This document shows positions 1 through 64,000 of a stretch of 64,000 bases of DNA, piece by piece. Position numbers and translations under genes: made by a program. Under the pieces are notes generated by a model, which worked only from the letters and a program-made list of their open reading frames with translations, was not told the DNA's origin and ran no database searches. The stretch is taken from contig CAJSZV010000018.1 of the NCBI GenBank assembly GCA_910574345.1, positions 1-64,000 of the forward strand. Direction: 5' to 3'. The DNA is from Clostridiaceae bacterium (lineage in GTDB: Bacteria; Bacillota; Clostridia; Lachnospirales; Lachnospiraceae). Every line of letters begins with the position of its first letter. The stretch's first letter is position 1.

Positions 1-6
1 TAACTT

Positions 7-43
7 CTGATGGAAGGGGAACCCTCCTTCAGTTATTCATCAG
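7..43 (+). other. Bulged hairpin in leader of left module
   Basis: Seen: CTGATG (7-12) pairs with CATCAG (38-43) and GAAGG (13-17) pairs with CCTTC (26-30), with a 7-nt bulge on the right arm. A second perfect hairpin, TATAGC (69-74) and GCTATA (82-87), lies just before the first ribosome binding site. The two could form a transcription attenuator, or the end of an upstream gene's terminator. There is no T-run after either. Function is not known. Confidence 0.3.
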
Positions 44-113
44 ATATGACCTTGTAACTTATTAACTTTATAGCTCTTGTGGCTATATCATTATTATACT
101 AGGAGGCGTAGTA

Positions 114-464
114 ATGAAAATCAATTACCAGATCATGAGTGAGAGCCAGAAAAACAGACACGGGAAGTATATTCCGGATTTTGAGAAACTGATTGCGGGA
201 GCCACATGCGAGGATGAAATTTCCTACATCCGCAAGGTTCAGGAACGATCTGAAAAGTGGCTGGATAAGCCTGGATGCGAAAGTTATGCCGGATTTGCTT
301 TCAACATGGTTTATGTTACCAGGCAGAAATGCGGACACTTTGAAATCTTCCAGACGCCTTGCAATGAGTGTCACAGCTTAGAAGAGAATCTGAAAGTTGC
401 GGAAGAACATGCCGGGGAAATGAAATGTTCCCGGTGCATTTCAGGAATAGGAGGCAGGTCATGA
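114..464 (+). CDS. Small Cys-rich protein of unknown function
   Basis: A 116-residue protein I do not recognise. The start is set by AGGAGG at 101-106, eight bases before the ATG. The second half carries spaced cysteines: CGH, then CNEC about ten residues on, then CSRC near the C-terminus. This could bind one zinc ion, as in the small zinc-ribbon proteins common in phages and conjugative elements, but that is inference. It is the first gene of a dense rightward cluster of short genes and overlaps the next gene by four bases (ATGA), so the two are probably translationally coupled. Confidence 0.6.
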   Translation: MKINYQIMSESQKNRHGKYIPDFEKLIAGATCEDEISYIRKVQERSEKWLDKPGCESYAGFAFNMVYVTRQKCGHFEIFQTPCNECHSLEENLKVAEEHAGEMKCSRCISGIGGRS

Positions 465-712
465 AGAGAAACGAATATTTTAAGAGAGCGGCCGATCTGT
501 ACGGTAGCGGCCAGGTGAGCGGAGAAGTCTATGACGCTATGATTATGAACGCTGACATTTTCTGTGATGATGAAGAAGAGGACGAGGACGGATACCAGGG
601 CGGTCTCCCGGATACATATGCAGAGGTTGAGTATTCAGACTTTGACAATCCGGAGGCGGTTGACGGTGCCAGGTTTGATGATATGAATTATCTCCGGTAC
701 ACGGAGAGGTAA
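461..712 (+). CDS. Small acidic protein of unknown function
   Basis: An 83-residue protein starting at the ATG that overlaps the previous stop (ATGA, 461-464), with GGAGG about seven bases upstream. A longer in-frame reading from 368 has no ribosome site and would overlap the upstream gene by 97 bases, so I reject it. The N-terminus is basic and helical (MKRNEYFKRAADLYGSG); the middle is very acidic (CDDEEEDEDGY). Acidic small proteins of this kind occur in phage early regions, sometimes as DNA mimics, but nothing here shows a function. Confidence 0.55.
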   Translation: MKRNEYFKRAADLYGSGQVSGEVYDAMIMNADIFCDDEEEDEDGYQGGLPDTYAEVEYSDFDNPEAVDGARFDDMNYLRYTER

Positions 713-724
713 AGGAGGCGCAAG

Positions 725-916
725 ATGAAAGTAAAACAGGGATACATAGTAAAGATTGCGGATATCGGTACTCTGGGAACCGTGGTCAGGGTTGGGGAGA
801 ATGGCAGGGCGGCAGTTGTCGAATTTGACTTCCCTGAGGGCAGAGTGGAGAGCACGCTGCCGGTATCTATCATAAGCAGTATTATTTCCAGGGGGAAAAC
901 CTATGTACCGGCTTGA
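725..916 (+). CDS. Small beta-rich protein of unknown function
   Basis: A 63-residue protein with a strong ribosome site (AAAGGAGG, 711-718, just after the previous stop). The sequence KQGYIVKIADIGTLGTVVRVGENGRAAVVEF alternates in short strands and has the look of a small SH3-like or KOW-like barrel: a positively charged entry, then GTVV and a valine-rich strand. That fold is a guess. Its last 14 bases overlap the next gene. It is part of the left phage- or ICE-like module. Confidence 0.5.
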   Translation: MKVKQGYIVKIADIGTLGTVVRVGENGRAAVVEFDFPEGRVESTLPVSIISSIISRGKTYVPA

Positions 917-1208
917 ATTTGAACATGCTGCCGGTCGGCAGGTAACAGATGAAGAGTACCGGAAAATAGAGCTGGTCTACATGAATACGGACGCAATCAC
1001 CGGAACGGACCAGATAGCAGGGATTTATAAGAAGCTGGGAATGGAGGGGATTAACATTCTCTATTCCCTGGTCGTGGAGAGAGGCAGGCTGATTGAAACA
1101 GTGGGAGAGCTCCGGTCGGAGCTTTCCTCTGTGAAAAAGGAAGTCCGGCACCTGAAAGGGTTCCGGGACGCAATCATAAAAGAGGCCGGGAGAATCGGCA
1201 CAGAATAA
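903..1208 (+). CDS. Small coiled-coil protein of unknown function
   Basis: A 101-residue protein starting inside the end of the previous gene, with GGGGGAAA as ribosome site. Residues 60-95 have regular leucine/valine heptads (RLIETVGELRSELSSVKKEV), which predict a coiled coil. The N-terminal half is mixed. The family is not recognised. Its position within a run of tightly packed short genes suggests an accessory gene of the mobile element. Confidence 0.5.
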   Translation: MYRLEFEHAAGRQVTDEEYRKIELVYMNTDAITGTDQIAGIYKKLGMEGINILYSLVVERGRLIETVGELRSELSSVKKEVRHLKGFRDAIIKEAGRIGTE

Positions 1209-1219
1209 GGAGGATAAAG

Positions 1220-1552
1220 ATGTTAAAACAGGAAGTTATCGCACAGGGAGAGGAATTTAAGGAGCTGGCAAAAGACATTCTTCCACTGGTAAACCAGATT
1301 GAAGATGTCCTGAAAAAGCACGGAGTCACCACCATGGCGAGCATGACGGCAGATGTGACAACGGGATACCTCACTTTTAACACACATGCGAACAACTGGA
1401 AAATGATAAGGGTAAACAATGAATATCCGGTCAATATCCAGTATGAGTATTCGGAGGTATTTGCCCTGGAGGAAAAGACAGAGCCGGAAAAGCTGGCGGG
1501 AGAACAGACAAAAGCAACGAGAGCATATCTCGATTATGCAAAGGAGGCATAG
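1220..1552 (+). CDS. Conserved mobile-element protein of unknown function
   Basis: A 110-residue protein with ribosome site AAGGAGG (1207-1213). It has an N-terminal helix (EEFKELAKDILPLVNQIEDVLKK), then a short strand region with aromatic residues (GYLTFNTHANNWKMI) and an acidic tail. I cannot name a family. It is followed five bases on by the DUF3846-like gene, so both should be on one transcript. Confidence 0.5.
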   Translation: MLKQEVIAQGEEFKELAKDILPLVNQIEDVLKKHGVTTMASMTADVTTGYLTFNTHANNWKMIRVNNEYPVNIQYEYSEVFALEEKTEPEKLAGEQTKATRAYLDYAKEA

Positions 1553-1557
1553 GAGCT

Positions 1558-2166
1558 ATGGTAAAAACAGTGAAGATTACAACTGATAACGAGATATCCA
1601 TATTGGAACTTCCAGAGTGGAATCTCTCTACCATGGAGGCGGCAATCGAGGCAGATTGTACCGAGGCTGTAAAGACGCAGCGCATGGTTGACTTATTCCA
1701 GGATTCTATCGTGATGATCGTGGACGAAAGCGGACATAGAAAGAACAAGCCGGATAACCTAGTAGCGTCAATTCTTTATGGGGTAGATATACATGGGTGC
1801 CCGATTGCCGGTGATGTAATTTTTGCAGTCAGGAGGGGGCTGGACGATTTGCCACCGGAAAATCCGGAGCTTTTGAAGTATTTCTTGAAAGCATTGCTAT
1901 CCGAATGGAGCGGGGTAAAAATAAAACCAGAACCAGCCGGCCGGGAAAAATTCTGTATCGAAGTAAAAGAAGTGCTTTGTAGGAATATTGTTCTGGAGGC
2001 AGACAACTTGGAAGAGGCAGAAAGAATTGTATCCGCCGCCTATGAAAAGGGGTATATCGCCCTGGGAGCCCAGGATTGCCAGGATAGCACTGTTAAGGAA
2101 TCGGTCTATGTCACCGGAAAAGAATTGGAAGATATGCCGCTTACGGATATAAGGGAATGGAGGTGA
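1558..2166 (+). CDS. DUF3846-like protein with C-terminal DpnD/PcfM-like domain
   Basis: A 202-residue protein. Residues 1-115 resemble DUF3846, a family found mostly in phages and plasmids of Firmicutes: a strand-rich start, then DSIVMIVDESGHRKNKPDN and NLVASILYG, and a glycine-rich IAGDVIF segment. Residues 130-180 (FCIEVKEVLCRNIVLEADN, then EEAERIVSAAYEKG) match the pattern of the small DpnD/PcfM-like domain, seen in conjugative plasmids and in the DpnII restriction locus. No catalytic residues are evident in either part. The function of both families is not established. The ribosome site GGAGG precedes the ATG. Confidence 0.6.
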   Translation: MVKTVKITTDNEISILELPEWNLSTMEAAIEADCTEAVKTQRMVDLFQDSIVMIVDESGHRKNKPDNLVASILYGVDIHGCPIAGDVIFAVRRGLDDLPPENPELLKYFLKALLSEWSGVKIKPEPAGREKFCIEVKEVLCRNIVLEADNLEEAERIVSAAYEKGYIALGAQDCQDSTVKESVYVTGKELEDMPLTDIREWR

Positions 2167-2174
2167 CAGGAATC

Positions 2175-2423
2175 ATGATGAAGAATACCCTGGGAGACCT
2201 GAATAATCTCTTGTTTGCCCAACTGGAAAAGCTGGGGGATGATGATTTGAACGGTGAGGAAATGGATGCGGAAATCCGCAGGGCAGAGGCCATGGCCAAA
2301 GTCGGAGAGCAGATCATAAAGACCGGAGAATTGCAATTAAAGGCAATGATGCACATGGATGAATATGGTTACGACAGAAAGAAAGCCGTCCCGGAAATGC
2401 TGGAAGTCCGTGGGGGGGGGTGA
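2175..2423 (+). CDS. Small helical phage-type protein
   Basis: An 82-residue, almost wholly helical protein. I chose the ATG at 2175 because GGAGG at 2159-2163 lies at a usable distance; an ATG at 2157 also exists in frame but would sit in front of that site. Small proteins with this pattern (LNNLLFAQLEKL, then AEIRRAEAMAKVGEQIIKTGEL) are common in Firmicute prophages, usually next to an HNH gene as here. The reading ends in three glycine codons inside a run of nine G bases (2412-2420). Confidence 0.5.
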   Translation: MMKNTLGDLNNLLFAQLEKLGDDDLNGEEMDAEIRRAEAMAKVGEQIIKTGELQLKAMMHMDEYGYDRKKAVPEMLEVRGGG

Positions 2424-2428
2424 ACTAA

Positions 2429-3283
2429 GTGTGGAAGTGGCCACAGGAGGTAGTTGACTGGTTGGGTACGAATGTACCAGGCCGGACCACAAAGGAAGTG
2501 ACGGAGCTAATCAACCAGCAGGGCTTTGATGAAAAATACGGAATGGTTTTCACGGAGGATATAGTCAAAGGCGCAAAGAGCCGGTACGGTTTCAAAAGCG
2601 GTACGCCTATGGGAAATCCCAAAGGGTATTCCTCTAAATACCCGGAGGGAATGGCGGAGTATGTTGCCAGTATCGCCCAGGGAAAAAGCACTGCAGAACT
2701 GGTAGAGGCGGTGAACCGGAAATATGGAGCCGGAACAATCGGAATCCGGCAGATGAAAGCCTATAAGAAAAACCATGGAATCAATACCGGACTGACAGGG
2801 CAGTTTGAACCGGGCAGCACTCCGGCCAATAAGGGAAAGAAAATGTCTCCCGAAGCATACGAGAAATGCGCTCCGACAATGTTCCGCAAAGGGCAGACAC
2901 CAGTAAACCATAAACCGGTAGGCACCGAGAGCGTCAGGCGGAACTATAAAAGAAACCAGATGTTTGTCTATGTAAAAGTGGCGGAGCCTAACATCTGGCG
3001 CATGAAACATATCATGGAATGGGAAAAGCACAACGGGCCTGTACCGAAAGGGAAAGCGATTATCTTCGCAGACGGCAATCCCCAGAATACGGACATAGAT
3101 AATCTGGTAATGGTGAGCCGGTCACAGCTTGCGGTCATGAACCGCTGGGGAATCCATGGATATGACAAACAGACTGCGGAAGTAGCCGCAAATGTGGCAT
3201 CCCTGAAAATCGTTGTATCAGAAAGAAAGAGAGGAAAAAAGCATGGCAGTAGTAAAGGAACTGGATCAGAGTTTGATAAATAG
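2429..3283 (+). CDS. HNH-type phage endonuclease-like protein
   Basis: A 284-residue protein starting with GTG; the poly-G run at 2412-2420 sits eight bases upstream and is the only candidate ribosome site. Residues 10-120 are a helical N-terminal region, possibly DNA-binding. The HNH-3-type core is at about 190-230: KHIMEWEKHNGPVPKGKAI, then FADGNPQNTDIDNLVMVSR. The first histidine of the core and the two asparagines are present, but the usual HH pair before DGN is replaced by isoleucine and phenylalanine. This variant is common in phage HNH proteins and may be weakly active or inactive. It overlaps the next gene. Confidence 0.65.
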   Translation: MWKWPQEVVDWLGTNVPGRTTKEVTELINQQGFDEKYGMVFTEDIVKGAKSRYGFKSGTPMGNPKGYSSKYPEGMAEYVASIAQGKSTAELVEAVNRKYGAGTIGIRQMKAYKKNHGINTGLTGQFEPGSTPANKGKKMSPEAYEKCAPTMFRKGQTPVNHKPVGTESVRRNYKRNQMFVYVKVAEPNIWRMKHIMEWEKHNGPVPKGKAIIFADGNPQNTDIDNLVMVSRSQLAVMNRWGIHGYDKQTAEVAANVASLKIVVSERKRGKKHGSSKGTGSEFDK

Positions 3284-3584
3284 GGCGAACAGTAACAGCA
3301 TGGGAGGAACCAGGGGCAACGGTTCCAACGCCGGGTATAAGAAACTGGCAGACAAGATTCTGTCCTGGCCAATATCGGAGGCGAAGAAACAGAATCTCCT
3401 GGATAAGCTGTACCAGAAATACAGCGAAATCCTAAAATATGAGGCACAGCATGTAAGCGTCATGGTTGCCGGTCCGGCGAGATACAACGCCCGGAGGCTG
3501 GATAAGTCCGACCGCATCCTGTCTCTGTATCATGACCTGTCTGGTTTGAGGGGCTGGAAGAGCAGATTGCAAATGGCCAGGTGA
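3243..3584 (+). CDS. N-terminal half of a phage/plasmid GPARY-type protein
   Basis: A 113-residue protein; the start at 3243 has GAGAGGAAA upstream, and a longer reading from 3213 lacks a ribosome site. The conserved-looking core is MVAGPARYNARRLDKSDR, which resembles the ISGPARYP motif in the N-terminal part of larger proteins of mobile elements. The next gene overlaps by four bases (GTGA) and ends in a W-rich motif that in such proteins forms the C-terminus. The two may be one protein split into two coupled genes. Role unknown. Confidence 0.5.
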   Translation: MAVVKELDQSLINRANSNSMGGTRGNGSNAGYKKLADKILSWPISEAKKQNLLDKLYQKYSEILKYEAQHVSVMVAGPARYNARRLDKSDRILSLYHDLSGLRGWKSRLQMAR

Positions 3585-4030
3585 AAGATAACAGCGATAA
3601 GGTGAAAAGGCTTGTGGAAAGGATTGAGTTCTGCCGGAAGTCAGACAATCCGTGCAATCCTACGAATGACCTGGCAGAGCTGGCCCTGTATGATAACCAG
3701 ACGTTCATCCGTCTGTATGAGGAAATGTACCCGGAATACAAGTGGAGGAAAAACAGCACCATAGCGAAGCTGTACCAGAAATCCATAACGGGTGAGCTTA
3801 AGGAAATCCGGAAAGAGATTTTCTTCGAGGATGATAATTTCACCGCCTACACGGAGGGAGACCGGGCATACATCAAATTTGTAATGAGGCCGAAAAGACA
3901 GCTCCATGTTGCCCTGAAAAGCCGTGGGTGGTGGTGGAATAGTTACCAGAGCGCCTACAGCACCTATCTTGATCGTGTGGATAAAGAGTGGATCGCCACA
4001 ATCAGCACCAGGTACGCACAGTACATTTAA
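3581..4030 (+). CDS. C-terminal half of GPARY-type protein, separate coupled ORF
   Basis: A 149-residue reading starting with GTG that overlaps the previous stop (GTGA, 3581-3584); no own AGGAGG is visible, so it probably depends on re-initiation. The end, LHVALKSRGWWWNSYQSAY followed by a short tail, matches the pattern (LK-x3-GFRW, then W) that closes larger mobile-element proteins whose N-terminus looks like the preceding gene. No catalytic motif is seen. The alternative is that both are independent genes. Confidence 0.45.
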   Translation: MKDNSDKVKRLVERIEFCRKSDNPCNPTNDLAELALYDNQTFIRLYEEMYPEYKWRKNSTIAKLYQKSITGELKEIRKEIFFEDDNFTAYTEGDRAYIKFVMRPKRQLHVALKSRGWWWNSYQSAYSTYLDRVDKEWIATISTRYAQYI

Positions 4031-4041
4031 GGAGGCAGGGA

Positions 4042-4290
4042 ATGAACGCAGTAGGAGACGGAAACAACATAAACACAATCAAAATGAGGCACCAGGGAGC
4101 GGACATGAATTTTTGCAAAGTTGGTAGCCCATATCATCCAGGAGGAATCGGGGTTCCTATAGAAAGAGAAAAATGCCTCTCTCTGGAATTTCAGGACATT
4201 TACGAAATAGAAAATCTCATACACACCTTACAGGAATTTAAAGAAGCGTGCCAGCTCCATATGAGGAGCTGGGGGAGGGGGAGAGCATGA
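4042..4290 (+). CDS. Small protein of unknown function
   Basis: An 82-residue protein with ribosome site AAGGAGG (4029-4035) directly after the previous stop. It has a short beta-like segment (NTIKMRHQGADMNFCKVG) followed by a helix (DIYEIENLIHTLQEFKEAC). It overlaps the next gene by ATGA at 4287-4290. The family is not recognised. Confidence 0.45.
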   Translation: MNAVGDGNNINTIKMRHQGADMNFCKVGSPYHPGGIGVPIEREKCLSLEFQDIYEIENLIHTLQEFKEACQLHMRSWGRGRA

Positions 4291-4547
4291 ACTATATCTG
4301 TGAAAAGCGAGGCAAAATAGACCGGCTCTGGGGAACGTTTATCCAGCACATTATCCAGATGCAGGAGGCCGGTATCAAGGTTGAGTATGTGAAGAAAGGC
4401 GAAGTCGTCCTGAATGGAAAGAGATATTCTCCCCTGTACTTTGAAAATACCATGCGGTATGAACCTATCGGGAAAGGCGGCGGGAATGTTGTGCTGACCG
4501 GCCACAATATCCAGCCCCTCATTGATTATCTAAGGAGGCACACATGA
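4287..4547 (+). CDS. Small protein of unknown function
   Basis: An 86-residue protein. The start at 4287 is chosen because it sits on an ATGA overlap with a GGGGGAGGGGGAG purine run as ribosome site; an upstream in-frame ATG at 4248 has none. It ends in ATGA overlap with the next gene. It contains alternating charged and aromatic segments (VEYVKKGEVVLNGKRYSPLYF) and no known motif. Confidence 0.45.
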   Translation: MNYICEKRGKIDRLWGTFIQHIIQMQEAGIKVEYVKKGEVVLNGKRYSPLYFENTMRYEPIGKGGGNVVLTGHNIQPLIDYLRRHT

Positions 4548-4762
4548 TTCAGATCGAAGATATGACAGGAAAAAGCGGAGCCTTGTGCGAGGGCGCAAGG
4601 TTCAGCGCAGAGGATAAGCTGGGGAATAAGTACCAGTACCGGTATGAGGGAACCGAGAAAACCGTCAATGGAATGGATATACATTTGCATAACCTGACGG
4701 ACGGAACGGAAACGTATGTGGAAAAGAAGTGGTTCGGCCAGAGAAAAATCAAAATCATGTAA
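4544..4762 (+). CDS. Small protein of unknown function
   Basis: A 72-residue beta-rich protein, coupled to the previous gene by ATGA overlap and followed eight bases later by the ParB-like gene. Repeated strand-turn pattern (KYQYRYEGTEKTVNGMDIHLHNL) and a basic C-terminus (KKWFGQRKIKIM). No family recognised. Confidence 0.45.
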   Translation: MIQIEDMTGKSGALCEGARFSAEDKLGNKYQYRYEGTEKTVNGMDIHLHNLTDGTETYVEKKWFGQRKIKIM

Positions 4763-4770
4763 AGGAGAAA

Positions 4771-6234
4771 ATGAGTATGGAAAACGGAAAAAGTAACGTT
4801 ATTGTAAGCATCAGCGCACAGGATATCTACCAACATCCGGACAATCCCAGGAAAGACCTGGGAGACCTGTCCGAGCTGTCGGATTCTATCGCCAAAAAGG
4901 GGATCATGCAGAATCTAACTGTTATTCCCGGTCACTGGCTCACGGATGAAGAGTGGTCAGCGGCCGCAAAAGAGTACCAGGAGACCCCAAATGCGAGCGA
5001 GGAATTAAGGGAACTTCTCAATAAAAGGTGGACGCCGGAGGGATATACCCTCATTATCGGACACCGGAGATTTGCGGCAGCAAAGCTGGCGGGCATCCAG
5101 GAGCTCCCCTGCCGGGTGGTGGAGGACATGGATAAAAAAGACCAGGTATCTACCATGCTGGAAGAGAACATGCAGCGCACCGATCTGACTATCTGGGAAC
5201 AGGCAAGCGGTTTTCAGATGATGCTTGACCTGGGGGAGACCGAAGAGCAGATAGCGGAGAAGTCCGGGTTCAGCAGAACCACGGTTCGCCGCCGCCTGAA
5301 TATCGCCAAACTCGATCAGAACATCCTCCGGGAAAAAGAGGCAAGCGATAGTTTCCAGTTGTCGCTCAAAGACCTGTATGAGTTGGAAAAAGTGGAGGAT
5401 ATCGCCACCAGAAACAAGATTTTGGCAGACGCAAGCTCTTCCAGGGATATTGTCTGGAGAGCCCAGAATGCCGTATCCGAGGCCGCAAGGAAAAAGCGGG
5501 AGGCGGCAATCGTGAAACTTCTGGAAGAGGCCGGTATCGAAAAGGTGGCAAAGTATGAACAGGAGAGATATTCCGGGAAATGGGATATTGTCAAGGAATA
5601 TTCTCTTGACAAGGACGCCCCTAAGAGCCTGGGGATTCCGAAAAAGGAAAAAGGCAAGCTGTATTATGGGAGGCACTACAGCAGTATCCATGTAATCAAA
5701 GCGTCCGCAAAGAAGAAAGAGACAGCGGAGGAACGGGCCCGCAAGGAAATTGACGCCAGAAAAAAACAGATCAAAGCGGTCATGAAAGAAATGAATAACC
5801 GCAAATATGAGTTTATCAGTAACATCCTCTCCGGCAAGATTGCGCCGATAAAAGACACTGCAGAAGTGCGGGAGGAAATCTGGTTTGCCATGGTGAAAAT
5901 GGGTTCCTACATGTCAATGTCCGGCATGAGGAGGTTTTTCACCGGAAAGGATGAATACCAGTGTAGCCAGGAGGAAAAGGAAGAGGCCGCAAATAAAGTG
6001 GCCGGGTTGAGCATGGAACATCAGATGTTGCTTGTCATGAGCAGCGGCCTCGACAATGAGGGTGATGTATACGATTACTATTTGCACCATAACGCAGAGC
6101 GGTGCGAGGGAATCAAGGCCGCATATGCCGTACTGGAAAAATACGGCTGGTCATTCACGGAAGAGGAAAGCCAGATATTGAACGGTACGCATGAATTTTA
6201 TGTGCCGGAAGAGAAGAAAGAGGGGGAGAAATAA
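4771..6234 (+). CDS. ParB/RepB/Spo0J-family protein (mobile-element type)
   Basis: A 487-residue protein with ribosome site AAAGGAG (4761-4767). Residues 11-140 form the ParB/Srx nucleotide-binding core: HPDNPRK near 22, the GHRRFAAAKLAG box at 97-108, and ENMQRTDLT at 132-140. A helix-turn-helix follows at about 155-185 (TEEQIAEKSGFSRTTVRRRL). About 40 residues are inserted between the first strand and the GHRR box. Family members bind CTP and act as clamps at parS or as regulators; no parA partner lies next to it, so this is more likely an element-borne regulator or copy-control protein than the chromosomal ParB. The 180-residue C-terminal part is not recognised. Confidence 0.75.
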   Translation: MSMENGKSNVIVSISAQDIYQHPDNPRKDLGDLSELSDSIAKKGIMQNLTVIPGHWLTDEEWSAAAKEYQETPNASEELRELLNKRWTPEGYTLIIGHRRFAAAKLAGIQELPCRVVEDMDKKDQVSTMLEENMQRTDLTIWEQASGFQMMLDLGETEEQIAEKSGFSRTTVRRRLNIAKLDQNILREKEASDSFQLSLKDLYELEKVEDIATRNKILADASSSRDIVWRAQNAVSEAARKKREAAIVKLLEEAGIEKVAKYEQERYSGKWDIVKEYSLDKDAPKSLGIPKKEKGKLYYGRHYSSIHVIKASAKKKETAEERARKEIDARKKQIKAVMKEMNNRKYEFISNILSGKIAPIKDTAEVREEIWFAMVKMGSYMSMSGMRRFFTGKDEYQCSQEEKEEAANKVAGLSMEHQMLLVMSSGLDNEGDVYDYYLHHNAERCEGIKAAYAVLEKYGWSFTEEESQILNGTHEFYVPEEKKEGEK

Positions 6235-6521
6235 TGAAACAAGGTACGTTGAACAGAAAGCAGTATGATAAAATCCGTAAAATGGATCACGGGCAGATGC
6301 AGGACTACTTCGGGGGAGTGTACGCACTCGGATACGAGGCCGGAGTCAAGGCGGCGTCTGAAAAGCGGGAAGTGCCGGAGCTGGTCGGCCTGGAAGATGA
6401 ATTGCTCTCAATCCGTGGGATAGGGAGCGCAAAGGCACGGCTTATCTGCGAAAAGGTCAGAGAATTTTTAGAGAGAAAGGCGGGGCATGATGAAACCGGT
6501 GTTGAAATATCCGGGGAGTAA
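6234..6521 (+). CDS. Small helix-hairpin-helix protein
   Basis: A 95-residue protein whose ATG shares one base with the ParB-like stop codon. The C-terminal half contains a helix-hairpin-helix (LLSIRGIGSAKARLICEKV), the non-specific DNA-binding motif of repair and recombination proteins. The N-terminal half is helical and basic. It overlaps the methylase gene by 35 bases. A DNA-binding accessory of the element is likely; a specific function cannot be given. Confidence 0.5.
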   Translation: MKQGTLNRKQYDKIRKMDHGQMQDYFGGVYALGYEAGVKAASEKREVPELVGLEDELLSIRGIGSAKARLICEKVREFLERKAGHDETGVEISGE

Positions 6522-7305
6522 ATGGAGGATAGCAGACCAGATAGTCCGGATGATTCCTGAACACCGTACATACTGCGAGCCGTTCTTCGGCAGCGGAGCC
6601 GTTTTCTTCCGGAAACCGCCGAGTGATATCGAGCTTATAAATGACCTGGATAATGACGTACCGAATCTGTTTAAGTGCATACGGGATTCCCCGGAAAAGT
6701 TGGCCGCCATGGTTGCGGCCACTCCCTATAGCAGATATGAATATGAGCGGGCATTTTACGCCAGGGATGAAAAGGACCAGTACCAGAGGGCGGCAGACTT
6801 CCTAACAAGATGTTGGCAGAGCCACGGGTTCCGTGTGAATGGATACCGGGTAGGCTGGAAAAGTGACGTACACGGGCGGGAAAGCATGTATGCTCTCCGG
6901 GATTGGTACAATCTTCCGGACTGCATACTGGAAACCGCCGAACGTCTCCGGTGCGTCCAGATAGATAACCGGCCGGCTGTTGAAATTATAAAGCGGTTTG
7001 ATTTCCCGGATGTTTTTATGTATATTGACCCGCCGTATCTACTGGGAGTGAGAACGGCAAAGCAGTACCGGCATGAAATGACGGATGCGGATCACGGGGA
7101 ACTTCTGGAGCTCCTGGCCACCCTGGATGCAAAGGTGATGATAAGCGGCTATGAATCGGAGCTATACAATGACATGCTGCGGGGCTGGCATAAGGAATAT
7201 TTCAGGTCAAATGCTGAACACGGAGGCTCCCGGACAGAGGTAGTCTGGATGAACTATGAGAGACAGATCACCATGCAAGAGTATCAACAGCAAAGTTTAT
7301 TTTAA
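6487..7305 (+). CDS. DNA adenine methylase, Dam/D12 class
   Basis: A 272-residue protein of usual family length. It shows the alpha-class order of motifs: KYPGSK at 7-12 and CEPFFGSGAVFF at 30-41 (S-adenosylmethionine binding), and the catalytic DPPY at 181-184. Family members methylate adenine N6, often in GATC-like sites. No endonuclease gene is adjacent, so it is an orphan methylase of the mobile element, possibly protecting it from host restriction. Two consecutive ATG codons (6487 and 6490) could start it; GGCGGGG is the only ribosome-like site. Confidence 0.85.
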   Translation: MMKPVLKYPGSKWRIADQIVRMIPEHRTYCEPFFGSGAVFFRKPPSDIELINDLDNDVPNLFKCIRDSPEKLAAMVAATPYSRYEYERAFYARDEKDQYQRAADFLTRCWQSHGFRVNGYRVGWKSDVHGRESMYALRDWYNLPDCILETAERLRCVQIDNRPAVEIIKRFDFPDVFMYIDPPYLLGVRTAKQYRHEMTDADHGELLELLATLDAKVMISGYESELYNDMLRGWHKEYFRSNAEHGGSRTEVVWMNYERQITMQEYQQQSLF

Positions 7306-7315
7306 GGAGGCAGAC

Positions 7316-7486
7316 ATGAAGAAAAAAATAGTAAACGCCATAGGGTGTATGATAGCGAAGTGGATATTGCACAACTTTGAGGACGGCCTGGTGATAAAGC
7401 GGAGGGGCGGGGCAGACCAGATCATAAAAGTCTTTTCCGTGCAGGCATATAAAAACATAATAAAACCTGCTATCCACAGAAAATAG
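7316..7486 (+). CDS. Small protein of unknown function
   Basis: A 56-residue basic protein with a strong ribosome site (AAGGAGG, 7304-7310). It has one moderately hydrophobic N-terminal helix (IVNAIGCMIAKWILHNF), possibly membrane-associated, then KRRGGADQIIKVF. Not recognised. Confidence 0.4.
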   Translation: MKKKIVNAIGCMIAKWILHNFEDGLVIKRRGGADQIIKVFSVQAYKNIIKPAIHRK

Positions 7487-7510
7487 AGAGTTGCAAAGGA
7501 GGATTTTAGC

Positions 7511-8107
7511 ATGGAACTATATAGAGGAAAATCAGTGAAAACCGGAGACTGGATAATAGGCGCCGCCGTGTGCATTGGTGACAAAGCGCATATCCTGGGC
7601 TCCGAAAGTCTTTTCCCGGAGCGGCCGGCGTATCACGGCATGGCCATAGGAGCCGGTCTTGAGGATTCCTGTATCACCGACCGGTACGAGGCGGCGGCTT
7701 ACGGCTGGACGGAGGCGCTGGACCGGTACGAAGAGAATTTCCCGGAATGGATTGAAGTTGTACCGGAGACAGTCACAAGATGCACAGACAAGCATGATAT
7801 TCCGGGAAACGTTCTTTTTGAGGGTGATGTATACCGGAATCCGGACAATCTGCTGTTTGAAGTCTGCTACGGGAAGTACCAGGCATATTGTCCGGCCGAT
7901 AAGTGCTATATGGAAAATGTGGGGTTCTTTGCCATTTCCAAAGACACAAAAGAAATTTACGGAATTGACGCCCCTATGCCTTTGGGAAGTACAGAGGACT
8001 ACGCATACCTGGTAGGGAATATCTTTGACAGTCCGGAGTTGAGACAGGATGCCGGGCAGAGCGCCGGACAGTGGGCAGATCAGCCGACATTAAGACCGGC
8101 CACATAA
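7511..8107 (+). CDS. YopX-like phage protein
   Basis: A 198-residue protein with ribosome site AAAGGAGG (7496-7503). The opening MELYRGKSVKTGDWIIGAAV and the central VVPETVTRCTDKHDIPGN, then FEGDVYRNPDNLLFEV, follow the layout of YopX proteins (RGK...G.W..G; ...PETV...T.L.D..G...FEGDI). YopX is a widespread phage family of unknown function. About 40 residues at the C-terminus (repeated GQSAGQ) are extra. Confidence 0.6.
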   Translation: MELYRGKSVKTGDWIIGAAVCIGDKAHILGSESLFPERPAYHGMAIGAGLEDSCITDRYEAAAYGWTEALDRYEENFPEWIEVVPETVTRCTDKHDIPGNVLFEGDVYRNPDNLLFEVCYGKYQAYCPADKCYMENVGFFAISKDTKEIYGIDAPMPLGSTEDYAYLVGNIFDSPELRQDAGQSAGQWADQPTLRPAT

Positions 8108-8142
8108 TCCGTAATTTTGATAATGCAAAAATAGTACCGGCA

Positions 8143-8151
8143 TGGTATAAT
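8143..8151 (+). promoter_or_regulatory. Extended -10 promoter of the lipoprotein gene
   Basis: Seen: TGGTATAAT, an extended -10 (TG-N-TATAAT). No -35 lies at the right distance; TTGATA at 8117-8122 is 23 bases away. The initiation point would be about 20 bases before the lipoprotein start. Confidence 0.45.
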
Positions 8152-8175
8152 ATGGACTTACAGGAGGAAAAACAG

Positions 8176-8898
8176 ATGAAAAAAATAGTTGTTATGTTAC
8201 TTGTAACGTTCGCCATGCTCTCCCTTGTGGCGTGCGGTGACAGCTTTGAACAGGGGATGAAAGACGCCATGAATGATACTTCCCTGGCAGACAGGGAAAC
8301 AGAGGAAGAATCCCAGGAACCGGAGACAGAATCCACGGAGCCGGAGGAACCTGCAGAACAGGAGCCGGAGACAGCCGCCGATCAGGAGAGCCAGGAGGAA
8401 CCTGCGGCGGTAGAATATGACAATTTGCAGGCGGTATTCCTTGCGCTGAATGAGAAAACCACGCCGGATGAACTGGAAAAGCTCATTTCTGAATCTGAAT
8501 TGTTTTACACGGCAGAGGAATACAATTCCTCGTCTGGGAAAACTGTCAGCTACAATATAGCCTATACCGAGGGGGCGGCGGCTCAAAAGTACGCAGAGGC
8601 AGGGGATCACCTGACGGTAGATTTTGGAGGTGACGGCAAGGACGAATTTATGTATGCACAGTACGTCAATGAAAAGGACGTATCATATTCCGCTTTGCTG
8701 TATGACCATGGAACCTGGTACGATTTCCGAGACGCCAACGCAGAGGACTACGGCGGATATTATGTCGTTGACAGTATTTCCGGGAAAGGCGGGATCACGG
8801 TCAAATATTCCAACGGGAACGAGACGGAAACAGGGTATATTCCCTGCACATCCGGGGAAGAGGCCATACAGAAAATCATGGAGAGGATTTCAGAGTAA
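8176..8898 (+). CDS. Secreted acidic lipoprotein
   Basis: A 240-residue protein with ribosome site AGGAGGAAA and its own likely promoter. A lipoprotein signal peptide ends in LVAC with the lipidated cysteine at position 20. Residues 45-85 are a low-complexity Glu/Pro/Gln linker (EEESQEPETESTEPEEP), followed by a compact C-terminal domain of about 150 residues. That domain has a GGDGKDEFMYAQY segment like the FG-GAP or VCBS repeats that bind calcium, but only one copy. It is the last gene before chromosomal rluF and appears to be the last gene of the mobile module. Confidence 0.65.
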   Translation: MKKIVVMLLVTFAMLSLVACGDSFEQGMKDAMNDTSLADRETEEESQEPETESTEPEEPAEQEPETAADQESQEEPAAVEYDNLQAVFLALNEKTTPDELEKLISESELFYTAEEYNSSSGKTVSYNIAYTEGAAAQKYAEAGDHLTVDFGGDGKDEFMYAQYVNEKDVSYSALLYDHGTWYDFRDANAEDYGGYYVVDSISGKGGITVKYSNGNETETGYIPCTSGEEAIQKIMERISE

Positions 8899-8910
8899 GG
8901 AACGGCGCAT

Positions 8911-8945
8911 TTAACAAAAGTGCAATTTTGGTCACTTTTCGTTAA
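8911..8945. repeat. Imperfect inverted repeat at the module/chromosome junction
   Basis: Seen: TTAACAAAAGTG (8911-8922) and CACTTTTCGTTAA (8933-8945), inverted with one inserted base and a 10-base spacer. It lies in the only gap between the module and rluF. It could be a recombinase attachment site, an operator or a weak terminator. The far end of the element is outside the window, so the direct repeat expected for an attachment site cannot be tested here. Confidence 0.4.
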
Positions 8946-9018
8946 TATCCGGGATGCCATGTTTATCCGATAAAAAGAGTACAATCTACTGTGAGGTATA
9001 CACAGAATGGAGGAAATA

Positions 9019-9753
9019 ATGGATGAAATCCGTCTGAATAAATATTTAAGTGAGATGGGAGTCTGTTCCCGAAGGGAAGCGGACCGGCTGATTGAGGCAG
9101 GGAAAGTTCTGGTGGACGGGCACAGAGCCGCAATGGGAATGAAGATTTTTGAGGGTCAGTCTGTAATCTGTAACGGGAAAAAGGTTTCTGCATTGGAGGC
9201 AGAGAAAAAGAATGCCAAAGGCAGGCCGGAGAGAGTACTCCTGGCAGTCAATAAGCCGAAGGGAGTCGTATGCACCACATCCCATAAGGACCGGGCTGTG
9301 AATATTGTGGAGATGGTGGATTATCCCATCCGGGTGTATCCTGTGGGACGTCTGGATAAAGACTCGGAAGGGCTGATCCTTTTGACAAACCAGGGAGAAC
9401 TGGTGAATAAGATGCTGCGGGGAGCCAATGGCCATGAGAAGGAGTATGTGGTTTCGGTAGACCGGCCTTTGACCCAGCCGTTTATAAAGGGAATGGCGGC
9501 GGGAGTTTATCTCAGGGAATTGGGAATCGCCACCAAACCCTGTAAAATATGGGCCACAGGGCCAAGGGAATTTCACATCATCTTAACCCAGGGATTGAAC
9601 CGTCAGATCCGCCGCATGTGCAAGACCTTGGGATACCATGTACAGAGTCTTAAGCGGATCCGCATTATGAATATAAAACTGGGCAACTTAAAGGCAGGAA
9701 CCTTCCGGAGGGTGACTCCGGAGGAGTACAAACAATTGACAGAGATGCTTTAA
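9019..9753 (+). CDS. rluF: 23S rRNA pseudouridine(2604) synthase RluF-like
   Basis: A 244-residue enzyme that converts a uridine of 23S rRNA to pseudouridine. It has an S4 RNA-binding domain (RLNKYLSEMGVCSRREADRL, residues 5-24) and the RluB/E/F catalytic core with GRLDKDSEGL at 110-119 (catalytic Asp113). QGLNRQIRRMC and the ending LKRIRIMNI fit RluF better than RluB, though the subfamily call is less sure than the family. The ATG at 9019 has GGAGG at 9009-9013; the ATG at 9007 overlaps that site and is rejected. It is the first gene of clearly chromosomal type. Confidence 0.85.
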   Translation: MDEIRLNKYLSEMGVCSRREADRLIEAGKVLVDGHRAAMGMKIFEGQSVICNGKKVSALEAEKKNAKGRPERVLLAVNKPKGVVCTTSHKDRAVNIVEMVDYPIRVYPVGRLDKDSEGLILLTNQGELVNKMLRGANGHEKEYVVSVDRPLTQPFIKGMAAGVYLRELGIATKPCKIWATGPREFHIILTQGLNRQIRRMCKTLGYHVQSLKRIRIMNIKLGNLKAGTFRRVTPEEYKQLTEML

Positions 9754-9778
9754 GAAGCACAGGTCAGGGAGAATTCAT

Positions 9779-11752
9779 ATGGAACAGAAAACAAAAAGAA
9801 TGAAAGAACTGATCGCCCGGCTGTCCGAGGCAGGAAAGGCCTACTACCAGGAAAGCCGGGAAATCATGAGCAATTATGAATATGACAGACTCTATGATGA
9901 GCTGTGTGCACTGGAGCAGGAGACAGGCATGATTCTGTCGGGAAGCCCTACTCAGAAAGTGGGATATGAAATATTAAGCGAGCTGCCTAAGGAGCCTCAC
10001 CCGTCGCCCATGCTCTCTCTGGATAAGACGAAGGAAACGGAAGCCCTTAAAGAGTGGCTTGGCGGGCAGGAGGGCCTTCTTTCATGGAAGCTGGACGGCC
10101 TGACCATTGTCCTGACCTATGAAAACGGCGTGCTCACGAAAGCAGTCACCAGAGGAAACGGTGAGATCGGGGAAGTGATTACCAACAATGCGAAAGTATT
10201 TGAGAATGTTCCTTTAAGGATTGCCTTTGAGGGTGTTCTGGTGCTGAGGGGGGAAGCGGTGATCAAATATTCCGACTTTGAAAAAATGAACGAGGAGATT
10301 GATGAGATCGACGCCAAGTATAAGAATCCCAGGAATTTGTGCGCCGGCTCCGTCCGGCAGCTGAATAACGAGATTACAGCCCGGCGCCACGTGAATTTCA
10401 TGGCATTTTGGCTGGTACAGGCGGAGGGAGTGGATTTCCGTAATTCAAGAAGCAGGCAGTTTCAGTGGCTTCAGTCCCTGGGGTTTGACGTGGTGGAACA
10501 CAAAAAGGTTACAAGGGAGACCGCGGCAGAGTCAGTGGCTTATTTTGCCGAAAAGATAGAACATTATGATATTCCTTCCGATGGGCTGGTTTTGACTTTT
10601 GAGGATATCGCTTACGGAGAGTCACTGGGAAGAACAGCCAAATTCCCCCGCAATTCCATTGCCTTTAAGTGGGCGGACGAGATTCGGGAGACAACTCTTT
10701 CCTATATTGAATGGAGCCCTTCCAGGACAGGACTCATCAATCCTGTGGCGGTGTTTGAACCGGTGGAACTGGAAGGGACTACAGTGAGCCGGGCCAGCGT
10801 CCACAATATCAGTATTATGGAATCTCTTGAACTGGGGGAGGGAGACAGGATTACGGTATACAAGGCCAATATGATTATCCCTCAGATTGCCGAGAATCTG
10901 ACCAAAAGCGGAGTAAAAGATATTCCAAATGTGTGTCCTGTATGCGGCGGCCCTACGGAGATTCGCCAGGTCAATGATGTGAAATCCCTCTACTGCACCA
11001 ATGCTGACTGCCAGGCCAAGAAGATCAAGAGCTTCACCCTCTTTGTCAGCCGGGACGCCCTGAATATTGACGGTCTGTCAGAGGCTACGCTGGAAAAATT
11101 TATCGGAGCCGGGTTCATCAAAGAGTTTGCGGACATCTTCCATCTGGAGCAGCACAGGGAAGCCATTGTCAATATGGAAGGATTCGGACAGAAATCTTAT
11201 GACAATCTGATACAGGCCATAGAGAATGCGGCCCATACTACCCTGGTTCGGGTTGTCTACGGGCTGGGAGTGGCAGGAATCGGGCTGGCCAACGCGAAAA
11301 TGCTGTGCCGTCATTTCCACTATGATTTTCAGGCCATGAGCCACGCCGACAGTGGGTCCCTGACCGAAGTGGACGGCATAGGACAGGTGCTGGCAGATGC
11401 GTGGTGCGCTTATTTTGGAGACGAAAAAAATCAGGCCATGGTGGATCGTCTCATGACAGAACTTACTATAGAGCCAGTGGAGGAGGAAGAGGAATCGGGA
11501 GAGTTTGCCGGCATGACCTTTGTCATCACCGGTTCTGTGGAGCGTTTTAAAAATCGCAAGGAACTGCAGAACCTGATTGAAATGAGGGGAGGAAAGGCCA
11601 CAGGCTCTGTCACCTCCAAGACGACCTATCTCATCAACAACAATGTAAATTCCGCGTCATCAAAGAATAAAAAGGCCAGGGAGCTGGGAATTCCCATTTT
11701 ATCTGAGGAGGATTTTATAAAGCTTCTGGAAGGAGAATATCATGCCGATTAA
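9779..11752 (+). CDS. ligA: NAD-dependent DNA ligase
   Basis: A 657-residue enzyme that seals DNA nicks using NAD+, close to the usual 670 residues. The adenylated lysine is in SWKLDGLT at about K104; RGNG replaces the more common RGDG. The OB-fold region is followed by a four-cysteine zinc finger (CPVCGGPTE, then CTNADC), helix-hairpin-helix repeats ([23 protein letters not shown]) and a C-terminal BRCT domain ([20 protein letters not shown]). It starts 25 bases after rluF and overlaps metA by 11 bases. Confidence 0.93.
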
Positions 11753-12659
11753 AATACAAAAGGATCTGCCGGCAAGGACGGTTCTGGAATCAGAGAATAT
11801 TTTTGTAATGGATGAGGACCGGGCTATGAGTCAGGATATCCGGCCTTTGGAGATTCTCATACTAAACCTGATGCCTGTCAAGGAGGATACGGAGACTCAG
11901 CTTCTGAGGGCGCTGTCCAATACTCCCCTCCAGATTGACTGTACCTTTTTAATGCTCTCTACCCATGAGTCCAAGAACACATCAGCCAGCCATCTGAATA
12001 AGTTTTATGTGCCTTTTTCTGAGATACACAAAAAGAAGTATGACGGTATGATCATTACCGGGGCGCCGGTTGAGATGTTGGAATATGACCAGGTGAACTA
12101 CTGGGAAGAACTTGCCATGATTATGGAGTGGAGCAAAGCTCATGTGACTTCCACCCTCCATATCTGCTGGGGAGCTCAGGCAGGCCTTTATTACCATTAC
12201 GGAATTCCCAAGTACAAAAGGGAACAGAAACTTTCGGGAATCTACAGCCACAGAGTGCTGGACCGGAAGGTTCCTCTGGTGCGGGGACTCGACGACTATA
12301 TTATGGCGCCTCATTCCAGATATACAGAAGTACGGAAAAAAGATATAGAAAGATATGGGGAACTTGTAATTCTCGCGGAGTCAAAGGAGGCGGGCATTTT
12401 CCTCGTCATGAAAAAGGACGGAAGCCAGATCTTTATCCAGGGACATCCGGAGTATGACCGCATGACTCTGAACAATGAGTACCATCGGGATGTGGCCAAG
12501 GGGCTAAACCCCAAGCTGCCCTGCAATTACTATGAAGACAATGATCCGTTTTCCATGCCGGTTCTGTGCTGGAGGAATATGTCCAACACTTTGTACAGCA
12601 ACTGGCTTAACTATTATGTGTATCAGGAGACTCCTTACGATCTGTATGGGAATCGTTAG
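11742..12659 (+). CDS. metA: Homoserine O-acetyltransferase (MetA family)
   Basis: A 305-residue enzyme that acylates L-homoserine in the first committed step of methionine synthesis. Catalytic residues are in place: Cys142 (HICWGAQAG), His235 (QGHPEYD) and Glu237. Position 111 is glutamate (TGAPVEM). In this family Glu111 selects acetyl-CoA and Gly111 selects succinyl-CoA, so homoserine O-acetyltransferase is the better name even though automated tools usually say succinyltransferase. Its first 11 bases overlap ligA, so it has no private promoter or leader; a methionine riboswitch directly upstream is excluded. Confidence 0.93.
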
Positions 12660-12667
12660 GAGGGGAC

Positions 12668-13549
12668 ATGGAATATATGGAACGGCATCCTATGATCATG
12701 ATTGTTATCGGGATCATGGGAATATCCTTATCGGCTATTTTTGTAAAATATTCTCAGGCTCCGTCGGCAGTGACGGCGGCCTACCGTCTGCTGTGGACGG
12801 TTATTCTTATGTCGCCGGTTGTGTGGGGCTCTGAACAGAAGCGGGAAGAGCTTTTTCATACGGACAGAAAGACGGCGGCATTGTGCGCTGCCAGCGGAAT
12901 CTTTCTGGCTGTTCATTTTTGTACATGGTTTGAATCTTTAAAGCATACAACCGTGGCCAGTTCCACTGCCATTGTGTGCACGGAGGTTATCTGGGTTGCT
13001 CTTGGATACTGCGTGTTTCTGAAAGGAAGGCTGACAAAAAAGGCGGCTGCGGCCATTGGCATTACCCTGGCAGGCAGTCTTCTTATCGCCTGCTCAGACT
13101 CCGGTCAGGGGACAGGCCACCTGTACGGAGACATTCTTGCCCTTTTGGCGGCAGTGGCAGTAGCCTGCTATACACTTATGGGACGGGTAGCCAGAACCAC
13201 AATGTCCACTACGGCCTATACCTATATTGTCTATGTATGTTGTGCCCTTACTCTGGTCATTCTTACTGCGGTTCAGGGATATTCTTTAAGGGGATACGGT
13301 ATGAGCGGTGTGATCGTGGGCCTTCTGCTGTCCGTATTTTCCACGATTTTAGGCCACAGCATTTTCAGCTGGTGCCTGAAGTTTTTCTCTCCTGCCTTTG
13401 TCTCGGCCTCAAAGCTGTGCGAGCCGGTGGTGGCCGGAGTTTTTGCCGCCGTACTTTTTGGGGAGATTCCGGGCCTGATACAGATTGTCGGCGGGACTGT
13501 GATCATCGGCGGAGTACTTTTTTACTCCGGAATTGAGCGAAAAGCGTGA
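12668..13549 (+). CDS. EamA-family (DMT superfamily) transporter
   Basis: A 293-residue membrane protein with about ten predicted transmembrane segments in two EamA repeats (FVKYSQAPSAVTAAYRLLWT in the first, AVAVACYTLMGR opening the second). The family exports metabolites, including amino acids and nucleotides; the substrate cannot be told from sequence. It starts nine bases after metA with AGGAGGGG and is probably in the rluF-ligA-metA transcript; a link with methionine metabolism is possible but not shown. Its stop codon directly abuts the stop codon of the convergent MATE gene. Confidence 0.85.
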   Translation: MEYMERHPMIMIVIGIMGISLSAIFVKYSQAPSAVTAAYRLLWTVILMSPVVWGSEQKREELFHTDRKTAALCAASGIFLAVHFCTWFESLKHTTVASSTAIVCTEVIWVALGYCVFLKGRLTKKAAAAIGITLAGSLLIACSDSGQGTGHLYGDILALLAAVAVACYTLMGRVARTTMSTTAYTYIVYVCCALTLVILTAVQGYSLRGYGMSGVIVGLLLSVFSTILGHSIFSWCLKFFSPAFVSASKLCEPVVAGVFAAVLFGEIPGLIQIVGGTVIIGGVLFYSGIERKA

Positions 13550-14920
13550 TTAATTCTGTAAATCCAATTTCTTTTCCCATTTACTGAACAGATAATAGAG
13601 GGTCATCAGTACAGCGCTGATGATCCATCCCGCCGGATAGCCAAATCCCACCACAGCCGCTGTATTGAAGATTCTGGTGATGATAAAGAGGTAGATCTGG
13701 CGGAATAGGACAAAAGAGGACAGCATAATGATCATGGGCACCTTGGCATTGCCGATTCCTCTGAGAGACCCGGCCAGGACCTGGTTGACACAGCTGAATA
13801 ACATAAAGAACACACACAGCCGCAGAAACAGGACTCCGTAGTGCACCACCATCTGTTCCTGATTGAAGAGATGAACCATCCAGGGCGCGAAGAGCCATAA
13901 GAGGGAAGCTCCTGAAAATGTAATGGCCACGGCCATAAGAAGGGCGGTCATGGTTCCTTTTTTTGCCCTGGGAATGTTGCGGGCTCCCACATTCTGACTG
14001 ACAAAGGTAGTGGCGGCCTGGGCCATGCTTCTTAGGGGAAGCATAATAAACTGGTCAATCTTGGTGTAACAGCTCCAGCCGGCCATGCAGCTGGAACCGA
14101 AACCGTTAATATAAGACTGGACAAAAACATTGGAAAAAGAAGTGAGGGCCTGCTGGAGTCCTGTGGGAAGCCCTACAATAAGGATCCGCTTTAAAATATA
14201 GTTTTCAATCTTCAGATCGCGCCAGGAGAGACGGTATGCATCCTTGCTTTTGGTCAGAAGAAAGAGAATCAGTATAGCAGAAAGAAACTGGGAGATAATA
14301 GTGGCATAGCCCACGCCGGCAATTCCCAGGCGGAACACCAGGACAAAAAGCAGATCCAGGCCGATATTGAGAAGGCTGGAAAAGCATAAAAACATGAGAG
14401 GACGTCTGGTATCTCCCACGGCACGGAGGATTCCGCTTCCCATGTTATATATGAGAAGACCGGAAATTCCGGAAAAATAGATGCGCAGGTAGACGGAAGC
14501 GGCTTTGAGCACATCTTCCGGTGTGGACATGAGCCGCAGCATAAGGGGGACGGTGGTGCAGCCAAGAACCGTGAGGATAACGCTGCAAAACAGAGTAATA
14601 GCCATGGTGGTCTCAATGGCCAGATGAAGACGGTTGTCATCATGGGCGCCGTAATACTGGCTGATGATGACGCCGGCACCGATGGATACCCCGTTGAAAA
14701 AGCTGACCAGAGTATTGATAATGCTGGTGGTGGAGCCTACGGCAGCCAGAGCTTGTGTCCCCACAAAGTTGCCGACAACCAGGCTGTCAACGGTATTGTA
14801 AAGCTGCTGAAACAGATTGCCAAGAAGAAGAGGGAGGGCGAAGGCAAGCAAAAGGCGGGGAATGGAACCGGATGTCATATCCATTGCCTGTGATTTGTGA
14901 TGGGTGTGATAGTGGTACAT
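13550..14920 (-). CDS. MATE family efflux transporter
   Basis: A 456-residue membrane protein with twelve predicted transmembrane segments in two bundles. Typical MATE motifs: ALPLLLGNLFQQLYNTVDSLVVG near the N-terminus and the second-half GLPTGLQQALTSFSNVF. The family exports cationic drugs or metabolites in exchange for Na+ or H+. A strong ribosome site (AAGGAGGAA, 14922-14930 on the minus strand) precedes the ATG. An inverted repeat lies in its leader. It is convergent with the EamA gene with no base between the stop codons. Confidence 0.88.
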   Translation of the reverse strand: MYHYHTHHKSQAMDMTSGSIPRLLLAFALPLLLGNLFQQLYNTVDSLVVGNFVGTQALAAVGSTTSIINTLVSFFNGVSIGAGVIISQYYGAHDDNRLHLAIETTMAITLFCSVILTVLGCTTVPLMLRLMSTPEDVLKAASVYLRIYFSGISGLLIYNMGSGILRAVGDTRRPLMFLCFSSLLNIGLDLLFVLVFRLGIAGVGYATIISQFLSAILILFLLTKSKDAYRLSWRDLKIENYILKRILIVGLPTGLQQALTSFSNVFVQSYINGFGSSCMAGWSCYTKIDQFIMLPLRSMAQAATTFVSQNVGARNIPRAKKGTMTALLMAVAITFSGASLLWLFAPWMVHLFNQEQMVVHYGVLFLRLCVFFMLFSCVNQVLAGSLRGIGNAKVPMIIMLSSFVLFRQIYLFIITRIFNTAAVVGFGYPAGWIISAVLMTLYYLFSKWEKKLDLQN

Positions 14921-14956
14921 AAGGTTCCTCCTTGGTGTGTGGAAAATGCATTCTGT

Positions 14957-14975
14957 CAGAACACTCTATGTTCTG
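14957..14975. repeat. Inverted repeat in the MATE gene leader
   Basis: Seen: CAGAACA (14957-14963), 5-base spacer, TGTTCTG (14969-14975), perfect. It is 37 bases upstream of the MATE start codon. It may be a repressor operator or an RNA hairpin. No regulator gene is adjacent on that side. Confidence 0.4.
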
Positions 14976-15060
14976 AAAAAGAATGTCCTTATGATATCCT
15001 ATCCCAAACTCCCGGAATCGGCAACCCCTTTCTTGGAAAATGGGAAAAGTAAAAGACATA

Positions 15061-15088
15061 CTGGTCAACTAATATATTAGTTGACCAG
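15061..15088. promoter_or_regulatory. 28-bp perfect palindromic operator of the uxu operon
   Basis: Seen: the half-site CTGGTCAACTAATA is followed at once by its exact reverse complement TATTAGTTGACCAG. It covers the -35 box of the uxu promoter. GntR-family proteins of the FCD/FadR type bind short palindromes containing TGGT/ACCA, and such a regulator is encoded third in this operon (17969-18658), so binding by that protein is the natural reading. Confidence 0.75.
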
Positions 15089-15109
15089 ACCAAGAAAAAG
15101 GAGTATAAT
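15081..15109 (+). promoter_or_regulatory. Sigma-A promoter of the uxu operon
   Basis: Seen: TTGACC (15081-15086), 17-base spacer, TATAAT (15104-15109). The predicted start of transcription is about 15116, downstream of the ATG at 15108, so translation must begin later, at 15162. The -35 box is the right edge of the 28-bp palindrome. Confidence 0.75.
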
Positions 15110-15161
15110 GAAAATATCAAATACCTGGCATAAGGCGCAGGAGAAAAAGGAGAACAAAGTT

Positions 15162-16244
15162 ATGAAGATGACATTTCGCTGGTATGGTTCCGAAAGTGAT
15201 TCCATTACGTTAAAGCAGATCAAACAGATTCCGGGCATGAGCGGTCTCATGGGGGTTCTTGACTACAAGGCAGCCGGAGAAGTATGGAATGAGGATGAGA
15301 TTAAGGCCTATGTGGACGAGGTGCACGCAGCAGGACTGGAGTGTGAGGTCATCGAGAGCGTCAACGTACATGAGGACATTAAGATGGGGCTTCCCACCCG
15401 TGATAAGTACATTGCCAATTATATCACTACCATACACAATCTGGCCAAATATGGCATTAAAGTCATCGTCTATAATTTTATGCCTGTCCTGGACTGGCTG
15501 CGCACGGATCTGGCCAGAGTGATTGAGGAGGACGGTTCCAACAGCCTGTATTATGACGAGAAGGAGCTTGGCTCCATGACCCCTCTTGAGATCGTAAGAA
15601 AGACGGCGGAGGACAGCAACGGTTTCACGCTTCCCGGCTGGGAACCGGAACGGCTGGCGGAGCTTGAGAAGACCTTAAAGCAGTATGAGAGCATTACTCC
15701 GGATATGCTTCGGGAGAATTATAAGTATTTTCTTGATGCCGTGATTCCGGTGTGCGAGGAAGTGGGGATCAGGATGGCAGTGCATCCCGACGATCCGGCA
15801 TGGCCCATCTTCGGACTTCCCCGGATTTCTCACAGCCAGGAGGACTTTGATAAGATTGTGGCCCTTCATGACTCTCCGGCCAATGCTCTGTGCTTGTGTA
15901 CCGGCTCTTTAGGCTCCAACCCGGATAATGACATTCCGGCCATTATCCGCCATTTCGGTGAGAAAGACAGAATTGCCTGCCTTCATATCCGCAATGTTAA
16001 GTATCTGGGATACCGGTGTTTCCGGGAGGCAGCCCATCTGTCGTCCACAGGTGACCTGGATATGTTTGAGATCATAAAGGCAGTCTATGATACCTGCCCG
16101 AAAGATGTCTATGTCCGCCCTGATCATGGAAGAATGATCTGGGATGAGGTGGGACGTCCGGGATACGGCCTTTATGACCGGGCTTTGGGAGCCACTTATC
16201 TCAATGGTCTCTGGGAGTCCATTGATAAAATGTCCAGGAGATAG
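15162..16244 (+). CDS. uxuA: Mannonate dehydratase
   Basis: A 360-residue enzyme that dehydrates D-mannonate to 2-keto-3-deoxygluconate in glucuronate breakdown. The start at 15162 (AAGGAG at 15147-15152) gives the typical opening MKMTFRWYG and the length of the Bacillus type; the earlier ATG at 15108 overlaps the promoter -10. Family features seen: FRWYG near the start, [18 protein letters not shown] with metal-binding His, [15 protein letters not shown], and YVRPDHGRM near the end. Next in the operon is the reductase uxuB. Repression by the GntR protein through the promoter palindrome is likely. Confidence 0.95.
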
Positions 16245-16301
16245 TAAAAGAGGATCACGGCAAAAAGGCCGCAGGTTACCGGAAGGGAGAAACGGATCAA
16301 T

Positions 16302-17915
16302 ATGAGATTAAATTATGAGGGCCTCAAGGAGAGGGAGTTGTGGAAAGAAGCATCAGTGAAACTTCCCTGCTATGACTGGAAAGCCATGTGTGAAGCTACC
16401 GAAAAGGCGCCTGTGTGGGTGCATTTTGGAGCAGGAAATATTTTCAGAGGTTTTATCGCCGGGCTTCAGCAGAAGCTTCTGAATGACGGGCTGGCCGAAA
16501 GCGGGATTGTGGCGGCGGAAACATTTGACTATGATATCATAGATAAGATATACTGGCCTCATGACAGCATGACTTTGATGGTCAGCCTAAAGCCTGACGG
16601 AGACACGGATCGGGAAGTCATCGCTTCGATTGCAAAGGGAATCAAAGCAGACAGTTCCCATAAGGAACAGTGGACGGCTTTGAAGAAGGTCTTTGAGAAT
16701 CCCTCCCTTCAGATGGCAAGCTTTACCATAACGGAAAAGGGATATGCCATAACCGACATGGAAGGCAATGTGCTGAAGGTGGTAAAGGAGGATATGGACC
16801 GGGGACCGGACAAGGCCCGTCATGCCATGAGTGCGGCGGCAGCTCTTATGTATGCCAGGTTTAGGGCGGGAGCGGCTCCCATAGCTTTGGTGAGCATGGA
16901 TAACTGCAGCCATAACGGGGAGAAGCTTAAGGGCAGTGTCCTGGCTGTTGTGAGGGCCTGGCGGGAGAATGGCCTGGTGCCGGGGGAATTTGAAGCGTAT
17001 ATGAGTGATGAGACGAGAGTGTCTTTCCCGTGGAGCATGATCGACAAGATCACGCCAAGGCCGGCGGAGGTTATTGAGCGGCAGCTAGAAGAGGCAGGGG
17101 TGGGGGATATGGCCCCGGTGGTTACCGGCAAAAACACCTATATCGCTCCTTTTGTCAACGCGGAGATTCCCCAGTATCTGGTGGTGGAGGATCGTTTCCC
17201 CAACGGTCGTCCCGCTCTTGAAAAGGCAGGTGTGTATCTCACAAACCGGGATACGGTGAATATGACGGAGCGCATGAAAGTGACTACCTGTTTAAATCCC
17301 CTTCACACTGCCCTGGCAGTTTTCGGATGTCTTTTGGGATATGACAGCATTGCCGCGGAGATGGGCGATGAGGAGCTTAAAAAACTGGTGGAACATATCG
17401 GATACGATGAGGGTATGCCGGTTGTGACGGATCCCGGCATCTTAAGCCCTATGGACTTTATTCACGAGGTGATCGACCAAAGGCTGCCCAATCCTTTTAT
17501 TCCCGATACGCCTCAGAGGATTGCCACGGATACCAGCCAGAAAGTGGGCATTCGTTTCGGCGAAACCATCAAATCCTACATGGCAGAGAAGGAGCTGGAT
17601 GTAAACAGCCTGACCTATATTCCCCTTGCCCTGGCAGGATGGCTGCGGTATCTTTTAGGTGTGGACGATAAGGGGGAAACCATGGCAGTGAGCCCGGACC
17701 CCATGCTTTCGGAACTGAAAGGACAGCTGGGGGATGTGAAAGCAGGCGAACCGGATTCTTATAAGGGTCAGCTGAGGTCAATCCTTTCCAATCAGGTGAT
17801 CTTCGGCGTGGATCTGTATGATGCCGGGCTGGCAGATAAGATCGAAGGGATGTTCTGTGAGATGTTAGCAGGGCCGGGGGCCGTAAGGGCTGCGCTTCAA
17901 AAATATATCTCTTAG
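16302..17915 (+). CDS. uxuB: D-mannonate oxidoreductase / fructuronate reductase
   Basis: A 537-residue enzyme of the mannitol dehydrogenase (polyol-specific long-chain) family. It reduces D-fructuronate to D-mannonate with NADH, the step before UxuA. Near the N-terminus WVHFGAGNIFRGFIAGLQQ is the Rossmann nucleotide-binding segment; the C-terminal domain contains the catalytic lysine region (VTTCLNPLHTALAVFG). It lies 57 bases after uxuA with ribosome site GGAAGGGAG. Mannitol-type substrates are possible in the family, but linkage to uxuA supports mannonate. Confidence 0.9.
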   Translation: MRLNYEGLKERELWKEASVKLPCYDWKAMCEATEKAPVWVHFGAGNIFRGFIAGLQQKLLNDGLAESGIVAAETFDYDIIDKIYWPHDSMTLMVSLKPDGDTDREVIASIAKGIKADSSHKEQWTALKKVFENPSLQMASFTITEKGYAITDMEGNVLKVVKEDMDRGPDKARHAMSAAAALMYARFRAGAAPIALVSMDNCSHNGEKLKGSVLAVVRAWRENGLVPGEFEAYMSDETRVSFPWSMIDKITPRPAEVIERQLEEAGVGDMAPVVTGKNTYIAPFVNAEIPQYLVVEDRFPNGRPALEKAGVYLTNRDTVNMTERMKVTTCLNPLHTALAVFGCLLGYDSIAAEMGDEELKKLVEHIGYDEGMPVVTDPGILSPMDFIHEVIDQRLPNPFIPDTPQRIATDTSQKVGIRFGETIKSYMAEKELDVNSLTYIPLALAGWLRYLLGVDDKGETMAVSPDPMLSELKGQLGDVKAGEPDSYKGQLRSILSNQVIFGVDLYDAGLADKIEGMFCEMLAGPGAVRAALQKYIS

Positions 17916-17968
17916 TAGTCCATGACAGATAAGAGCATTCATAAAAGAAAGGGCGGAAAGGAGCAGCG

Positions 17969-18658
17969 ATGTATATTACGGAGCAGTTGCCCAGAGAGAG
18001 CGGCCGTGACTACGCTCTGCGCATGATAAAGGAAAATATTATCCGCCTGGAACTGGAACCGGGAAGCAGTATCAGCGACAGGGAACTGGCGGTCTGCCTT
18101 TCCCTGTCCCGGACGCCGGTGCGGGAGGCTCTTCTGGAACTGGCGAAATATAAGGTGGTGGATATCTATCCTCAAAAGGGCAGTGTGGTATCTCTCATTG
18201 ATTACGAGCTGGTGGAGGAAGCATGCTTTGTCCGCAACGTGCTGGAGACGGCAGTGGTGGAGCTGGCCTGTGAAAAGATTACGGAGGCTCTTTTGGAAGA
18301 ACTGGAAAGCAATGTAAAGCTTCAGCGGTTTTATATACAGGAGAGAGTGCCGGATAAGCTGATGGAGCTGGACGATGAGTTTCACCGTCTGCTGTTTAAG
18401 GCGGCAGGGAAGTTACAGACTTATGAGATGACCAAGGGAATGATGGTGCATTTTGACCGGGTCAGGAATATGGCTCTGGGGACGGTAAAGGACAGAAGTC
18501 TTGCGGAGGATCATCAGAAGATCTTTGAGGCAGTACGGGACAGGGAATCGTCTAAAGCCAAAAAGCTTATGGAAAAACATTTAAATCGGTACAAAGTGGA
18601 TGAGGAGGAAGTCAGGAGACGGTATCCGGGATATTTTAAAGGGCCGGCCAGGGAGTGA
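17969..18658 (+). CDS. GntR family (FCD-type) regulator, probable uxu repressor
   Basis: A 229-residue regulator. The winged helix is at about 10-75 (DRELAVCLSLSRTPVREALL is the recognition region) and an FCD ligand-binding domain at 85-215, with metal-site histidines in DDEFHRLLF and in DHQKIF. The family usually binds the uronate or aldonate whose breakdown it controls. It is encoded in the uxu operon, 53 bases after uxuB with AAAGGAG, and the perfect palindrome at 15061-15088 is its likely operator. Confidence 0.85.
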   Translation: MYITEQLPRESGRDYALRMIKENIIRLELEPGSSISDRELAVCLSLSRTPVREALLELAKYKVVDIYPQKGSVVSLIDYELVEEACFVRNVLETAVVELACEKITEALLEELESNVKLQRFYIQERVPDKLMELDDEFHRLLFKAAGKLQTYEMTKGMMVHFDRVRNMALGTVKDRSLAEDHQKIFEAVRDRESSKAKKLMEKHLNRYKVDEEEVRRRYPGYFKGPARE

Positions 18659-18731
18659 AGCGGCTGGCGCTTTAGGTAGAGATAACCTGAAAACTGTGAT
18701 ATACTTCCCTTATGAGAAAAGGAGGGATAAG

Positions 18732-19064
18732 ATGGCTGTTACGGTAAATATCTATTACAGCGGCAATAACGGAAATGCGAGAAAGTTTGCAGATGAGATG
18801 GTTTCAACCGGGGTTGTTGACAAGATTCGTGCAGAAGAGGGAAATCTCAGATACGAATATTTCTTTCCCATGGGTGATTCGGAAACCGTACTTTTAATCG
18901 ACAGCTGGAAAGACCAGCATTCCATAGATGTCCATCATGCATCTCCTATGATGGCGCAAATCATGGAACTTCGGGAGAAATATGATTTACATATGAAGGT
19001 GGAACGATATGTATCTGATGAGTCGGGAGTTCCCGAAAAGGATATGGCATTTATAAAAGAATAA
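18732..19064 (+). CDS. Antibiotic biosynthesis monooxygenase (ABM) domain protein
   Basis: A 110-residue dimeric ferredoxin-like (ABM/YgiN) protein. Features seen: MAVTVNIYYSGNNGNARKF, EEGNLRYEYFFPMGD, then LIDSWKDQHSIDVHHASPMM, matching the W...A...H..S pattern of the family. Members are quinol monooxygenases or unknown. Start at 18732 by ribosome site AAAGGAGGG; a longer reading from 18600 overlaps the regulator. It is probably the last gene of the uxu operon, with a hairpin after it. A role in uronate metabolism is not established. Confidence 0.8.
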   Translation: MAVTVNIYYSGNNGNARKFADEMVSTGVVDKIRAEEGNLRYEYFFPMGDSETVLLIDSWKDQHSIDVHHASPMMAQIMELREKYDLHMKVERYVSDESGVPEKDMAFIKE

Positions 19065-19070
19065 GGAAAT

Positions 19071-19097
19071 TGCCCCCTCCTAAGCGGGCAGGGGGCA
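19071..19097. terminator. Hairpin between ABM gene and GH1 gene
   Basis: Seen: TGCCCCCT (19071-19078) and AGGGGGCA (19090-19097), a perfect 8-bp GC-rich stem with an 11-base loop. The rightward side has no T-run; leftward the transcript would continue into a T-rich stretch, so it probably ends mainly the minus-strand GH1 gene and may act in both directions. Confidence 0.65.
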
Positions 19098-19125
19098 TAT
19101 GACGGTGCAGCAGTTCCTTCTAAGC

Positions 19126-20650
<1,525 letters not shown>

Positions 20651-20708
20651 AAATTTTATGAGGGAATTTATAAATCAGCGGGACTGCTGCTTTTTGATGA
20701 AACCTTTG

Positions 20709-20737
20709 TTGTATTTCAGAAGCTTTTAAACTATAAT
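20709..20737 (+). promoter_or_regulatory. Promoter of the four-gene island
   Basis: Seen: TTGTAT (20709-20714), 17-base spacer, TATAAT (20732-20737), about 75 bases before the first gene. No palindromic operator is obvious around it. It is the only good promoter for the run of genes to 29474. Confidence 0.6.
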
Positions 20738-20813
20738 AGATAATAGCAGAAAAAGAATTTTGAATAGAATGTAATGAAAATATATGGGATTTATAAGACC
20801 TGGAGGAACAAGG

Positions 20814-22967
20814 ATGGAAAAGCTGGAGTACATTATTGAGGATCGTACCATAGCAGAGGTATTAGGGATACAGAATTTCACGAATGAGGAATCTGCGGTA
20901 TTGGAACTGGTTAAAAATTCCTTTGATGCACAGGCAAAAAATGTCCATATTATTATTTCAAAAGAGCAGATGATCATCGAAGATGATGGAATTGGTATGA
21001 CTCGCAATAAAATCCTGGATTTTTGGATGCATGTTGGAAAAAGCGATAAAGATTATCAGATTGGTGAAAAAGAGAATGCAAGAGTTTTGGCAGGCTCGAA
21101 AGGAGTTGGACGGTTTGCATTGGCCCGTCTGGGGGGAACAGCGGCAGTATATTCAAAGGCAGAGCGGGAGATGGGAATTGTATGGAATACAGATTGGAAT
21201 ACGAATACTTTGGACACGATAAATGACTTGAAAGCCCAGGGAACGAGAATTGAGATAGGGCAGTTAAGAGATAGTTGGACAAAGACCAGAGTCTCGAATT
21301 TAGTCGATTTTTTGTCAAGAACATATAATGATGACTCTATGAAGATCTATGTAGAATACCAAGGCGATAAAAAACAAATACAGAGATATTTTGATGATTT
21401 TAAGTTAGGGATTCATGGAGTAAGTTTGATAAATTTAAACTATGATGCAAAAACCAGGGATTTGACATGCCGGATCGAATCAGATGAATTTAAAGAAGAA
21501 GCTTTAAAATGGTGCCCTGAGACAAATTTGCAGAGAACAGAAGTTGTATTGAATATCGTTGATGAATTGGATGGGATGCAGGAGGCGTTAACACAGGATG
21601 AGATGTCCGAAGAGGCATGGGGAGAGCTATTGACTTCTGTAGGAAGTTTTTCGGCAGAGTTTTATTTTTCTTTAAAAAATCCTTCGGTTGTAGATGCGGA
21701 TAAATTTTGCTATAAACATCGAATTTTAGAAAAACGCTATGGCTATGGAATTGTGCTGTATAGAAATTCCTTTAGCATATCATCTTATGAGGGAAAAAGG
21801 GATTGGCTTGGTTTTGGTAAAAGATCAAGATTATCACCGGCAGCAGCGTCTCATGGAACAGGTTCCTGGAGGGTAAGGGAAAATCAGATATCGGGGAAAG
21901 TGATTATTGATAAAAAAGAAAATGAGCTGCTTGTAGATTTGGCAAACCGACAGGGATTGGTAGAAAATGTTATATACAGAGTTTTTATTCAGATTCTTCT
22001 GTCAGGGATTCAATGCTTTGAGAGATATCGTCAGGGCATTATTCGAAATATCAATAAGAAAAATGAGGCGGAAAAGCCGGCTGAATCTAAAATATTTGAG
22101 ATGATAGTGAAACGGCCTGAGAAGCTGTCTGCCCTTTCTGATGAGGAACGGAATACCTTTGTTCAGGAATTAAAGGGTATGAAAGCAAAGGATAGTGAAA
22201 ACCGACGACAGATGGAAGAAACCGAAAAAAAATATAAATATGATATCCGGTTGTTGAATACATTTGCCACATCAGGACTGAAAGCTGCTTCCATAGCTCA
22301 CGAAATGTTTAATAATAGAAACAACATTGATGAAAATGTAAATTATATTATCGAGGCGCTAAAAAGATATGAACTTTGGGATATTGTAAACGAACCGGAT
22401 AATTTGAGGTATATGCATAGGAATATTCCGGCTCTTCTGAATAAAAATCAAAAAATTAATAAAAAGATAATCTCATTTATGGATGCAATGCTTTCGGAAT
22501 CAGAAAAACAGCAGTTTCAGCCGGAAAGTCTTAAGATTCATGAGATTTTTGAAGAGATAAAGATTGGATGGGAAAAAGACTATTCCTGGGTGGATATTCG
22601 ATTTTCGGCGGAAGAAGGGATGGAACATAGAAGCGCAAAAGATATCTTCAAGGTAATATTTGATAATCTGATCTTGAACAGTATTCAGCAAAATGATGAT
22701 GAAAATATACTCCAGATTTCGATACAGGTTGAAAAGAGAGGAAGAAATATTGAGATCGTTTATTCAGATGATGGAAAGGGACTTCCTCCTAAGTTTCTTC
22801 CTGATCCCATGCGCATACTGGAAGTGCATGCGACGTCGAGAAAAAACGGACATGGAATAGGAATGTGGATTGTTAATAATACAGTTGTTGAAAGTGGTGG
22901 AGAGATCATAAGTATTGAAGGTGTCAATGGCTTTAAAATAAAGTTTAGCATAGGAGATAGAGTGTAG
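20814..22967 (+). CDS. Soluble dual-GHKL ATPase with histidine-kinase-like core
   Basis: A 717-residue protein without signal peptide or membrane segment. Residues 1-110 are a GHKL/HSP90-type ATPase: N-box ELVKNSFDAQ (31-40), DDGIGM (57-62), GSKGVGRFA (94-102). Middle residues 120-400 are of unknown fold with GTGSWRVRENQISGKV, like the transducer part of MutL/HSP90 relatives. A helical region with SIAHEM follows (His496, where the phospho-accepting His of a kinase would be), then a second HATPase near 600-717 with DDGKG (652) and GHGIG (679). Start set by GGAGG at 20802-20806. Low GC. It heads a unit with a receiver protein, an HNH nuclease and an N6-methylase, which suggests a defence ATPase/sensor; the exact family is not known to me. 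Confidence 0.75.
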   Translation: MEKLEYIIEDRTIAEVLGIQNFTNEESAVLELVKNSFDAQAKNVHIIISKEQMIIEDDGIGMTRNKILDFWMHVGKSDKDYQIGEKENARVLAGSKGVGRFALARLGGTAAVYSKAEREMGIVWNTDWNTNTLDTINDLKAQGTRIEIGQLRDSWTKTRVSNLVDFLSRTYNDDSMKIYVEYQGDKKQIQRYFDDFKLGIHGVSLINLNYDAKTRDLTCRIESDEFKEEALKWCPETNLQRTEVVLNIVDELDGMQEALTQDEMSEEAWGELLTSVGSFSAEFYFSLKNPSVVDADKFCYKHRILEKRYGYGIVLYRNSFSISSYEGKRDWLGFGKRSRLSPAAASHGTGSWRVRENQISGKVIIDKKENELLVDLANRQGLVENVIYRVFIQILLSGIQCFERYRQGIIRNINKKNEAEKPAESKIFEMIVKRPEKLSALSDEERNTFVQELKGMKAKDSENRRQMEETEKKYKYDIRLLNTFATSGLKAASIAHEMFNNRNNIDENVNYIIEALKRYELWDIVNEPDNLRYMHRNIPALLNKNQKINKKIISFMDAMLSESEKQQFQPESLKIHEIFEEIKIGWEKDYSWVDIRFSAEEGMEHRSAKDIFKVIFDNLILNSIQQNDDENILQISIQVEKRGRNIEIVYSDDGKGLPPKFLPDPMRILEVHATSRKNGHGIGMWIVNNTVVESGGEIISIEGVNGFKIKFSIGDRV

Positions 22968-22969
22968 CA

Positions 22970-23557
22970 ATGAAAGAAAAAATAAATCTGGTATATATTG
23001 ATGATGAACCGGATATGGCAATTTCGCGTTATCTGGAAGATAATTATCGAAATGACAATGCAGATGTAGATTACAAGGAGTTTATTTTCAAGTGTGAGGA
23101 AGGATATGAGAGTCTGTTAGAGTCAAAAGAGATCAATTTAGCCAATGTGATTCTTATAGATTCCAAGCTCTTTGAAAATGATAATATAAGACATAAGGGT
23201 AAATTTTCAGGGGAAGAGTTTAAGATGATTTTGAGGAAGTTATTTCCATTTATCGAGGTTTTGGTTATTTCACAGAATGGTGAAAATGAGGCTTATGAAA
23301 TTATTCCTAAGTATAGAAGCGGAACATCTGAAAAGTCAGAAGATTATTATGACAGAGTATTAAAAGGAAAGATAGATGAAAGCATTAGGAAGGTGATTAT
23401 TTTCCGAAATATTTCTAAAAAATTGGGAAGGAACAAGGGGCTTGAAGAAGTTCTTGTGGAAAAAACAATGGATTCATTAAATGGTATCAGAGATTATGAA
23501 AATTTGAAAAAGGAAGATATAGATCATTTGATCGCTGCCTTTCAGCAAATAAAATAG
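22970..23557 (+). CDS. Stand-alone receiver-like protein without known output domain
   Basis: A 195-residue protein starting two bases after the ATPase stop. Residues 1-120 have a receiver pattern: acidic pair D11-D12 (YIDDEPD), candidate phospho-acceptor D64 (ILIDSKL), S101 after a hydrophobic strand (VLVISQ). The expected lysine is less clear (K114). There is no helix-turn-helix; the C-terminal 75 residues are helical and unlike known DNA-binding domains. It is most simply the partner of the kinase-like protein upstream. Its output could be protein contact with the nuclease or methylase. AT-rich. Confidence 0.65.
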   Translation: MKEKINLVYIDDEPDMAISRYLEDNYRNDNADVDYKEFIFKCEEGYESLLESKEINLANVILIDSKLFENDNIRHKGKFSGEEFKMILRKLFPFIEVLVISQNGENEAYEIIPKYRSGTSEKSEDYYDRVLKGKIDESIRKVIIFRNISKKLGRNKGLEEVLVEKTMDSLNGIRDYENLKKEDIDHLIAAFQQIK

Positions 23558-23568
23558 AGGTAAAGTAA

Positions 23569-24234
23569 ATGCCAAAAGATAAAGATTACAGAAATACCCA
23601 ATATTGTAAAGAATTAATTGATGTTTCAAATAAAAAAGAAAGGTTGGAAGCACAAATACAAGAGGATTTTCCGAGAACAAGGATTATCTATAATAAGGTA
23701 AAAAAACGTGGTGGAATATATAATCGGAAATTTGCGGAAATTTACAATGAGAAATGTGCGTATTGCGGAATTTTGTTAGGATTGATTCCATTAGAATCTT
23801 TCGAGGTGGATCATTTTATAAATGAGGCTTCTTTTTCTGATACGGAGGAAGACCGCATAAAAGCAGGGAGGATGGAGAATCTGATATGGTCCTGTATAGA
23901 TTGTAATCGGGGTAAAAGCGGGCTTACCATTACTCCGCCTTATGATCATATTTTAAATGTTGATCAAGGGAATATATGTCAGGTATTTGAAAGGGATAAA
24001 GATTTTTACATACGGATAAATGCTCAGTATAAAAATGATGAATTTGTAAAAATGTTTTATGATAGCCTGCATCTGGGGTATCAGAGGCGGCGTATGGATT
24101 ATTTGCTTTTACAGATGTATGGAAGAATGAAAGCAGAGAGAAATGAGATGAAGAAAAATAAACTAGGGGCGGCTTTTTTAGAATTACTTGAAGCAAGAAA
24201 TAGAATGCATATAACAGATGGGAAACGGATATGA
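23569..24234 (+). CDS. HNH endonuclease with zinc finger
   Basis: A 221-residue protein. The HNH core is complete: CAYCG (Cys63, Cys66), EVDHFIN (Asp81-His82), ENL with Asn104, and SCIDCNRGKSG (Cys109, Cys112, Asn113, Lys116). The four cysteines should hold a structural zinc and the DH/N residues the catalytic metal. The N-terminal 60 residues are basic and may bind DNA. It overlaps the methylase by ATGA, so endonuclease and methylase would be made together, as in a type II restriction-modification pair. Specific nuclease activity is inferred, not shown. Confidence 0.8.
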   Translation: MPKDKDYRNTQYCKELIDVSNKKERLEAQIQEDFPRTRIIYNKVKKRGGIYNRKFAEIYNEKCAYCGILLGLIPLESFEVDHFINEASFSDTEEDRIKAGRMENLIWSCIDCNRGKSGLTITPPYDHILNVDQGNICQVFERDKDFYIRINAQYKNDEFVKMFYDSLHLGYQRRRMDYLLLQMYGRMKAERNEMKKNKLGAAFLELLEARNRMHITDGKRI

Positions 24235-25829
24235 AGAGTTTAGAGAATAAATTATCCGGTTCTTATTACACACCTGACAGAACGGTTCAATTTATGAAAA
24301 ACTATTTGCATATTGAACATCAGTATTATACCAAAATATTGGAGCCTTCTGCGGGAGATGGACGTTTTATAGATGCATTTTGTAAAAGTGATGAAATTGA
24401 ACAACTTACAGCGGTTGAATTGGATGAAAAGAAAACAACACTTTTAAGAGAAAAAAAATATTCGGATAAGGTGGTCATTATCAACGATGATTTTTTGGAT
24501 TATGCTTTTAAAGTGCAAGGTAAATTTCATTTAATAATTGGAAATCCACCTTATATTAATATAAAGAATATGGAAAGCAGTACTCTGGAAAAGGCAAAAA
24601 AATTATGTGACAGATTTCATTTGCCATATTCTATGATGAAGAATGTATGGGTTGCTTTTCTTCTTGCGGCAGTTTCATGTCTGAGAGAGTCCGGAGTTAT
24701 ATTTCTGGTATTGCCCATGGAATTTCTGCAGGTACAATATGCGGAAAAAATTCGTATATTTTTGGAGGAGAGGTTTAATACAATACACATTCTAACATTC
24801 AGGGAGGCTATGTTCCCGCAAATTGAACAGGAAGCATGTCTTGTTTATTTGACCAATGAGAATAACAGAGAGCCTAATATTAATTTTAAGATTTATAGGC
24901 AGTTGGATTCACAAACGCCCTTTCATCATTCTGTTATCCAGAGAAATAAACCATTAAAGAAGTGGACAAATGCTATTTTATCTGATCAGGATATTGATGT
25001 TTTAGAACGGATGAGGAAAAGATATATAAGAATTTCAGACATTTGCGAGGCATCTCCAGGAATTGTAACAGGTGCAAACAATGAATTCATTTTAAACTCA
25101 GATGAAGTAGAATCACTGCAATGCGGGGAATATATACTGCCTGTTATTCCTAAAGGCGGTATGTTAAGAGGAAAATTTATTTTAAACCGGGAAGTTGTAA
25201 AGCGGTTAGGAGAGGAAAATGAACGAATATATCTTTTGAATTTATCGAAAACTGATCCAGGTTTATATTCAGAAGAGTTGATCCGGTATCTGAATACGAT
25301 CGGGGAAAAAGAGAATTCGTCGGGGATTAAGCTGAAGGAGCGATATAAATGCAGAAATAGAAAACCATGGTATGGGGTTCCTATTGTTGCCAACGGTGAT
25401 TTGTTTTTTTTTAAGCGATATGATAAGCTTCCAAAGCTTTGCATTAATGAGGCGGATCTATACACAACAGATATTGCTTATAATATGAGACTGAAAGGCT
25501 ATTATGATAAAAGAAGTGCAGCCTTTTGTTTTTATAATTCATTAACTTTAGCACAATGCGAATACTATGGGCGGTATTACGCAGGCGGCGTATCGGAATT
25601 AATCCCAAGTGAGTTTAAAGAACTGGCAATACCATATAAGGATATTTGCGAGGAGGATATTCTTTGTCTGGACAGAATGTTTCAGGAAAATGCGGCAAGT
25701 ATGGAAATTATCAGATTTGTTAATTCCAGAACGATAGGAAAGGATTTGCCATTGGAACAGATCAATCAATTGGATAGCATTAGAAAACGGCTGATGGACA
25801 GAAGAATTACAAAAAAGGAAAAGAAATAA
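24231..25829 (+). CDS. N6-adenine DNA methyltransferase, Eco57I-like
   Basis: A 532-residue gamma-type methylase. Motif X-like SGSYYTPDRTVQFM (9-22), motif I ILEPSAGDGRFIDAF (36-50), acidic VELD (62-65), and catalytic NPPY at 105-108 (IIGNPPYIN) are all present. Residues 260-510 look like a target-recognition domain (DICEASPGIVTGANNEF and, later, YYGRYYAGGVSELIPSEF), so it could choose its own site without a separate specificity subunit. Low GC, like the three genes before it. The stop codon shares one base with the ABC exporter start. A partner of the HNH nuclease in host protection is the likely role. Confidence 0.85.
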   Translation: MKSLENKLSGSYYTPDRTVQFMKNYLHIEHQYYTKILEPSAGDGRFIDAFCKSDEIEQLTAVELDEKKTTLLREKKYSDKVVIINDDFLDYAFKVQGKFHLIIGNPPYINIKNMESSTLEKAKKLCDRFHLPYSMMKNVWVAFLLAAVSCLRESGVIFLVLPMEFLQVQYAEKIRIFLEERFNTIHILTFREAMFPQIEQEACLVYLTNENNREPNINFKIYRQLDSQTPFHHSVIQRNKPLKKWTNAILSDQDIDVLERMRKRYIRISDICEASPGIVTGANNEFILNSDEVESLQCGEYILPVIPKGGMLRGKFILNREVVKRLGEENERIYLLNLSKTDPGLYSEELIRYLNTIGEKENSSGIKLKERYKCRNRKPWYGVPIVANGDLFFFKRYDKLPKLCINEADLYTTDIAYNMRLKGYYDKRSAAFCFYNSLTLAQCEYYGRYYAGGVSELIPSEFKELAIPYKDICEEDILCLDRMFQENAASMEIIRFVNSRTIGKDLPLEQINQLDSIRKRLMDRRITKKEKK

Positions 25830-27661
25830 TGCAGAAATCACAAAATAAAGATTCTTATACAAAACTGTCCCTTATCTGGGATTTCCTTAAGGGGAGCAGG
25901 ATGTTTTTTCTTATCAGCATCCTGGCTGCCCTTTTTGTCAACGGGCTGGAGATGATCTCTCCCCAGATCATACGGGCCACCATTGACAGCGTTATCGGCG
26001 ATAAGGAGCTGGAACTGCCGCTTTTTGCCGTCAGTCTGGTAGAGCGGGCGGGCGGTATCAAGACTCTGAAAAGCCATCTGTGGCTCATAGCTTTCACCAT
26101 TGTTATGCTGGCTACGGGCAGCGCGGTGTTTCGCTATGTGAATATGTATTATAACAGCAGGGGAGCGGAGCATTTTGCAAAAACCATGCGTGACCGCTTA
26201 TTTGCCCATATTCAAAAACTGCCCTTTTCCTGGCATATGAAGAATCAGACCGGTGATATTATTCAGCGGTGTACTTCGGATGTGGATATGATTAAAAATT
26301 TTATATCGGAGCAGCTGACAGCGGTATTTCGAATCTTCATCATGATTGCCTTGTCTCTATGTTTCATGTTTTCCATGAATATAAAACTGACTGCAGTGGC
26401 CCTTGTGTTTATCCCTGTGATTCTCGGATATTCCTGGGCATTTCATGCGAAGATACAGGAGCGCTTTACAAAGTGTGATGAGAACGAGGGGGTTCTCTCA
26501 GCAATCGCCCAGGAAAACCTGACAGGTATTCGCGTGGTGCGTGCCTTTGGCAAGGAAAACTTTGAGAGAGAGCGTTTCGAAAAACAGAACCAGATCTATA
26601 CCAACGAATGGATGAAACTGTGTGTGGTGCTGTCTCTGTTCTGGGGGACGGGAGATCTGGTTTCCGGTCTGCAGATTATGCTGGTAGTAGTGCTTGGGTC
26701 TTATCTCTGTGTGAAAGGGGAGATGACAGCAGGGGAGTTTATTGCATTCGTGTCCTATAATACCATGCTGGTGTGGCCCGTTCGTTCTCTGGGGCGGACT
26801 ATTTCCGAGATGAGCAAGGCAGGGGTTTCTGTGGAGCGTATCTGTTATATTATGAATTCCCTTCCGGAACAGGATAAGCCTGATGCTCTGACACCGGATA
26901 TGAGAGGAGACATTGACTTTGACCATGTTTCCTTTGGGTATGGCAGCGAGAAGATTCTTTCTGACGTAAGCTTTACAGTGAAGGCAGGAACCACCTTTGG
27001 AATTCTGGGAAGCACGGGCTGCGGCAAATCCACTCTTATGCATCTCATGAACCGCCTGTATGACCTGCCGGAAGACGGCGGCAGAATTACCATTGGAGGC
27101 GTGGATATCAGAGACATGAAAGGGGAGTGGGTGAGACAGCATATTGGTATGGTGCTTCAGGAACCTTTTTTGTTTTCCAGGACCATTGCCGAGAATGTGG
27201 GAATAGCCAAAGATCCGGTGACTCTCACAGAGATCCGTCAGGCCGCTGCCATAGCCTGTGTGGACGAGTCCATTACTGATTTTACAAGAGGATATGATAC
27301 TCTGGTAGGGGAGAGAGGAGTTACGCTGTCCGGCGGACAGAAGCAGAGAATAGCAATCGCCCGTATGCTTATGCAGAAGACACCTATTATGGTTTTTGAT
27401 GATTCTCTCTCAGCCGTGGATGCCAAGACAGATGCCATGATTCGGGGGGCGTTGAAAGCCGAACTGGCGGATACAACCGTGATTCTTATTGCCCACAGAG
27501 TTACAACTCTCATGGAGGCTGACTGCATTATGGTTCTTGACAGAGGGAAAGCGGCGGAGATGGGGACTCACGAAGAGCTTATGGAGAGGAAGGGGATCTA
27601 CCGGAAAATTTACGATATACAGATGGCATTGGCTGAGGAGGTGGAGCAGAATGGAGCATAA
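25829..27661 (+). CDS. ABC exporter subunit, degenerate ATP site
   Basis: A 610-residue half-transporter: six membrane segments (about 15-330) then an ATPase domain. Walker A is GSTGCGKST, the signature LSGGQKQR is canonical, but Walker B reads IMVFDDSLSAVD, with Asp where the catalytic Glu should be. That is the pattern of the non-catalytic partner in heterodimeric exporters such as BmrC/BmrD or TM287/288. The start shares one base with the methylase stop (TAATG). GC returns to host level after the first 15-20 codons. Substrate unknown: drug, lipid or peptide. Confidence 0.88.
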   Translation: MQKSQNKDSYTKLSLIWDFLKGSRMFFLISILAALFVNGLEMISPQIIRATIDSVIGDKELELPLFAVSLVERAGGIKTLKSHLWLIAFTIVMLATGSAVFRYVNMYYNSRGAEHFAKTMRDRLFAHIQKLPFSWHMKNQTGDIIQRCTSDVDMIKNFISEQLTAVFRIFIMIALSLCFMFSMNIKLTAVALVFIPVILGYSWAFHAKIQERFTKCDENEGVLSAIAQENLTGIRVVRAFGKENFERERFEKQNQIYTNEWMKLCVVLSLFWGTGDLVSGLQIMLVVVLGSYLCVKGEMTAGEFIAFVSYNTMLVWPVRSLGRTISEMSKAGVSVERICYIMNSLPEQDKPDALTPDMRGDIDFDHVSFGYGSEKILSDVSFTVKAGTTFGILGSTGCGKSTLMHLMNRLYDLPEDGGRITIGGVDIRDMKGEWVRQHIGMVLQEPFLFSRTIAENVGIAKDPVTLTEIRQAAAIACVDESITDFTRGYDTLVGERGVTLSGGQKQRIAIARMLMQKTPIMVFDDSLSAVDAKTDAMIRGALKAELADTTVILIAHRVTTLMEADCIMVLDRGKAAEMGTHEELMERKGIYRKIYDIQMALAEEVEQNGA

Positions 27662-29474
27662 AGAGGAAAACGGGGCTGTTTCGCTGCCCTTTTTTGGAAT
27701 CCATAAGCTGGCGCCTTATCTGAGGCCTTACCGGTTTACCATGATTACGATGATTGTCCTGGGATTTGCGGGAGGGCTGGTGGATATTATCCTGCCTTTG
27801 TTTCAGGAATACGCCATAGATCATTTTATTGTAAAAGAGAATCTGTCTTCTATGGGGGGATTCATAGGGGCATACGGCTGTGTCCTGATCTTTCAGGTTA
27901 TAGCCAATGGGATTTCCGCTTATCAGGCCTGTGAGATTGAGATGTATGTAGGGCGTGATATGAAGAGGGAAAGCTTTAATCACCTTCAGACCCTGGCCTT
28001 TTCCTATTTTAACAGGAACAGCGTGGGCTACATCCATGCCAGGGTGATGAGTGACACCAACCGTATCGCCGCCCTGGTATCATGGAGTCTGATGAACGGC
28101 ATCTGGTATATCTCCTATATTATAGGAGCCGTCATTGTCATGCTGTCAGTGAATGTGAGACTGTCATGTTTTGTGCTTATGCTTGTTCCCCTCCTTACGG
28201 CTGCAGCAGCATTTTTCCAGAAAAGGCTTGTGATGATCAACCGGAAGGTCCGGGAGATTAACTCCCGCATTACTTCTGATTTTAATGAAGGGATTACAGG
28301 AGCAAAGACTACCAAAACCCTGGTTATCGAGAAAAAGATGGAGGAACATTTTGCCAAGACATCAAAGGAGATGGAGGAGACATCCGTAAGGGGAACCCAT
28401 TATCGGGCCATGTTTTCTTCCATGATCTCTTTTGCCGCGTCTGCGGCTTTGGCTTTAGTGCTGTGGCAGGGAGGTATGATTACCATGGAAGGGGCTCTTA
28501 AGATCGGCACCTTGTCCGTGTTTATGACCTATGCCCTTGGGATGATGGAGCCGGTTCAGTGGATTGTCCGGTCCGTGTCCGATCTGATTACGGTCCAGGT
28601 CAATGTGGAACGTTTTTCCGGATTGGTGGAGACGGAGTCTGATGTGAGGGACAGGCCGGATGTGGTGGAGAAGTACGGCGACTCCTTTGCGCCCAAGAGG
28701 GAGAACTGGGAACCTCTTCACGGAGATATTACCTTTGAGGATGTTTCTTTTAAGTATCCTGACGGGGAGGAATATGTGCTGGAACATTTCAATCTCCATG
28801 TGCCCCAGGGAACCAACATTGCTATCGTAGGGGAGACGGGAGCCGGCAAATCCACATTGGTGAATCTGGTCTGCCGTTTTTTTGAGCCGACTTCCGGCCG
28901 GATTCTTATTGATGGGGTAGATGCAAGGGAACGTTCTCAGCTGTGGCTTCACAGCAATATCGGATATGTCCTTCAGACACCTCATCTCTTCTCCGGAAGT
29001 GTTATGGAGAATCTGAGATATGGCAATCCTGATGCTACTGTGGAGCAGGTGGAAGCGGCAGTCAAAAGCGTGTCAGCGGATGAAGTGATTGCCCGGATGG
29101 ACAGAGGATATGACAGTGATGTGGGAGAGGGAGGAGATTTGATCTCTACGGGAGAGAAGCAGCTTCTTTCCTTTGCGCGGGCGATTCTGGCAAACCCAAG
29201 AATCTTTGTGCTGGATGAAGCCACTTCCTCCATTGACACAGTGACAGAGAAAAAGATCCAGGATGCGATTGCACACCTGATGAAAGGGCGTACCTCTTTT
29301 GTCATCGCCCACCGGCTTTCCACCATCCGTCAGGCTGACCTGATTCTGGTGATCCGGGACGGAAAAATCGTGGAGAGAGGTACTCATAAAGAATTGATTG
29401 CCGGGAAGGGCGAGTATTATCACCTGTATACAAAACAGTATCAGGAGGAAGCCCTATCCCTATTGTTTCAGTGA
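27651..29474 (+). CDS. ABC exporter subunit, catalytic ATP site
   Basis: A 607-residue half-transporter, start at 27651 inside the end of the first subunit with GAGGAGGTGGAG as ribosome site. Walker A is GETGAGKST, Walker B FVLDEATSSID has the catalytic Glu, and the signature is altered to ISTGEKQ. In a heterodimer its catalytic site would pair with the partner's intact LSGGQ, and its altered signature would face the partner's degenerate site. A ten-membrane-helix total is not expected; both subunits have the usual six. Its 3' end overlaps the convergent solute-binding gene by 15 bases. Confidence 0.88.
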   Translation: MEHKEENGAVSLPFFGIHKLAPYLRPYRFTMITMIVLGFAGGLVDIILPLFQEYAIDHFIVKENLSSMGGFIGAYGCVLIFQVIANGISAYQACEIEMYVGRDMKRESFNHLQTLAFSYFNRNSVGYIHARVMSDTNRIAALVSWSLMNGIWYISYIIGAVIVMLSVNVRLSCFVLMLVPLLTAAAAFFQKRLVMINRKVREINSRITSDFNEGITGAKTTKTLVIEKKMEEHFAKTSKEMEETSVRGTHYRAMFSSMISFAASAALALVLWQGGMITMEGALKIGTLSVFMTYALGMMEPVQWIVRSVSDLITVQVNVERFSGLVETESDVRDRPDVVEKYGDSFAPKRENWEPLHGDITFEDVSFKYPDGEEYVLEHFNLHVPQGTNIAIVGETGAGKSTLVNLVCRFFEPTSGRILIDGVDARERSQLWLHSNIGYVLQTPHLFSGSVMENLRYGNPDATVEQVEAAVKSVSADEVIARMDRGYDSDVGEGGDLISTGEKQLLSFARAILANPRIFVLDEATSSIDTVTEKKIQDAIAHLMKGRTSFVIAHRLSTIRQADLILVIRDGKIVERGTHKELIAGKGEYYHLYTKQYQEEALSLLFQ

Positions 29475-30776
29475 TTCCTCCTGCAGCTGATCGAATTTTG
29501 CCATACATTCGTCCACTGTAGCGCCGTTCAGCAGATCTCTTACGATCAGGCAGGTGTTGCCCCACTGTTCTACTTTCATGCCGGCATTGGAAGCAAGAAC
29601 ATAGATATTATTCTGAATTTTTTCGTTGAGAGGCTTTAGGGCTGGAATACATTCTACCTGGACATTTTTTGACGGCGAGATTACCCGGTTAGCCTCTGCA
29701 TACAACTGGAGACACTCGTCAGAGAGGATGATCTCCAGCACCTTAACCGTGTCTTCCAGATGGGCTGCATTGGCTGCAACGCCATATCCGGTAATGGGAA
29801 CGACAGGCATCTGTCCCCGGCTGCTGGGGAATCCAATAACCTGAAGATTAAAATCCGGACTTCCGTAAGCGGTGTCTGCATTGGCGGCTCCCCAGTATGC
29901 CATGACAATGGGGGTTTTCTGGGCCAGGAAATCGGGCCCCTCCCCTTCAATGGCTTCATAGGTATATGCGGCTGCTGCATCCACATAGCCTTTATCAATG
30001 AGTTCTTTAAGAAACTCAAAACCGGGGCGCATATAGTCGCTGTATTTTGCAGCCCCGCTGTTGAGGGCTTCAATCTCCGCCTGGGCATTCCCGCCGTTGT
30101 ACAAGTCTGCGAAGGCCTGGGCAAAGACAAAACACTCCAGCCACCAGCGGTTGGCGCCGACGGGGGTTTCGATACCCTGTTCCTTGAACACCCGGCAGCA
30201 TTCTAAAAATTCCTCCGGTGTACTGGGCAGTTCCAGATTATACTGGTCAAACATGTCTTTGTTGATAAAAAGGCCGTAGGCCACCACTTCCTGGGGAATG
30301 GCCACCAGTTTCCCGTCAACGGTGTTTGCCATTTTTACCACATCTCTTAAATTTTTCACACAGTCAAGGTCTGACAGGTCCAGAAGCCTTCCTTCATCTC
30401 CCAGGGTCTGGATTGTATCGGGGTTCAGAAGATACAGATCATCCATATCGCTGCGCACCCGGTCAAGAACCACATCATCATATGTTTTTTCTTTATAGTT
30501 CTCTGCAGTGTAAGTCCTGTATTCTACGGTCAAATCCAGCTGATCTTCCGCCTTGATCACTGTCTGGTCAAATGCGTTTCTTGCAACATTGGCTACACCG
30601 GGTTTGGATTTCTCCATAGGCCCGAAGAGGTTTACCACTCTTTCGCGGTCTCTCTCATCCAGAATCAGATTATTGTCAGGCTTTTCGGCAGTCCCGCAGG
30701 ATGTTGCGGCGGCAAGTACAATTCCCATAAGACAAACTGCCATCAGCTTTTTGCCCGTTGTCAGATTCCTTTTCAT
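29460..30776 (-). CDS. Extracellular solute-binding lipoprotein (family 1-like)
   Basis: A 438-residue surface lipoprotein. The signal peptide ends with AATSC (lipidated Cys27). The rest follows the sugar-binding, family 1 layout (DLYLLNPDTIQTLGDEGRLLDL; VAYGLFINKDMFDQYNLELP; TPIVMAYWGAANA). It starts on ATGA overlap with the hybrid kinase gene upstream and no permease or ATPase gene is near, so it may present a ligand to the kinase instead of feeding a transporter. The start at 30776 is preferred over 30800 because AGGAAGAG precedes it. Confidence 0.8.
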   Translation of the reverse strand: MKRNLTTGKKLMAVCLMGIVLAAATSCGTAEKPDNNLILDERDRERVVNLFGPMEKSKPGVANVARNAFDQTVIKAEDQLDLTVEYRTYTAENYKEKTYDDVVLDRVRSDMDDLYLLNPDTIQTLGDEGRLLDLSDLDCVKNLRDVVKMANTVDGKLVAIPQEVVAYGLFINKDMFDQYNLELPSTPEEFLECCRVFKEQGIETPVGANRWWLECFVFAQAFADLYNGGNAQAEIEALNSGAAKYSDYMRPGFEFLKELIDKGYVDAAAAYTYEAIEGEGPDFLAQKTPIVMAYWGAANADTAYGSPDFNLQVIGFPSSRGQMPVVPITGYGVAANAAHLEDTVKVLEIILSDECLQLYAEANRVISPSKNVQVECIPALKPLNEKIQNNIYVLASNAGMKVEQWGNTCLIVRDLLNGATVDECMAKFDQLQEESLKQ

Positions 30777-33376
30777 GACTCTTCCTTTCTTCCTATCCAC
30801 TGACTTACTGTTTTCTTTAAAAGCTCCAAATCAATCGGTTTCGCCACATGAACATTCATGCCTGCATCCAGGGCGTCCTTTACATCTTCTGTAAAAGCAT
30901 TGGCTGTCATGGCCACAATCAGAATCTCTTTGGCATCTTCCCGGTTCAATGACCGGATTGCCCTTGAGGCGTCATAGCCGTTCATCACCGGCATCTGAAC
31001 ATCCATAAGGATTGCGTCAAATTCACCTGGGCGCGACTGATCAAAACGTTCCACCGCCAGTTTTCCGTTTTCCACGATCTCGCAGGTCGCCTCCTCCATA
31101 TCCAGAAGCTCCCATAAAATCTCTGCATTGATTTCATTATCTTCCGCCACGAGAAAATGAAGGCCTGACAGACTGTGTTCTTCCCCGCTCTGGTTTTTTG
31201 GCTTCTCATCCTGCTGTCCCATCTGCATCTTCTGGATCTTCTCCTTAAATGCAGATACGAAAAATGGTTTGGCCAGGATTCCCGAATGACCTACATGAAT
31301 GACTTCCTCTTCTAATTCCGCACCGTCGTAGGCCGTCAGAAACAGGATAGGCACTGTCTGTGTTATGATTTCCCGGATTCGGTTGGCGGTCTCAAAGCCG
31401 TCCATCCCCGGCATCTTCCAATCCAGAAGGATGATATGATAATCCTCTCCTTTTTTGCCTGCTTCATCAATGAGGCGCAGAGCCTCTTCTCCTCCGGCTG
31501 CCGTATCTACCCGGACTTTTGTTTCCTTCATAAGCAGCTGAATGGTGTTGCGGATATCCGGGTCATCATCTACTGCAAGGATCCGGGAAATACCGCATTT
31601 CTTCCAGAATTCCTCGTCCTTCTGGTTATCGGGAATGCGCAATTCCAGTTCCACGGTAAACAGGCTTCCCTTTTCCACTTCGCTGGCAACCTCTATGGTT
31701 CCGCCCATAAGTTCTACAATGTTTTTGGTTATGGCCATGCCAAGGCCCGTCCCCTGAACCTTATTTGTCGTACTGTTCTCCGCTCTGGTAAAAGCATCGA
31801 AAATAGTTTTCAGATATTCAGGAGTCATGCCGTATCCATTATCTTCCACTTCAATCCGAATATGCTCATACTGGGCTGAGTGCTGCTCTAATCCGATGAT
31901 GCGGAACCAGATATTGCCGCCGTTAGGTGTATATTTTACGGCGTTGGAGAGAAGATTAATTAAAATCTGGTTGATCCTTGTTTCATCTCCCACCAGATAT
32001 TCATGCTTAATATCCGTCACAACTACATCAAAGCTCTGATCCCTTGCCTTTGCCATGGGGCGGATAATGGCATCTACAGAGGCCACCAGACTGCTTAATG
32101 TGAATTCCCCTATGGTGAGAACCACTTTGCCGCTTTCTATCTTGGACACATCCAGGACATCATTAATGAGACTTAAGAGATGCTGGCCGGATGCGGTGAT
32201 CTTTCTTGTGTATTCTCTCACTCTGATGGGATTATCTGCATCTTTGGCAAGAAGAGTAGTGAATCCCAGAATGGCATTCATGGGAGTACGGATATCGTGG
32301 GACATGTTGGAAAGGAAGGTGGTCTTGGATTTGCTTGCAATCTGCGCTGCCTGCAGAGCTTCCGCCAGCTGTCTGTTATGAATCTCCCTTTCTTCTTCCT
32401 GTTCCTTTCTTAGTTTCACCTGCTCCTTCTGATTAAAATAATATAAGATACAGCAGATAAGAAATGCGGCCAGCATGATCACGACTACCAGGATCAGATT
32501 TTGATTAACGATCTTCCCCTCCTGCTGGATGGCTTCAATAGGAACATAACCGATAAGGTAAAGGGAACCTTCGTTCACCGCCCACATATAAATCAGAGAA
32601 TTCTGGCCTCGTATATCGTGATAAAACATAATATTCTTCCCGTTCCGTATGCGTTCAGTGACCTCATCCTGAAGTTTTTTATCAAGGATATTATTGGCAC
32701 GGTAAAAATCTTCCAGATTCAGATGTCCCGCATCCAGCTGGCCCATACCCTTGGGCTTGAGAACAAGCCGTTCGCTTTTGGCATCCATAATGTAGAGCAT
32801 AGCGCTGCCGTTATAGAAGCCTCCCGGCAATGCCTGATCAAAGGAATCAAAAATATATTCTACATAAAGAGTCGCGGTCTCTTTTTCGTCTTTTACTACA
32901 GGGCACTTCATGGTATATGCCCAGGTTCCCATACCATTGAGATAGGACTGGGATATCGGAAGATCTTCCACGGTTCTTCCCGACGAGAAATCCAGGCCGT
33001 TTTCTGTAAATACCTCTTCCGAATTGGATATACCCTGGTTTTCTCCTGATGGTATCAGGGATATCTTTACCATAGTACGGTTCTTTTCGTAAGAGCGGAT
33101 AAATGATTCCTGATCTTCTATGGTAGAGATCTCCCGGGCAATCAGCTTCTGAAACTCCGCTTCCTTGGTCAGAATTGCTTCCACCGTACCCTTGATCAGC
33201 CCCAGGCTTTCGCTTAGATTATGAATTGCCGAGGAGGACATCTCCGACGATATTCTCTGGGCCACAAAAAAAACCACTGTTCCTAAAATACAAAAAACCA
33301 GTACAATAGAAAGAAACAAGGAAGCTCCTTTATTGTCTCTGGTTCTTTTCTTATTCTTTTTCATCCTGAACCTCAC
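30773..33376 (-). CDS. Hybrid sensor histidine kinase with two receiver domains
   Basis: An 867-residue membrane kinase starting with GTG behind AAGGAG. Membrane helices at about 18-40 and 292-313 enclose a roughly 250-residue external sensor of Cache-like type. Then HisKA with SNMSHDIRTPMNAILGF (His360), HATPase with LLSNAVKY, EDNGYGM and GTGLGMAIT, receiver 1 (acidic pair DDD near 603-605, phospho-Asp652 in LLDWKMPGMDG) and receiver 2 (AEDN, phospho-Asp792 in LMDVQMPVMNG). There is no output domain or response regulator next to it. Its stop overlaps the binding-protein start. A strong promoter lies at 33516-33545. Confidence 0.9.
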   Translation of the reverse strand: MRFRMKKNKKRTRDNKGASLFLSIVLVFCILGTVVFFVAQRISSEMSSSAIHNLSESLGLIKGTVEAILTKEAEFQKLIAREISTIEDQESFIRSYEKNRTMVKISLIPSGENQGISNSEEVFTENGLDFSSGRTVEDLPISQSYLNGMGTWAYTMKCPVVKDEKETATLYVEYIFDSFDQALPGGFYNGSAMLYIMDAKSERLVLKPKGMGQLDAGHLNLEDFYRANNILDKKLQDEVTERIRNGKNIMFYHDIRGQNSLIYMWAVNEGSLYLIGYVPIEAIQQEGKIVNQNLILVVVIMLAAFLICCILYYFNQKEQVKLRKEQEEEREIHNRQLAEALQAAQIASKSKTTFLSNMSHDIRTPMNAILGFTTLLAKDADNPIRVREYTRKITASGQHLLSLINDVLDVSKIESGKVVLTIGEFTLSSLVASVDAIIRPMAKARDQSFDVVVTDIKHEYLVGDETRINQILINLLSNAVKYTPNGGNIWFRIIGLEQHSAQYEHIRIEVEDNGYGMTPEYLKTIFDAFTRAENSTTNKVQGTGLGMAITKNIVELMGGTIEVASEVEKGSLFTVELELRIPDNQKDEEFWKKCGISRILAVDDDPDIRNTIQLLMKETKVRVDTAAGGEEALRLIDEAGKKGEDYHIILLDWKMPGMDGFETANRIREIITQTVPILFLTAYDGAELEEEVIHVGHSGILAKPFFVSAFKEKIQKMQMGQQDEKPKNQSGEEHSLSGLHFLVAEDNEINAEILWELLDMEEATCEIVENGKLAVERFDQSRPGEFDAILMDVQMPVMNGYDASRAIRSLNREDAKEILIVAMTANAFTEDVKDALDAGMNVHVAKPIDLELLKKTVSQWIGRKEES

Positions 33377-33515
33377 TTCTTTGGCTCCTTCCCCCTATAA
33401 ACATATGATAACGACAGCCTCGAAAGCAACGCTGCAAAGTACAGGAAAACAGTAATCATAGTTATGTCTATATTAAGCCTGATTTAGAGCGTACTTAAAA
33501 ATGCTTTTGTTATAT

Positions 33516-33545
33516 ATTATACTATCCTCCGTAATTTTTTGTCAA
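33516..33545 (-). promoter_or_regulatory. Consensus promoter of the kinase/lipoprotein operon
   Basis: On the minus strand: TTGACA (33545-33540), 18-base spacer, TATAAT (33521-33516), both perfect consensus. It lies wholly inside the 84-bp repeat that flanks the IS, so a second identical copy exists at 35563-35592. Confidence 0.75.
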
Positions 33546-33599
33546 TATTATCATGGGGGATTCTGCCGGTTTCATGGGTAAGGCGGAAAAGCCCATATT
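33516..33599. repeat. 84-bp direct repeat, left copy (IS target duplication)
   Basis: Seen: 33516-33599 is identical to 35563-35646 (begins ATTATACTATCCTCCG, ends AAAAGCCCATATT), with different bases just outside. The two copies flank the IS exactly. Target duplications are normally 4-10 bp, but IS1634-type elements are known to make long, variable ones. The left copy holds the kinase promoter. The gap 33377-33735 otherwise contains only the kinase leader and the IS left end. Confidence 0.9.
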
Positions 33600-33636
33600 C
33601 GGGTGTTTGACAGTTTGATAATAGAAAAGATGCTTG

Positions 33637-33663
33637 CAGGCCCTATAAAGCCTGTATTTTTTT
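33637..33663 (+). terminator. Terminator inside the IS left end
   Basis: Seen: CAGGC (33637-33641) and GCCTG (33650-33654), extendable by a GU and an AT pair, then T7 (33657-33663). It would stop transcription entering the IS from the left, a common protection against read-through making transposase. Confidence 0.65.
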
Positions 33664-33735
33664 GTCAAAAAATTTGTTTTATTCTATAGCAATATTTGGT
33701 AATCTATGATATGATAGGTTCGAGGAGGGTTTTCC

Positions 33736-35466
33736 ATGAAAGTGACTACTACGAAATCCAAGAATTCTGAATCTTTTTATATCACTATGTCCTACGTCAA
33801 CAACGAGGGAAAAAGCACTTCCAAAACGATCCGTAAACTCGGCACCCTTAAAGATCTCTCCCGGCAGCTCGCCACAGACAGGGATGGCGTTCTCGCCTGG
33901 GCAAAAGAACAGGCCAGAATCGAAACGCAAAAATACAAAAAACAACACCAGGCCAAAACTGTCCTGATCCCCTTCCACGCGGACAGGCTCCTTGATTATC
34001 ACCAGCAGAAACTTTTCAAAGGAGGCTACCTCTTCCCTCAGGCGGTTTATTACCAGCTTGGCTTTGAACGGATCTGCAGAAAAATCAAGGACAAACACCA
34101 TTTCCATTATGATATCAACGCCATCCTCTCGGATCTTATTTATACAAGAATCCTGGAACCCTGCAGCAAACGCGCTTCCTACCGGGCGGCTATGGATTTT
34201 TTGGAGCCGCCTTCCTACAAAGAACATGATGTCTACCGGGCCCTGGATGTCCTGGCTGAGGAATGTGACCTGATTCAGGCTGAGGTTTATAAAAACAGCA
34301 ATTTTGTGACCAAACGGTTGGATAGCGTCCTTTATTATGACTGCACGAACTATTATTTTGAGATTGAGCAGGCTGATGGGGACAAACAATACGGAAAAAG
34401 TAAGGAAAACCGTCCCAACCCGATCATCCAGATGGGGCTGTTCACCGATGGTAAAGGGATCCCTCTGGCTTTTTCCCTTTTTCCCGGAAATCAGAACGAG
34501 CAGAAGTCTTTAAAACCACTGGAGCAGAAAGTATTAACCGATTTCGGTCATGACAAATTTATTTACTGTTGTGACGCGGGCCTGGGGTCGGAAGCGAACC
34601 GGGAACTCAACCATATGGGAAAAAGAGCCTTCATTGTCACCCAGTCCATTAAGAAGCTTCCCAAAGAAGACAGGGAATGGGCCTTGGACCCCAAAGGCTT
34701 CAAACGTCTGGCAGATGATAATCCTGTAGACAGAAATCATCCCGATGATGAGGATACCGGCCATGTTCTCTACAAAGACGCGCCCTATACAACCAAGAAG
34801 CTGGACCAACGCCTGATTGTCACGTACTCCCCCAAATACGCCGCCTATCAGAAAGAGATAAGAAGAAGACAGGTCGAGCGGGCGGAGAAAATGGTGGCGG
34901 CCGGCAAGCGAAAGGCGGAACACAGAAACCCCAATGACCCGGCAAGGTTTGTAGGGAAGCTGGCAGTAACCCAGGAAGGGGAAAAGGCAAAAATCCATTA
35001 TTATCTGGACGAGGAAAAGATCGCACAGGAGGCAAAATATGACGGGCTTTATGCTGTGTGCACAGACCTGCTGGATGACGATGTAAAAGATATTTTAAAA
35101 GTAAGTGAGGGAAGGTGGAAAATAGAGGAATGCTTTCGGATCATGAAGACGGAATTCGAGGCAAGGCCGGCTTTTGTACGGCTGGAGAACCGAATTACGG
35201 CTCACTTTCTGATCTGCTTTCTGGCGTTGTTGGTGTACCGGCTTTTGGAAGAGAAGCTGGGAGGGATGTATACCTGTGAAGAAATCCTGACTACGTTAAA
35301 GGGGATGAATTTCGCGGATGTAGGGGAGCAGGGATATATGCCATTATATAAGAGGGAAGGGATCACAGATGCGCTGCATGAGGTATGCGGCTTTCGGACG
35401 GACTATCAGTTTATCACGAAACAGAAAATGAAAGAAATCCAGAAAAAGAGTAAGGGAAGGCAATAA
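33736..35466 (+). CDS. IS1634-family transposase (IS4-like DDE)
   Basis: A 576-residue transposase that appears intact. Ribosome site GGAGG lies ten bases before the ATG. DDE candidates: Asp202 (YYDCTNYYFE), Asp280 (CCDAGLGSEANR) and Glu464 or Glu465 (WKIEECFRIMK, a YREK-like region). The N-terminal 200 residues have no motif; GNQNEQKSL follows the first Asp as in the IS1634 group. The closing segment HFLICFLALLVYRLLE is typical for the family. Confidence 0.92.
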   Translation: MKVTTTKSKNSESFYITMSYVNNEGKSTSKTIRKLGTLKDLSRQLATDRDGVLAWAKEQARIETQKYKKQHQAKTVLIPFHADRLLDYHQQKLFKGGYLFPQAVYYQLGFERICRKIKDKHHFHYDINAILSDLIYTRILEPCSKRASYRAAMDFLEPPSYKEHDVYRALDVLAEECDLIQAEVYKNSNFVTKRLDSVLYYDCTNYYFEIEQADGDKQYGKSKENRPNPIIQMGLFTDGKGIPLAFSLFPGNQNEQKSLKPLEQKVLTDFGHDKFIYCCDAGLGSEANRELNHMGKRAFIVTQSIKKLPKEDREWALDPKGFKRLADDNPVDRNHPDDEDTGHVLYKDAPYTTKKLDQRLIVTYSPKYAAYQKEIRRRQVERAEKMVAAGKRKAEHRNPNDPARFVGKLAVTQEGEKAKIHYYLDEEKIAQEAKYDGLYAVCTDLLDDDVKDILKVSEGRWKIEECFRIMKTEFEARPAFVRLENRITAHFLICFLALLVYRLLEEKLGGMYTCEEILTTLKGMNFADVGEQGYMPLYKREGITDALHEVCGFRTDYQFITKQKMKEIQKKSKGRQ

Positions 35467-35497
35467 ATTACCAAAGAGTAAAACGAGAGGAAAATAC

Positions 35498-35534
35498 GCT
35501 GTACAGCCTATAAAATAAGGGCTATACAGCGTTT
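35498..35534 (+). terminator. Hairpin after the transposase gene
   Basis: Seen: CGCTGTACAGCC and GGGCTATACAGCG enclose a 10-base AT-rich loop (stem of about 12 bp with one mismatch), followed by TTTCTCTGTCTT. It probably ends transposase transcription and also blocks entry from the right. Confidence 0.65.
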
Positions 35535-35562
35535 CTCTGTCTTGTAAACTGTCAAAGACGGG

Positions 35563-35646
35563 ATTATACTATCCTCCGTAATTTTTTGTCAATATTATCA
35601 TGGGGGATTCTGCCGGTTTCATGGGTAAGGCGGAAAAGCCCATATT
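35563..35646. repeat. 84-bp direct repeat, right copy (with duplicated promoter)
   Basis: Identical to 33516-33599. It carries a second TTGACA-18-TATAAT promoter on the minus strand (35592-35587 and 35568-35563) pointing into the IS 3' end, where it would produce RNA antisense to the transposase unless stopped by the hairpin at 35498-35534. Confidence 0.9.
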
Positions 35647-35701
35647 TTTTCCATGTTTTGGGCATACTAAAACTACAATCAATAGAAATGGGGGAATTGT
35701 C

Positions 35702-36697
35702 ATGTGTACGGCAGCTGCTTATCAAACACGAGATTTTTATTTTGGAAGGACACTGGATTACGATTGTTCTTACGGGGAGGAGGTCACCATAACTCCCCGC
35801 AGGTATTCCTTTCCTTACAGGCGGATGGGGAATATGGACAGACATTATGCCATTATCGGTATGGCTCATGTGGCCCAGGGATATCCTCTTTATTATGACG
35901 GCATGAACGAAAAAGGGCTTGCCATGGCAGGACTGAATTTTGTGGGGAATGCCTGTTATAATCAGCCTGTGGAGGGAAAGGATAATCTGGCGGTCTTTGA
36001 GCTGATTCCCTGGCTCCTTGGCAGCTGTGCCACAGTGAGGGAGTGCAGGGAAAAGCTTGGGAGAGTGAATCTTGTGGACATCCCTTTTCATGAAACTTTG
36101 CCTACGGCACAGCTTCACTGGATGATTGGGGATAAGGATGAGACCATTACTGTGGAGTCAGTGGCTGACGGCCTCCATATCTACGATAATCCAGTGGGGG
36201 TATTGACTAATAATCCTCCTTTTCCGGAGCAGATGTTCTGGCTTAATAATTATATGCAGCTGTCTCCGAAGCCTCCCAGGAACAATTTTTCTCCTGATTT
36301 GCCCCTTAGGGCCTGGAGCCGTGGGATGGGAGCCATGGGACTCCCCGGAGATTTGTCCTCCCAGTCAAGGTTTGTGAGGGCAGCCTTTGTAAAAATGAAT
36401 TCTCTATCCGGGGATTCAGAAAAAGATAGTGTGGGACAGTTTTTTCATATTCTTGGCTCTGTGGAACAGCAAAATGGCTGCTGCGAACTGGAACAGGGAG
36501 GATATGAGAAGACTATCTACACATCCTGCTGCAATACGGCTAAGGGAATCTATTATTACACCACATACGAGAACCGGCAGATTACCGGAGTGGAGCTGTA
36601 CCAGGAAGACATAGAGAAAGAAACGCTGTGCCGGTATCCTCTTATCTATGATGAGCAGATACGCATGCAGAATGCAGGGCGGCAGGGAGCCAGCTGA
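35702..36697 (+). CDS. bsh: Bile salt hydrolase (choloylglycine hydrolase family)
   Basis: A 331-residue N-terminal nucleophile hydrolase that removes glycine or taurine from bile salts. After Met removal Cys2 is the nucleophile (MCTAAAYQTRDFYFGRTLDY); Arg16, Asp19 and Asn79 (AGLNF) and the later VLTNNPPFP and LPLRAWSRGMGAMGLPGDLSS are in the family's positions. The cytosolic enzyme has no signal peptide. The start at 35702 is fixed by Cys2 and GGGGGA; the in-frame extension to 35600 lies in the IS repeat. Penicillin V acylase is the main alternative. No strong promoter is seen between the IS repeat and the start. Confidence 0.88.
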   Translation: MCTAAAYQTRDFYFGRTLDYDCSYGEEVTITPRRYSFPYRRMGNMDRHYAIIGMAHVAQGYPLYYDGMNEKGLAMAGLNFVGNACYNQPVEGKDNLAVFELIPWLLGSCATVRECREKLGRVNLVDIPFHETLPTAQLHWMIGDKDETITVESVADGLHIYDNPVGVLTNNPPFPEQMFWLNNYMQLSPKPPRNNFSPDLPLRAWSRGMGAMGLPGDLSSQSRFVRAAFVKMNSLSGDSEKDSVGQFFHILGSVEQQNGCCELEQGGYEKTIYTSCCNTAKGIYYYTTYENRQITGVELYQEDIEKETLCRYPLIYDEQIRMQNAGRQGAS

Positions 36698-36723
36698 TCT
36701 TGGGATTTGGCTGGATCAGCTGG
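36690..36723. terminator. Hairpin between bsh and ptb
   Basis: Seen: CCAGCTGATC (36690-36699) and GATCAGCTGG (36714-36723), a perfect 10-bp stem with a 14-base loop, overlapping the bsh stop codon. There is no clear T-run on either side, so it may be an inefficient bidirectional terminator between two convergent genes. Confidence 0.5.
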
Positions 36724-36755
36724 TTCTATGAGCTCCCTGAGAAAAGTCTTTGTTT

Positions 36756-37676
36756 TTATGAATGGCTGTCAGCCGATTTTTCCGACAGATATATGGAAAA
36801 CATAATGGACAGCATTTTATTCGCTACCGTATCTGTTCTGGAGGTCATGACAACAGGTACTTTTGTTCCCATTATAACTGCTGCCGTATCCATTTTTGCA
36901 AAAAAGACAAGGCTTTTAAACACACAGTTTGCTGTCTGCAGATTAGGGAATACCAGGATATCCGCACGTCCCGCCACAGGACTTTTAATGTTTTTGTGGC
37001 GGGCTGCATCCTCGGATACAGCGTTGTCCAGGGCCAGAGGCCCGTCTACAATACAGTTTGTTATCTGTCCCCGCTCACACATCTTGCTTAACACTGCGGC
37101 ATCCAAAGTGTCAGGTATTCTGGGATTGATCACTTCCAGGGCTGACAGCAGAGCCACTTTGGGACACTCATATCCCAGACACCTCATGAGTTCCACAGCA
37201 TTTTCGATAATCGCTTTTTTGTCTTCCAGACTGGGGGCTATGGCCATGGCACAGTCTGTCATAAGCTGTATTCCGTCTTCTCCCGGCTTATCATATACGG
37301 TAATCTGTGACAGCAGTTTTCCTGCGTTCAGACCCTGCTCCCTATCCAGTACGGCTTTGAGAAATAGGGCTGTATGAAGGTTCCCTTTCATAATAAGGTG
37401 GCATTGGCCGGATTTTGCCAGCCTTACCACGGTTTTAGCAGCTTCGCCGTGATCAGGGGCGTGAAGTATTTTTACCGTATTTTTGGAAATATTGTTTTTT
37501 TCTATAAGTTCAGAGATCCTTTCACTGTTTCCAACCAGTATAAACCGGGCCATGGAGCGTTTTTCCATTTCTTTTACCAGTTCCATAATATCCTGGTCTT
37601 CAGCCGCCGCGACACCGATTACTTTCGGATGTTTCCTGTCCAGATATTGTTCAATGTCTCTGATGCGTTTTATCAT
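36756..37676 (-). CDS. ptb: Phosphate butyryltransferase (phosphate acyltransferase)
   Basis: A 306-residue enzyme that exchanges CoA for phosphate on a short- or branched-chain acyl group, giving acyl-phosphate. Family marks: LIMKGNLHTALFLKAVLD, YDKPGEDGIQLMTDCAM, and GRADILVFPNLQTANCVFKSL with KMDTAAVIMGTKVPVVMTSR near the end. The start at 37676 has AGGAGG seven bases upstream; it overlaps buk by 26 bases. Last gene of the nine-gene leftward operon. The acyl group could be butyryl, isobutyryl or isovaleryl; sequence alone does not say. Confidence 0.85.
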   Translation of the reverse strand: MIKRIRDIEQYLDRKHPKVIGVAAAEDQDIMELVKEMEKRSMARFILVGNSERISELIEKNNISKNTVKILHAPDHGEAAKTVVRLAKSGQCHLIMKGNLHTALFLKAVLDREQGLNAGKLLSQITVYDKPGEDGIQLMTDCAMAIAPSLEDKKAIIENAVELMRCLGYECPKVALLSALEVINPRIPDTLDAAVLSKMCERGQITNCIVDGPLALDNAVSEDAARHKNIKSPVAGRADILVFPNLQTANCVFKSLVFFAKMDTAAVIMGTKVPVVMTSRTDTVANKMLSIMFSIYLSEKSADSHS

Positions 37677-38772
37677 TGTCTGCCTCCTGCTTCCCATATG
37701 GATACACTTTAAGAGCCTCCTGACCCCTTAGATATCTGAGACAGCCATCTCCCAGGGCTTCCATCTCGTTTTCACCTGGATATAGATAAATCGGGGCTAT
37801 GAAGCCGATTCTCTTCTTTACAAGTCCTATAAAATAGTCAGAGTATGCCAGGCTGCCTGTAAAAGCAATGGCCTCCGTGCGGCCGCACAGAACAGCAGCA
37901 GCGGCTCCGATGGATTTTGCCACCTGATACGCCATGGCCTCATAGACCATTTGAGCCATTTCGTCGCCATCCTTGATTCTCTGTTCTATTTCCAGGCAGT
38001 CTGCAGTCCCCAGATAGCTGATAAGTCCGCCCCGTCCATTGACTTGGCGCAGCATTTCCTGGCAGGTATACTGCCCGGAATAGCAGAGCCGGATTAAATC
38101 TCCCACTGGCAGATCGCCGGATCGCTCTGGAGAGAATGGGCCGTCTCCGTCCAGGGCATTATTGACATCAATGACACGGCCTTTCTTATGTGCGCCTACA
38201 GAGATTCCGCCTCCCAGATGAACGACAATCATATGGGTATTCTCATAAGATTTTCCTATGTTCGTACAGATTTTTCGTGCTGTGGCTTTCTGATTCAGAG
38301 CGTGGAAGCTGGAGATCCGCCGGATAGGGGAGCAGCCGGAGAATCTGGCTTCACTGCACAGCTCGTCGGTCATAGGCGGGTCTACCACAAAGGCCGGTAT
38401 TTCCAGTTCTTTTCCCATGTCATAAGCAATCTGATTGCAGACAGAGCAGGGATGGGAGCCATAGAGACCGCTTTTCATATCCGCAAGCATCTGCTGCCCG
38501 ATTTTATAGATTCCCCCCTCTACAGCCCGCATATTGCCTCCCCGTGTAACCAGGGCGTCTAAGGAATCCAGCCTTATGTCAGCTTCCTTCAGTACGTTTA
38601 ATATGGCTTGTTTTCTGTAATCGTATTGCTCCCAGATGGTTTGATACGGTTCCAGTTCCTTTGTCGTGTGCTTAATGGAGAGAGATAAAAGTATTTCATG
38701 ATTCTTTCGTACTGCTATTTTGGTAGAGGTGGATCCTCCGTTGGTAATTAGAATGCAGTATTCTTTTTCCAT
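37651..38772 (-). CDS. buk: Butyrate kinase / branched-chain acid kinase
   Basis: A 373-residue ASKHA-fold kinase that transfers phosphate from acyl-phosphate to ADP, giving ATP and free acid. Features: NGGSTSTKIAV (phosphate loop), VHLGGGISVGAHKKG, DGPFSPERSGDLP, and the C-terminal AFTGSLAYSDYF. It follows the 2-oxoacid oxidoreductase beta subunit by 12 bases and overlaps ptb. With Ptb it makes the substrate-level phosphorylation step of the operon. Confidence 0.92.
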   Translation of the reverse strand: MEKEYCILITNGGSTSTKIAVRKNHEILLSLSIKHTTKELEPYQTIWEQYDYRKQAILNVLKEADIRLDSLDALVTRGGNMRAVEGGIYKIGQQMLADMKSGLYGSHPCSVCNQIAYDMGKELEIPAFVVDPPMTDELCSEARFSGCSPIRRISSFHALNQKATARKICTNIGKSYENTHMIVVHLGGGISVGAHKKGRVIDVNNALDGDGPFSPERSGDLPVGDLIRLCYSGQYTCQEMLRQVNGRGGLISYLGTADCLEIEQRIKDGDEMAQMVYEAMAYQVAKSIGAAAAVLCGRTEAIAFTGSLAYSDYFIGLVKKRIGFIAPIYLYPGENEMEALGDGCLRYLRGQEALKVYPYGKQEADNDKTHQRH

Positions 38773-38784
38773 ATCATCCTCCCG

Positions 38785-39654
38785 TCACCCTTCTGATGCA
38801 AGAAGCTCACTGTATCGGCAGGAAGTTTCGTTCTGAAGGATTTCCATATCTGCTTTGGTCATGTGTTTAAAACGTCCCTGGAGGCATAGGTAATCGTTAA
38901 TGGGGCGCAGTTCTTTTATTTTTCTGTTTACTGTAATACGGCCGTTTTCATATTCATACAGAACCCAGGCTCCGGTTTCTATTGCCATTCGGCAGACTTC
39001 AACAGATTTACCCGGCGGATAGGCCCAGCCCGTTGGACATGGAGTATGTACATGGAGAAAAGCCGGGCCCTTTGCATCTTTTGCCTTCTTTACTTTTTTC
39101 TCCAGATCCGGCAGATTGGCCGCAGAGCATGCCGCCGCGTAGGGAATGTGATGGGCAATGGCAATCTTAAGCAGATCTTTTTTATAGGTAGGTTTTCCGG
39201 CTGGAGTTGTAGTGGTGCCGGCGCCGTAGGGAGAGGCGCCGGACCCCTGGATTCCTGTGTTCATATAGGCCTCATTATCATAGCAGACATATAGGATTCG
39301 GTCACCCCGTTCCATCATTCCCGACAGAGACTGGAGACCGATATCCGCAGTAGCTCCGTCTCCGGCAAAAGCCAGAACCGTTGTGTGGGTATTGCCCTGT
39401 GCATCAAGTCCGGCTCTTACCCCTGCCGCCGATGCGGCTGTATTCTCCAGATTACACTGATAACCGGCGATCTTTATGTTGGTTACATTATCAATACCGC
39501 TGAAAAGGGCCGCACAGCCCGGCGGGATGATTACTATGGTGTCCTCTCCCAAAGCCCGGATTACCGTTCGGAAGACAAGTTCCAGACCACATCCGGCACA
39601 GGCGTTTACTCCATGGGAGACCAGGCCCTTTGCTTCTGTTTCGATTTTATACAT
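38785..39654 (-). CDS. 2-oxoacid:ferredoxin oxidoreductase, beta subunit
   Basis: A 289-residue thiamine-diphosphate-binding subunit. ACAGCGLEL near the N-terminus, GCAALF, and AFAGDGATADIGLQSLSG then YDNEAYMNTGIQ (metal and diphosphate binding, GDG...N) are the family marks. The start at 39654 is set by GGAGG in the end of the alpha gene. Pyruvate, 2-oxoisovalerate or 2-oxoglutarate types cannot be told apart with confidence; the linkage to Ptb and Buk favours a branched or C4 2-oxoacid. Confidence 0.9.
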   Translation of the reverse strand: MYKIETEAKGLVSHGVNACAGCGLELVFRTVIRALGEDTIVIIPPGCAALFSGIDNVTNIKIAGYQCNLENTAASAAGVRAGLDAQGNTHTTVLAFAGDGATADIGLQSLSGMMERGDRILYVCYDNEAYMNTGIQGSGASPYGAGTTTTPAGKPTYKKDLLKIAIAHHIPYAAACSAANLPDLEKKVKKAKDAKGPAFLHVHTPCPTGWAYPPGKSVEVCRMAIETGAWVLYEYENGRITVNRKIKELRPINDYLCLQGRFKHMTKADMEILQNETSCRYSELLASEG

Positions 39655-40846
39655 ACCTAAGCACCTCCCTGATTTCCATTGGATGTTCCTTTGCATCAAT
39701 CCAGACAGGAACATTGGACGTGGTTTTTGCAGACAGAATATCTTCATACATACGCCGGATGGTTGCCGGGCTTACATCTCTGCCGCCCAGACCTCCTATA
39801 TAATTTTTTATAATCATATGGCTGCCCACTGCGCTTAGAGTCTCATGGAAGAGGGGACCTCCCATGGTGCCCAGGCCGGCGCTTCTGTCAAACACGGCAA
39901 TCCTCCCGGCATTTTGTGTCAATGCTTTCATCTGCTTTGCCGGGAAGGGGCGGAAACAGGTTACCTTTACAGCTCCGACTTTGCTGCCTTGTTTTCTCTG
40001 CTCGTTGACAAAGTGTTTCATGGTTCCGGTCATTGAACCCATTCCCACCAGGATTGTTTCGGCATCCTCTGTTCGGTATCCCTCAAGCATTTGAAGCTTC
40101 CGTCCGAATCGGGATTCAAACTCTGATGCCGCGTCTGCGAATACTTTCTCTGCAGCTTCAAATCCTTTCATCATCTGGTACTTCATTTCCGTAAATTCTT
40201 CCAGGGAGATAAGATCATTGATAAAGACCGGGTCGGCAGGGTCCAGCCAGAAATTCTTTTTTTGATAGGGCCCTACAAATTCTCTTACTTCTTCCTGTTC
40301 AGGCACCAGCACCTTCTGCATAGAATGGGACAGGAAAAATCCATCAAAACATACCATGGCCGGGAGCAGGACTTTTTCATGCTCTGCAACCTTATAAGCC
40401 ATGAGCATCAGATCGAAAATCTCCTGTACGTTTTCACAGTAGAATTGCAGCCAGCCGCTGTCGCGCTCCGCCATACTGTCCTGGTGATCGCACCACAGGC
40501 TCCATGGAGAAGCCAGGGCTCTGTTTACTACAGGCATAACCATGGGAATACGCATACCGGATACCGCGTTGCATATCTCATGCATGAGAGCGAGGCCTAC
40601 AGATGCCGTAGCCGTGGCCGCCCGTATTCCTGTAAGCTGCGCGCCGAGAGCACAGCTTAAAGCGGAGTGTTCCGATTCCACGCGGATAAATTGGGCATCC
40701 ATTGTTTTGCGGGCAATCATATCCGACAGTTTTTCCGCAATAGGGCTTTGGGGTGTGATGGGGTATGCGGCGACTACTTTGACATCGGCCATGCTTACCG
40801 CCTGAACAGCAGCGCCGTTGCCATCTAACATTTTATATTGAGCCAT
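39647..40846 (-). CDS. 2-oxoacid:ferredoxin oxidoreductase, alpha subunit
   Basis: A 399-residue subunit with the opening GNGAAVQAVSMADVKVVAAYPITPQSPI, ESEHSALSCALGAQLTG and TATASVGLALMHE of the PorA/VorB type, and a C-terminal transketolase-like domain (VKVTCFRPFPAKQM). It begins directly at the end of the delta ferredoxin gene (stop and start codons adjacent) and overlaps beta by eight bases. The enzyme decarboxylates 2-oxoacids to acyl-CoA and reduces ferredoxin. Confidence 0.92.
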   Translation of the reverse strand: MAQYKMLDGNGAAVQAVSMADVKVVAAYPITPQSPIAEKLSDMIARKTMDAQFIRVESEHSALSCALGAQLTGIRAATATASVGLALMHEICNAVSGMRIPMVMPVVNRALASPWSLWCDHQDSMAERDSGWLQFYCENVQEIFDLMLMAYKVAEHEKVLLPAMVCFDGFFLSHSMQKVLVPEQEEVREFVGPYQKKNFWLDPADPVFINDLISLEEFTEMKYQMMKGFEAAEKVFADAASEFESRFGRKLQMLEGYRTEDAETILVGMGSMTGTMKHFVNEQRKQGSKVGAVKVTCFRPFPAKQMKALTQNAGRIAVFDRSAGLGTMGGPLFHETLSAVGSHMIIKNYIGGLGGRDVSPATIRRMYEDILSAKTTSNVPVWIDAKEHPMEIREVLRYV

Positions 40847-41125
40847 CTATTTTTCACCTCCTGCGGGTATCATCTCAATACACTTTTTCGGACATTCATT
40901 GGCGCAGATTCCGCATCCTTTGCAAAAATCCCAGGCAAATGTCACACATTCTTCCTGATTCGTTATGATTGTTACGACATCTGCCGGGCAGTATCTCTGG
41001 CAGGTGCCGCATTTGACACATGATTGATAATCCACTGCCGGATATTCCTGACGCCAGGAACCGGTATGTACTGCGCCGAAGATTGTGGCAATGGGCCCCT
41101 GGGCCCTAAATTTTTTTAGCTGCAT
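40847..41125 (-). CDS. 2-oxoacid:ferredoxin oxidoreductase, delta (ferredoxin) subunit
   Basis: A 92-residue subunit with two [4Fe-4S] motifs: CVKCGTCQRYCP and FCKGCGICANECPKKC. It passes electrons from the thiamine site to ferredoxin. The start at 41125 has AGGAGG at seven bases; it overlaps the gamma gene by 20 bases. The N-terminal part (QGPIATIFGAVHTGSWRQEYP) is typical of PorD/VorD subunits. Confidence 0.9.
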   Translation of the reverse strand: MQLKKFRAQGPIATIFGAVHTGSWRQEYPAVDYQSCVKCGTCQRYCPADVVTIITNQEECVTFAWDFCKGCGICANECPKKCIEMIPAGGEK

Positions 41126-41660
41126 CGTAAGCCTCCTTTGCCGCATCTGCATTTGTACCGCCTGTTTTTGCTCCGAAAGCGGACTTGATTGCACTTGTTA
41201 CGGATTCTATTTTTACGATTCCGGTTTTTGCCAGAATGCCCAGCATGGCACTGTTTGGAATACCCCTTTTTATATTTTTTACTGCAATGCCTGTGGCATC
41301 TGCATAATAAACTTCCCGGAATCCGAATGTCTTCTTAAACTGCCTTGCTACAGTTTCCTCTTCGGTGTTGAGAACCAGGACGGCATTGGGGCTGATGCCG
41401 GCTCCGATATCAATCTCCCTGGTTAAAAAGCTCGCATCAGACACCAGAACAAGGTCTGGTTCATAGACAAAACAGTTTAACAGAACAGGCTTGCTGTCGA
41501 TAATAATACTTGTGTTAACAGGTGCGCCGCGCCGTTCATGTCCATAGGAAGGAACCGTTATGGCATATTCTTCTTCATAGATGGAAACCGCTTCAGACAG
41601 GGTCTTGGCCGCTGTTACGATTCCTTGGCCCCCCAGGCCAAAAAACTTAAGTTTAATCAC
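41106..41660 (-). CDS. 2-oxoacid:ferredoxin oxidoreductase, gamma subunit
   Basis: A 184-residue subunit of usual length with the opening FFGLGGQGIVTAAKTLSEA and the VPSYGHERRGAPVNTSIII segment of the POR gamma family, which binds CoA. It follows the unknown 42-kb gene pair by 15 bases and precedes delta, giving the order gamma-delta-alpha-beta found in four-subunit enzymes of Clostridia and archaea. Confidence 0.9.
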   Translation of the reverse strand: MIKLKFFGLGGQGIVTAAKTLSEAVSIYEEEYAITVPSYGHERRGAPVNTSIIIDSKPVLLNCFVYEPDLVLVSDASFLTREIDIGAGISPNAVLVLNTEEETVARQFKKTFGFREVYYADATGIAVKNIKRGIPNSAMLGILAKTGIVKIESVTSAIKSAFGAKTGGTNADAAKEAYDAAKKI

Positions 41661-41675
41661 ATGATCCCCTCCCTT

Positions 41676-42305
41676 CTATAGTTTTTCTGTCAGTTCTAAA
41701 AGCAGATGTTCTGCTTTAAGAGGATTGAAGATCCCGCAGGCGCATGGCTTTGACAATTCCTCTGCCGCATTTTTTGCCGTTTTTTTGCCGGAACGGATGT
41801 CATCCACCATCTTTAAGACCAAACCGGCGGATATCATAGCATGTCCGCACATGGTGGTAATCTCTAATACCTGAGGGGAGGGAAGCTTGTTCGTATTCCC
41901 CCAGATTCCCAGAGAAATGTCCACGGAATGGCGCTGAATGCCGGCTGCTTTTGCACAGCAGTCCACATCGTCTACCAGACCCGAAATCACTGCGGAGTAT
42001 CCGTAATCGGCTTCTTTTAACGCTTTCATTACCTCAATAAGTTTATCCCTGGTGTCAAACACGCCGTGAACCATGGGAACATCCGGCGTTAAGTTGGCCT
42101 TGATTTCATCAAAGGTGTGGGTTGCAAAATTACCGCATCCAATAGCGCCCATATTCACCGGATTGAATTTATGCATCAGGTCCAGATACTTTTTAAATAC
42201 TTCTACGCTGTTCTGATTGTTGATTCCCCGTGCCGGCATAATTAATACTACATAATCATTTTTTTGCCCTGAGCGGGTCTTTAATCTGTGAAGTGTATGG
42301 GTCAT
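41676..42305 (-). CDS. Conserved Cys-rich protein of unknown function, oxidoreductase-linked
   Basis: A 209-residue soluble protein I cannot assign to a function. Conserved-looking segments: DYVVLIMPARGINNQNS, GAIGCGNFATHTFDEIKA, AVISGLVDDVDCCAKAAG, SLGIWGNTNKLP, EITTMCGHAMISAGLV and SKPCACGIFNP. The spread cysteines could hold a metal or cluster but there is no ferredoxin motif. It is coupled by ATGA overlap to the ferredoxin-like gene before it and lies inside the 2-oxoacid oxidoreductase operon. From memory, similar gene pairs are found together in other anaerobes; not checked here. Confidence 0.6.
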   Translation of the reverse strand: MTHTLHRLKTRSGQKNDYVVLIMPARGINNQNSVEVFKKYLDLMHKFNPVNMGAIGCGNFATHTFDEIKANLTPDVPMVHGVFDTRDKLIEVMKALKEADYGYSAVISGLVDDVDCCAKAAGIQRHSVDISLGIWGNTNKLPSPQVLEITTMCGHAMISAGLVLKMVDDIRSGKKTAKNAAEELSKPCACGIFNPLKAEHLLLELTEKL

Positions 42306-43060
42306 AATGAGTTCCCTCCTTCTCTCATCCGGTCTTCATAGCGCGGTCTGCCAAGGCCAAGGTTGGTCTTGGCAGATGCAGCGCACAGATCCAGATCCAA
42401 TTTCTTAATGATATCCATGACCGGAATGGAATCGTCTGTTTCATCTACACGGCAGATCACGCAGAGACTGAATACGGTATCAATATGCTGCGAGGCTTTC
42501 TTAAAGGCCCGAAGCACGGCTTCTGCTCTCTCAAGTCTGCAGGAGAATTCCACTATGGCACTCATAACGACTTCATCCAGTACAGACGGTTCCAGAATTC
42601 CCTGCTTTTTGTCTATAATCAGCGGGGTGACCGGATTATTTACTTCAAAACTTTCTGCATAAGGAGCCACAGCCTGAAGGATTGTCTGGAGATCACGGAA
42701 TGTAGACCCCACACCGGGGCGCCCCAGTTCGGCAGCAAATGTAATCATGTCCAGGCTGTGTACTATGCCAGTGACGTCATTGGTTTTCACTTCTTCCGTT
42801 CCTCTTCCTGCATGTTTGAGGGCGGTATTCTCATGTTTCCCGAATGGATCTGAAAATGCTTTCCGATATGCTCTGGGCACTTCCAAATGGACGTTATAAA
42901 TAGCATTCCGGGGACAGCCGGAATTTTTAAGGCAGACGCCGCATTCTACACACAAATCCAGATCAACAGCCGCTTTTTTCATCTGGATTCCTATGGCGTC
43001 TCTGGGACAATAGGGCAGACATTTGCCGCATCCCACACATTTTTTCTGATTGATATACAT
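42302..43060 (-). CDS. Ferredoxin-domain protein with unknown C-terminal domain
   Basis: A 252-residue protein. Residues 1-50 carry a [4Fe-4S] ferredoxin motif (CVGCGKCLPYCPRDA) and a second, altered one (CVECGVCLKNSGCP). The 180-residue C-terminal domain (EVKTNDVTGIV, ELGRPGVGSTFRDLQ, VLDEVVMSAIVEF, TNLGLGRPRY) is not one whose function I know. It may hand electrons to or from the following Cys-rich protein. It lies between the transporter gene and the oxidoreductase genes. Confidence 0.65.
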   Translation of the reverse strand: MYINQKKCVGCGKCLPYCPRDAIGIQMKKAAVDLDLCVECGVCLKNSGCPRNAIYNVHLEVPRAYRKAFSDPFGKHENTALKHAGRGTEEVKTNDVTGIVHSLDMITFAAELGRPGVGSTFRDLQTILQAVAPYAESFEVNNPVTPLIIDKKQGILEPSVLDEVVMSAIVEFSCRLERAEAVLRAFKKASQHIDTVFSLCVICRVDETDDSIPVMDIIKKLDLDLCAASAKTNLGLGRPRYEDRMREGGNSL

Positions 43061-43079
43061 GAATCAATTCCTCCTGTAT

Positions 43080-44369
43080 TTAATGAATAAAGTTAAGCAG
43101 AATTCCTGCAATTACCAGCACAACCGATCCTCCGATTCTGGATGAATAAGAGGAGTAGGGAAGCAGTTCCATGCGGTCTGCCGCCGCCAGGGTAGCCAGG
43201 TCCCCTGTCTGGGCCATGTTGGACATGCAAAGCCCTGCAGCAATGGCTGCTTCAACTTCATAAAGCCCCATAAAGTGTCCCACAATCCCTGCGCCCAGAG
43301 CTGCCCCGATTACAATTGCCAGTACCAATACCAGATAGACGGGATTCGTCAGGGCTTCAATGGTTTTGCCAATATCAATGTTAGAGATACCTATAGGAAT
43401 TAAAGCCGCATAGAGAAGGTTTTTCGTCCATGTTCTGGACCACTGGATGGCGCCGATCTCAAGGTGTTTAGGAAGCAGGCCAAATGCTTTGACCAGGGTC
43501 AGAATGATGATTAAGTAAACATAGGTATGCAGTCCTTTGTAGACGAATTTGTTAATGATAAGGGCTGCCATGTAAGCGATCATAGCAATGTAAAATCCTG
43601 CGCCCAGGCCTTCATAGGTAATGGGTGATCCGTTAATCTCGTTATCCTCCTCCTCCAGTTCCCTGGCAAGTCCCGGATCTGCAATCTTAAGAATCTGCCC
43701 ATTGCCTGTGAGTACAGGTTTCTTTTTCCCTATGCGGTTTAAGATGCCTCCTAAGATGATGGAAGCTACATTTCCGAGAACGACTGCCGGCATGAGTACA
43801 GAAAGGAGTGTCTCTGACTCTCCGCCAAAATGGCCGGAATAGATTTGAGAAAGAGGCAGTGCGCCTGCACCTACGCCTCCTCCCATAATGGGGATAGCCA
43901 GGTTAAACAGAGCGTTCTTTCCGCCGTAACCGGTGACGGTTCCAATCAGAAATGCCAGGAAACATGACATGAAAAGGCCGCCTAATATGGATGGTAAAAA
44001 CTTTAATGTTGATTTGATAATAATTTTTCTGGACAGTGATAAAATCGCGCCTGCTATCATGATGGATATGAAGAATGCGAAAAAATTAATATTATCCATA
44101 AAATTCTTCATAATATCCTTAAGCCCAGGCGGAAGAATTCCAAAATACATAAGCAAAGCGGGGCCAAACACACATAGAATAGGACCTCCTCCCATCCAGT
44201 CCCGGATAAAAGCTATCCTGTCGCCTGTTTCTCCGAACACAATGCCAAGAACAAACATGAGTGAAAAACATCCTAAAAGGTCGCCGGGCAGTTTTTCCGT
44301 TAAGATCAATGGAATTACAGTTGCAAGCCCGATCACAAACGTCAGCCATCCTAAATTTTTCAATTTCAT
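43080..44369 (-). CDS. 2-hydroxycarboxylate transporter family (CitS/MaeN-like)
   Basis: A 429-residue membrane protein with about eleven membrane segments and the two re-entrant loops of the family: PIMGGGVGAGALPLSQIY in the first half and CMSNMAQTGDLATLAAADRM with the later SRIGGSVVLV in the second. Known members move citrate, malate or lactate with Na+ or H+. It is the first gene of the leftward operon, so its substrate probably feeds the 2-oxoacid pathway after oxidation. GGAAGG precedes the ATG. Confidence 0.85.
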   Translation of the reverse strand: MKLKNLGWLTFVIGLATVIPLILTEKLPGDLLGCFSLMFVLGIVFGETGDRIAFIRDWMGGGPILCVFGPALLMYFGILPPGLKDIMKNFMDNINFFAFFISIMIAGAILSLSRKIIIKSTLKFLPSILGGLFMSCFLAFLIGTVTGYGGKNALFNLAIPIMGGGVGAGALPLSQIYSGHFGGESETLLSVLMPAVVLGNVASIILGGILNRIGKKKPVLTGNGQILKIADPGLARELEEEDNEINGSPITYEGLGAGFYIAMIAYMAALIINKFVYKGLHTYVYLIIILTLVKAFGLLPKHLEIGAIQWSRTWTKNLLYAALIPIGISNIDIGKTIEALTNPVYLVLVLAIVIGAALGAGIVGHFMGLYEVEAAIAAGLCMSNMAQTGDLATLAAADRMELLPYSSYSSRIGGSVVLVIAGILLNFIH

Positions 44370-44468
44370 AGGAACCTTCCTTTCTCCTTTGAACTTCTGT
44401 CAGACAATAAACCTCTCCCTCTTGTAACCCTGCTGATTTTTTGTATTTTCTTTGTAATCACCTCCCGA

Positions 44469-44507
44469 AAGTTCTCTATACGAATTTTAAGTTCTTTATA
44501 TGAACTT
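44469..44507. promoter_or_regulatory. Twin operator, probable IclR sites
   Basis: Seen: AAGTTC-TTTATAT-GAACTT (44489-44507) is a perfect inverted repeat; AAGTTC-TCTATAC-GAATTT (44469-44487) is an imperfect one. They are exactly 20 bp apart, two helix turns. They lie just downstream of the operon -10 box, suited to repression, and between the operon and the divergent IclR gene. Confidence 0.65.
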
Positions 44508-44517
44508 ATGTGATTTT

Positions 44518-44546
44518 ATCTTACCTTTTTATTAATGGTTTGTCAA
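44518..44546 (-). promoter_or_regulatory. Promoter of the transporter/oxidoreductase/ptb-buk operon
   Basis: On the minus strand: TTGACA (44546-44541), 17-base spacer, TAAGAT (44523-44518). Transcription would start near 44511 and pass through the twin operator. Confidence 0.65.
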
Positions 44547-44601
44547 TACCGGAATTATTATATTATTTTCTTAATACTTATGGATAAATATTCCAAGAAG
44601 G

Positions 44602-44630
44602 TTGCAACTCTGACCTCATTTTGTTATAAC
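44602..44630 (+). promoter_or_regulatory. Promoter of the iclR-type gene
   Basis: Seen: TTGCAA (44602-44607), 17-base spacer, TATAAC (44625-44630), 32 bases before the GTG start. A second TATAAT (44631-44636) overlaps it. Confidence 0.55.
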
Positions 44631-44661
44631 TATAATAGAAAATCTGGAGAGGATAAAAATT

Positions 44662-45435
44662 GTGGAAAATACAACAAATGAACAGAATGAAAAATATATG
44701 CTTCAGTCCGTGACAAATGCACTGCGGATTATAGAGATTTTGGGAGAGTATAATTTTTTGACATTGACAGAGATAGCGGAGAAGCTGAGTCTGGGGAAAA
44801 GTTCGGTGTTCCGTTTGGTGGCTACCTTGGAGGCCAGAGGGTTTGTGAAAAAGGACAAGTATGGCCGATGCCGCCTGGGAATGAAGTTCTCCTACTTTGG
44901 CTCTGTAGTATTGGCAAGAATGGAGATTCTGCAGGCTTCCCGGCCATATCTGGAGGAACTTCAGAGAAATGTACGTGAGACCGTACATCTGGCCGTATGG
45001 GATGATGACTGGAATATTCGTTTTATTGACAAGATTGACGGGGCTATTGCCTTTCATATGAAGTCATTCGTAGGACTTCCAAAGGCCTGCTATTCCACGG
45101 CCACAGGGAAATCTATGCTGGCGTTTATGGGGGAAGAATTTATCCGTGATTTTTTAAATCATGTGCCCTTGGTCTCCATAACTCCCCATACAATCACGGA
45201 ATCATCAAGGCTGTTGGAATCTCTGGATGAGATTCGCTGTCAAGGTTATTGTCTGAGTGTAGAGGAAGATGAACTTGGTCTTACCTGTATCGGAGCGCCC
45301 GTCATTGACGCCAGTCAAAAGCCTGTTGCGGCTATTAGTATCTCCGGTCCTACGGTACGTATGATGGAACATGTTTCAGAATATCCCGGCCGGGTTATGG
45401 ATACGGCAAAGATTATATCGGAAAGTATAAGTTAG
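44662..45435 (+). CDS. IclR family regulator
   Basis: A 257-residue regulator, divergent from the operon it probably controls. Winged helix at about 15-70 (TLTEIAEKLSLGKSSVFRLVATLEARGF split over the helices), then a GAF-like effector domain (90-250) with the family's closing AISISGPTVRM. The start is GTG at 44662 behind GGAGAGG; the next Met (44698) is an alternative. Effectors in the family are small acids, which fits a 2-hydroxy or 2-oxo acid. Confidence 0.88.
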   Translation: MENTTNEQNEKYMLQSVTNALRIIEILGEYNFLTLTEIAEKLSLGKSSVFRLVATLEARGFVKKDKYGRCRLGMKFSYFGSVVLARMEILQASRPYLEELQRNVRETVHLAVWDDDWNIRFIDKIDGAIAFHMKSFVGLPKACYSTATGKSMLAFMGEEFIRDFLNHVPLVSITPHTITESSRLLESLDEIRCQGYCLSVEEDELGLTCIGAPVIDASQKPVAAISISGPTVRMMEHVSEYPGRVMDTAKIISESIS

Positions 45436-45448
45436 ACGGTGGTGAGCA

Positions 45449-45496
45449 AAATCCCCTGTGTGAAATCGCAGTTTTCAGATTTCACACAGGGGATTT
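45449..45496. terminator. Long perfect hairpin after the IclR gene
   Basis: Seen: a 19-bp perfect stem (45449-45467 with 45478-45496; arm begins AAATCCCCTGTGTG) around a 10-base loop. The T-run is short. It separates the IclR gene from the two-component promoter and may work in both directions. Confidence 0.7.
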
Positions 45497-45514
45497 GTAA
45501 TAGGAAAAGGCAAT

Positions 45515-45558
45515 TTTACAAATTGGTAAAGACTTGGGGGCATCGGTCAGGGTATAAT
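45515..45558 (+). promoter_or_regulatory. Promoter and response-regulator box of the two-component genes
   Basis: Seen: TTTACAAATTGGTAAAGA (45515-45532), then 20 bases to TATAAT (45553-45558). There is no -35 box, as expected for an activator-dependent promoter. The same 13 bases TTTACAAATTGGT and GGTAAAGA occur before the lipoprotein gene at 47745-47773. Confidence 0.6.
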
Positions 45559-45653
45559 ATCTGCAGGACAGGCAGACAGCGCGGCGGCTTCGCAGAGTAT
45601 CCCGGAAACGCCGGTCAGGCACAAAGGATTTTGGAAAGAAAAGGGGTTTACAG

Positions 45654-46346
45654 ATGAGAGATAAGATACTGGTGATTGAGGATGACATGGATATTTCCAA
45701 TTTGATCTGCATGAATCTGGAGGCGGCAGGATATGAGACAAAACCTGTGTATGACGGGAACCAGGCAGTGGAACAAATTGAAAAGGGGGAAGATTATGAT
45801 CTGGCTCTTCTCGATCTGATGCTGCCCGGAAGAGATGGATTTTCTCTCATAGAGCCCCTTGCCGGCCATGGGATTCCGGTGATCTGTCTGACGGCAAAAG
45901 GGGATGTGGTCAGTAAAGTACAGGGGCTGAAAATGGGAGCTGAGGATTATATGGTGAAGCCTTTTGAAATCCTGGAGCTTTTGGTCCGCATGGAGAAAGT
46001 CCTTGCCAGAACGGGAAAAGGGGGAAAGGTGCTGTGTTTTCGGGAACTTCAGGTGGATATGAAGAGCCGCAGAGTCTATGAGGGCGGAAAGGAGATCGTC
46101 TTAAAGCCTATGGAATTCAGGCTTCTTGTGGTATTTCTCCAGAACCGCAATGTGATGCTGCCCAGGAACAGACTTCTTGATCTGGTGTGGGGAGAGGAAT
46201 TTTTAGGGGAATCCAGAACGGTAGATGTCCATGTGGCAAAGCTTCGGAAAAAATTAAAAGCCTGTGAAGCCATTGTCACAGTGCCCAGAGGCGGATATCT
46301 CTTCGAGGATGATGAGACCACGGGAAGGGGCAAGGGAAGGCGATGA
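45654..46346 (+). CDS. OmpR-family response regulator
   Basis: A 230-residue regulator. Receiver at 1-115 (acidic pair D10-D11, phospho-Asp54 in LLDLMLPGRDG, LTAKGD, KPFE) and a winged helix at 125-225 (ELLDLVWGEE-like LLDLVWGEEFLGESRTVDVHV). It overlaps the kinase gene by ATGA. Boxes before this gene and the later lipoprotein gene suggest it controls both, including itself. Confidence 0.92.
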   Translation: MRDKILVIEDDMDISNLICMNLEAAGYETKPVYDGNQAVEQIEKGEDYDLALLDLMLPGRDGFSLIEPLAGHGIPVICLTAKGDVVSKVQGLKMGAEDYMVKPFEILELLVRMEKVLARTGKGGKVLCFRELQVDMKSRRVYEGGKEIVLKPMEFRLLVVFLQNRNVMLPRNRLLDLVWGEEFLGESRTVDVHVAKLRKKLKACEAIVTVPRGGYLFEDDETTGRGKGRR

Positions 46347-47731
46347 GAATTCGAACAAAACTTATGGGCCTCATGGCAGGCGTGCTCTTTGGCGCCTGTG
46401 CATTTTGCGGAGTGTTTGCGGTGAATCAATATATGAATGCCAGCGTCAGGAAACTGGCGGATATTGAACAGGGGAAGCTTGAGCTGGCGGAGAGGGCATT
46501 TTCCCAGGTGGGAACCAGGGAGGATTTTGATAAAATGGGGGAAGAGGCCAGGGACGCTTATCTGCGGTATCAGTTTGAGCGCTGTTATGACAAGGGATAT
46601 GCTCTTTTAAAAGGAGAGAAATGCATAAAGAATATGACGGATTATGACATAAGGGCTCCCCATGCCCTTGGAGACGAGTATGCGGTTCAAAAACTGGGAG
46701 AGAGCTATCTTTTAATCATGAAAAAAGAACTTCCTTTTCTGGAGGATTACTGGGTCATGTCCGTGCAGGATATTACATCCACATGGGAGGAAGGAAAGGA
46801 GCAGGCCGGAAAGTATGGGGAGGTCTTCCTTTTGGTGTTCGCATGTTCCGTGGCTGCGGCTGCTGCCGTGCTCCGTCATATGCTGAAGGCCCTGGAAGAA
46901 CTGCGGGCGCAGGCGGAGCGGATTAAGGACGGGGATTTTGACAAGAAGGTGGTTCTGACATCAAAGGATGAGTTAAAAGAACTTTCGGACAGCCTGAACC
47001 TTATGTCTGATCAGCTTCAGGAGCAGATAGAAGATCTGCAGTTCCTTCTGGGAGCCATGGCTCACGAGATGAAGACGCCTCTGACCAGTATTATGGGATA
47101 TGCCGACTCCCTTCTTCATGTGCGACTTAGCGAGAAGCAGAGGGAACAGTCCCTGGAGGTAATCCGCCGCTGTGCAGGCAGGCTTGATCAGATGTCCGGG
47201 AAGCTTATGCAGCTGGCAGGGCTTTATGAAAATGAAGAGATTGAGAGACAAACCCTTGACCTGGCACGTGTAGTGCAGTGGGTTTATGAGGAAAACAGAG
47301 AGATATGCAGGGAGAAGGGAATTGATTTTCAGGTATCCACGGAAGGGCCTGGAGGGAAGATGGAGGTGCAGGGGGATAAGATGCTTCTGGCAAGCCTTTT
47401 TAACAACCTGGTCTCCAACAGCATCAAGGCCCTGGAGGATTCCGGAAAGATTCAGGTTATATTGATGCCGGAACAAAGCGCCGTCTGCGTCAGGGACAAT
47501 GGGTGCGGAATCCCGGAAGAAGACATCCCCCACGTGACAAAGGCGTTTTATATGGTGGATAAGTCCAGGAGCCGCAGGCAGCAGGGAGCTGGGCTGGGTC
47601 TTGCATTGGCACAGAGGATTGTCCTGGCCCATGGAGCCCATATGAAGATTGAAAGCCGTGTGGGAGCGGGAACTGCTGTGACAGTCTTTTTTTTGCGTCT
47701 GCCTGAGAGGAGCGGGGATTTTACAGCCTGA
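46343..47731 (+). CDS. Sensor histidine kinase
   Basis: A 462-residue membrane kinase: membrane helices at about 7-28 and 159-178 around a 130-residue outer sensor with no known domain, HAMP at 179-230 (ELRAQAERIKDGDFDKKV), HisKA with AMAHEMKTPLTSIMGY (His241), and HATPase with LVSNSIKALE, DNGCGIP and GAGLGLALAQ. Partner of the regulator just upstream. Confidence 0.92.
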   Translation: MRIRTKLMGLMAGVLFGACAFCGVFAVNQYMNASVRKLADIEQGKLELAERAFSQVGTREDFDKMGEEARDAYLRYQFERCYDKGYALLKGEKCIKNMTDYDIRAPHALGDEYAVQKLGESYLLIMKKELPFLEDYWVMSVQDITSTWEEGKEQAGKYGEVFLLVFACSVAAAAAVLRHMLKALEELRAQAERIKDGDFDKKVVLTSKDELKELSDSLNLMSDQLQEQIEDLQFLLGAMAHEMKTPLTSIMGYADSLLHVRLSEKQREQSLEVIRRCAGRLDQMSGKLMQLAGLYENEEIERQTLDLARVVQWVYEENREICREKGIDFQVSTEGPGGKMEVQGDKMLLASLFNNLVSNSIKALEDSGKIQVILMPEQSAVCVRDNGCGIPEEDIPHVTKAFYMVDKSRSRRQQGAGLGLALAQRIVLAHGAHMKIESRVGAGTAVTVFFLRLPERSGDFTA

Positions 47732-47744
47732 GAGAAGGAGTGAA

Positions 47745-47798
47745 TTTACAAATTGGTTACAGGACGGTAAAGATTCGAGATGAAGGAAGGGGTATCAT
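47745..47798 (+). promoter_or_regulatory. Promoter and regulator box of the lipoprotein gene
   Basis: Seen: TTTACA-AATTG-GTTACA (47745-47761), two half-sites at an 11-bp step, then GGTAAAGA (47766-47773), then 19 bases to TATCAT (47793-47798). The arrangement repeats that before the two-component operon, so the same regulator should act here. Confidence 0.6.
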
Positions 47799-47813
47799 AG
47801 GGGAGATAAATCA

Positions 47814-49136
47814 ATGAATGGAGGGATAGATTTGAAGAGGACACAGGAAGGAAAGCGGGAGAACAGGATGAGGGGGCCGGCGGTATTTCTTACAGGGATG
47901 ATTCTGTGGATTATGGCAGGCTGTGTGGGCCAGACGGATACTCTCATTGTCTCAGAAACTACTGAAAACTTTCGGCCGGACGGAGACGGGTACGAGGAAA
48001 GCCCTGATACGGGCGGAGAGACGAAAGGAAGCCCGGAACAGAGAATGACAGTCAGGGAGCAGGCAAAGGTGCCGGAAACTTATATGCCGGACATCCGGGG
48101 GAAGGAGATAACCGTTGGCGGAAATGCGGAAGTAGAGGTGCCGGAGGAGACCGGAATTTTTGCGGCGGAGGTACGATATGCACCATATACAGAAGAAGAA
48201 CTGGAGAAGATAAAAGAAGTTTTAAAGGGGGAGACGGGAATTGGGGAATGGTCTTTGCAGAGCCGGGATAATCCTGGGACTTACATGTCGCCGGATAAAG
48301 CATACAATCTCAGTCTGGCTGCGGGAGACGAAAGAACCATGCCTGCGGTATGGCTGACTTGTGTCGATATGATCGACGGCAGCAGCGGAGGCGGGGAAGA
48401 AGATGATCTTTCCGGTTTTTCCATGACGGAAGATGAGAGGGAAAAGTTTCAGCATGAGATGGAAGACAGGGCGGAAAGGGTAATGGAAGAAATGGGAATG
48501 GAGGATTTTTATTTGGCGGATGTGCGCTGGAGGCAGCTTTCGGCCAGAGAGAATTACTCCTGGTCCCTGTCAGGGCAGTACGGGATGCGGCTGTATTACC
48601 GGAGGAAGATTGGGGGCATGGAGCTTGTAAACGGTGAGGAAAGATATGCTGTATCGAAACCCCTTGCCCCGGCTCAGTACGTGGAATTTCTGTATGGGGA
48701 GGATGGAAGGCTTTTGGCCGTAAAAAATATCGGAAGGGAGCACATTAAAGTTACATCGGCCTACACAGGTTTTCTCCTGCCTTTTTCTTCTGTCTGTCAG
48801 GTCTTTGAGCAGTGCATGTCTTATCTGCCGCAGCAGGAACTGCCTGTCCTGACTGAAGAACATCCGGGAGCAGTCCCCCACCTCTATCTTACCGTAAAGT
48901 CAGTGAAACTGGCTTACTGCCTGGGGTATGAGGAATGGGATTTGGAGGCTTATGGGGTTGGCAGCGGAATCGGGAAATTAGTTCCTGTGTGGATCTTTTA
49001 TGGAACCGCCCACATGGGATATGAGGATCGGAACAAAACGGAGCTTGGAATTCCGCGGACTCCCATAAACGGGGGGAGGAAAGAACTTCTTCTTATGATC
49101 AACGCAGAGGATGGGACCATCTACGGGCGTCAATAA
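47814..49136 (+). CDS. Lipoprotein controlled by the adjacent two-component system
   Basis: A 440-residue surface lipoprotein: signal peptide with IMAGC (lipidated Cys37), an acidic low-complexity linker to about residue 75, then a large domain with no family I can name for certain; it resembles DUF6034-type lipoproteins of Lachnospiraceae. Pairs such as LVPVWIFYGTAHMGY and LLLMINAEDGTIYGRQ near the end recall YycH/YycI-like regulators of kinases, but only weakly. It could feed back on the kinase. Confidence 0.65.
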   Translation: MNGGIDLKRTQEGKRENRMRGPAVFLTGMILWIMAGCVGQTDTLIVSETTENFRPDGDGYEESPDTGGETKGSPEQRMTVREQAKVPETYMPDIRGKEITVGGNAEVEVPEETGIFAAEVRYAPYTEEELEKIKEVLKGETGIGEWSLQSRDNPGTYMSPDKAYNLSLAAGDERTMPAVWLTCVDMIDGSSGGGEEDDLSGFSMTEDEREKFQHEMEDRAERVMEEMGMEDFYLADVRWRQLSARENYSWSLSGQYGMRLYYRRKIGGMELVNGEERYAVSKPLAPAQYVEFLYGEDGRLLAVKNIGREHIKVTSAYTGFLLPFSSVCQVFEQCMSYLPQQELPVLTEEHPGAVPHLYLTVKSVKLAYCLGYEEWDLEAYGVGSGIGKLVPVWIFYGTAHMGYEDRNKTELGIPRTPINGGRKELLLMINAEDGTIYGRQ

Positions 49137-49168
49137 ACCTTTTGGATGGAGGAATTGCCTGAAAATGG

Positions 49169-49196
49169 TTGCCATTTGGCTCAAATCTGTTACCAT
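49169..49196 (+). promoter_or_regulatory. Promoter of the LysR gene
   Basis: Seen: TTGCCA (49169-49174), 16-base spacer, TACCAT (49191-49196). The -35 box overlaps a small inverted repeat AAATGG-TTG-CCATTT (49163-49177), which could be its own operator. Confidence 0.45.
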
Positions 49197-49230
49197 AAAA
49201 GAAGGAAGATCATGTGAGGAGGCATAAACC

Positions 49231-50139
49231 ATGGAAATCAGGGTTCTTCGATATTTTCTTACCGTGGTCCGGGAAGAGGGAATCAACCGGGCGGCGGAAG
49301 TCCTTCATATTACCCAGCCCACTTTAAGCCGTCAGCTTTCCGGGCTGGAGGAGGAGATGGGGGTGAAGCTTTTTGACAGAGGGGCAAGGAAGATTACCCT
49401 CACCAGGGAGGGGATGCTCTTAAAACGGCGGGCCGAGGAGATCCTGTCTCTGGTTCATAAGACGGAAAAAGAACTGATGGAACAGGAGGAATTAATAGAC
49501 GGGAAGATCACTATAGGATGCGGGGAACTGGCAGCGGTTCAGATTCTTCCCCGCCTGTTCAAAACCTTCAGCGAAAAATATCCTCTCGTCACCTATGACC
49601 TGTTTACGGCCAGTGCCGATTTGGTGAAGGAGCAGATGGAAAAGGGGCTGACGGATATCGGTATTCTGCTGGAGCCCATTGATGTGGAGAAATTTGACTT
49701 TATCCGTCTCCATCAGAAGGAGCGGTGGGTGGTTCTCATGAGGCCTGACGATCCCCTGGCGGAAAAGGAGGGCGTGTCGGCAAAGGATCTGGAGGGCCGG
49801 TCCCTAAGCCTTCCCCGGCGGCTCAATGTCCAGAACGAGGTGGCCAGCTGGTTCGGTGATTCTTTTTCCAGACTCCACGTCCTTTTCACAAGCAATTTAC
49901 CTACCAATGCCGCCATTATGGTCCAGAGCGGTCTGGCCAATGCCATAACGGTGGAGGGAGCCCTGCCTTTCTGGGATAAAAAGAACGTGATATACCGGCC
50001 GCTGTATCCGGAACTCTCCGCCAGCAGTGTCCTGGCCTGGAGAAAACAACAGATGTTTGGTCCAGCAGTGACCAGGTTTATTGACCATGTGAAGGGAAAT
50101 CTTAACCAAAAGGAAACGGGTAGGAGAGCGGTTGATTAG
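49231..50139 (+). CDS. LysR family regulator
   Basis: A 302-residue regulator with an N-terminal winged helix (FLTVVREEGINRAAEVLHIT, then QPTLSRQLSGLEEEMGVKLF) and a periplasmic-binding-like effector domain (GKITIGCGELAAVQILPRLF). Ribosome site GAGGAGG. The MATE exporter gene follows 113 bases later in the same direction, with its own promoter, and may be its target. Confidence 0.9.
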   Translation: MEIRVLRYFLTVVREEGINRAAEVLHITQPTLSRQLSGLEEEMGVKLFDRGARKITLTREGMLLKRRAEEILSLVHKTEKELMEQEELIDGKITIGCGELAAVQILPRLFKTFSEKYPLVTYDLFTASADLVKEQMEKGLTDIGILLEPIDVEKFDFIRLHQKERWVVLMRPDDPLAEKEGVSAKDLEGRSLSLPRRLNVQNEVASWFGDSFSRLHVLFTSNLPTNAAIMVQSGLANAITVEGALPFWDKKNVIYRPLYPELSASSVLAWRKQQMFGPAVTRFIDHVKGNLNQKETGRRAVD

Positions 50140-50184
50140 TAGTATATGCCTTAAAAGCATAACTCATCCATAATAAGCAAGTAT

Positions 50185-50213
50185 TTGATATGGAGCACAG
50201 GTTCAGGTATAAT
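50185..50213 (+). promoter_or_regulatory. Promoter of the second MATE gene
   Basis: Seen: TTGATA (50185-50190), 17-base spacer, TATAAT (50208-50213), 39 bases before the preferred start at 50253. It would lie inside the ORF if the earlier ATG at 50190 were used. Confidence 0.7.
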
Positions 50214-50252
50214 GGGAGCATAGATAAGATTACATCAGGAGGGGATGGAGCT

Positions 50253-51578
50253 ATGTTCTCAAATAAAGATTTAAAAGAGTTGATTCTTCCGCTGTTTATG
50301 GAGCAGCTTCTGGTCATGCTGGTGGGAGTTGCGGATACCTTTGTGGTGAGCTACGCGGGGGAGGCCGCTGTGTCAGGAGTATCCTTAGTCAATGCCTTTA
50401 ACACCATTTTCATCTATCTTTTCACGGCTCTTGCTTCAGGAGGGGCCGTAGTGATCAGCCAATATATCGGCAGGAAAGAACATGACATGGCAGGCGGGGC
50501 ATCCAGCCAGCTGCTTATGGTGTCAGGAGTATTTTCTCTTGTCATGGGTGCGGCGGTTCTCTTTGGAAACGAATCCCTGATGAGACTCATGTTTGGACGG
50601 GTGGAGGCTCAGGTTATGGAAGCCTGTGTGACATATCTTAGGATTTCCGCCTATTCCTACCCGGCCATAGCCGTCTATAATGCGGGGGCGGCAATGTACC
50701 GGAGTCTGGGAAAGACTTCCACAACTATGTATCTGTCCATTGTTTCCAATGTGATCAATGTAGTAGGGAATCTCATAGGTGTCTTTGTCTTAAAGGCCGG
50801 CGTGGCCGGTGTGGCCTATCCCTCCCTTATAGCCAGGGCGGTATCTGCTGCGGTCATTACGGTTCTGTGCTTTTCGGCGAAGAACCCGGTTAGATATAGG
50901 GTCAGAGACATTTTCCGGTGGGACAGAGGGCTGCTTGGGAAGATTCTTAAGATCGCGGTTCCCAACGGCATGGAAAGCGGCGTGTTCCAGCTGGTGAAGG
51001 TAGCCTTAAGCAGTGTGGCGGCTCTCTTTGGCACTTACCAGATCGCGGCCAACGGTGTGGCCCAGAGTATCTGGAGCATGGCGGCTTTGGTGGGTGTTAC
51101 CATGGGCCCTGTGTTCATCACGGTGATCGGTCAGTGCATGGGGGCGGGAGATCGGGAAGCGGCGGAATTGTATTTTCGGAAACTGACTAAGATTTCCGTG
51201 GTCTGCGCCGCACTGTGGAACGGCCTGATCCTGGCTGTGACTCCCATACTCATGAGATTTTATGCTCTGGATGAGGAGGTAAAAAGGCTGGTGATTCTCC
51301 TTGTACTGATTCACAATGTGTTCAATGCAGTGGCTCATCCATTTTCCGACCCACTGGGAAAAGGGCTGAGGGCAGCGGGAGATATCTCATTTTCTACGGG
51401 TGTCTCTCTGTTTACCACCTTGGGAGTACGCCTTGTGTTCTCCCTGCTTTTGGGAATCGGACTGCACATGGGAGTGGTGGGAATCGCCCTGGCCATGTGC
51501 CTGGACTGGACTGTCCGCGGAATTATCTTCTGGAGGCGGTTTAGGACGGGAAGATGGAAAGAGTTCCGGGTAATCTGA
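50253..51578 (+). CDS. MATE family efflux transporter
   Basis: A 441-residue membrane protein with twelve membrane segments: LPLFMEQLLVMLVGVADTF and the second-half KIAVPNGMESGVFQLVKV mark the two bundles. It is a different subgroup from the MATE at 13550. The start at 50253 is set by AGGAGGGG; the reading from 50190 overlaps the promoter. It is convergent with the TetR gene (5-base gap). Confidence 0.88.
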   Translation: MFSNKDLKELILPLFMEQLLVMLVGVADTFVVSYAGEAAVSGVSLVNAFNTIFIYLFTALASGGAVVISQYIGRKEHDMAGGASSQLLMVSGVFSLVMGAAVLFGNESLMRLMFGRVEAQVMEACVTYLRISAYSYPAIAVYNAGAAMYRSLGKTSTTMYLSIVSNVINVVGNLIGVFVLKAGVAGVAYPSLIARAVSAAVITVLCFSAKNPVRYRVRDIFRWDRGLLGKILKIAVPNGMESGVFQLVKVALSSVAALFGTYQIAANGVAQSIWSMAALVGVTMGPVFITVIGQCMGAGDREAAELYFRKLTKISVVCAALWNGLILAVTPILMRFYALDEEVKRLVILLVLIHNVFNAVAHPFSDPLGKGLRAAGDISFSTGVSLFTTLGVRLVFSLLLGIGLHMGVVGIALAMCLDWTVRGIIFWRRFRTGRWKEFRVI

Positions 51579-51583
51579 ACCAT

Positions 51584-52207
51584 TCAGGGTTTTACAAGTG
51601 AGAAATCCGGGCAGGGAAGGTTCAGAGTTTTATATTCTTCCCGCCCCTTCTCCGACAGGCAGGGAAGAATAATGCTCCAGAAGCAATACAGCGACAGTGT
51701 CTCACCTTCTGCTTCCTGTGTCTGGTAAAAATCCGGCAGGCCATGGATCATGAATGTCATAATGATACTTATGATTCCATGGTACTGCAGGGAAAATTCT
51801 TTTTTCAACAACTGTTTCTCCACAAACTCGTCAAAGGCATCTCTTAAGGCTTCATGGAGATCCATCAGCACATGAAGCTGCATTTTATAAATAGTCGGAC
51901 ATATCTGAGACAACTCCACATAATGTTTAAAATAATACGGACGGCGGTTTTTCTGGTTGATAACATCCAGAAAGAACTGATTTAATTCTTTGAGCGATCG
52001 GGGAGCTTTTAATTTCTCATAACGTTCATGTTCTTTGAGAATGATTGCTTCGATCAGTTCTTCCTTTTTCTTATAATGATAGGTCAGATTGCCCACGCTG
52101 ATGTTTAGCGCCGCGGCAATGTCCCGCATGGAAGTGCCATGGAATCCTTTTTCCGTGAATAAATGACGGGCCGTGTCCAGAATGGTTTGTTTCATATCGG
52201 AACCCAT
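51584..52207 (-). CDS. TetR/AcrR family regulator
   Basis: A 207-residue regulator with a TetR helix-turn-helix at about 5-50 (TARHLFTEKGFHGTSMRDIA and ISVGNLTYHYKKKEELI) and a mainly helical ligand domain. Start at 52207 by AGGAG; a reading from 52258 would extend over the promoter. It diverges from the ferredoxin/AEC/GH31 genes and almost certainly binds the symmetric operator between them. Confidence 0.88.
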   Translation of the reverse strand: MGSDMKQTILDTARHLFTEKGFHGTSMRDIAAALNISVGNLTYHYKKKEELIEAIILKEHERYEKLKAPRSLKELNQFFLDVINQKNRRPYYFKHYVELSQICPTIYKMQLHVLMDLHEALRDAFDEFVEKQLLKKEFSLQYHGIISIIMTFMIHGLPDFYQTQEAEGETLSLYCFWSIILPCLSEKGREEYKTLNLPCPDFSLVKP

Positions 52208-52243
52208 ATATTTCTCACTCCTGTATTTTTTATATTGGCGATG

Positions 52244-52277
52244 TTGACATTTTAGCACATACGTGCTAAAATGTCAA
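52244..52277. promoter_or_regulatory. Symmetric TetR operator containing two divergent promoters
   Basis: Seen: TTGACATTTTAGCAC (52244-52258), four bases, GTGCTAAAATGTCAA (52263-52277), perfect 15-bp arms. On the plus strand it reads TTGACA-17-TAAAAT (52244-52249, 52267-52272); by symmetry the minus strand reads the same. One repressor site would therefore close the promoters of both the regulator and the rightward operon. Confidence 0.8.
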
Positions 52278-52279
52278 AC

Positions 52280-52295
52280 TAGTACGAATGTACTA
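52280..52295. promoter_or_regulatory. Second TetR-type half-site pair
   Basis: Seen: TAGTAC (52280-52285), four bases, GTACTA (52290-52295), a second palindrome of the same design (TTAGYAC-N4-GTRCTA), centre 27 bp from the first. It lies over the predicted transcription start of the rightward operon. Confidence 0.6.
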
Positions 52296-52318
52296 AAAAG
52301 AGGACAGGAGATGAAGAG

Positions 52319-52579
52319 ATGATAAAAGAGATCGTGGGAAAGAACAGATTCATAAGAAAAATAGCGGAGAGGCGAGGGATGATAGAGTATGACGGCGCAG
52401 CCTGCGTATTCTGTGGGAAATGTGCCAGGCAGTGTAAAATGGAGGCAATTACGGTCAGTCCAAAGGAAAGAAAGCTAAGGCTTGACCATGGTAGATGCGT
52501 AAGATGCGGCCAATGTGTAAAGATATGTCCCAAAACAGCGCTGACACTGTCTTGCAATCCTTCCCAAACCGTGATATAA
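52319..52579 (+). CDS. 2[4Fe-4S] ferredoxin-like protein
   Basis: An 86-residue protein with CVFCGKCARQCKM and CVRCGQCVKICPK, two four-cysteine cluster motifs, and a 27-residue N-terminal extension. Small electron carriers of this kind serve a nearby redox enzyme, but none is adjacent. The start at 52319 has AGGAG at eight bases. First gene after the TetR operator. Confidence 0.8.
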   Translation: MIKEIVGKNRFIRKIAERRGMIEYDGAACVFCGKCARQCKMEAITVSPKERKLRLDHGRCVRCGQCVKICPKTALTLSCNPSQTVI

Positions 52580-52663
52580 CATCCAAAGGTGTGATCGCCG
52601 CGGATAGAGAAACTCCTGCAGTCTGCGGGCTTTGCACCGTATACATAAGGGAGGAAAAGAACA

Positions 52664-53581
52664 ATGGGAATGGCGGCAGTATTGTCCAGGGCGGCATGTT
52701 TTATCGGAATTATTTTTATGGGTTATGGTCTGAGGAGGTTGGGTTTTTTTAAACCGGAAGATTTTCATGTGCTTTCGAAAGTTGTATTAAAGATTACGCT
52801 TCCGGCAGCTATTATAGTCAGTTTTGCGGGGAAGGAGATTGACCCCTCTATGCTGGTGCTGTGTCTTCTGGGGCTTGCCGGCGGCCTGATCTACATAGGG
52901 GCCGGTTTTCTTATGAATCGGAAAGCGCCGGGAGAGAAGAAGGCTTTCGAGATTCTGAATCTGTCAGGATATAATATCGGGAATTTTACTCTGCCTTTTG
53001 TGCAGAGTTTTCTTGGCCCGTCAGGTGTGGTGATCACCAGTCTCTTTGACACGGGAAACGCAGTGGTATGTCTCGGAGGCGCTTACAGCGCGGCGGCCAT
53101 GGCAAAAGGGGAGGGGAAGGGCCTGCCGGTGGTGCAGATTGCCAGGACTCTGATAAAATCCGTGCCCTTTGACACCTACATGATTATGACGGTTCTCTGT
53201 CTTTTCGGAATCCGGCTTCCGGAACAGGCCCTGTCTTTTGCAGGGATCATCGCTGACGGCAATGCCTTTATGGCCATGCTGATGATCGGAGTGGGATTTA
53301 ATCTTTCGGGGGACAAGGCTCAGACAGGGACTATAATCCGGCTTTTGGCGGTGAGATATGGTGTAGCGGTTCTTTTGTCGGCGGGATTTTATTTTCTTCT
53401 TCCCATGGCGCTGGAATACCGTCAGACACTGGCTATTCTGGTATTTGCCCCCATCGCATCTGCGGCGCCGGCTTTTACCGCCGATCTAAAGGGAGATATC
53501 GGGCTGTCCAGCGCTATGAATTCCATCTCCATCCTCATCAGTATCTGCTGTATTGTGGCTGTAGTGGGGATGGTGCTGTAA
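52664..53581 (+). CDS. AEC family transporter (auxin efflux carrier type)
   Basis: A 305-residue membrane protein with ten predicted helices in the AEC order (FFKPEDFHVLSKVVLKITLPA at the start; NIGNFTLPFVQSFLG in the middle; FAPIASAAPAFTADL near the end). Bacterial members move organic acids such as malate or malonate. Ribosome site GGGAGGAAAA. It is probably in one operon with the ferredoxin and GH31 genes under TetR control. Confidence 0.85.
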   Translation: MGMAAVLSRAACFIGIIFMGYGLRRLGFFKPEDFHVLSKVVLKITLPAAIIVSFAGKEIDPSMLVLCLLGLAGGLIYIGAGFLMNRKAPGEKKAFEILNLSGYNIGNFTLPFVQSFLGPSGVVITSLFDTGNAVVCLGGAYSAAAMAKGEGKGLPVVQIARTLIKSVPFDTYMIMTVLCLFGIRLPEQALSFAGIIADGNAFMAMLMIGVGFNLSGDKAQTGTIIRLLAVRYGVAVLLSAGFYFLLPMALEYRQTLAILVFAPIASAAPAFTADLKGDIGLSSAMNSISILISICCIVAVVGMVL

Positions 53582-53596
53582 AGAAGGGAGGCTTAT

Positions 53597-56098
53597 ATGA
53601 AGATTTGCACGGAAGCTTATACCATAAGTCAAAAGGACAACTATTTCTCTGTTATAACTAATTGCACGGAGATCCGCATCTGGTTTTTGACAGATCATAT
53701 CATACGAATCCGGGCAGGCTTTGACGGGGACTTTGCAGAGGAATCCTACAGTCTGGTTATGACCGCCTGGGAAGACCGGATGGACGAACTTTTGAAGGCA
53801 TACAGAAAGCGGGTGCGGACGGCAGAGGCGGTGCTTACGGACAGCGGCGCAAAGGCAGTGATCCAGGGATGTGACCTGCAGGTGGTGGTGGAGAAGAATC
53901 CCTTTTGCATCTGTGTCTATGACAGGGATGGGACGCTGCTTCACGGGGATATTGCAGATCTTGCCTATATGGAGGACAGCAATCACCGCCGCATCCATAC
54001 CAGCCAGATTGAACCGGACGACTGCTTCTACGGATTTGGAGAAAAGGGCGGGGTCTTTAACAAAGCCCGAAAATTCATGACCATGAGTCCCAAAGACGCC
54101 ATGGGTTACGACCCTGTGGACACAGATCCGCTGTACAAGCATATTCCTTTCTATATAAAGCTGAACCGGGGGAATAAAAAGGCGGTGGGATATTTTTACC
54201 ACAATACCTATGAGTGCGATTTTGATATGGGCCGGGAGAAGAGCAATTACTGGAAGCTGCACAGCCGTTATCGGACAGACGGAGGGGATATTGATCTGTT
54301 TCTCATCCAGGGGCCTTCTGTGCGCCAGGTGGTGGAACGGTATACGGATCTCACCGGCAAATCCGCTTTGCTTCCCCGCTATGCTCTGGGATATCTTGGT
54401 TCTTCCATGTATTATCCGGAATTGGATGCCGACTGTGATGATGCTGTTTTGGAATTTATTGATACGGCAAGGGGAGAGGGAATTCCCATAGACGGTTTTC
54501 AGCTTTCATCAGGATATTGCGCCCTGGAGACGGGGGAGGGGATTAAGCGCTGTACCTTTACCTGGAACCGCAAGCGTTTTAAGAATCCGGGGGATTTTTT
54601 CAGGAAAATGAGAGAGAGGGGAATCACGGTGACGCCCAATGTAAAGCCCGGATTCCTGCTGATTCATCCCATGCTGGAGGACATGAAGAACAAAGGCATG
54701 TTTGTAAAGGCAGGGGACCGGGAGGAACCGAGTGTGGGAACCTGGTGGGGCGGGAAAGGCCTGTTTGTGGACTTTACCAGCCCCAGGGCAAGGGAGTACT
54801 GGAAGGAACTGTTAAAGGAACATGTGCTCTCATACGGCACCGATTCAGTCTGGAATGACAACTGCGAGTATGACAGCATGACGGATAAGGACAGCCGATG
54901 TGATTTTGAGGGGAAAGGGGGCACTATAGGCCAGTTAAAGTCCGTAATGCCCAACTTGATGTGTCACATTACTGCCGAGGCGGTTCATGAGGCTTTTGAA
55001 AATGTAAGACCGTTCATCGTGTGCCGGTCCGGTTACTGTGGGATTCAGCGGTATGCCCAGACATGGGCTGGAGATAATTTGACAGGCTGGGATACTTTAA
55101 AGTACAACATTGCCACGATTCTGGGCATGGGCTTGTCGGGAGTGGCAAATCAGGGCTGCGATATCGGCGGCTTCTACGGTCCGGCGCCGGAGGGAGAATT
55201 ATTTCTTCGATGGATTCAGAACGGCATATTCCAGCCCCGATTCTCCATTCACTCCACCAACACGGACAATACGGTGACAGAACCATGGATGTATGGCAGC
55301 CTGAAAGATGATATCCGCCACGCTGTGGAACTCAGGTACAAGATGAGCCCCTACCTGTATTCCCTGACAGTAAGGGCTCATGAGAGAGGGCTTCCTGTTA
55401 TGGAGCCTATGTGCAGCGCTTTTCAGAATGATCCGGAATGTTATGATGAGGGGGTGGATTTCATGGTGGGAGATTCTCTTCTGGTGGCCAATGTGGTGGA
55501 GAGGGGGGCAGCGGTCCGAAGAGTATATCTTCCCAGGGGAGCGGCCTTCTATGATTATGATACCAGGGAGAGGTATGACGGCGGCCAGACCATAGAGATT
55601 CCCGTGAGCCTCTCAAGCATTCCCCGGTTTTTAAGAAGCGGAGCCCTGATTCCTTTGGCTGGAAACATGCTGGATAATCTGGCCACAGAACAGGCCCGAT
55701 CCATAATCCTTTTGTGCGCCGCGGACAGGGACGGCAGTTTTACGCTCTATGAGGACGACGGAAGAACCATGGAGTATGAGAAGGGGAATTATGGAAAGAC
55801 TCATATCACAATGACGGCGGGGGAATGTACCAGACTGGATTTCAGGAGAGAGGGGCATTATAAGACGGCGGTGGAAGAGATGTATATTGACATGATTCAC
55901 CGGGAAAAGGCCCCTTACCGGGTGTCCAAGGACGGCAAAAGGCTGCCCCATTTTCTTTACAGGCCTAAGTTCGAGGAGGCGGAGGAGGGCTGGTATTACA
56001 GTCAGAGTCTGAAATCCGTACAGATCAAATATAAGAACCCGAAGAAGGACTATGAAGTGGCAGTTTCCTTTGAGCAGTTTGATATGATTGGGATGTAA
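53597..56098 (+). CDS. Glycoside hydrolase family 31 (alpha-glucosidase/xylosidase type)
   Basis: An 833-residue cytosolic enzyme without signal peptide. The likely nucleophile is Asp421 (SVWNDNCEYDS) and the acid/base Asp493 (TWAGDN), both in typical GH31 surroundings (RSGYCGIQRYAQTWAGD; GCDIGGFYG). A beta-domain follows (RSGALIPLAGN, LYEDDGRTMEYE). Alpha-glucosidase, alpha-xylosidase and sulfoquinovosidase are all possible. It starts 16 bases after the AEC transporter. Confidence 0.88.
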   Translation: MKICTEAYTISQKDNYFSVITNCTEIRIWFLTDHIIRIRAGFDGDFAEESYSLVMTAWEDRMDELLKAYRKRVRTAEAVLTDSGAKAVIQGCDLQVVVEKNPFCICVYDRDGTLLHGDIADLAYMEDSNHRRIHTSQIEPDDCFYGFGEKGGVFNKARKFMTMSPKDAMGYDPVDTDPLYKHIPFYIKLNRGNKKAVGYFYHNTYECDFDMGREKSNYWKLHSRYRTDGGDIDLFLIQGPSVRQVVERYTDLTGKSALLPRYALGYLGSSMYYPELDADCDDAVLEFIDTARGEGIPIDGFQLSSGYCALETGEGIKRCTFTWNRKRFKNPGDFFRKMRERGITVTPNVKPGFLLIHPMLEDMKNKGMFVKAGDREEPSVGTWWGGKGLFVDFTSPRAREYWKELLKEHVLSYGTDSVWNDNCEYDSMTDKDSRCDFEGKGGTIGQLKSVMPNLMCHITAEAVHEAFENVRPFIVCRSGYCGIQRYAQTWAGDNLTGWDTLKYNIATILGMGLSGVANQGCDIGGFYGPAPEGELFLRWIQNGIFQPRFSIHSTNTDNTVTEPWMYGSLKDDIRHAVELRYKMSPYLYSLTVRAHERGLPVMEPMCSAFQNDPECYDEGVDFMVGDSLLVANVVERGAAVRRVYLPRGAAFYDYDTRERYDGGQTIEIPVSLSSIPRFLRSGALIPLAGNMLDNLATEQARSIILLCAADRDGSFTLYEDDGRTMEYEKGNYGKTHITMTAGECTRLDFRREGHYKTAVEEMYIDMIHREKAPYRVSKDGKRLPHFLYRPKFEEAEEGWYYSQSLKSVQIKYKNPKKDYEVAVSFEQFDMIGM

Positions 56099-56113
56099 AA
56101 GGTCTATTTATCA

Positions 56114-56142
56114 TTGAAATCTCTCACAAATAATGGTAAGAT
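56114..56142 (+). promoter_or_regulatory. Promoter of the 56179 gene
   Basis: Seen: TTGAAA (56114-56119), 17-base spacer, TAAGAT (56137-56142), 37 bases before the start codon. Confidence 0.55.
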
Positions 56143-56178
56143 ATGAGGAAAGGATAAAGGAAAAGGGGGCACAGCTAT

Positions 56179-56520
56179 ATGGGCAGTTATTCATACAGCA
56201 CGGAACTGAGCCGGAATAATGTTGTATTCAGTGAGTTTGACCTGGACAGTATCAAAAAGATGTTCAGCCAGATATTTGAGTTTTATAATCCGAAAGTGAA
56301 GAGCGAGTGCTTTGATTCGTTTTGTGAAGATTTTTATGCTCTTGCCAAAGAGACTCATGTGACCAATGAACGGATATGGCGCATGATTATAACCGATATG
56401 CTTTTCAATTACGACGAGCATGGTTTTTTGGAGGCGGAGACCACGGACAATGGGATCAAGAGAAAACAGTTTGCAATCATTGCAAATGTAATTATGGGAA
56501 AATTACGGGCGGACCGGTAG
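56179..56520 (+). CDS. Small protein of unknown function
   Basis: A 113-residue soluble protein with its own promoter and ribosome site AAAGGGGG. It is largely helical with several aromatics (FSQIFEFYNPKVKSECFDSF) and an acidic N-terminal half. No motif or family recognised. It is not visibly tied to the neighbours. Confidence 0.6.
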   Translation: MGSYSYSTELSRNNVVFSEFDLDSIKKMFSQIFEFYNPKVKSECFDSFCEDFYALAKETHVTNERIWRMIITDMLFNYDEHGFLEAETTDNGIKRKQFAIIANVIMGKLRADR

Positions 56521-56665
56521 TTGTATATCAAGGTATACGATATTGCCGTGTTGCCTGGCTGATCATGGGGTGAGGTTGTTTGACAAGAAGTGCCGTATAA
56601 TCATCAGGATGGATGGTTGTGCGGCATTTTTAGATAGAAAGATGTTGGAAGGCGGGAGGGGAAGG

Positions 56666-57445
56666 ATGAATCATCAGGATATTTTAAGAATTGCCCTGGG
56701 GCAGTCTGCCTGTGACTTAAGCTGCAGGGCGGAAGATTTTTTAAAAGACGAAAATGTGATTGTGGAATCCTTGCCCTCTGAGGGGGCAAGACGCTATTTG
56801 GCACTTCCTCATATCTGCAATCTGGCATCTTACGGAAATAATATTGTGGCATGCGGAAGAAAGGATCTTCTGCCTGATATAGAAGAATACCTTAAGGGGG
56901 TTCCTCATATTGAGAATTGTTTTGAGACGCCGGGGATCTACCCTTTGAACCGGAAGCTTGAAAAGGCGGGGGCGCAGGTTTGCTTTATGGCGGAGTATTT
57001 TCTGCCGGATATGGATCAGCTTTTTGGATTTGAATCAGCCTGTGACTATGAGATGCGGGTTCTGCGGCCGGAGGACTTTAAGGATCTGTATACCCCGGAG
57101 TGGAGCAACGCTCTGTGCAGGGACCGGAGGCACTTAGATGTAATCGGCGTGGGGGCTTATGATTCCGGCAGCCTCGTGGGACTTGCCGGGTGTTCGGCGG
57201 ACTGTGACTCCATGTGGCAGATTGGCGTGGATGTTCTGCCTGGATACCGGCGGCAGGGGATCGCCTGCGCCCTTACGAACCGGATCGCTAAGGAGACCCT
57301 TGAGAGAGGAAGGGTTCCCTTTTACTGCGCCGCCTGGTCCAATGTGAGGTCTGTGAGGAATGCCATAAAAAGCGGGTTTAAGCCTGCATGGGTGGAGGCT
57401 ACGGCAAAGCCGGTGGAGTTTGTGGAGGGGATGATTCGTGGGTGA
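56666..57445 (+). CDS. GNAT family N-acetyltransferase
   Basis: A 259-residue protein. The C-terminal half is a GNAT fold: LVGLAGCSADCDSMWQIGVD (strands), DVLPGYRRQGIACALTNRIA (acetyl-CoA loop with RRQGIA) and AAWSNVRSVRNAIKSGFKPA. The N-terminal 110 residues are not recognised and may choose the substrate. The start at 56666 has GGGAGGGGAAGG; earlier in-frame Met codons lack such a site. Confidence 0.75.
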   Translation: MNHQDILRIALGQSACDLSCRAEDFLKDENVIVESLPSEGARRYLALPHICNLASYGNNIVACGRKDLLPDIEEYLKGVPHIENCFETPGIYPLNRKLEKAGAQVCFMAEYFLPDMDQLFGFESACDYEMRVLRPEDFKDLYTPEWSNALCRDRRHLDVIGVGAYDSGSLVGLAGCSADCDSMWQIGVDVLPGYRRQGIACALTNRIAKETLERGRVPFYCAAWSNVRSVRNAIKSGFKPAWVEATAKPVEFVEGMIRG

Positions 57446-57479
57446 AGGGAAAGAATTATACTGTGAATGAAGGAGAAGG

Positions 57480-58670
57480 AAAATGGCTGATAATAAAAAA
57501 TTGTAGGTCTTGATAATCCCCAGAGTACTGCAGAAAAAATTAGCGAGCAAATTAAAGTAAAGATAGATCCTATTCCGATGATTAATATGCATTTTGAGAA
57601 GATTATAGATGGAACGGATATTCTTGAAAAGACCATACTTTTAGTGGAAGTGGAAGAGGGAAATCAACCTCCTTATTATTACGTGGGTGATGGCAATCGG
57701 ATTGCATTTTGCAGAGTTGGCAATGAGAGTATACCGGCAGATGGCATGAAGCCGCGGGAATTAGTACTGAAGAGGAGCAACTACTCCTTTGACAGCCTGA
57801 AATCGCCTTATAATTTTTCGGATTTTTCATTTACATAATTAAAATCTGTATATAAACAGAGGACCAATAATACCTTTGAAGAAACCGATTATGAATCGTG
57901 GGTACTTTTAGATGATGCGAAACTGACAAATGCAGGGGCATTGCTGGCAGATGAATCCCCCATACGTTGTTCCAGAGTTTTCTGCATCAGATAGAATGGG
58001 CTGGATAAAGCATCTGGTATCGTGGACGCTTTGGATGATCGGGAATTTTCCGGGAGTTTGGTTTCTCTTCTGCAAAATGCAATGGAATTTGTACTAAACA
58101 ATTCCAGGAAAAAATGGATGAAAACCGGTGATGGAAGAATCGACTTGCCCGACTATGGAGAACACTATTCTCCAGGCGGCATGTATGATGGTTCTTTTAT
58201 ACAGGAGAGAGACATTACAAATGTGCCCTCCAAGCGAAGAAATCCCATAATAGCGGACATTTTTAACCGCTTGAGGTATATGGAGCGGAGAGGAAGCGGC
58301 TTTAAGAAGATTTGTGCAGAGTATGAGAATCAAATACTTTATACAAAAGAAAAAGCACCGGAGTTTTATTCAGACCATGACAGCTTTGTTTTAACACTTA
58401 AAAATTTGAATTATAAAAAAGCGTCGATAAAAAAGCGCCGATAAAAAGGTGGCCATAAGAAATACACAGAAAACAGCATCTCAGATGGAAACAATTCTAT
58501 CTTTCATGAAACCGGAAGAAGAATACCAACTGCTGGAGATATGCGCCTGGCTGGGCTTAAGAGAAACCAGGACAAAAGCCATCATGAGAAGACTGATAGC
58601 AGAAGGTAAGATTGAGGCAGTTGGCGGTAACAGAGGGAGAAGATATCGTTTGGGTGAGCCCGGATTTTAG
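57480..58670 (+). pseudogene. Decayed AlbA_2/HATPase-type transcriptional regulator
   Basis: Fragments in several frames of one ATP-binding (Schlafen/AlbA-like) protein: LDNPQSTAEKISEQIKVKID and VVEEGNQPPYYYVGDGNRIAFCR-like text (57510-57838, NIL to the usual frame), then SVYKQRTNNTFEETDYESW in another frame, then ALDDREFSG to YMERRGSGFKKI (58022-58444), then a C-terminal winged helix (58449-58670). The first ATG frame stops after seven codons. The ATPase helix region that should follow RIDLPDYG is deleted. A 14-base tandem repeat (ATAAAAAAGCG units, 58413-58450) breaks the frame near the end. Certainly not functional as one protein. Confidence 0.75.
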
Positions 58671-58709
58671 CATTGAAGTACAAAGAGTAATCACATAACA
58701 TATACAAAG

Positions 58710-58728
58710 CATCAACCGTCCGTTGATG
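58710..58728. other. Small hairpin before the NUDIX gene
   Basis: Seen: CATCAAC (58710-58716) and GTTGATG (58722-58728) around a five-base loop, 22 bases before the start codon. It could be the weak terminator of the pseudogene or a leader hairpin. Confidence 0.35.
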
Positions 58729-58749
58729 AAATAGAAAAGGAGCAGAATC

Positions 58750-59865
58750 ATGAATTCCAACACGAATGATAAACATTCTAAAGCAGTTGTCCCCTTAAGC
58801 CTTATCTGCGGCGCCATAGAAGAGGCGGATAATGAATGGAGGCAGTACCTTGATATCCAGAACATGGAGGTGGTCAGTCTTCCCGAATATCCTTTCGGCG
58901 GGGAATACGAGGGGGAGGACCAGGAACTGGCCGACTTGATTGAGGAAGAGTGGAACGTGAGATTTTTCGGGCTGCCCACCACCTATGACATCCACGAATA
59001 CAGTATTATGGAAGAGTTTATATGGGAACTTCCGGAAGGCAGGATACAGGATTCCTTGGAAAAGGCCATCAGAGGGAAGGGGGCTTTCCGAAGATTTAAG
59101 GATACGGTCAGAAGATTTGATATGGAGCAGCAGTGGTATGATTTTCTGGAATCCAAGTACCGTGACATCGCCGTGGAGTGGTGTGAAGACCATGGATTTG
59201 AATACAGCGAAACTCCGATCACCGGACAGGATACAGGGAAGCCGGAGCGTACTAAAGACGCGGGGCATGTACCGAAATCCGGCATGAAAGAAAACCTGGC
59301 ATGGAAGGAACTTTCCACAGAGCATATCATTCAGGATGAATGGATCGACTTTCGGCGGTCTGTCTATGAGTTTCCTGACGGAAAGGTGTTTGAGCCTTTT
59401 TACACTTACAGCCGCAAGGATTATGTTGTTATCGTCGCCTCAGATGAAGAGGGGAAATACCTGTGTGTCAGACAGTTCCGCCAGGGCATCAGGGAGGTGA
59501 CTACGGAATTTCCGGCGGGAGGCATCGAACGGGCGGACGGGAAAGAATACGGGGCAAAGCGCGGCCCGTCCATAGCGGAGGAGGCGCTGTCTGCGGCAAA
59601 AAGGGAACTCCTTGAGGAGACCGGTTATGAGTCGGATGAATGGAGTTATCTGCTTACGGTGCCTTCCAATGCAACCATGGCGGACAATTATGCCCACATT
59701 TTCATGGCAGGCAGCTGCCGCAGGTCAGGGAAACAGCATTTGGATGAGACGGAATTTTTGAACGTGAAGAAATATTCTGCCCATGAGATAGAAGAGATGA
59801 TAGAGAAGGGGAATTTTCAGCAGGCAGTTCATATTATGGCATGGCTGCTGTCCCGGAGAAGATAA
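58750..59865 (+). CDS. UPF0158-NUDIX hydrolase fusion
   Basis: A 371-residue protein. Residues 1-150 match the UPF0158 pattern (EYSIMEEFIWELP, AIRGKGAFRRFKDT, WYDFLESKYRDIAVEWC); residues 185-371 are a NUDIX hydrolase of the ADP-ribose type with the box at about 272-294 (GPSIAEEALSAAKRELLEET). The linker at 155-180 is variable. NUDIX enzymes cleave nucleoside diphosphates linked to X; the fused domain's role is unknown. Ribosome site AAAAGGAG. The next gene follows in 13 bases. Confidence 0.8.
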   Translation: MNSNTNDKHSKAVVPLSLICGAIEEADNEWRQYLDIQNMEVVSLPEYPFGGEYEGEDQELADLIEEEWNVRFFGLPTTYDIHEYSIMEEFIWELPEGRIQDSLEKAIRGKGAFRRFKDTVRRFDMEQQWYDFLESKYRDIAVEWCEDHGFEYSETPITGQDTGKPERTKDAGHVPKSGMKENLAWKELSTEHIIQDEWIDFRRSVYEFPDGKVFEPFYTYSRKDYVVIVASDEEGKYLCVRQFRQGIREVTTEFPAGGIERADGKEYGAKRGPSIAEEALSAAKRELLEETGYESDEWSYLLTVPSNATMADNYAHIFMAGSCRRSGKQHLDETEFLNVKKYSAHEIEEMIEKGNFQQAVHIMAWLLSRRR

Positions 59866-59878
59866 AGGGGAATATGGG

Positions 59879-60619
59879 ATGAGGGAAAAGATTTTTGCAT
59901 ATATAAAAAAGAAATATAAGGTTTCTCCGGAATACCCCTGGCAGAAATATGACGGTAATGCCGTCTTCCGCCACAGGGACAATAAGAAATGGTTCGCCCT
60001 GGTTATGAGCGTAGGCAGGGAGAAATTGGGACTTGCCGGCGAGGGGGATGTGGACGGGATTAATTTAAAGATTGATGATATGGTGTTAAAGGACACCTTG
60101 GTTGGCGGGAAGGGGATTTTTCCTGCCTATCACATGAATAAGGAACATTGGATTACCGTGCTTCTGGACGGCACCGTAGATGAGGACAAGCTCCATGATC
60201 TTATTCAGATAAGCTTTGAGGCTACGGCGTCGAAGAAAAAGAAAGAGAAGATTCGTCCGCCTAAGGAATGGCTGATTCCGGCCAATCCCAAATTCTACGA
60301 TATTGTACATGCTTTTGATCATGAAGAGATCATTAACTGGAAGCAGAGCAGCAGTGTCAAAGTGGGAGATACGCTTTTTATGTACGCCGCCGCCCCAGTG
60401 TCCGCCATTCTCTACAAGTGTAAAGCCGTGGAAGTGGACATCCCTTACAATTACCAGGATAAGAATCTGACCATCACCACGGTGATGAAGATCAGGCTTT
60501 TGGGAAGGTATGACCCTGAAAGGTTTACATTCCAAAGACTGAAAAAGGATTACGGGATCTATGCCGTGCGGGGGCCCAGAGGGATACCTAACAGCTTGAG
60601 CCATGAGCTGAATCTATGA
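59879..60619 (+). CDS. MmcQ/YjbR domain fused to an EVE-like domain
   Basis: A 246-residue protein. Residues 1-110 are MmcQ/YjbR-like (YPWQKYDGNAVFRHRDNKKWF, then HMNKEHWITVLLDG). Residues 128-246 follow the EVE/PUA-like layout (EWLIPANPKFYDIVHAF, INWKQSSSVKVGDTLFMYAA, GIYAVRGPRGIP). MmcQ/YjbR is thought to bind DNA, and EVE domains read modified bases in restriction systems; a sensor of modified DNA or nucleotide is a reasonable guess only. Confidence 0.7.
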   Translation: MREKIFAYIKKKYKVSPEYPWQKYDGNAVFRHRDNKKWFALVMSVGREKLGLAGEGDVDGINLKIDDMVLKDTLVGGKGIFPAYHMNKEHWITVLLDGTVDEDKLHDLIQISFEATASKKKKEKIRPPKEWLIPANPKFYDIVHAFDHEEIINWKQSSSVKVGDTLFMYAAAPVSAILYKCKAVEVDIPYNYQDKNLTITTVMKIRLLGRYDPERFTFQRLKKDYGIYAVRGPRGIPNSLSHELNL

Positions 60620-60698
60620 AAGGGTTTTTGGGTGGGGGTTATGACTGCATCCCTGACAGGCATGAATAATAAATGCAAATGAATTTATGGAGGAAATG

Positions 60699-62144
60699 AT
60701 GTTAAAGGAATATTTGAAAGAAATTGACAGGAAACAGGAAAAGTTATGTGGTCTCAGCGACAGGATCTGGGATTGTCCGGAGACGGCTTTTGGGGAGTTT
60801 AAGTCAGAGGCGGCTCTCCTTGAATTCTTTAAGAGCGAGGGTTTTGAGGTAAAGGAAAAGGTCTATGGTGTGGAGACGGCCTTTACGGCGGAATACGGCA
60901 GCGGTTCGCCCAGAATCGGCATCCTGGGTGAGTTCGATGCCCTTTCCGGTCTCAGCCAGATGGCGGGAGTCGTGGAAAAACAGGCGGCGCAGCCAGGGGC
61001 CTGCGGTCATGGATGCGGCCACAATCTTCTGGGGGCAGGGGCAGCAGCGGCAGCTTTGGCTGTCAAAAAGTATCTGGAAGACGGTCATATGGGAACCGTG
61101 ATTTATTACGGGTGTCCGGGTGAAGAAGGCGGTTCGGGGAAGGCATTTATGGCAAAAGAAGGGGCATTTCAGGATCTGGACGGGGCTTTGACCTGGCATC
61201 CGGCCACAGTCAATGAAGTGAACAAGGACAGTTCTCTTGCCAATTTCCAGATTTTGTATCAGTTTCATGGAACCAGCGCCCATGCCGCCGGGTGCCCGGA
61301 GATGGGAAGGAGTGCTCTTGACGCCCTGGAACTGATGAATATCGGCTGTAATTTCCTGAGGGAGCACATGATGGATGCGGCCCGGGTGCACTATGCCATC
61401 ACGGATACAGGCGGATATTCTCCCAACGTGGTTCAGGATCAGGCAAAGGCCATCTACCTGATTCGGGCTCCCAAGGTGGGGCAGGCCTATGATCTCATGG
61501 AGCGGGTTCACAAGATCGCTAAAGGAGCAGCGCTGATGACGGAGACCCAGGAGGAACATGAATTCATTAAGTCCTGCGCCAATGTGGTGTCCAACCGGGT
61601 GCTGGAGAAGGTGCTCTACGAGGCGATGAAAGAGGTAGGAGTTCCTGTCTATACGGAGGAGGAATATGATCTGGCGGCTTCCTATACGGCTACGGTTCCC
61701 CAGGCCGGAAGCCAGACTTATGAAAAAATCATAGCCGACCATATGATTCCCGAACATGTGAAATTTCTTAGAGAGAAGAGAAAGAGCCGTTTTTATGATT
61801 TTATCATTCCCTACGAGGAGATTCATCAGATATCATCAGGCGGAGGCTCTACGGATGTGGGAGATGTAAGTTGGATGTGTCCAACGGCTCAGATTAACGC
61901 TGCCACCTGGGCGCCGGGAACGCCGGGCCATTCCTGGCAGGCCGTAGCTCAGGGCAAATCTTCCACAGCCCACAAGGGAATGCTGTATGCGGGAAAGAGC
62001 ATTGCCCTGGCTGCCATGATGCTTATGGAACAGCCAGAACTCTTGAAGGAGGCCAGGGCGGAATTTGACCAGGAATTTGAGGGTCAGAAGTATATCCCCA
62101 TTCCTGAGGAAGTAAAGCCCAGGGCCATGAATCAGATTGGGTAG
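60699..62144 (+). CDS. M20 family amidohydrolase, AbgB-like
   Basis: A 481-residue metal-dependent hydrolase. Metal-site pieces: ACGHGCGHNLLG, GCPGEEGGSGK, TWHPATVN and GTPGHSWQAVAQG. The lid domain has GTSAHAAGCPEMGRSALDA. It fits the p-aminobenzoyl-glutamate hydrolase B/AbgB group, though the substrate is not certain. Of three Met codons (60687, 60696, 60699) the last has GGAGG at five bases. It precedes sbcD by 47 bases. Confidence 0.85.
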   Translation: MLKEYLKEIDRKQEKLCGLSDRIWDCPETAFGEFKSEAALLEFFKSEGFEVKEKVYGVETAFTAEYGSGSPRIGILGEFDALSGLSQMAGVVEKQAAQPGACGHGCGHNLLGAGAAAAALAVKKYLEDGHMGTVIYYGCPGEEGGSGKAFMAKEGAFQDLDGALTWHPATVNEVNKDSSLANFQILYQFHGTSAHAAGCPEMGRSALDALELMNIGCNFLREHMMDAARVHYAITDTGGYSPNVVQDQAKAIYLIRAPKVGQAYDLMERVHKIAKGAALMTETQEEHEFIKSCANVVSNRVLEKVLYEAMKEVGVPVYTEEEYDLAASYTATVPQAGSQTYEKIIADHMIPEHVKFLREKRKSRFYDFIIPYEEIHQISSGGGSTDVGDVSWMCPTAQINAATWAPGTPGHSWQAVAQGKSSTAHKGMLYAGKSIALAAMMLMEQPELLKEARAEFDQEFEGQKYIPIPEEVKPRAMNQIG

Positions 62145-62154
62145 AGGAAAATAT

Positions 62155-62189
62155 AAAGGAGGGCCAAAATACAAAGGAGGGTCAAAAAT
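62155..62189 (+). repeat. Tandem ribosome binding sites before sbcD
   Basis: Seen: AAAGGAGGGCCAAAAT (62155-62170) and AAAGGAGGGTCAAAAAT (62173-62189) in tandem, differing by one base and one inserted A. The ATG is at 62192. The second copy has the AGGAGG nearer the start; the first would be a stand-by site. Confidence 0.7.
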
Positions 62190-62191
62190 CC

Positions 62192-63343
62192 ATGAAGTTT
62201 TTTCATCTGTCAGATCTGCATATCGGTTTAAAACTTATGAACCGGGATCTTCGGAAGGACCAGGAATATATCCTAAGTCAGATCGTAGATATGGCGGCAA
62301 AGGAGATGCCGGATGCAGTGGTCATAGCAGGGGATATCTACGACAAGGCGGTCCCTTCTGCCGAGGCAGTGGAAGTATTTGACAGCTTTATCACGGACCT
62401 GACATCGGCGCTGCCGGAAGCGGCCATTATGATGATCAGCGGCAATCATGACAGCGGCCCCAGAGTGGATTGTTTCAGGAATATACTTTCCAGACAGAAC
62501 CTTCATATGATCGGCATGCCGCCTAAGACAAAAGAAGAATTCATAGAGAAAGTAGTACTGGAAGATGAATATGGGAAAGTGAATTTTTATCTTCTTCCTT
62601 CTGTGCGCCCTTCCATGGTCAGGGAGATCGCAGGCACAGATGAAAACGGCAGTAACCTTTCCTATGACAAAACCATACACAAACTCATAGAACGGGAACA
62701 GATTCATAACAATCAGAGAAATGTTCTCGTCAGCCATCAGTTTTACATTCCCTGGGGCGGCTTAGCCGAAGAGGTGGAGCGGATGGATTCGGAAATCCGC
62801 ACAGTAGGCAATATTGACCAGGTGTCCGCCGATGTTCTGGAGCCCTTTGATTACGCGGCATTGGGTCATATCCATAAACCCATGAGAGTGGGAAAGGAAC
62901 AGTTTCGTTACTGCGGGACTCCCCTGGCCTGCTCCGTCAGCGAAGCGGGGCAGGAAAAAGGAATCCTTATGGCGGAACTTAAGGAGAAGGGGGAAAAAGT
63001 CTGTATTACGGTGCTGCCTTTAAAGCCCCTGCGCCAAGTGCGTGTCATAAAGGGAGGGCTGGAGGAAGTGCTTTATCAGGCCTGCGATGATTATGTGACG
63101 GTGATATTGACGGATAAGGAAGACCTGGATGTTCTGGATATGCAGGATCGGTTAAGGCTGGCATTTCCCTTTCTCCTGGAGATACGGAGGGAATATGTGA
63201 GAAAGGCGGATTATGCCAAAGAGATGAAGGCGGAAGAGGATTTGGATCCATTTGAACTGTGCTGCCGGTTTTTGAAAGATTCCGATGATGAGGAGAAAGA
63301 GATTTTAAGAGATGTGATTCACGCGGTTTTGGGGGTGAAATAA
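62192..63343 (+). CDS. sbcD: Exonuclease SbcD
   Basis: A 383-residue metallophosphoesterase (Mre11-type) that with SbcC cuts hairpins and protein-blocked DNA ends. Metal motifs in order: DLHIG (8-12), GDIYD, SGNHD, VSHQFY and GHIHKP. Length and order are usual. Two bases after its stop codon sbcC begins, so both are translated together. Confidence 0.95.
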   Translation: MKFFHLSDLHIGLKLMNRDLRKDQEYILSQIVDMAAKEMPDAVVIAGDIYDKAVPSAEAVEVFDSFITDLTSALPEAAIMMISGNHDSGPRVDCFRNILSRQNLHMIGMPPKTKEEFIEKVVLEDEYGKVNFYLLPSVRPSMVREIAGTDENGSNLSYDKTIHKLIEREQIHNNQRNVLVSHQFYIPWGGLAEEVERMDSEIRTVGNIDQVSADVLEPFDYAALGHIHKPMRVGKEQFRYCGTPLACSVSEAGQEKGILMAELKEKGEKVCITVLPLKPLRQVRVIKGGLEEVLYQACDDYVTVILTDKEDLDVLDMQDRLRLAFPFLLEIRREYVRKADYAKEMKAEEDLDPFELCCRFLKDSDDEEKEILRDVIHAVLGVK

Positions 63344-63344
63344 C

Positions 63345-64000
63345 ATGAGACCTTTAGTATTGACCATGGAGGCATTCGGTTCTTACGGGCAGCGCACCGT
63401 CATTGATTTTCAAAAACCTGACCAGAATCTTTTCCTGATTACCGGCGATACGGGGGCGGGAAAGACCACTATCTTTGACGCCATGGTCTTTGCTCTGTTC
63501 GGGGAGGCAAGTTCCTCCGTCAACAAAAAAGACGGAGCAGAGCTGCAGAGCCAGTATGTGGGCCTTGAGGCAAAACCTTTTGTGGAGTTAACATTTGCCG
63601 AGGGAAATGGTTCGGATCTGTGTACATACAGAGTGCGGAGAGTACCGAGACATCAGCGTCCTTTGAAAAAGGGAGTGGGGATAAAAGAGGAGAGCGAATC
63701 CGTTTCCCTGATCATGCCTGACGGGTCCGAGTATCCGCCAAAAGAGACGGACAAGAAACTGGAGGAGATCATAGGTCTTAATAAGAATCAGTTTATGCAG
63801 GTGGCTATGATTGCCCAGGGAGAGTTTATGGAACTTTTGAGGGCAAAATCCGATGACAAGAAAAAGATTTTCCGGAAGCTGTTTAAGACAGAACTTTTCC
63901 AGGGGATTGCCGACGAGCTGGGCAGACGGAAGAAGGACAGGGAGAAAGAGATTGCGGCCCTTCGGACCGTATGTCAGACGGAAGCGTCCCATATCCTGAT
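63345..64000 (+). CDS. sbcC: Exonuclease SbcC, N-terminal part (runs off the window)
   Basis: The first 218 codons of the Rad50-like ATPase partner of SbcD. The opening PLVLTMEAFGSYGQRTVIDF and Walker A GDTGAGKTTIFD (about 33-44), plus the QFMQVAMIAQGEF segment (Q-loop), are clear. The coiled coil has just begun (KDREKEIAALRT). The gene continues past 64000, so it is partial here. Confidence 0.95.
   Translation, partial: MRPLVLTMEAFGSYGQRTVIDFQKPDQNLFLITGDTGAGKTTIFDAMVFALFGEASSSVNKKDGAELQSQYVGLEAKPFVELTFAEGNGSDLCTYRVRRVPRHQRPLKKGVGIKEESESVSLIMPDGSEYPPKETDKKLEEIIGLNKNQFMQVAMIAQGEFMELLRAKSDDKKKIFRKLFKTELFQGIADELGRRKKDREKEIAALRTVCQTEASHIL

Follow-up and report, generated by a model that had tools for sequence, protein, structure and literature searches.

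A recurrent gene cassette joining a double-GHKL kinase-like protein and a receiver-like protein with an HNH nuclease and an Eco57I-type methylase

Why should two genes that resemble a two-component system lie in one unit with a nuclease and a DNA methylase? The question is raised by four genes, A to D (Table 1), in the window, i.e., the whole stretch of 64,000 nucleotides of Lachnospiraceae DNA that was analysed. A sequence-only reading had described them as a compact unit of four AT-rich genes, and the open reading frames (ORFs), the spacing (2 bases between A and B, 11 bases between B and C, an overlap of 4 bases between C and D), and the GC contents (0.37 for A, 0.32 for B, 0.34 for C, and 0.35 for D) are all in agreement with this description. 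The values of the cassette genes (0.32-0.37) are far under those of the measured flanks (0.48-0.52): the gene before the cassette has 0.52, and the two ABC transporter genes that follow it have 0.48 and 0.49. The proposed gene identities were borne out by Pfam domains in A, C, and D and by receiver-like features in B, and the residues that had been singled out, His496, Asp64, Asp81-His82, and the NPPY motif, were recovered at the same positions in the translations (alignment numbering).

Table 1. Features of the cassette in the window and the evidence for their assignment
Feature	Coordinates	Strand	Basis
Likely ribosome-binding site of A, GGAGG	20802..20806	+	read from sequence
A, double-GHKL protein, 717 aa	20814..22967	+	ORF call, Pfam, conserved residues, profile alignment, fold model
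B, receiver-like protein, 195 aa	22970..23557	+	ORF call, conserved residues, weak profile matches, low-confidence model
C, small HNH nuclease, 221 aa	23569..24234	+	ORF call, Pfam, conserved residues
D, Eco57I-type N6-adenine DNA methylase, 532 aa	24231..25829	+	ORF call, Pfam, PADLOC MTase_II 1e-124

The GGAGG motif precedes the ATG of A at 20814; an alternative in-frame start at 20784 is open. Neither promoter-like sites (19 observed versus 21.7 in shuffles) nor terminator-like sites (2 versus 2.5) are enriched, and the folding of the leader is not special (z -0.31). The pair of ABC transporter genes spans 25829-29474, and its first ORF begins on the final base of D, therefore transcription may continue into the ABC gene. 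In an empty-site comparison with the genus mate G022, the downstream ABC pair matched the window at 78% DNA identity from base 25879 onward only, and the upstream gene of G022 was unlike that of the window. Two further ORFs of the window have histidine-kinase-like matches to the A profile, one at 30773-33376 on the minus strand (46 bits) and one at 46343-47731 on the plus strand (39 bits); they are likely to encode ordinary sensor kinases.

Domains and conserved residues of the four proteins

Protein A starts with a MutL/HSP90-like HATPase_c_3 domain (Pfam, 5e-23, residues 26-134), which is followed by a middle region, a helical linker, a DHp helix with His496, and a C-terminal histidine-kinase ATPase (HATPase_c, 9e-17, residues 613-699). 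The hallmarks of a kinase are present, i.e., the DHp histidine and a CA domain with N, G1, and G2 boxes. A profile alignment places the histidine of A opposite the H-box histidine of ThkA, and His496 is invariant in an alignment of 62 diverged A-type proteins. The structure model (mean pLDDT 61.8) matches a histidine-kinase fold at residues 489-717, and on the basis of this model the kinase fold of the tail is counted as established. The fold-search matches cover residues 452-717 only, and the N-terminal half lies outside this range. An S5 domain was sought in addition to the HATPase_c_3 head, and the middle region has a low-confidence model and is scarcely covered by the fold search. The PADLOC matches of A were all weak, to REase_II profiles in the region of their GHKL head (4e-8) and to Csx20 (0.005); of the kinases of two relatives, that of L036 had none and that of L032 matched REase_II only (7e-7).

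Protein B contains Asp11, Asp64, and Ser/Thr101, followed by a helical tail. All hallmarks of a receiver, namely an acidic pocket, the phospho-Asp, the Ser/Thr switch, and a basic residue, are present. In the 29 loci described below, Asp64 and Ser/Thr101 are found in 29/29 and Asp11 in 28/29, and Asp64 is invariant in an alignment of 63 diverged B-type proteins. B has no Pfam match at E <= 1, PADLOC profiles yielded nothing for it, and its profile matches to response regulators are weak (best E 0.008). Its model is of low confidence and has a receiver-like fold, which is accordingly put forward less firmly than the kinase fold of A. No DNA-binding domain was found with Pfam in B or its kin.

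Protein C barely exceeds the Pfam cut-off for HNH (E 1.3e-4, 22.5 bits versus 21.4) and has the motif order CxxC ... DH ... N ... CxxCNxxK, in which DH is Asp81-His82. Protein D has the Pfam domains M_Eco57I_C (4e-20) and Eco57I (7e-16), includes the NPPY motif, and matches BseCI and TaqI in its first 230 residues. As in type II restriction-modification (R-M) systems, a DNA methylase and a nuclease are found together in one unit, both in the window and in its relatives.

Recurrence and co-inheritance of the gene set

A search for the same gene order in unrelated genomes had been proposed as a check, and the order A-B-C-D was indeed found on plasmids of Bacteroides finegoldii, Salipiger profundus, and Ensifer adhaerens, in the last case with unannotated genes that were detected by the profiles made here. 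It is also present in the genus mate L034, the A of which is 64% identical. On a plasmid of Deinococcus gobiensis the methylase is placed first. A contig search found one relative, a Lachnospiraceae metagenome-assembled genome with 66% identity in the best segment. Three phage records match the A of the window (best 23% identical over 94%), one matches the A of Bacteroides, and a viral relative that was compared with E. coli genomes has no match there at the DNA level.

With a cut of 500 bits for A, which was chosen afterwards on seeing an empty interval of A scores between 315 and 563 bits, 29 loci were obtained, i.e., the window, three loci from its genus, 13 others from its family, four plasmids, and eight viral contigs. 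Since every one of the 29 was found through A, the counts hold only given A; the A profile itself had been made from nine of these loci, and the sample is not random. Genes A, B, and C occur in this order on one strand in 29/29 loci, with gaps of at most 279 bases between A and B (maximum in L129) and at most 25 bases between B and C. A methylase adjoins this triad in 27 of the 29 loci, 13 times downstream (the type of the window), 13 times upstream (a second type, of which the L036 copy is a PADLOC type II methylase), and once upstream in Deinococcus. In the other two loci no methylase adjoins: L060 is cut off by the end of its contig, and L122 (G434, 6253-10074) has none adjacent to the triad; the methylase of L122 has either been lost or is encoded elsewhere. 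If the nuclease of L122 is active, the cell should be at risk unless the nuclease is gated. In L129 (G580, 6726-8997), which is included among the 29, the frame of A is 663 aa long and ends 279 bases short of B; the kinase tail is probably broken, whereas the rest of the cassette is complete.

Several loci were dropped before counting, namely L031 (A divided between two frames, contig end within B), L062 (A split), L049 (A in three pieces, B 49 bits, C 85 bits), L083 (located on the contig of L054), and the short loci L001-L030 and L090-L119, which are mostly repeats with less flank or ordinary kinases. The Rhizobium phaseoli match H46 was also left out of the counts. L049, on the Klebsiella variicola plasmid NZ_CP063918 (4646-9515), consists of an N-6 methylase, the three pieces of A, and weak B and C, and is apparently a decayed copy of the cassette.

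Genomes of the family were searched separately with the A profile (397 genomes) and the C profile (397 genomes); the two sets are taken as the same draw because their number, their quality and genus tallies, and the listed handles agree. An A of at least 400 bits was found in 14/397 genomes, two of which have it in two pieces, and a C of at least 90 bits in the identical 14. Two of these (G000, G054) had helped to build the profiles. Two candidates per genome were scored in the A search, so that 14 is a lower bound for A, and up to eight in the C search. The C match next in rank was a broken piece of the gene in G386 (81 bits), followed by matches of at most 50 bits, and an intact member of this HNH family without its kinase was not seen in the 397 genomes. 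The fragment (G386:C4:108580-108954) is a lone HNH gene piece with one internal stop in a genome without a strong A match, and is probably a decayed remnant.

Pairwise distances in 26 loci are highly correlated between A and B (r = 0.96), A and C (0.90), and B and C (0.88). The correlations with the methylase are 0.52 for A, 0.43 for C, and 0.55 for B, three values that may be lowered by the difficulty of aligning one methylase type with the other. For all six pairs, the observed r was attained in 0/2000 permutations. The arrangement of the methylase has switched at least three times along the tree of A, and one clade unites the window, L034, and L130, with a downstream methylase, and L131, with an upstream methylase. 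The core of the cassette is A-B-C, and the methylase is exchangeable. Three distant lineages of A are found within one genus (window/G011, G009, and G018), which fits horizontal transfer.

Relation to known systems

The search of defence profiles that had also been proposed (PADLOC, 2023 library, protein level) pointed to no named system other than a type II methylase for D and a weakly PtuB-like HNH protein for C (1e-6; 9e-15 for the relative in L036). C also matches two PtuA-labelled profiles, solely with its HNH part and in their N-terminal part (best 1e-5). Septu was dropped because its AAA/ABC ATPase is absent from the Pfam lists of the four proteins, the PADLOC matches for D being the best 25 of 42. 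The methylases give weak PglX/DrmMI-like matches, and the Pfam lists of the four proteins contain none of the BREX or DISARM core genes (PglZ, BrxC; DrmABC). Two-component signalling is known in defence from Detocs, with its proteins DtcA, DtcB, and DtcC; among the PADLOC matches listed, none was to a profile of such a name. The GHKL stretch of A (residues 15-171) resembles the BbrUII/HgiDII family (NF050001) with 65 bits; the assignment of A as such a restriction enzyme was rejected, because the cut-off is 550 bits and the head alone matches. D shares the C-terminal domain with M.Eco57I and resembles BseCI and TaqI in its N-terminal part, but it is tied to an HNH nuclease and a kinase/receiver pair.

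The cassette had been called undescribed, which is too strong for the kind of system. Pairs of a GHKL kinase-like protein and a receiver-like protein, encoded next to type II R-M genes, are described in the available text of PMC8011034 (Bellieny-Rabelo et al., 2021), which includes HNH and N6/N4 methylases among their neighbours and emphasizes C5 methylases and Vsr. The words "Eco57I" and "phage" have 0 occurrences in its main text, and a fixed set of HNH and Eco57I-type genes was not found in the parts of that paper that are available. The HEF_HK (PF19191)/Response_reg_2 (PF19192) pairs of that paper have the same combination of HATPase_c_3, His helices, and HATPase_c, a nearby receiver gene, and type II R-M genes. 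However, PF19191 and PF19192 gave no match at E <= 1 with the A and B proteins of the window, nor with those of two four-gene relatives, and weak matches were obtained in 1/62 and 1/63 proteins of the wider class. PF19192 was found in 0/149 genomes of the phylum, which shows little, because 14 control genomes were equally silent.

This wider class includes 34 further loci, in which a kinase-like A is directly followed by a receiver-like protein of 212-667 aa. An upstream ORF of at least 130 aa on the same strand and within 400 bases is present in 23/34, and Pfam assigned 11 of these 23 to C5 methylases, five to N6_N4 methylases, two to Eco57I, one to the EcoRII C-terminal nuclease, and one to HNH. 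These loci match the kinase/receiver pairs beside R-M genes in the portions of PMC8011034 at hand. In L079 (3410-9329), which was omitted from alignment A6 only, an EcoRII-type nuclease gene lies just upstream of a 1137-aa kinase-like ORF and a 367-aa receiver-like protein. In the plasmid loci L046 (7995-9998) and L047 (8016-9926), a kinase-like gene is followed by a protein of 636-667 aa without a Pfam match at 0.01, possibly a receiver-effector fusion. Two receiver-like proteins of the wider class have weak, sub-cut-off HEPN/HepT-type matches in their C-terminal part.

MORC/paraMORC GHKL ATPases also occur in R-M systems, their GHKL head being encoded in one operon with methylases and nucleases, HNH included in the case of paraMORC1 (PMC2292703; Iyer et al., 2008). 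They are GHKL + S5 proteins, and the accessible text of that paper mentions neither a histidine-kinase tail nor a receiver partner. Protection against phage is reported for a GHKL-headed Shedu protein in the text available for PMC12137116, and a figure legend of PMC13092281 names HATPase and REC among the domains of predicted systems. Such a gene set was not found in the available portions of PMC12839542 and PMC7159879. A description of the four-gene set was not found in the literature searched, which covered few subscription papers and preprints. The cassette is real and recurrent, its active sites are conserved, and it belongs to a kind outlined in 2021 rather than to a wholly new kind.

A possible relay between sensing and cutting

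We give an even chance to the view that the cassette is a horizontally moving type II-like R-M system with a two-component-type relay between sensing and cutting, in which A would sense, B would relay, C would cut, and D would protect. By analogy to related families, the head of A would sense the state of the DNA, e.g., unmodified or foreign DNA, A would phosphorylate its own His496, and Asp64 of B would accept the phosphate. The receiver, which has no DNA-binding output, would then bind and switch the HNH nuclease directly, and D would methylate host sites, as is typical for its family. The putative link from A to B is grounded in residues and modelled fold, and that from B to C is suggested by fixed adjacency and co-inheritance. 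The phosphotransfer would thereby gate the nuclease, and the families involved suggest that the cassette would act in defence against phage.

Control of transcription is a common task of two-component pairs, the expression of R-M genes has to be timed, and C proteins exert transcriptional control on other R-M systems. The cassette might therefore be an ordinary HNH/N6 methylase R-M pair with transcription tuned by an attached two-component system. We regard this as improbable, because B and its kin have no DNA-binding domain in Pfam, and because A-B-C stay constant while the methylase is exchanged and moved to the other end, which would be odd for promoter control. A role of phosphate as a brake is unlikely as well, though slightly less so: in healthy cells A would keep B phosphorylated and C silent, and infection, via loss of ATP, DNA damage, or loss of methylation, would stop the kinase and thereby free a killing nuclease, as in abortive infection. 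The anatomy would be the same, and nothing in the conserved residues indicates which way the switch works; the weak HEPN/HepT-type matches in the wider class would fit suicidal effectors, and L122 has kept the triad without an adjacent methylase. However, the methylase beside the triad in 27/29 loci points to marking of self and non-self rather than to pure suicide.

Phosphotransfer might also be idle, with the kinase tail and the receiver in a structural role, if A is a DNA clamp of the MORC/paraMORC kind and needs nothing but ATP to drive C. The HATPase_c_3 head would suit such a clamp, as would the GHKL heads of paraMORC R-M systems and of the anti-phage Shedu protein in the available texts of PMC2292703 and PMC12137116, respectively. 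However, the invariance of His496 in 62 proteins and of Asp64 in 63 proteins would be hard to explain without phosphotransfer, and we consider this explanation very doubtful.

Classical type II restriction enzymes work autonomously. If the nuclease of the cassette obeys the phosphate signal of the proposed relay, restriction would be a regulated response that is switched post-translationally, and two-component signalling would gain a nuclease output. The cassette may be one branch of a widespread restriction class, in which a DNA-sensing GHKL kinase would, by a His-to-Asp phosphorelay to a receiver, turn a separate nuclease on or off after translation, with HNH and N6-methylase in this branch and C5-, N4-, or N6-methylases and receiver-effector fusions in others; this generalization is tentative, falling slightly short of an even bet. 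Given the conserved residues, a few point mutants would allow a direct test of the claim.
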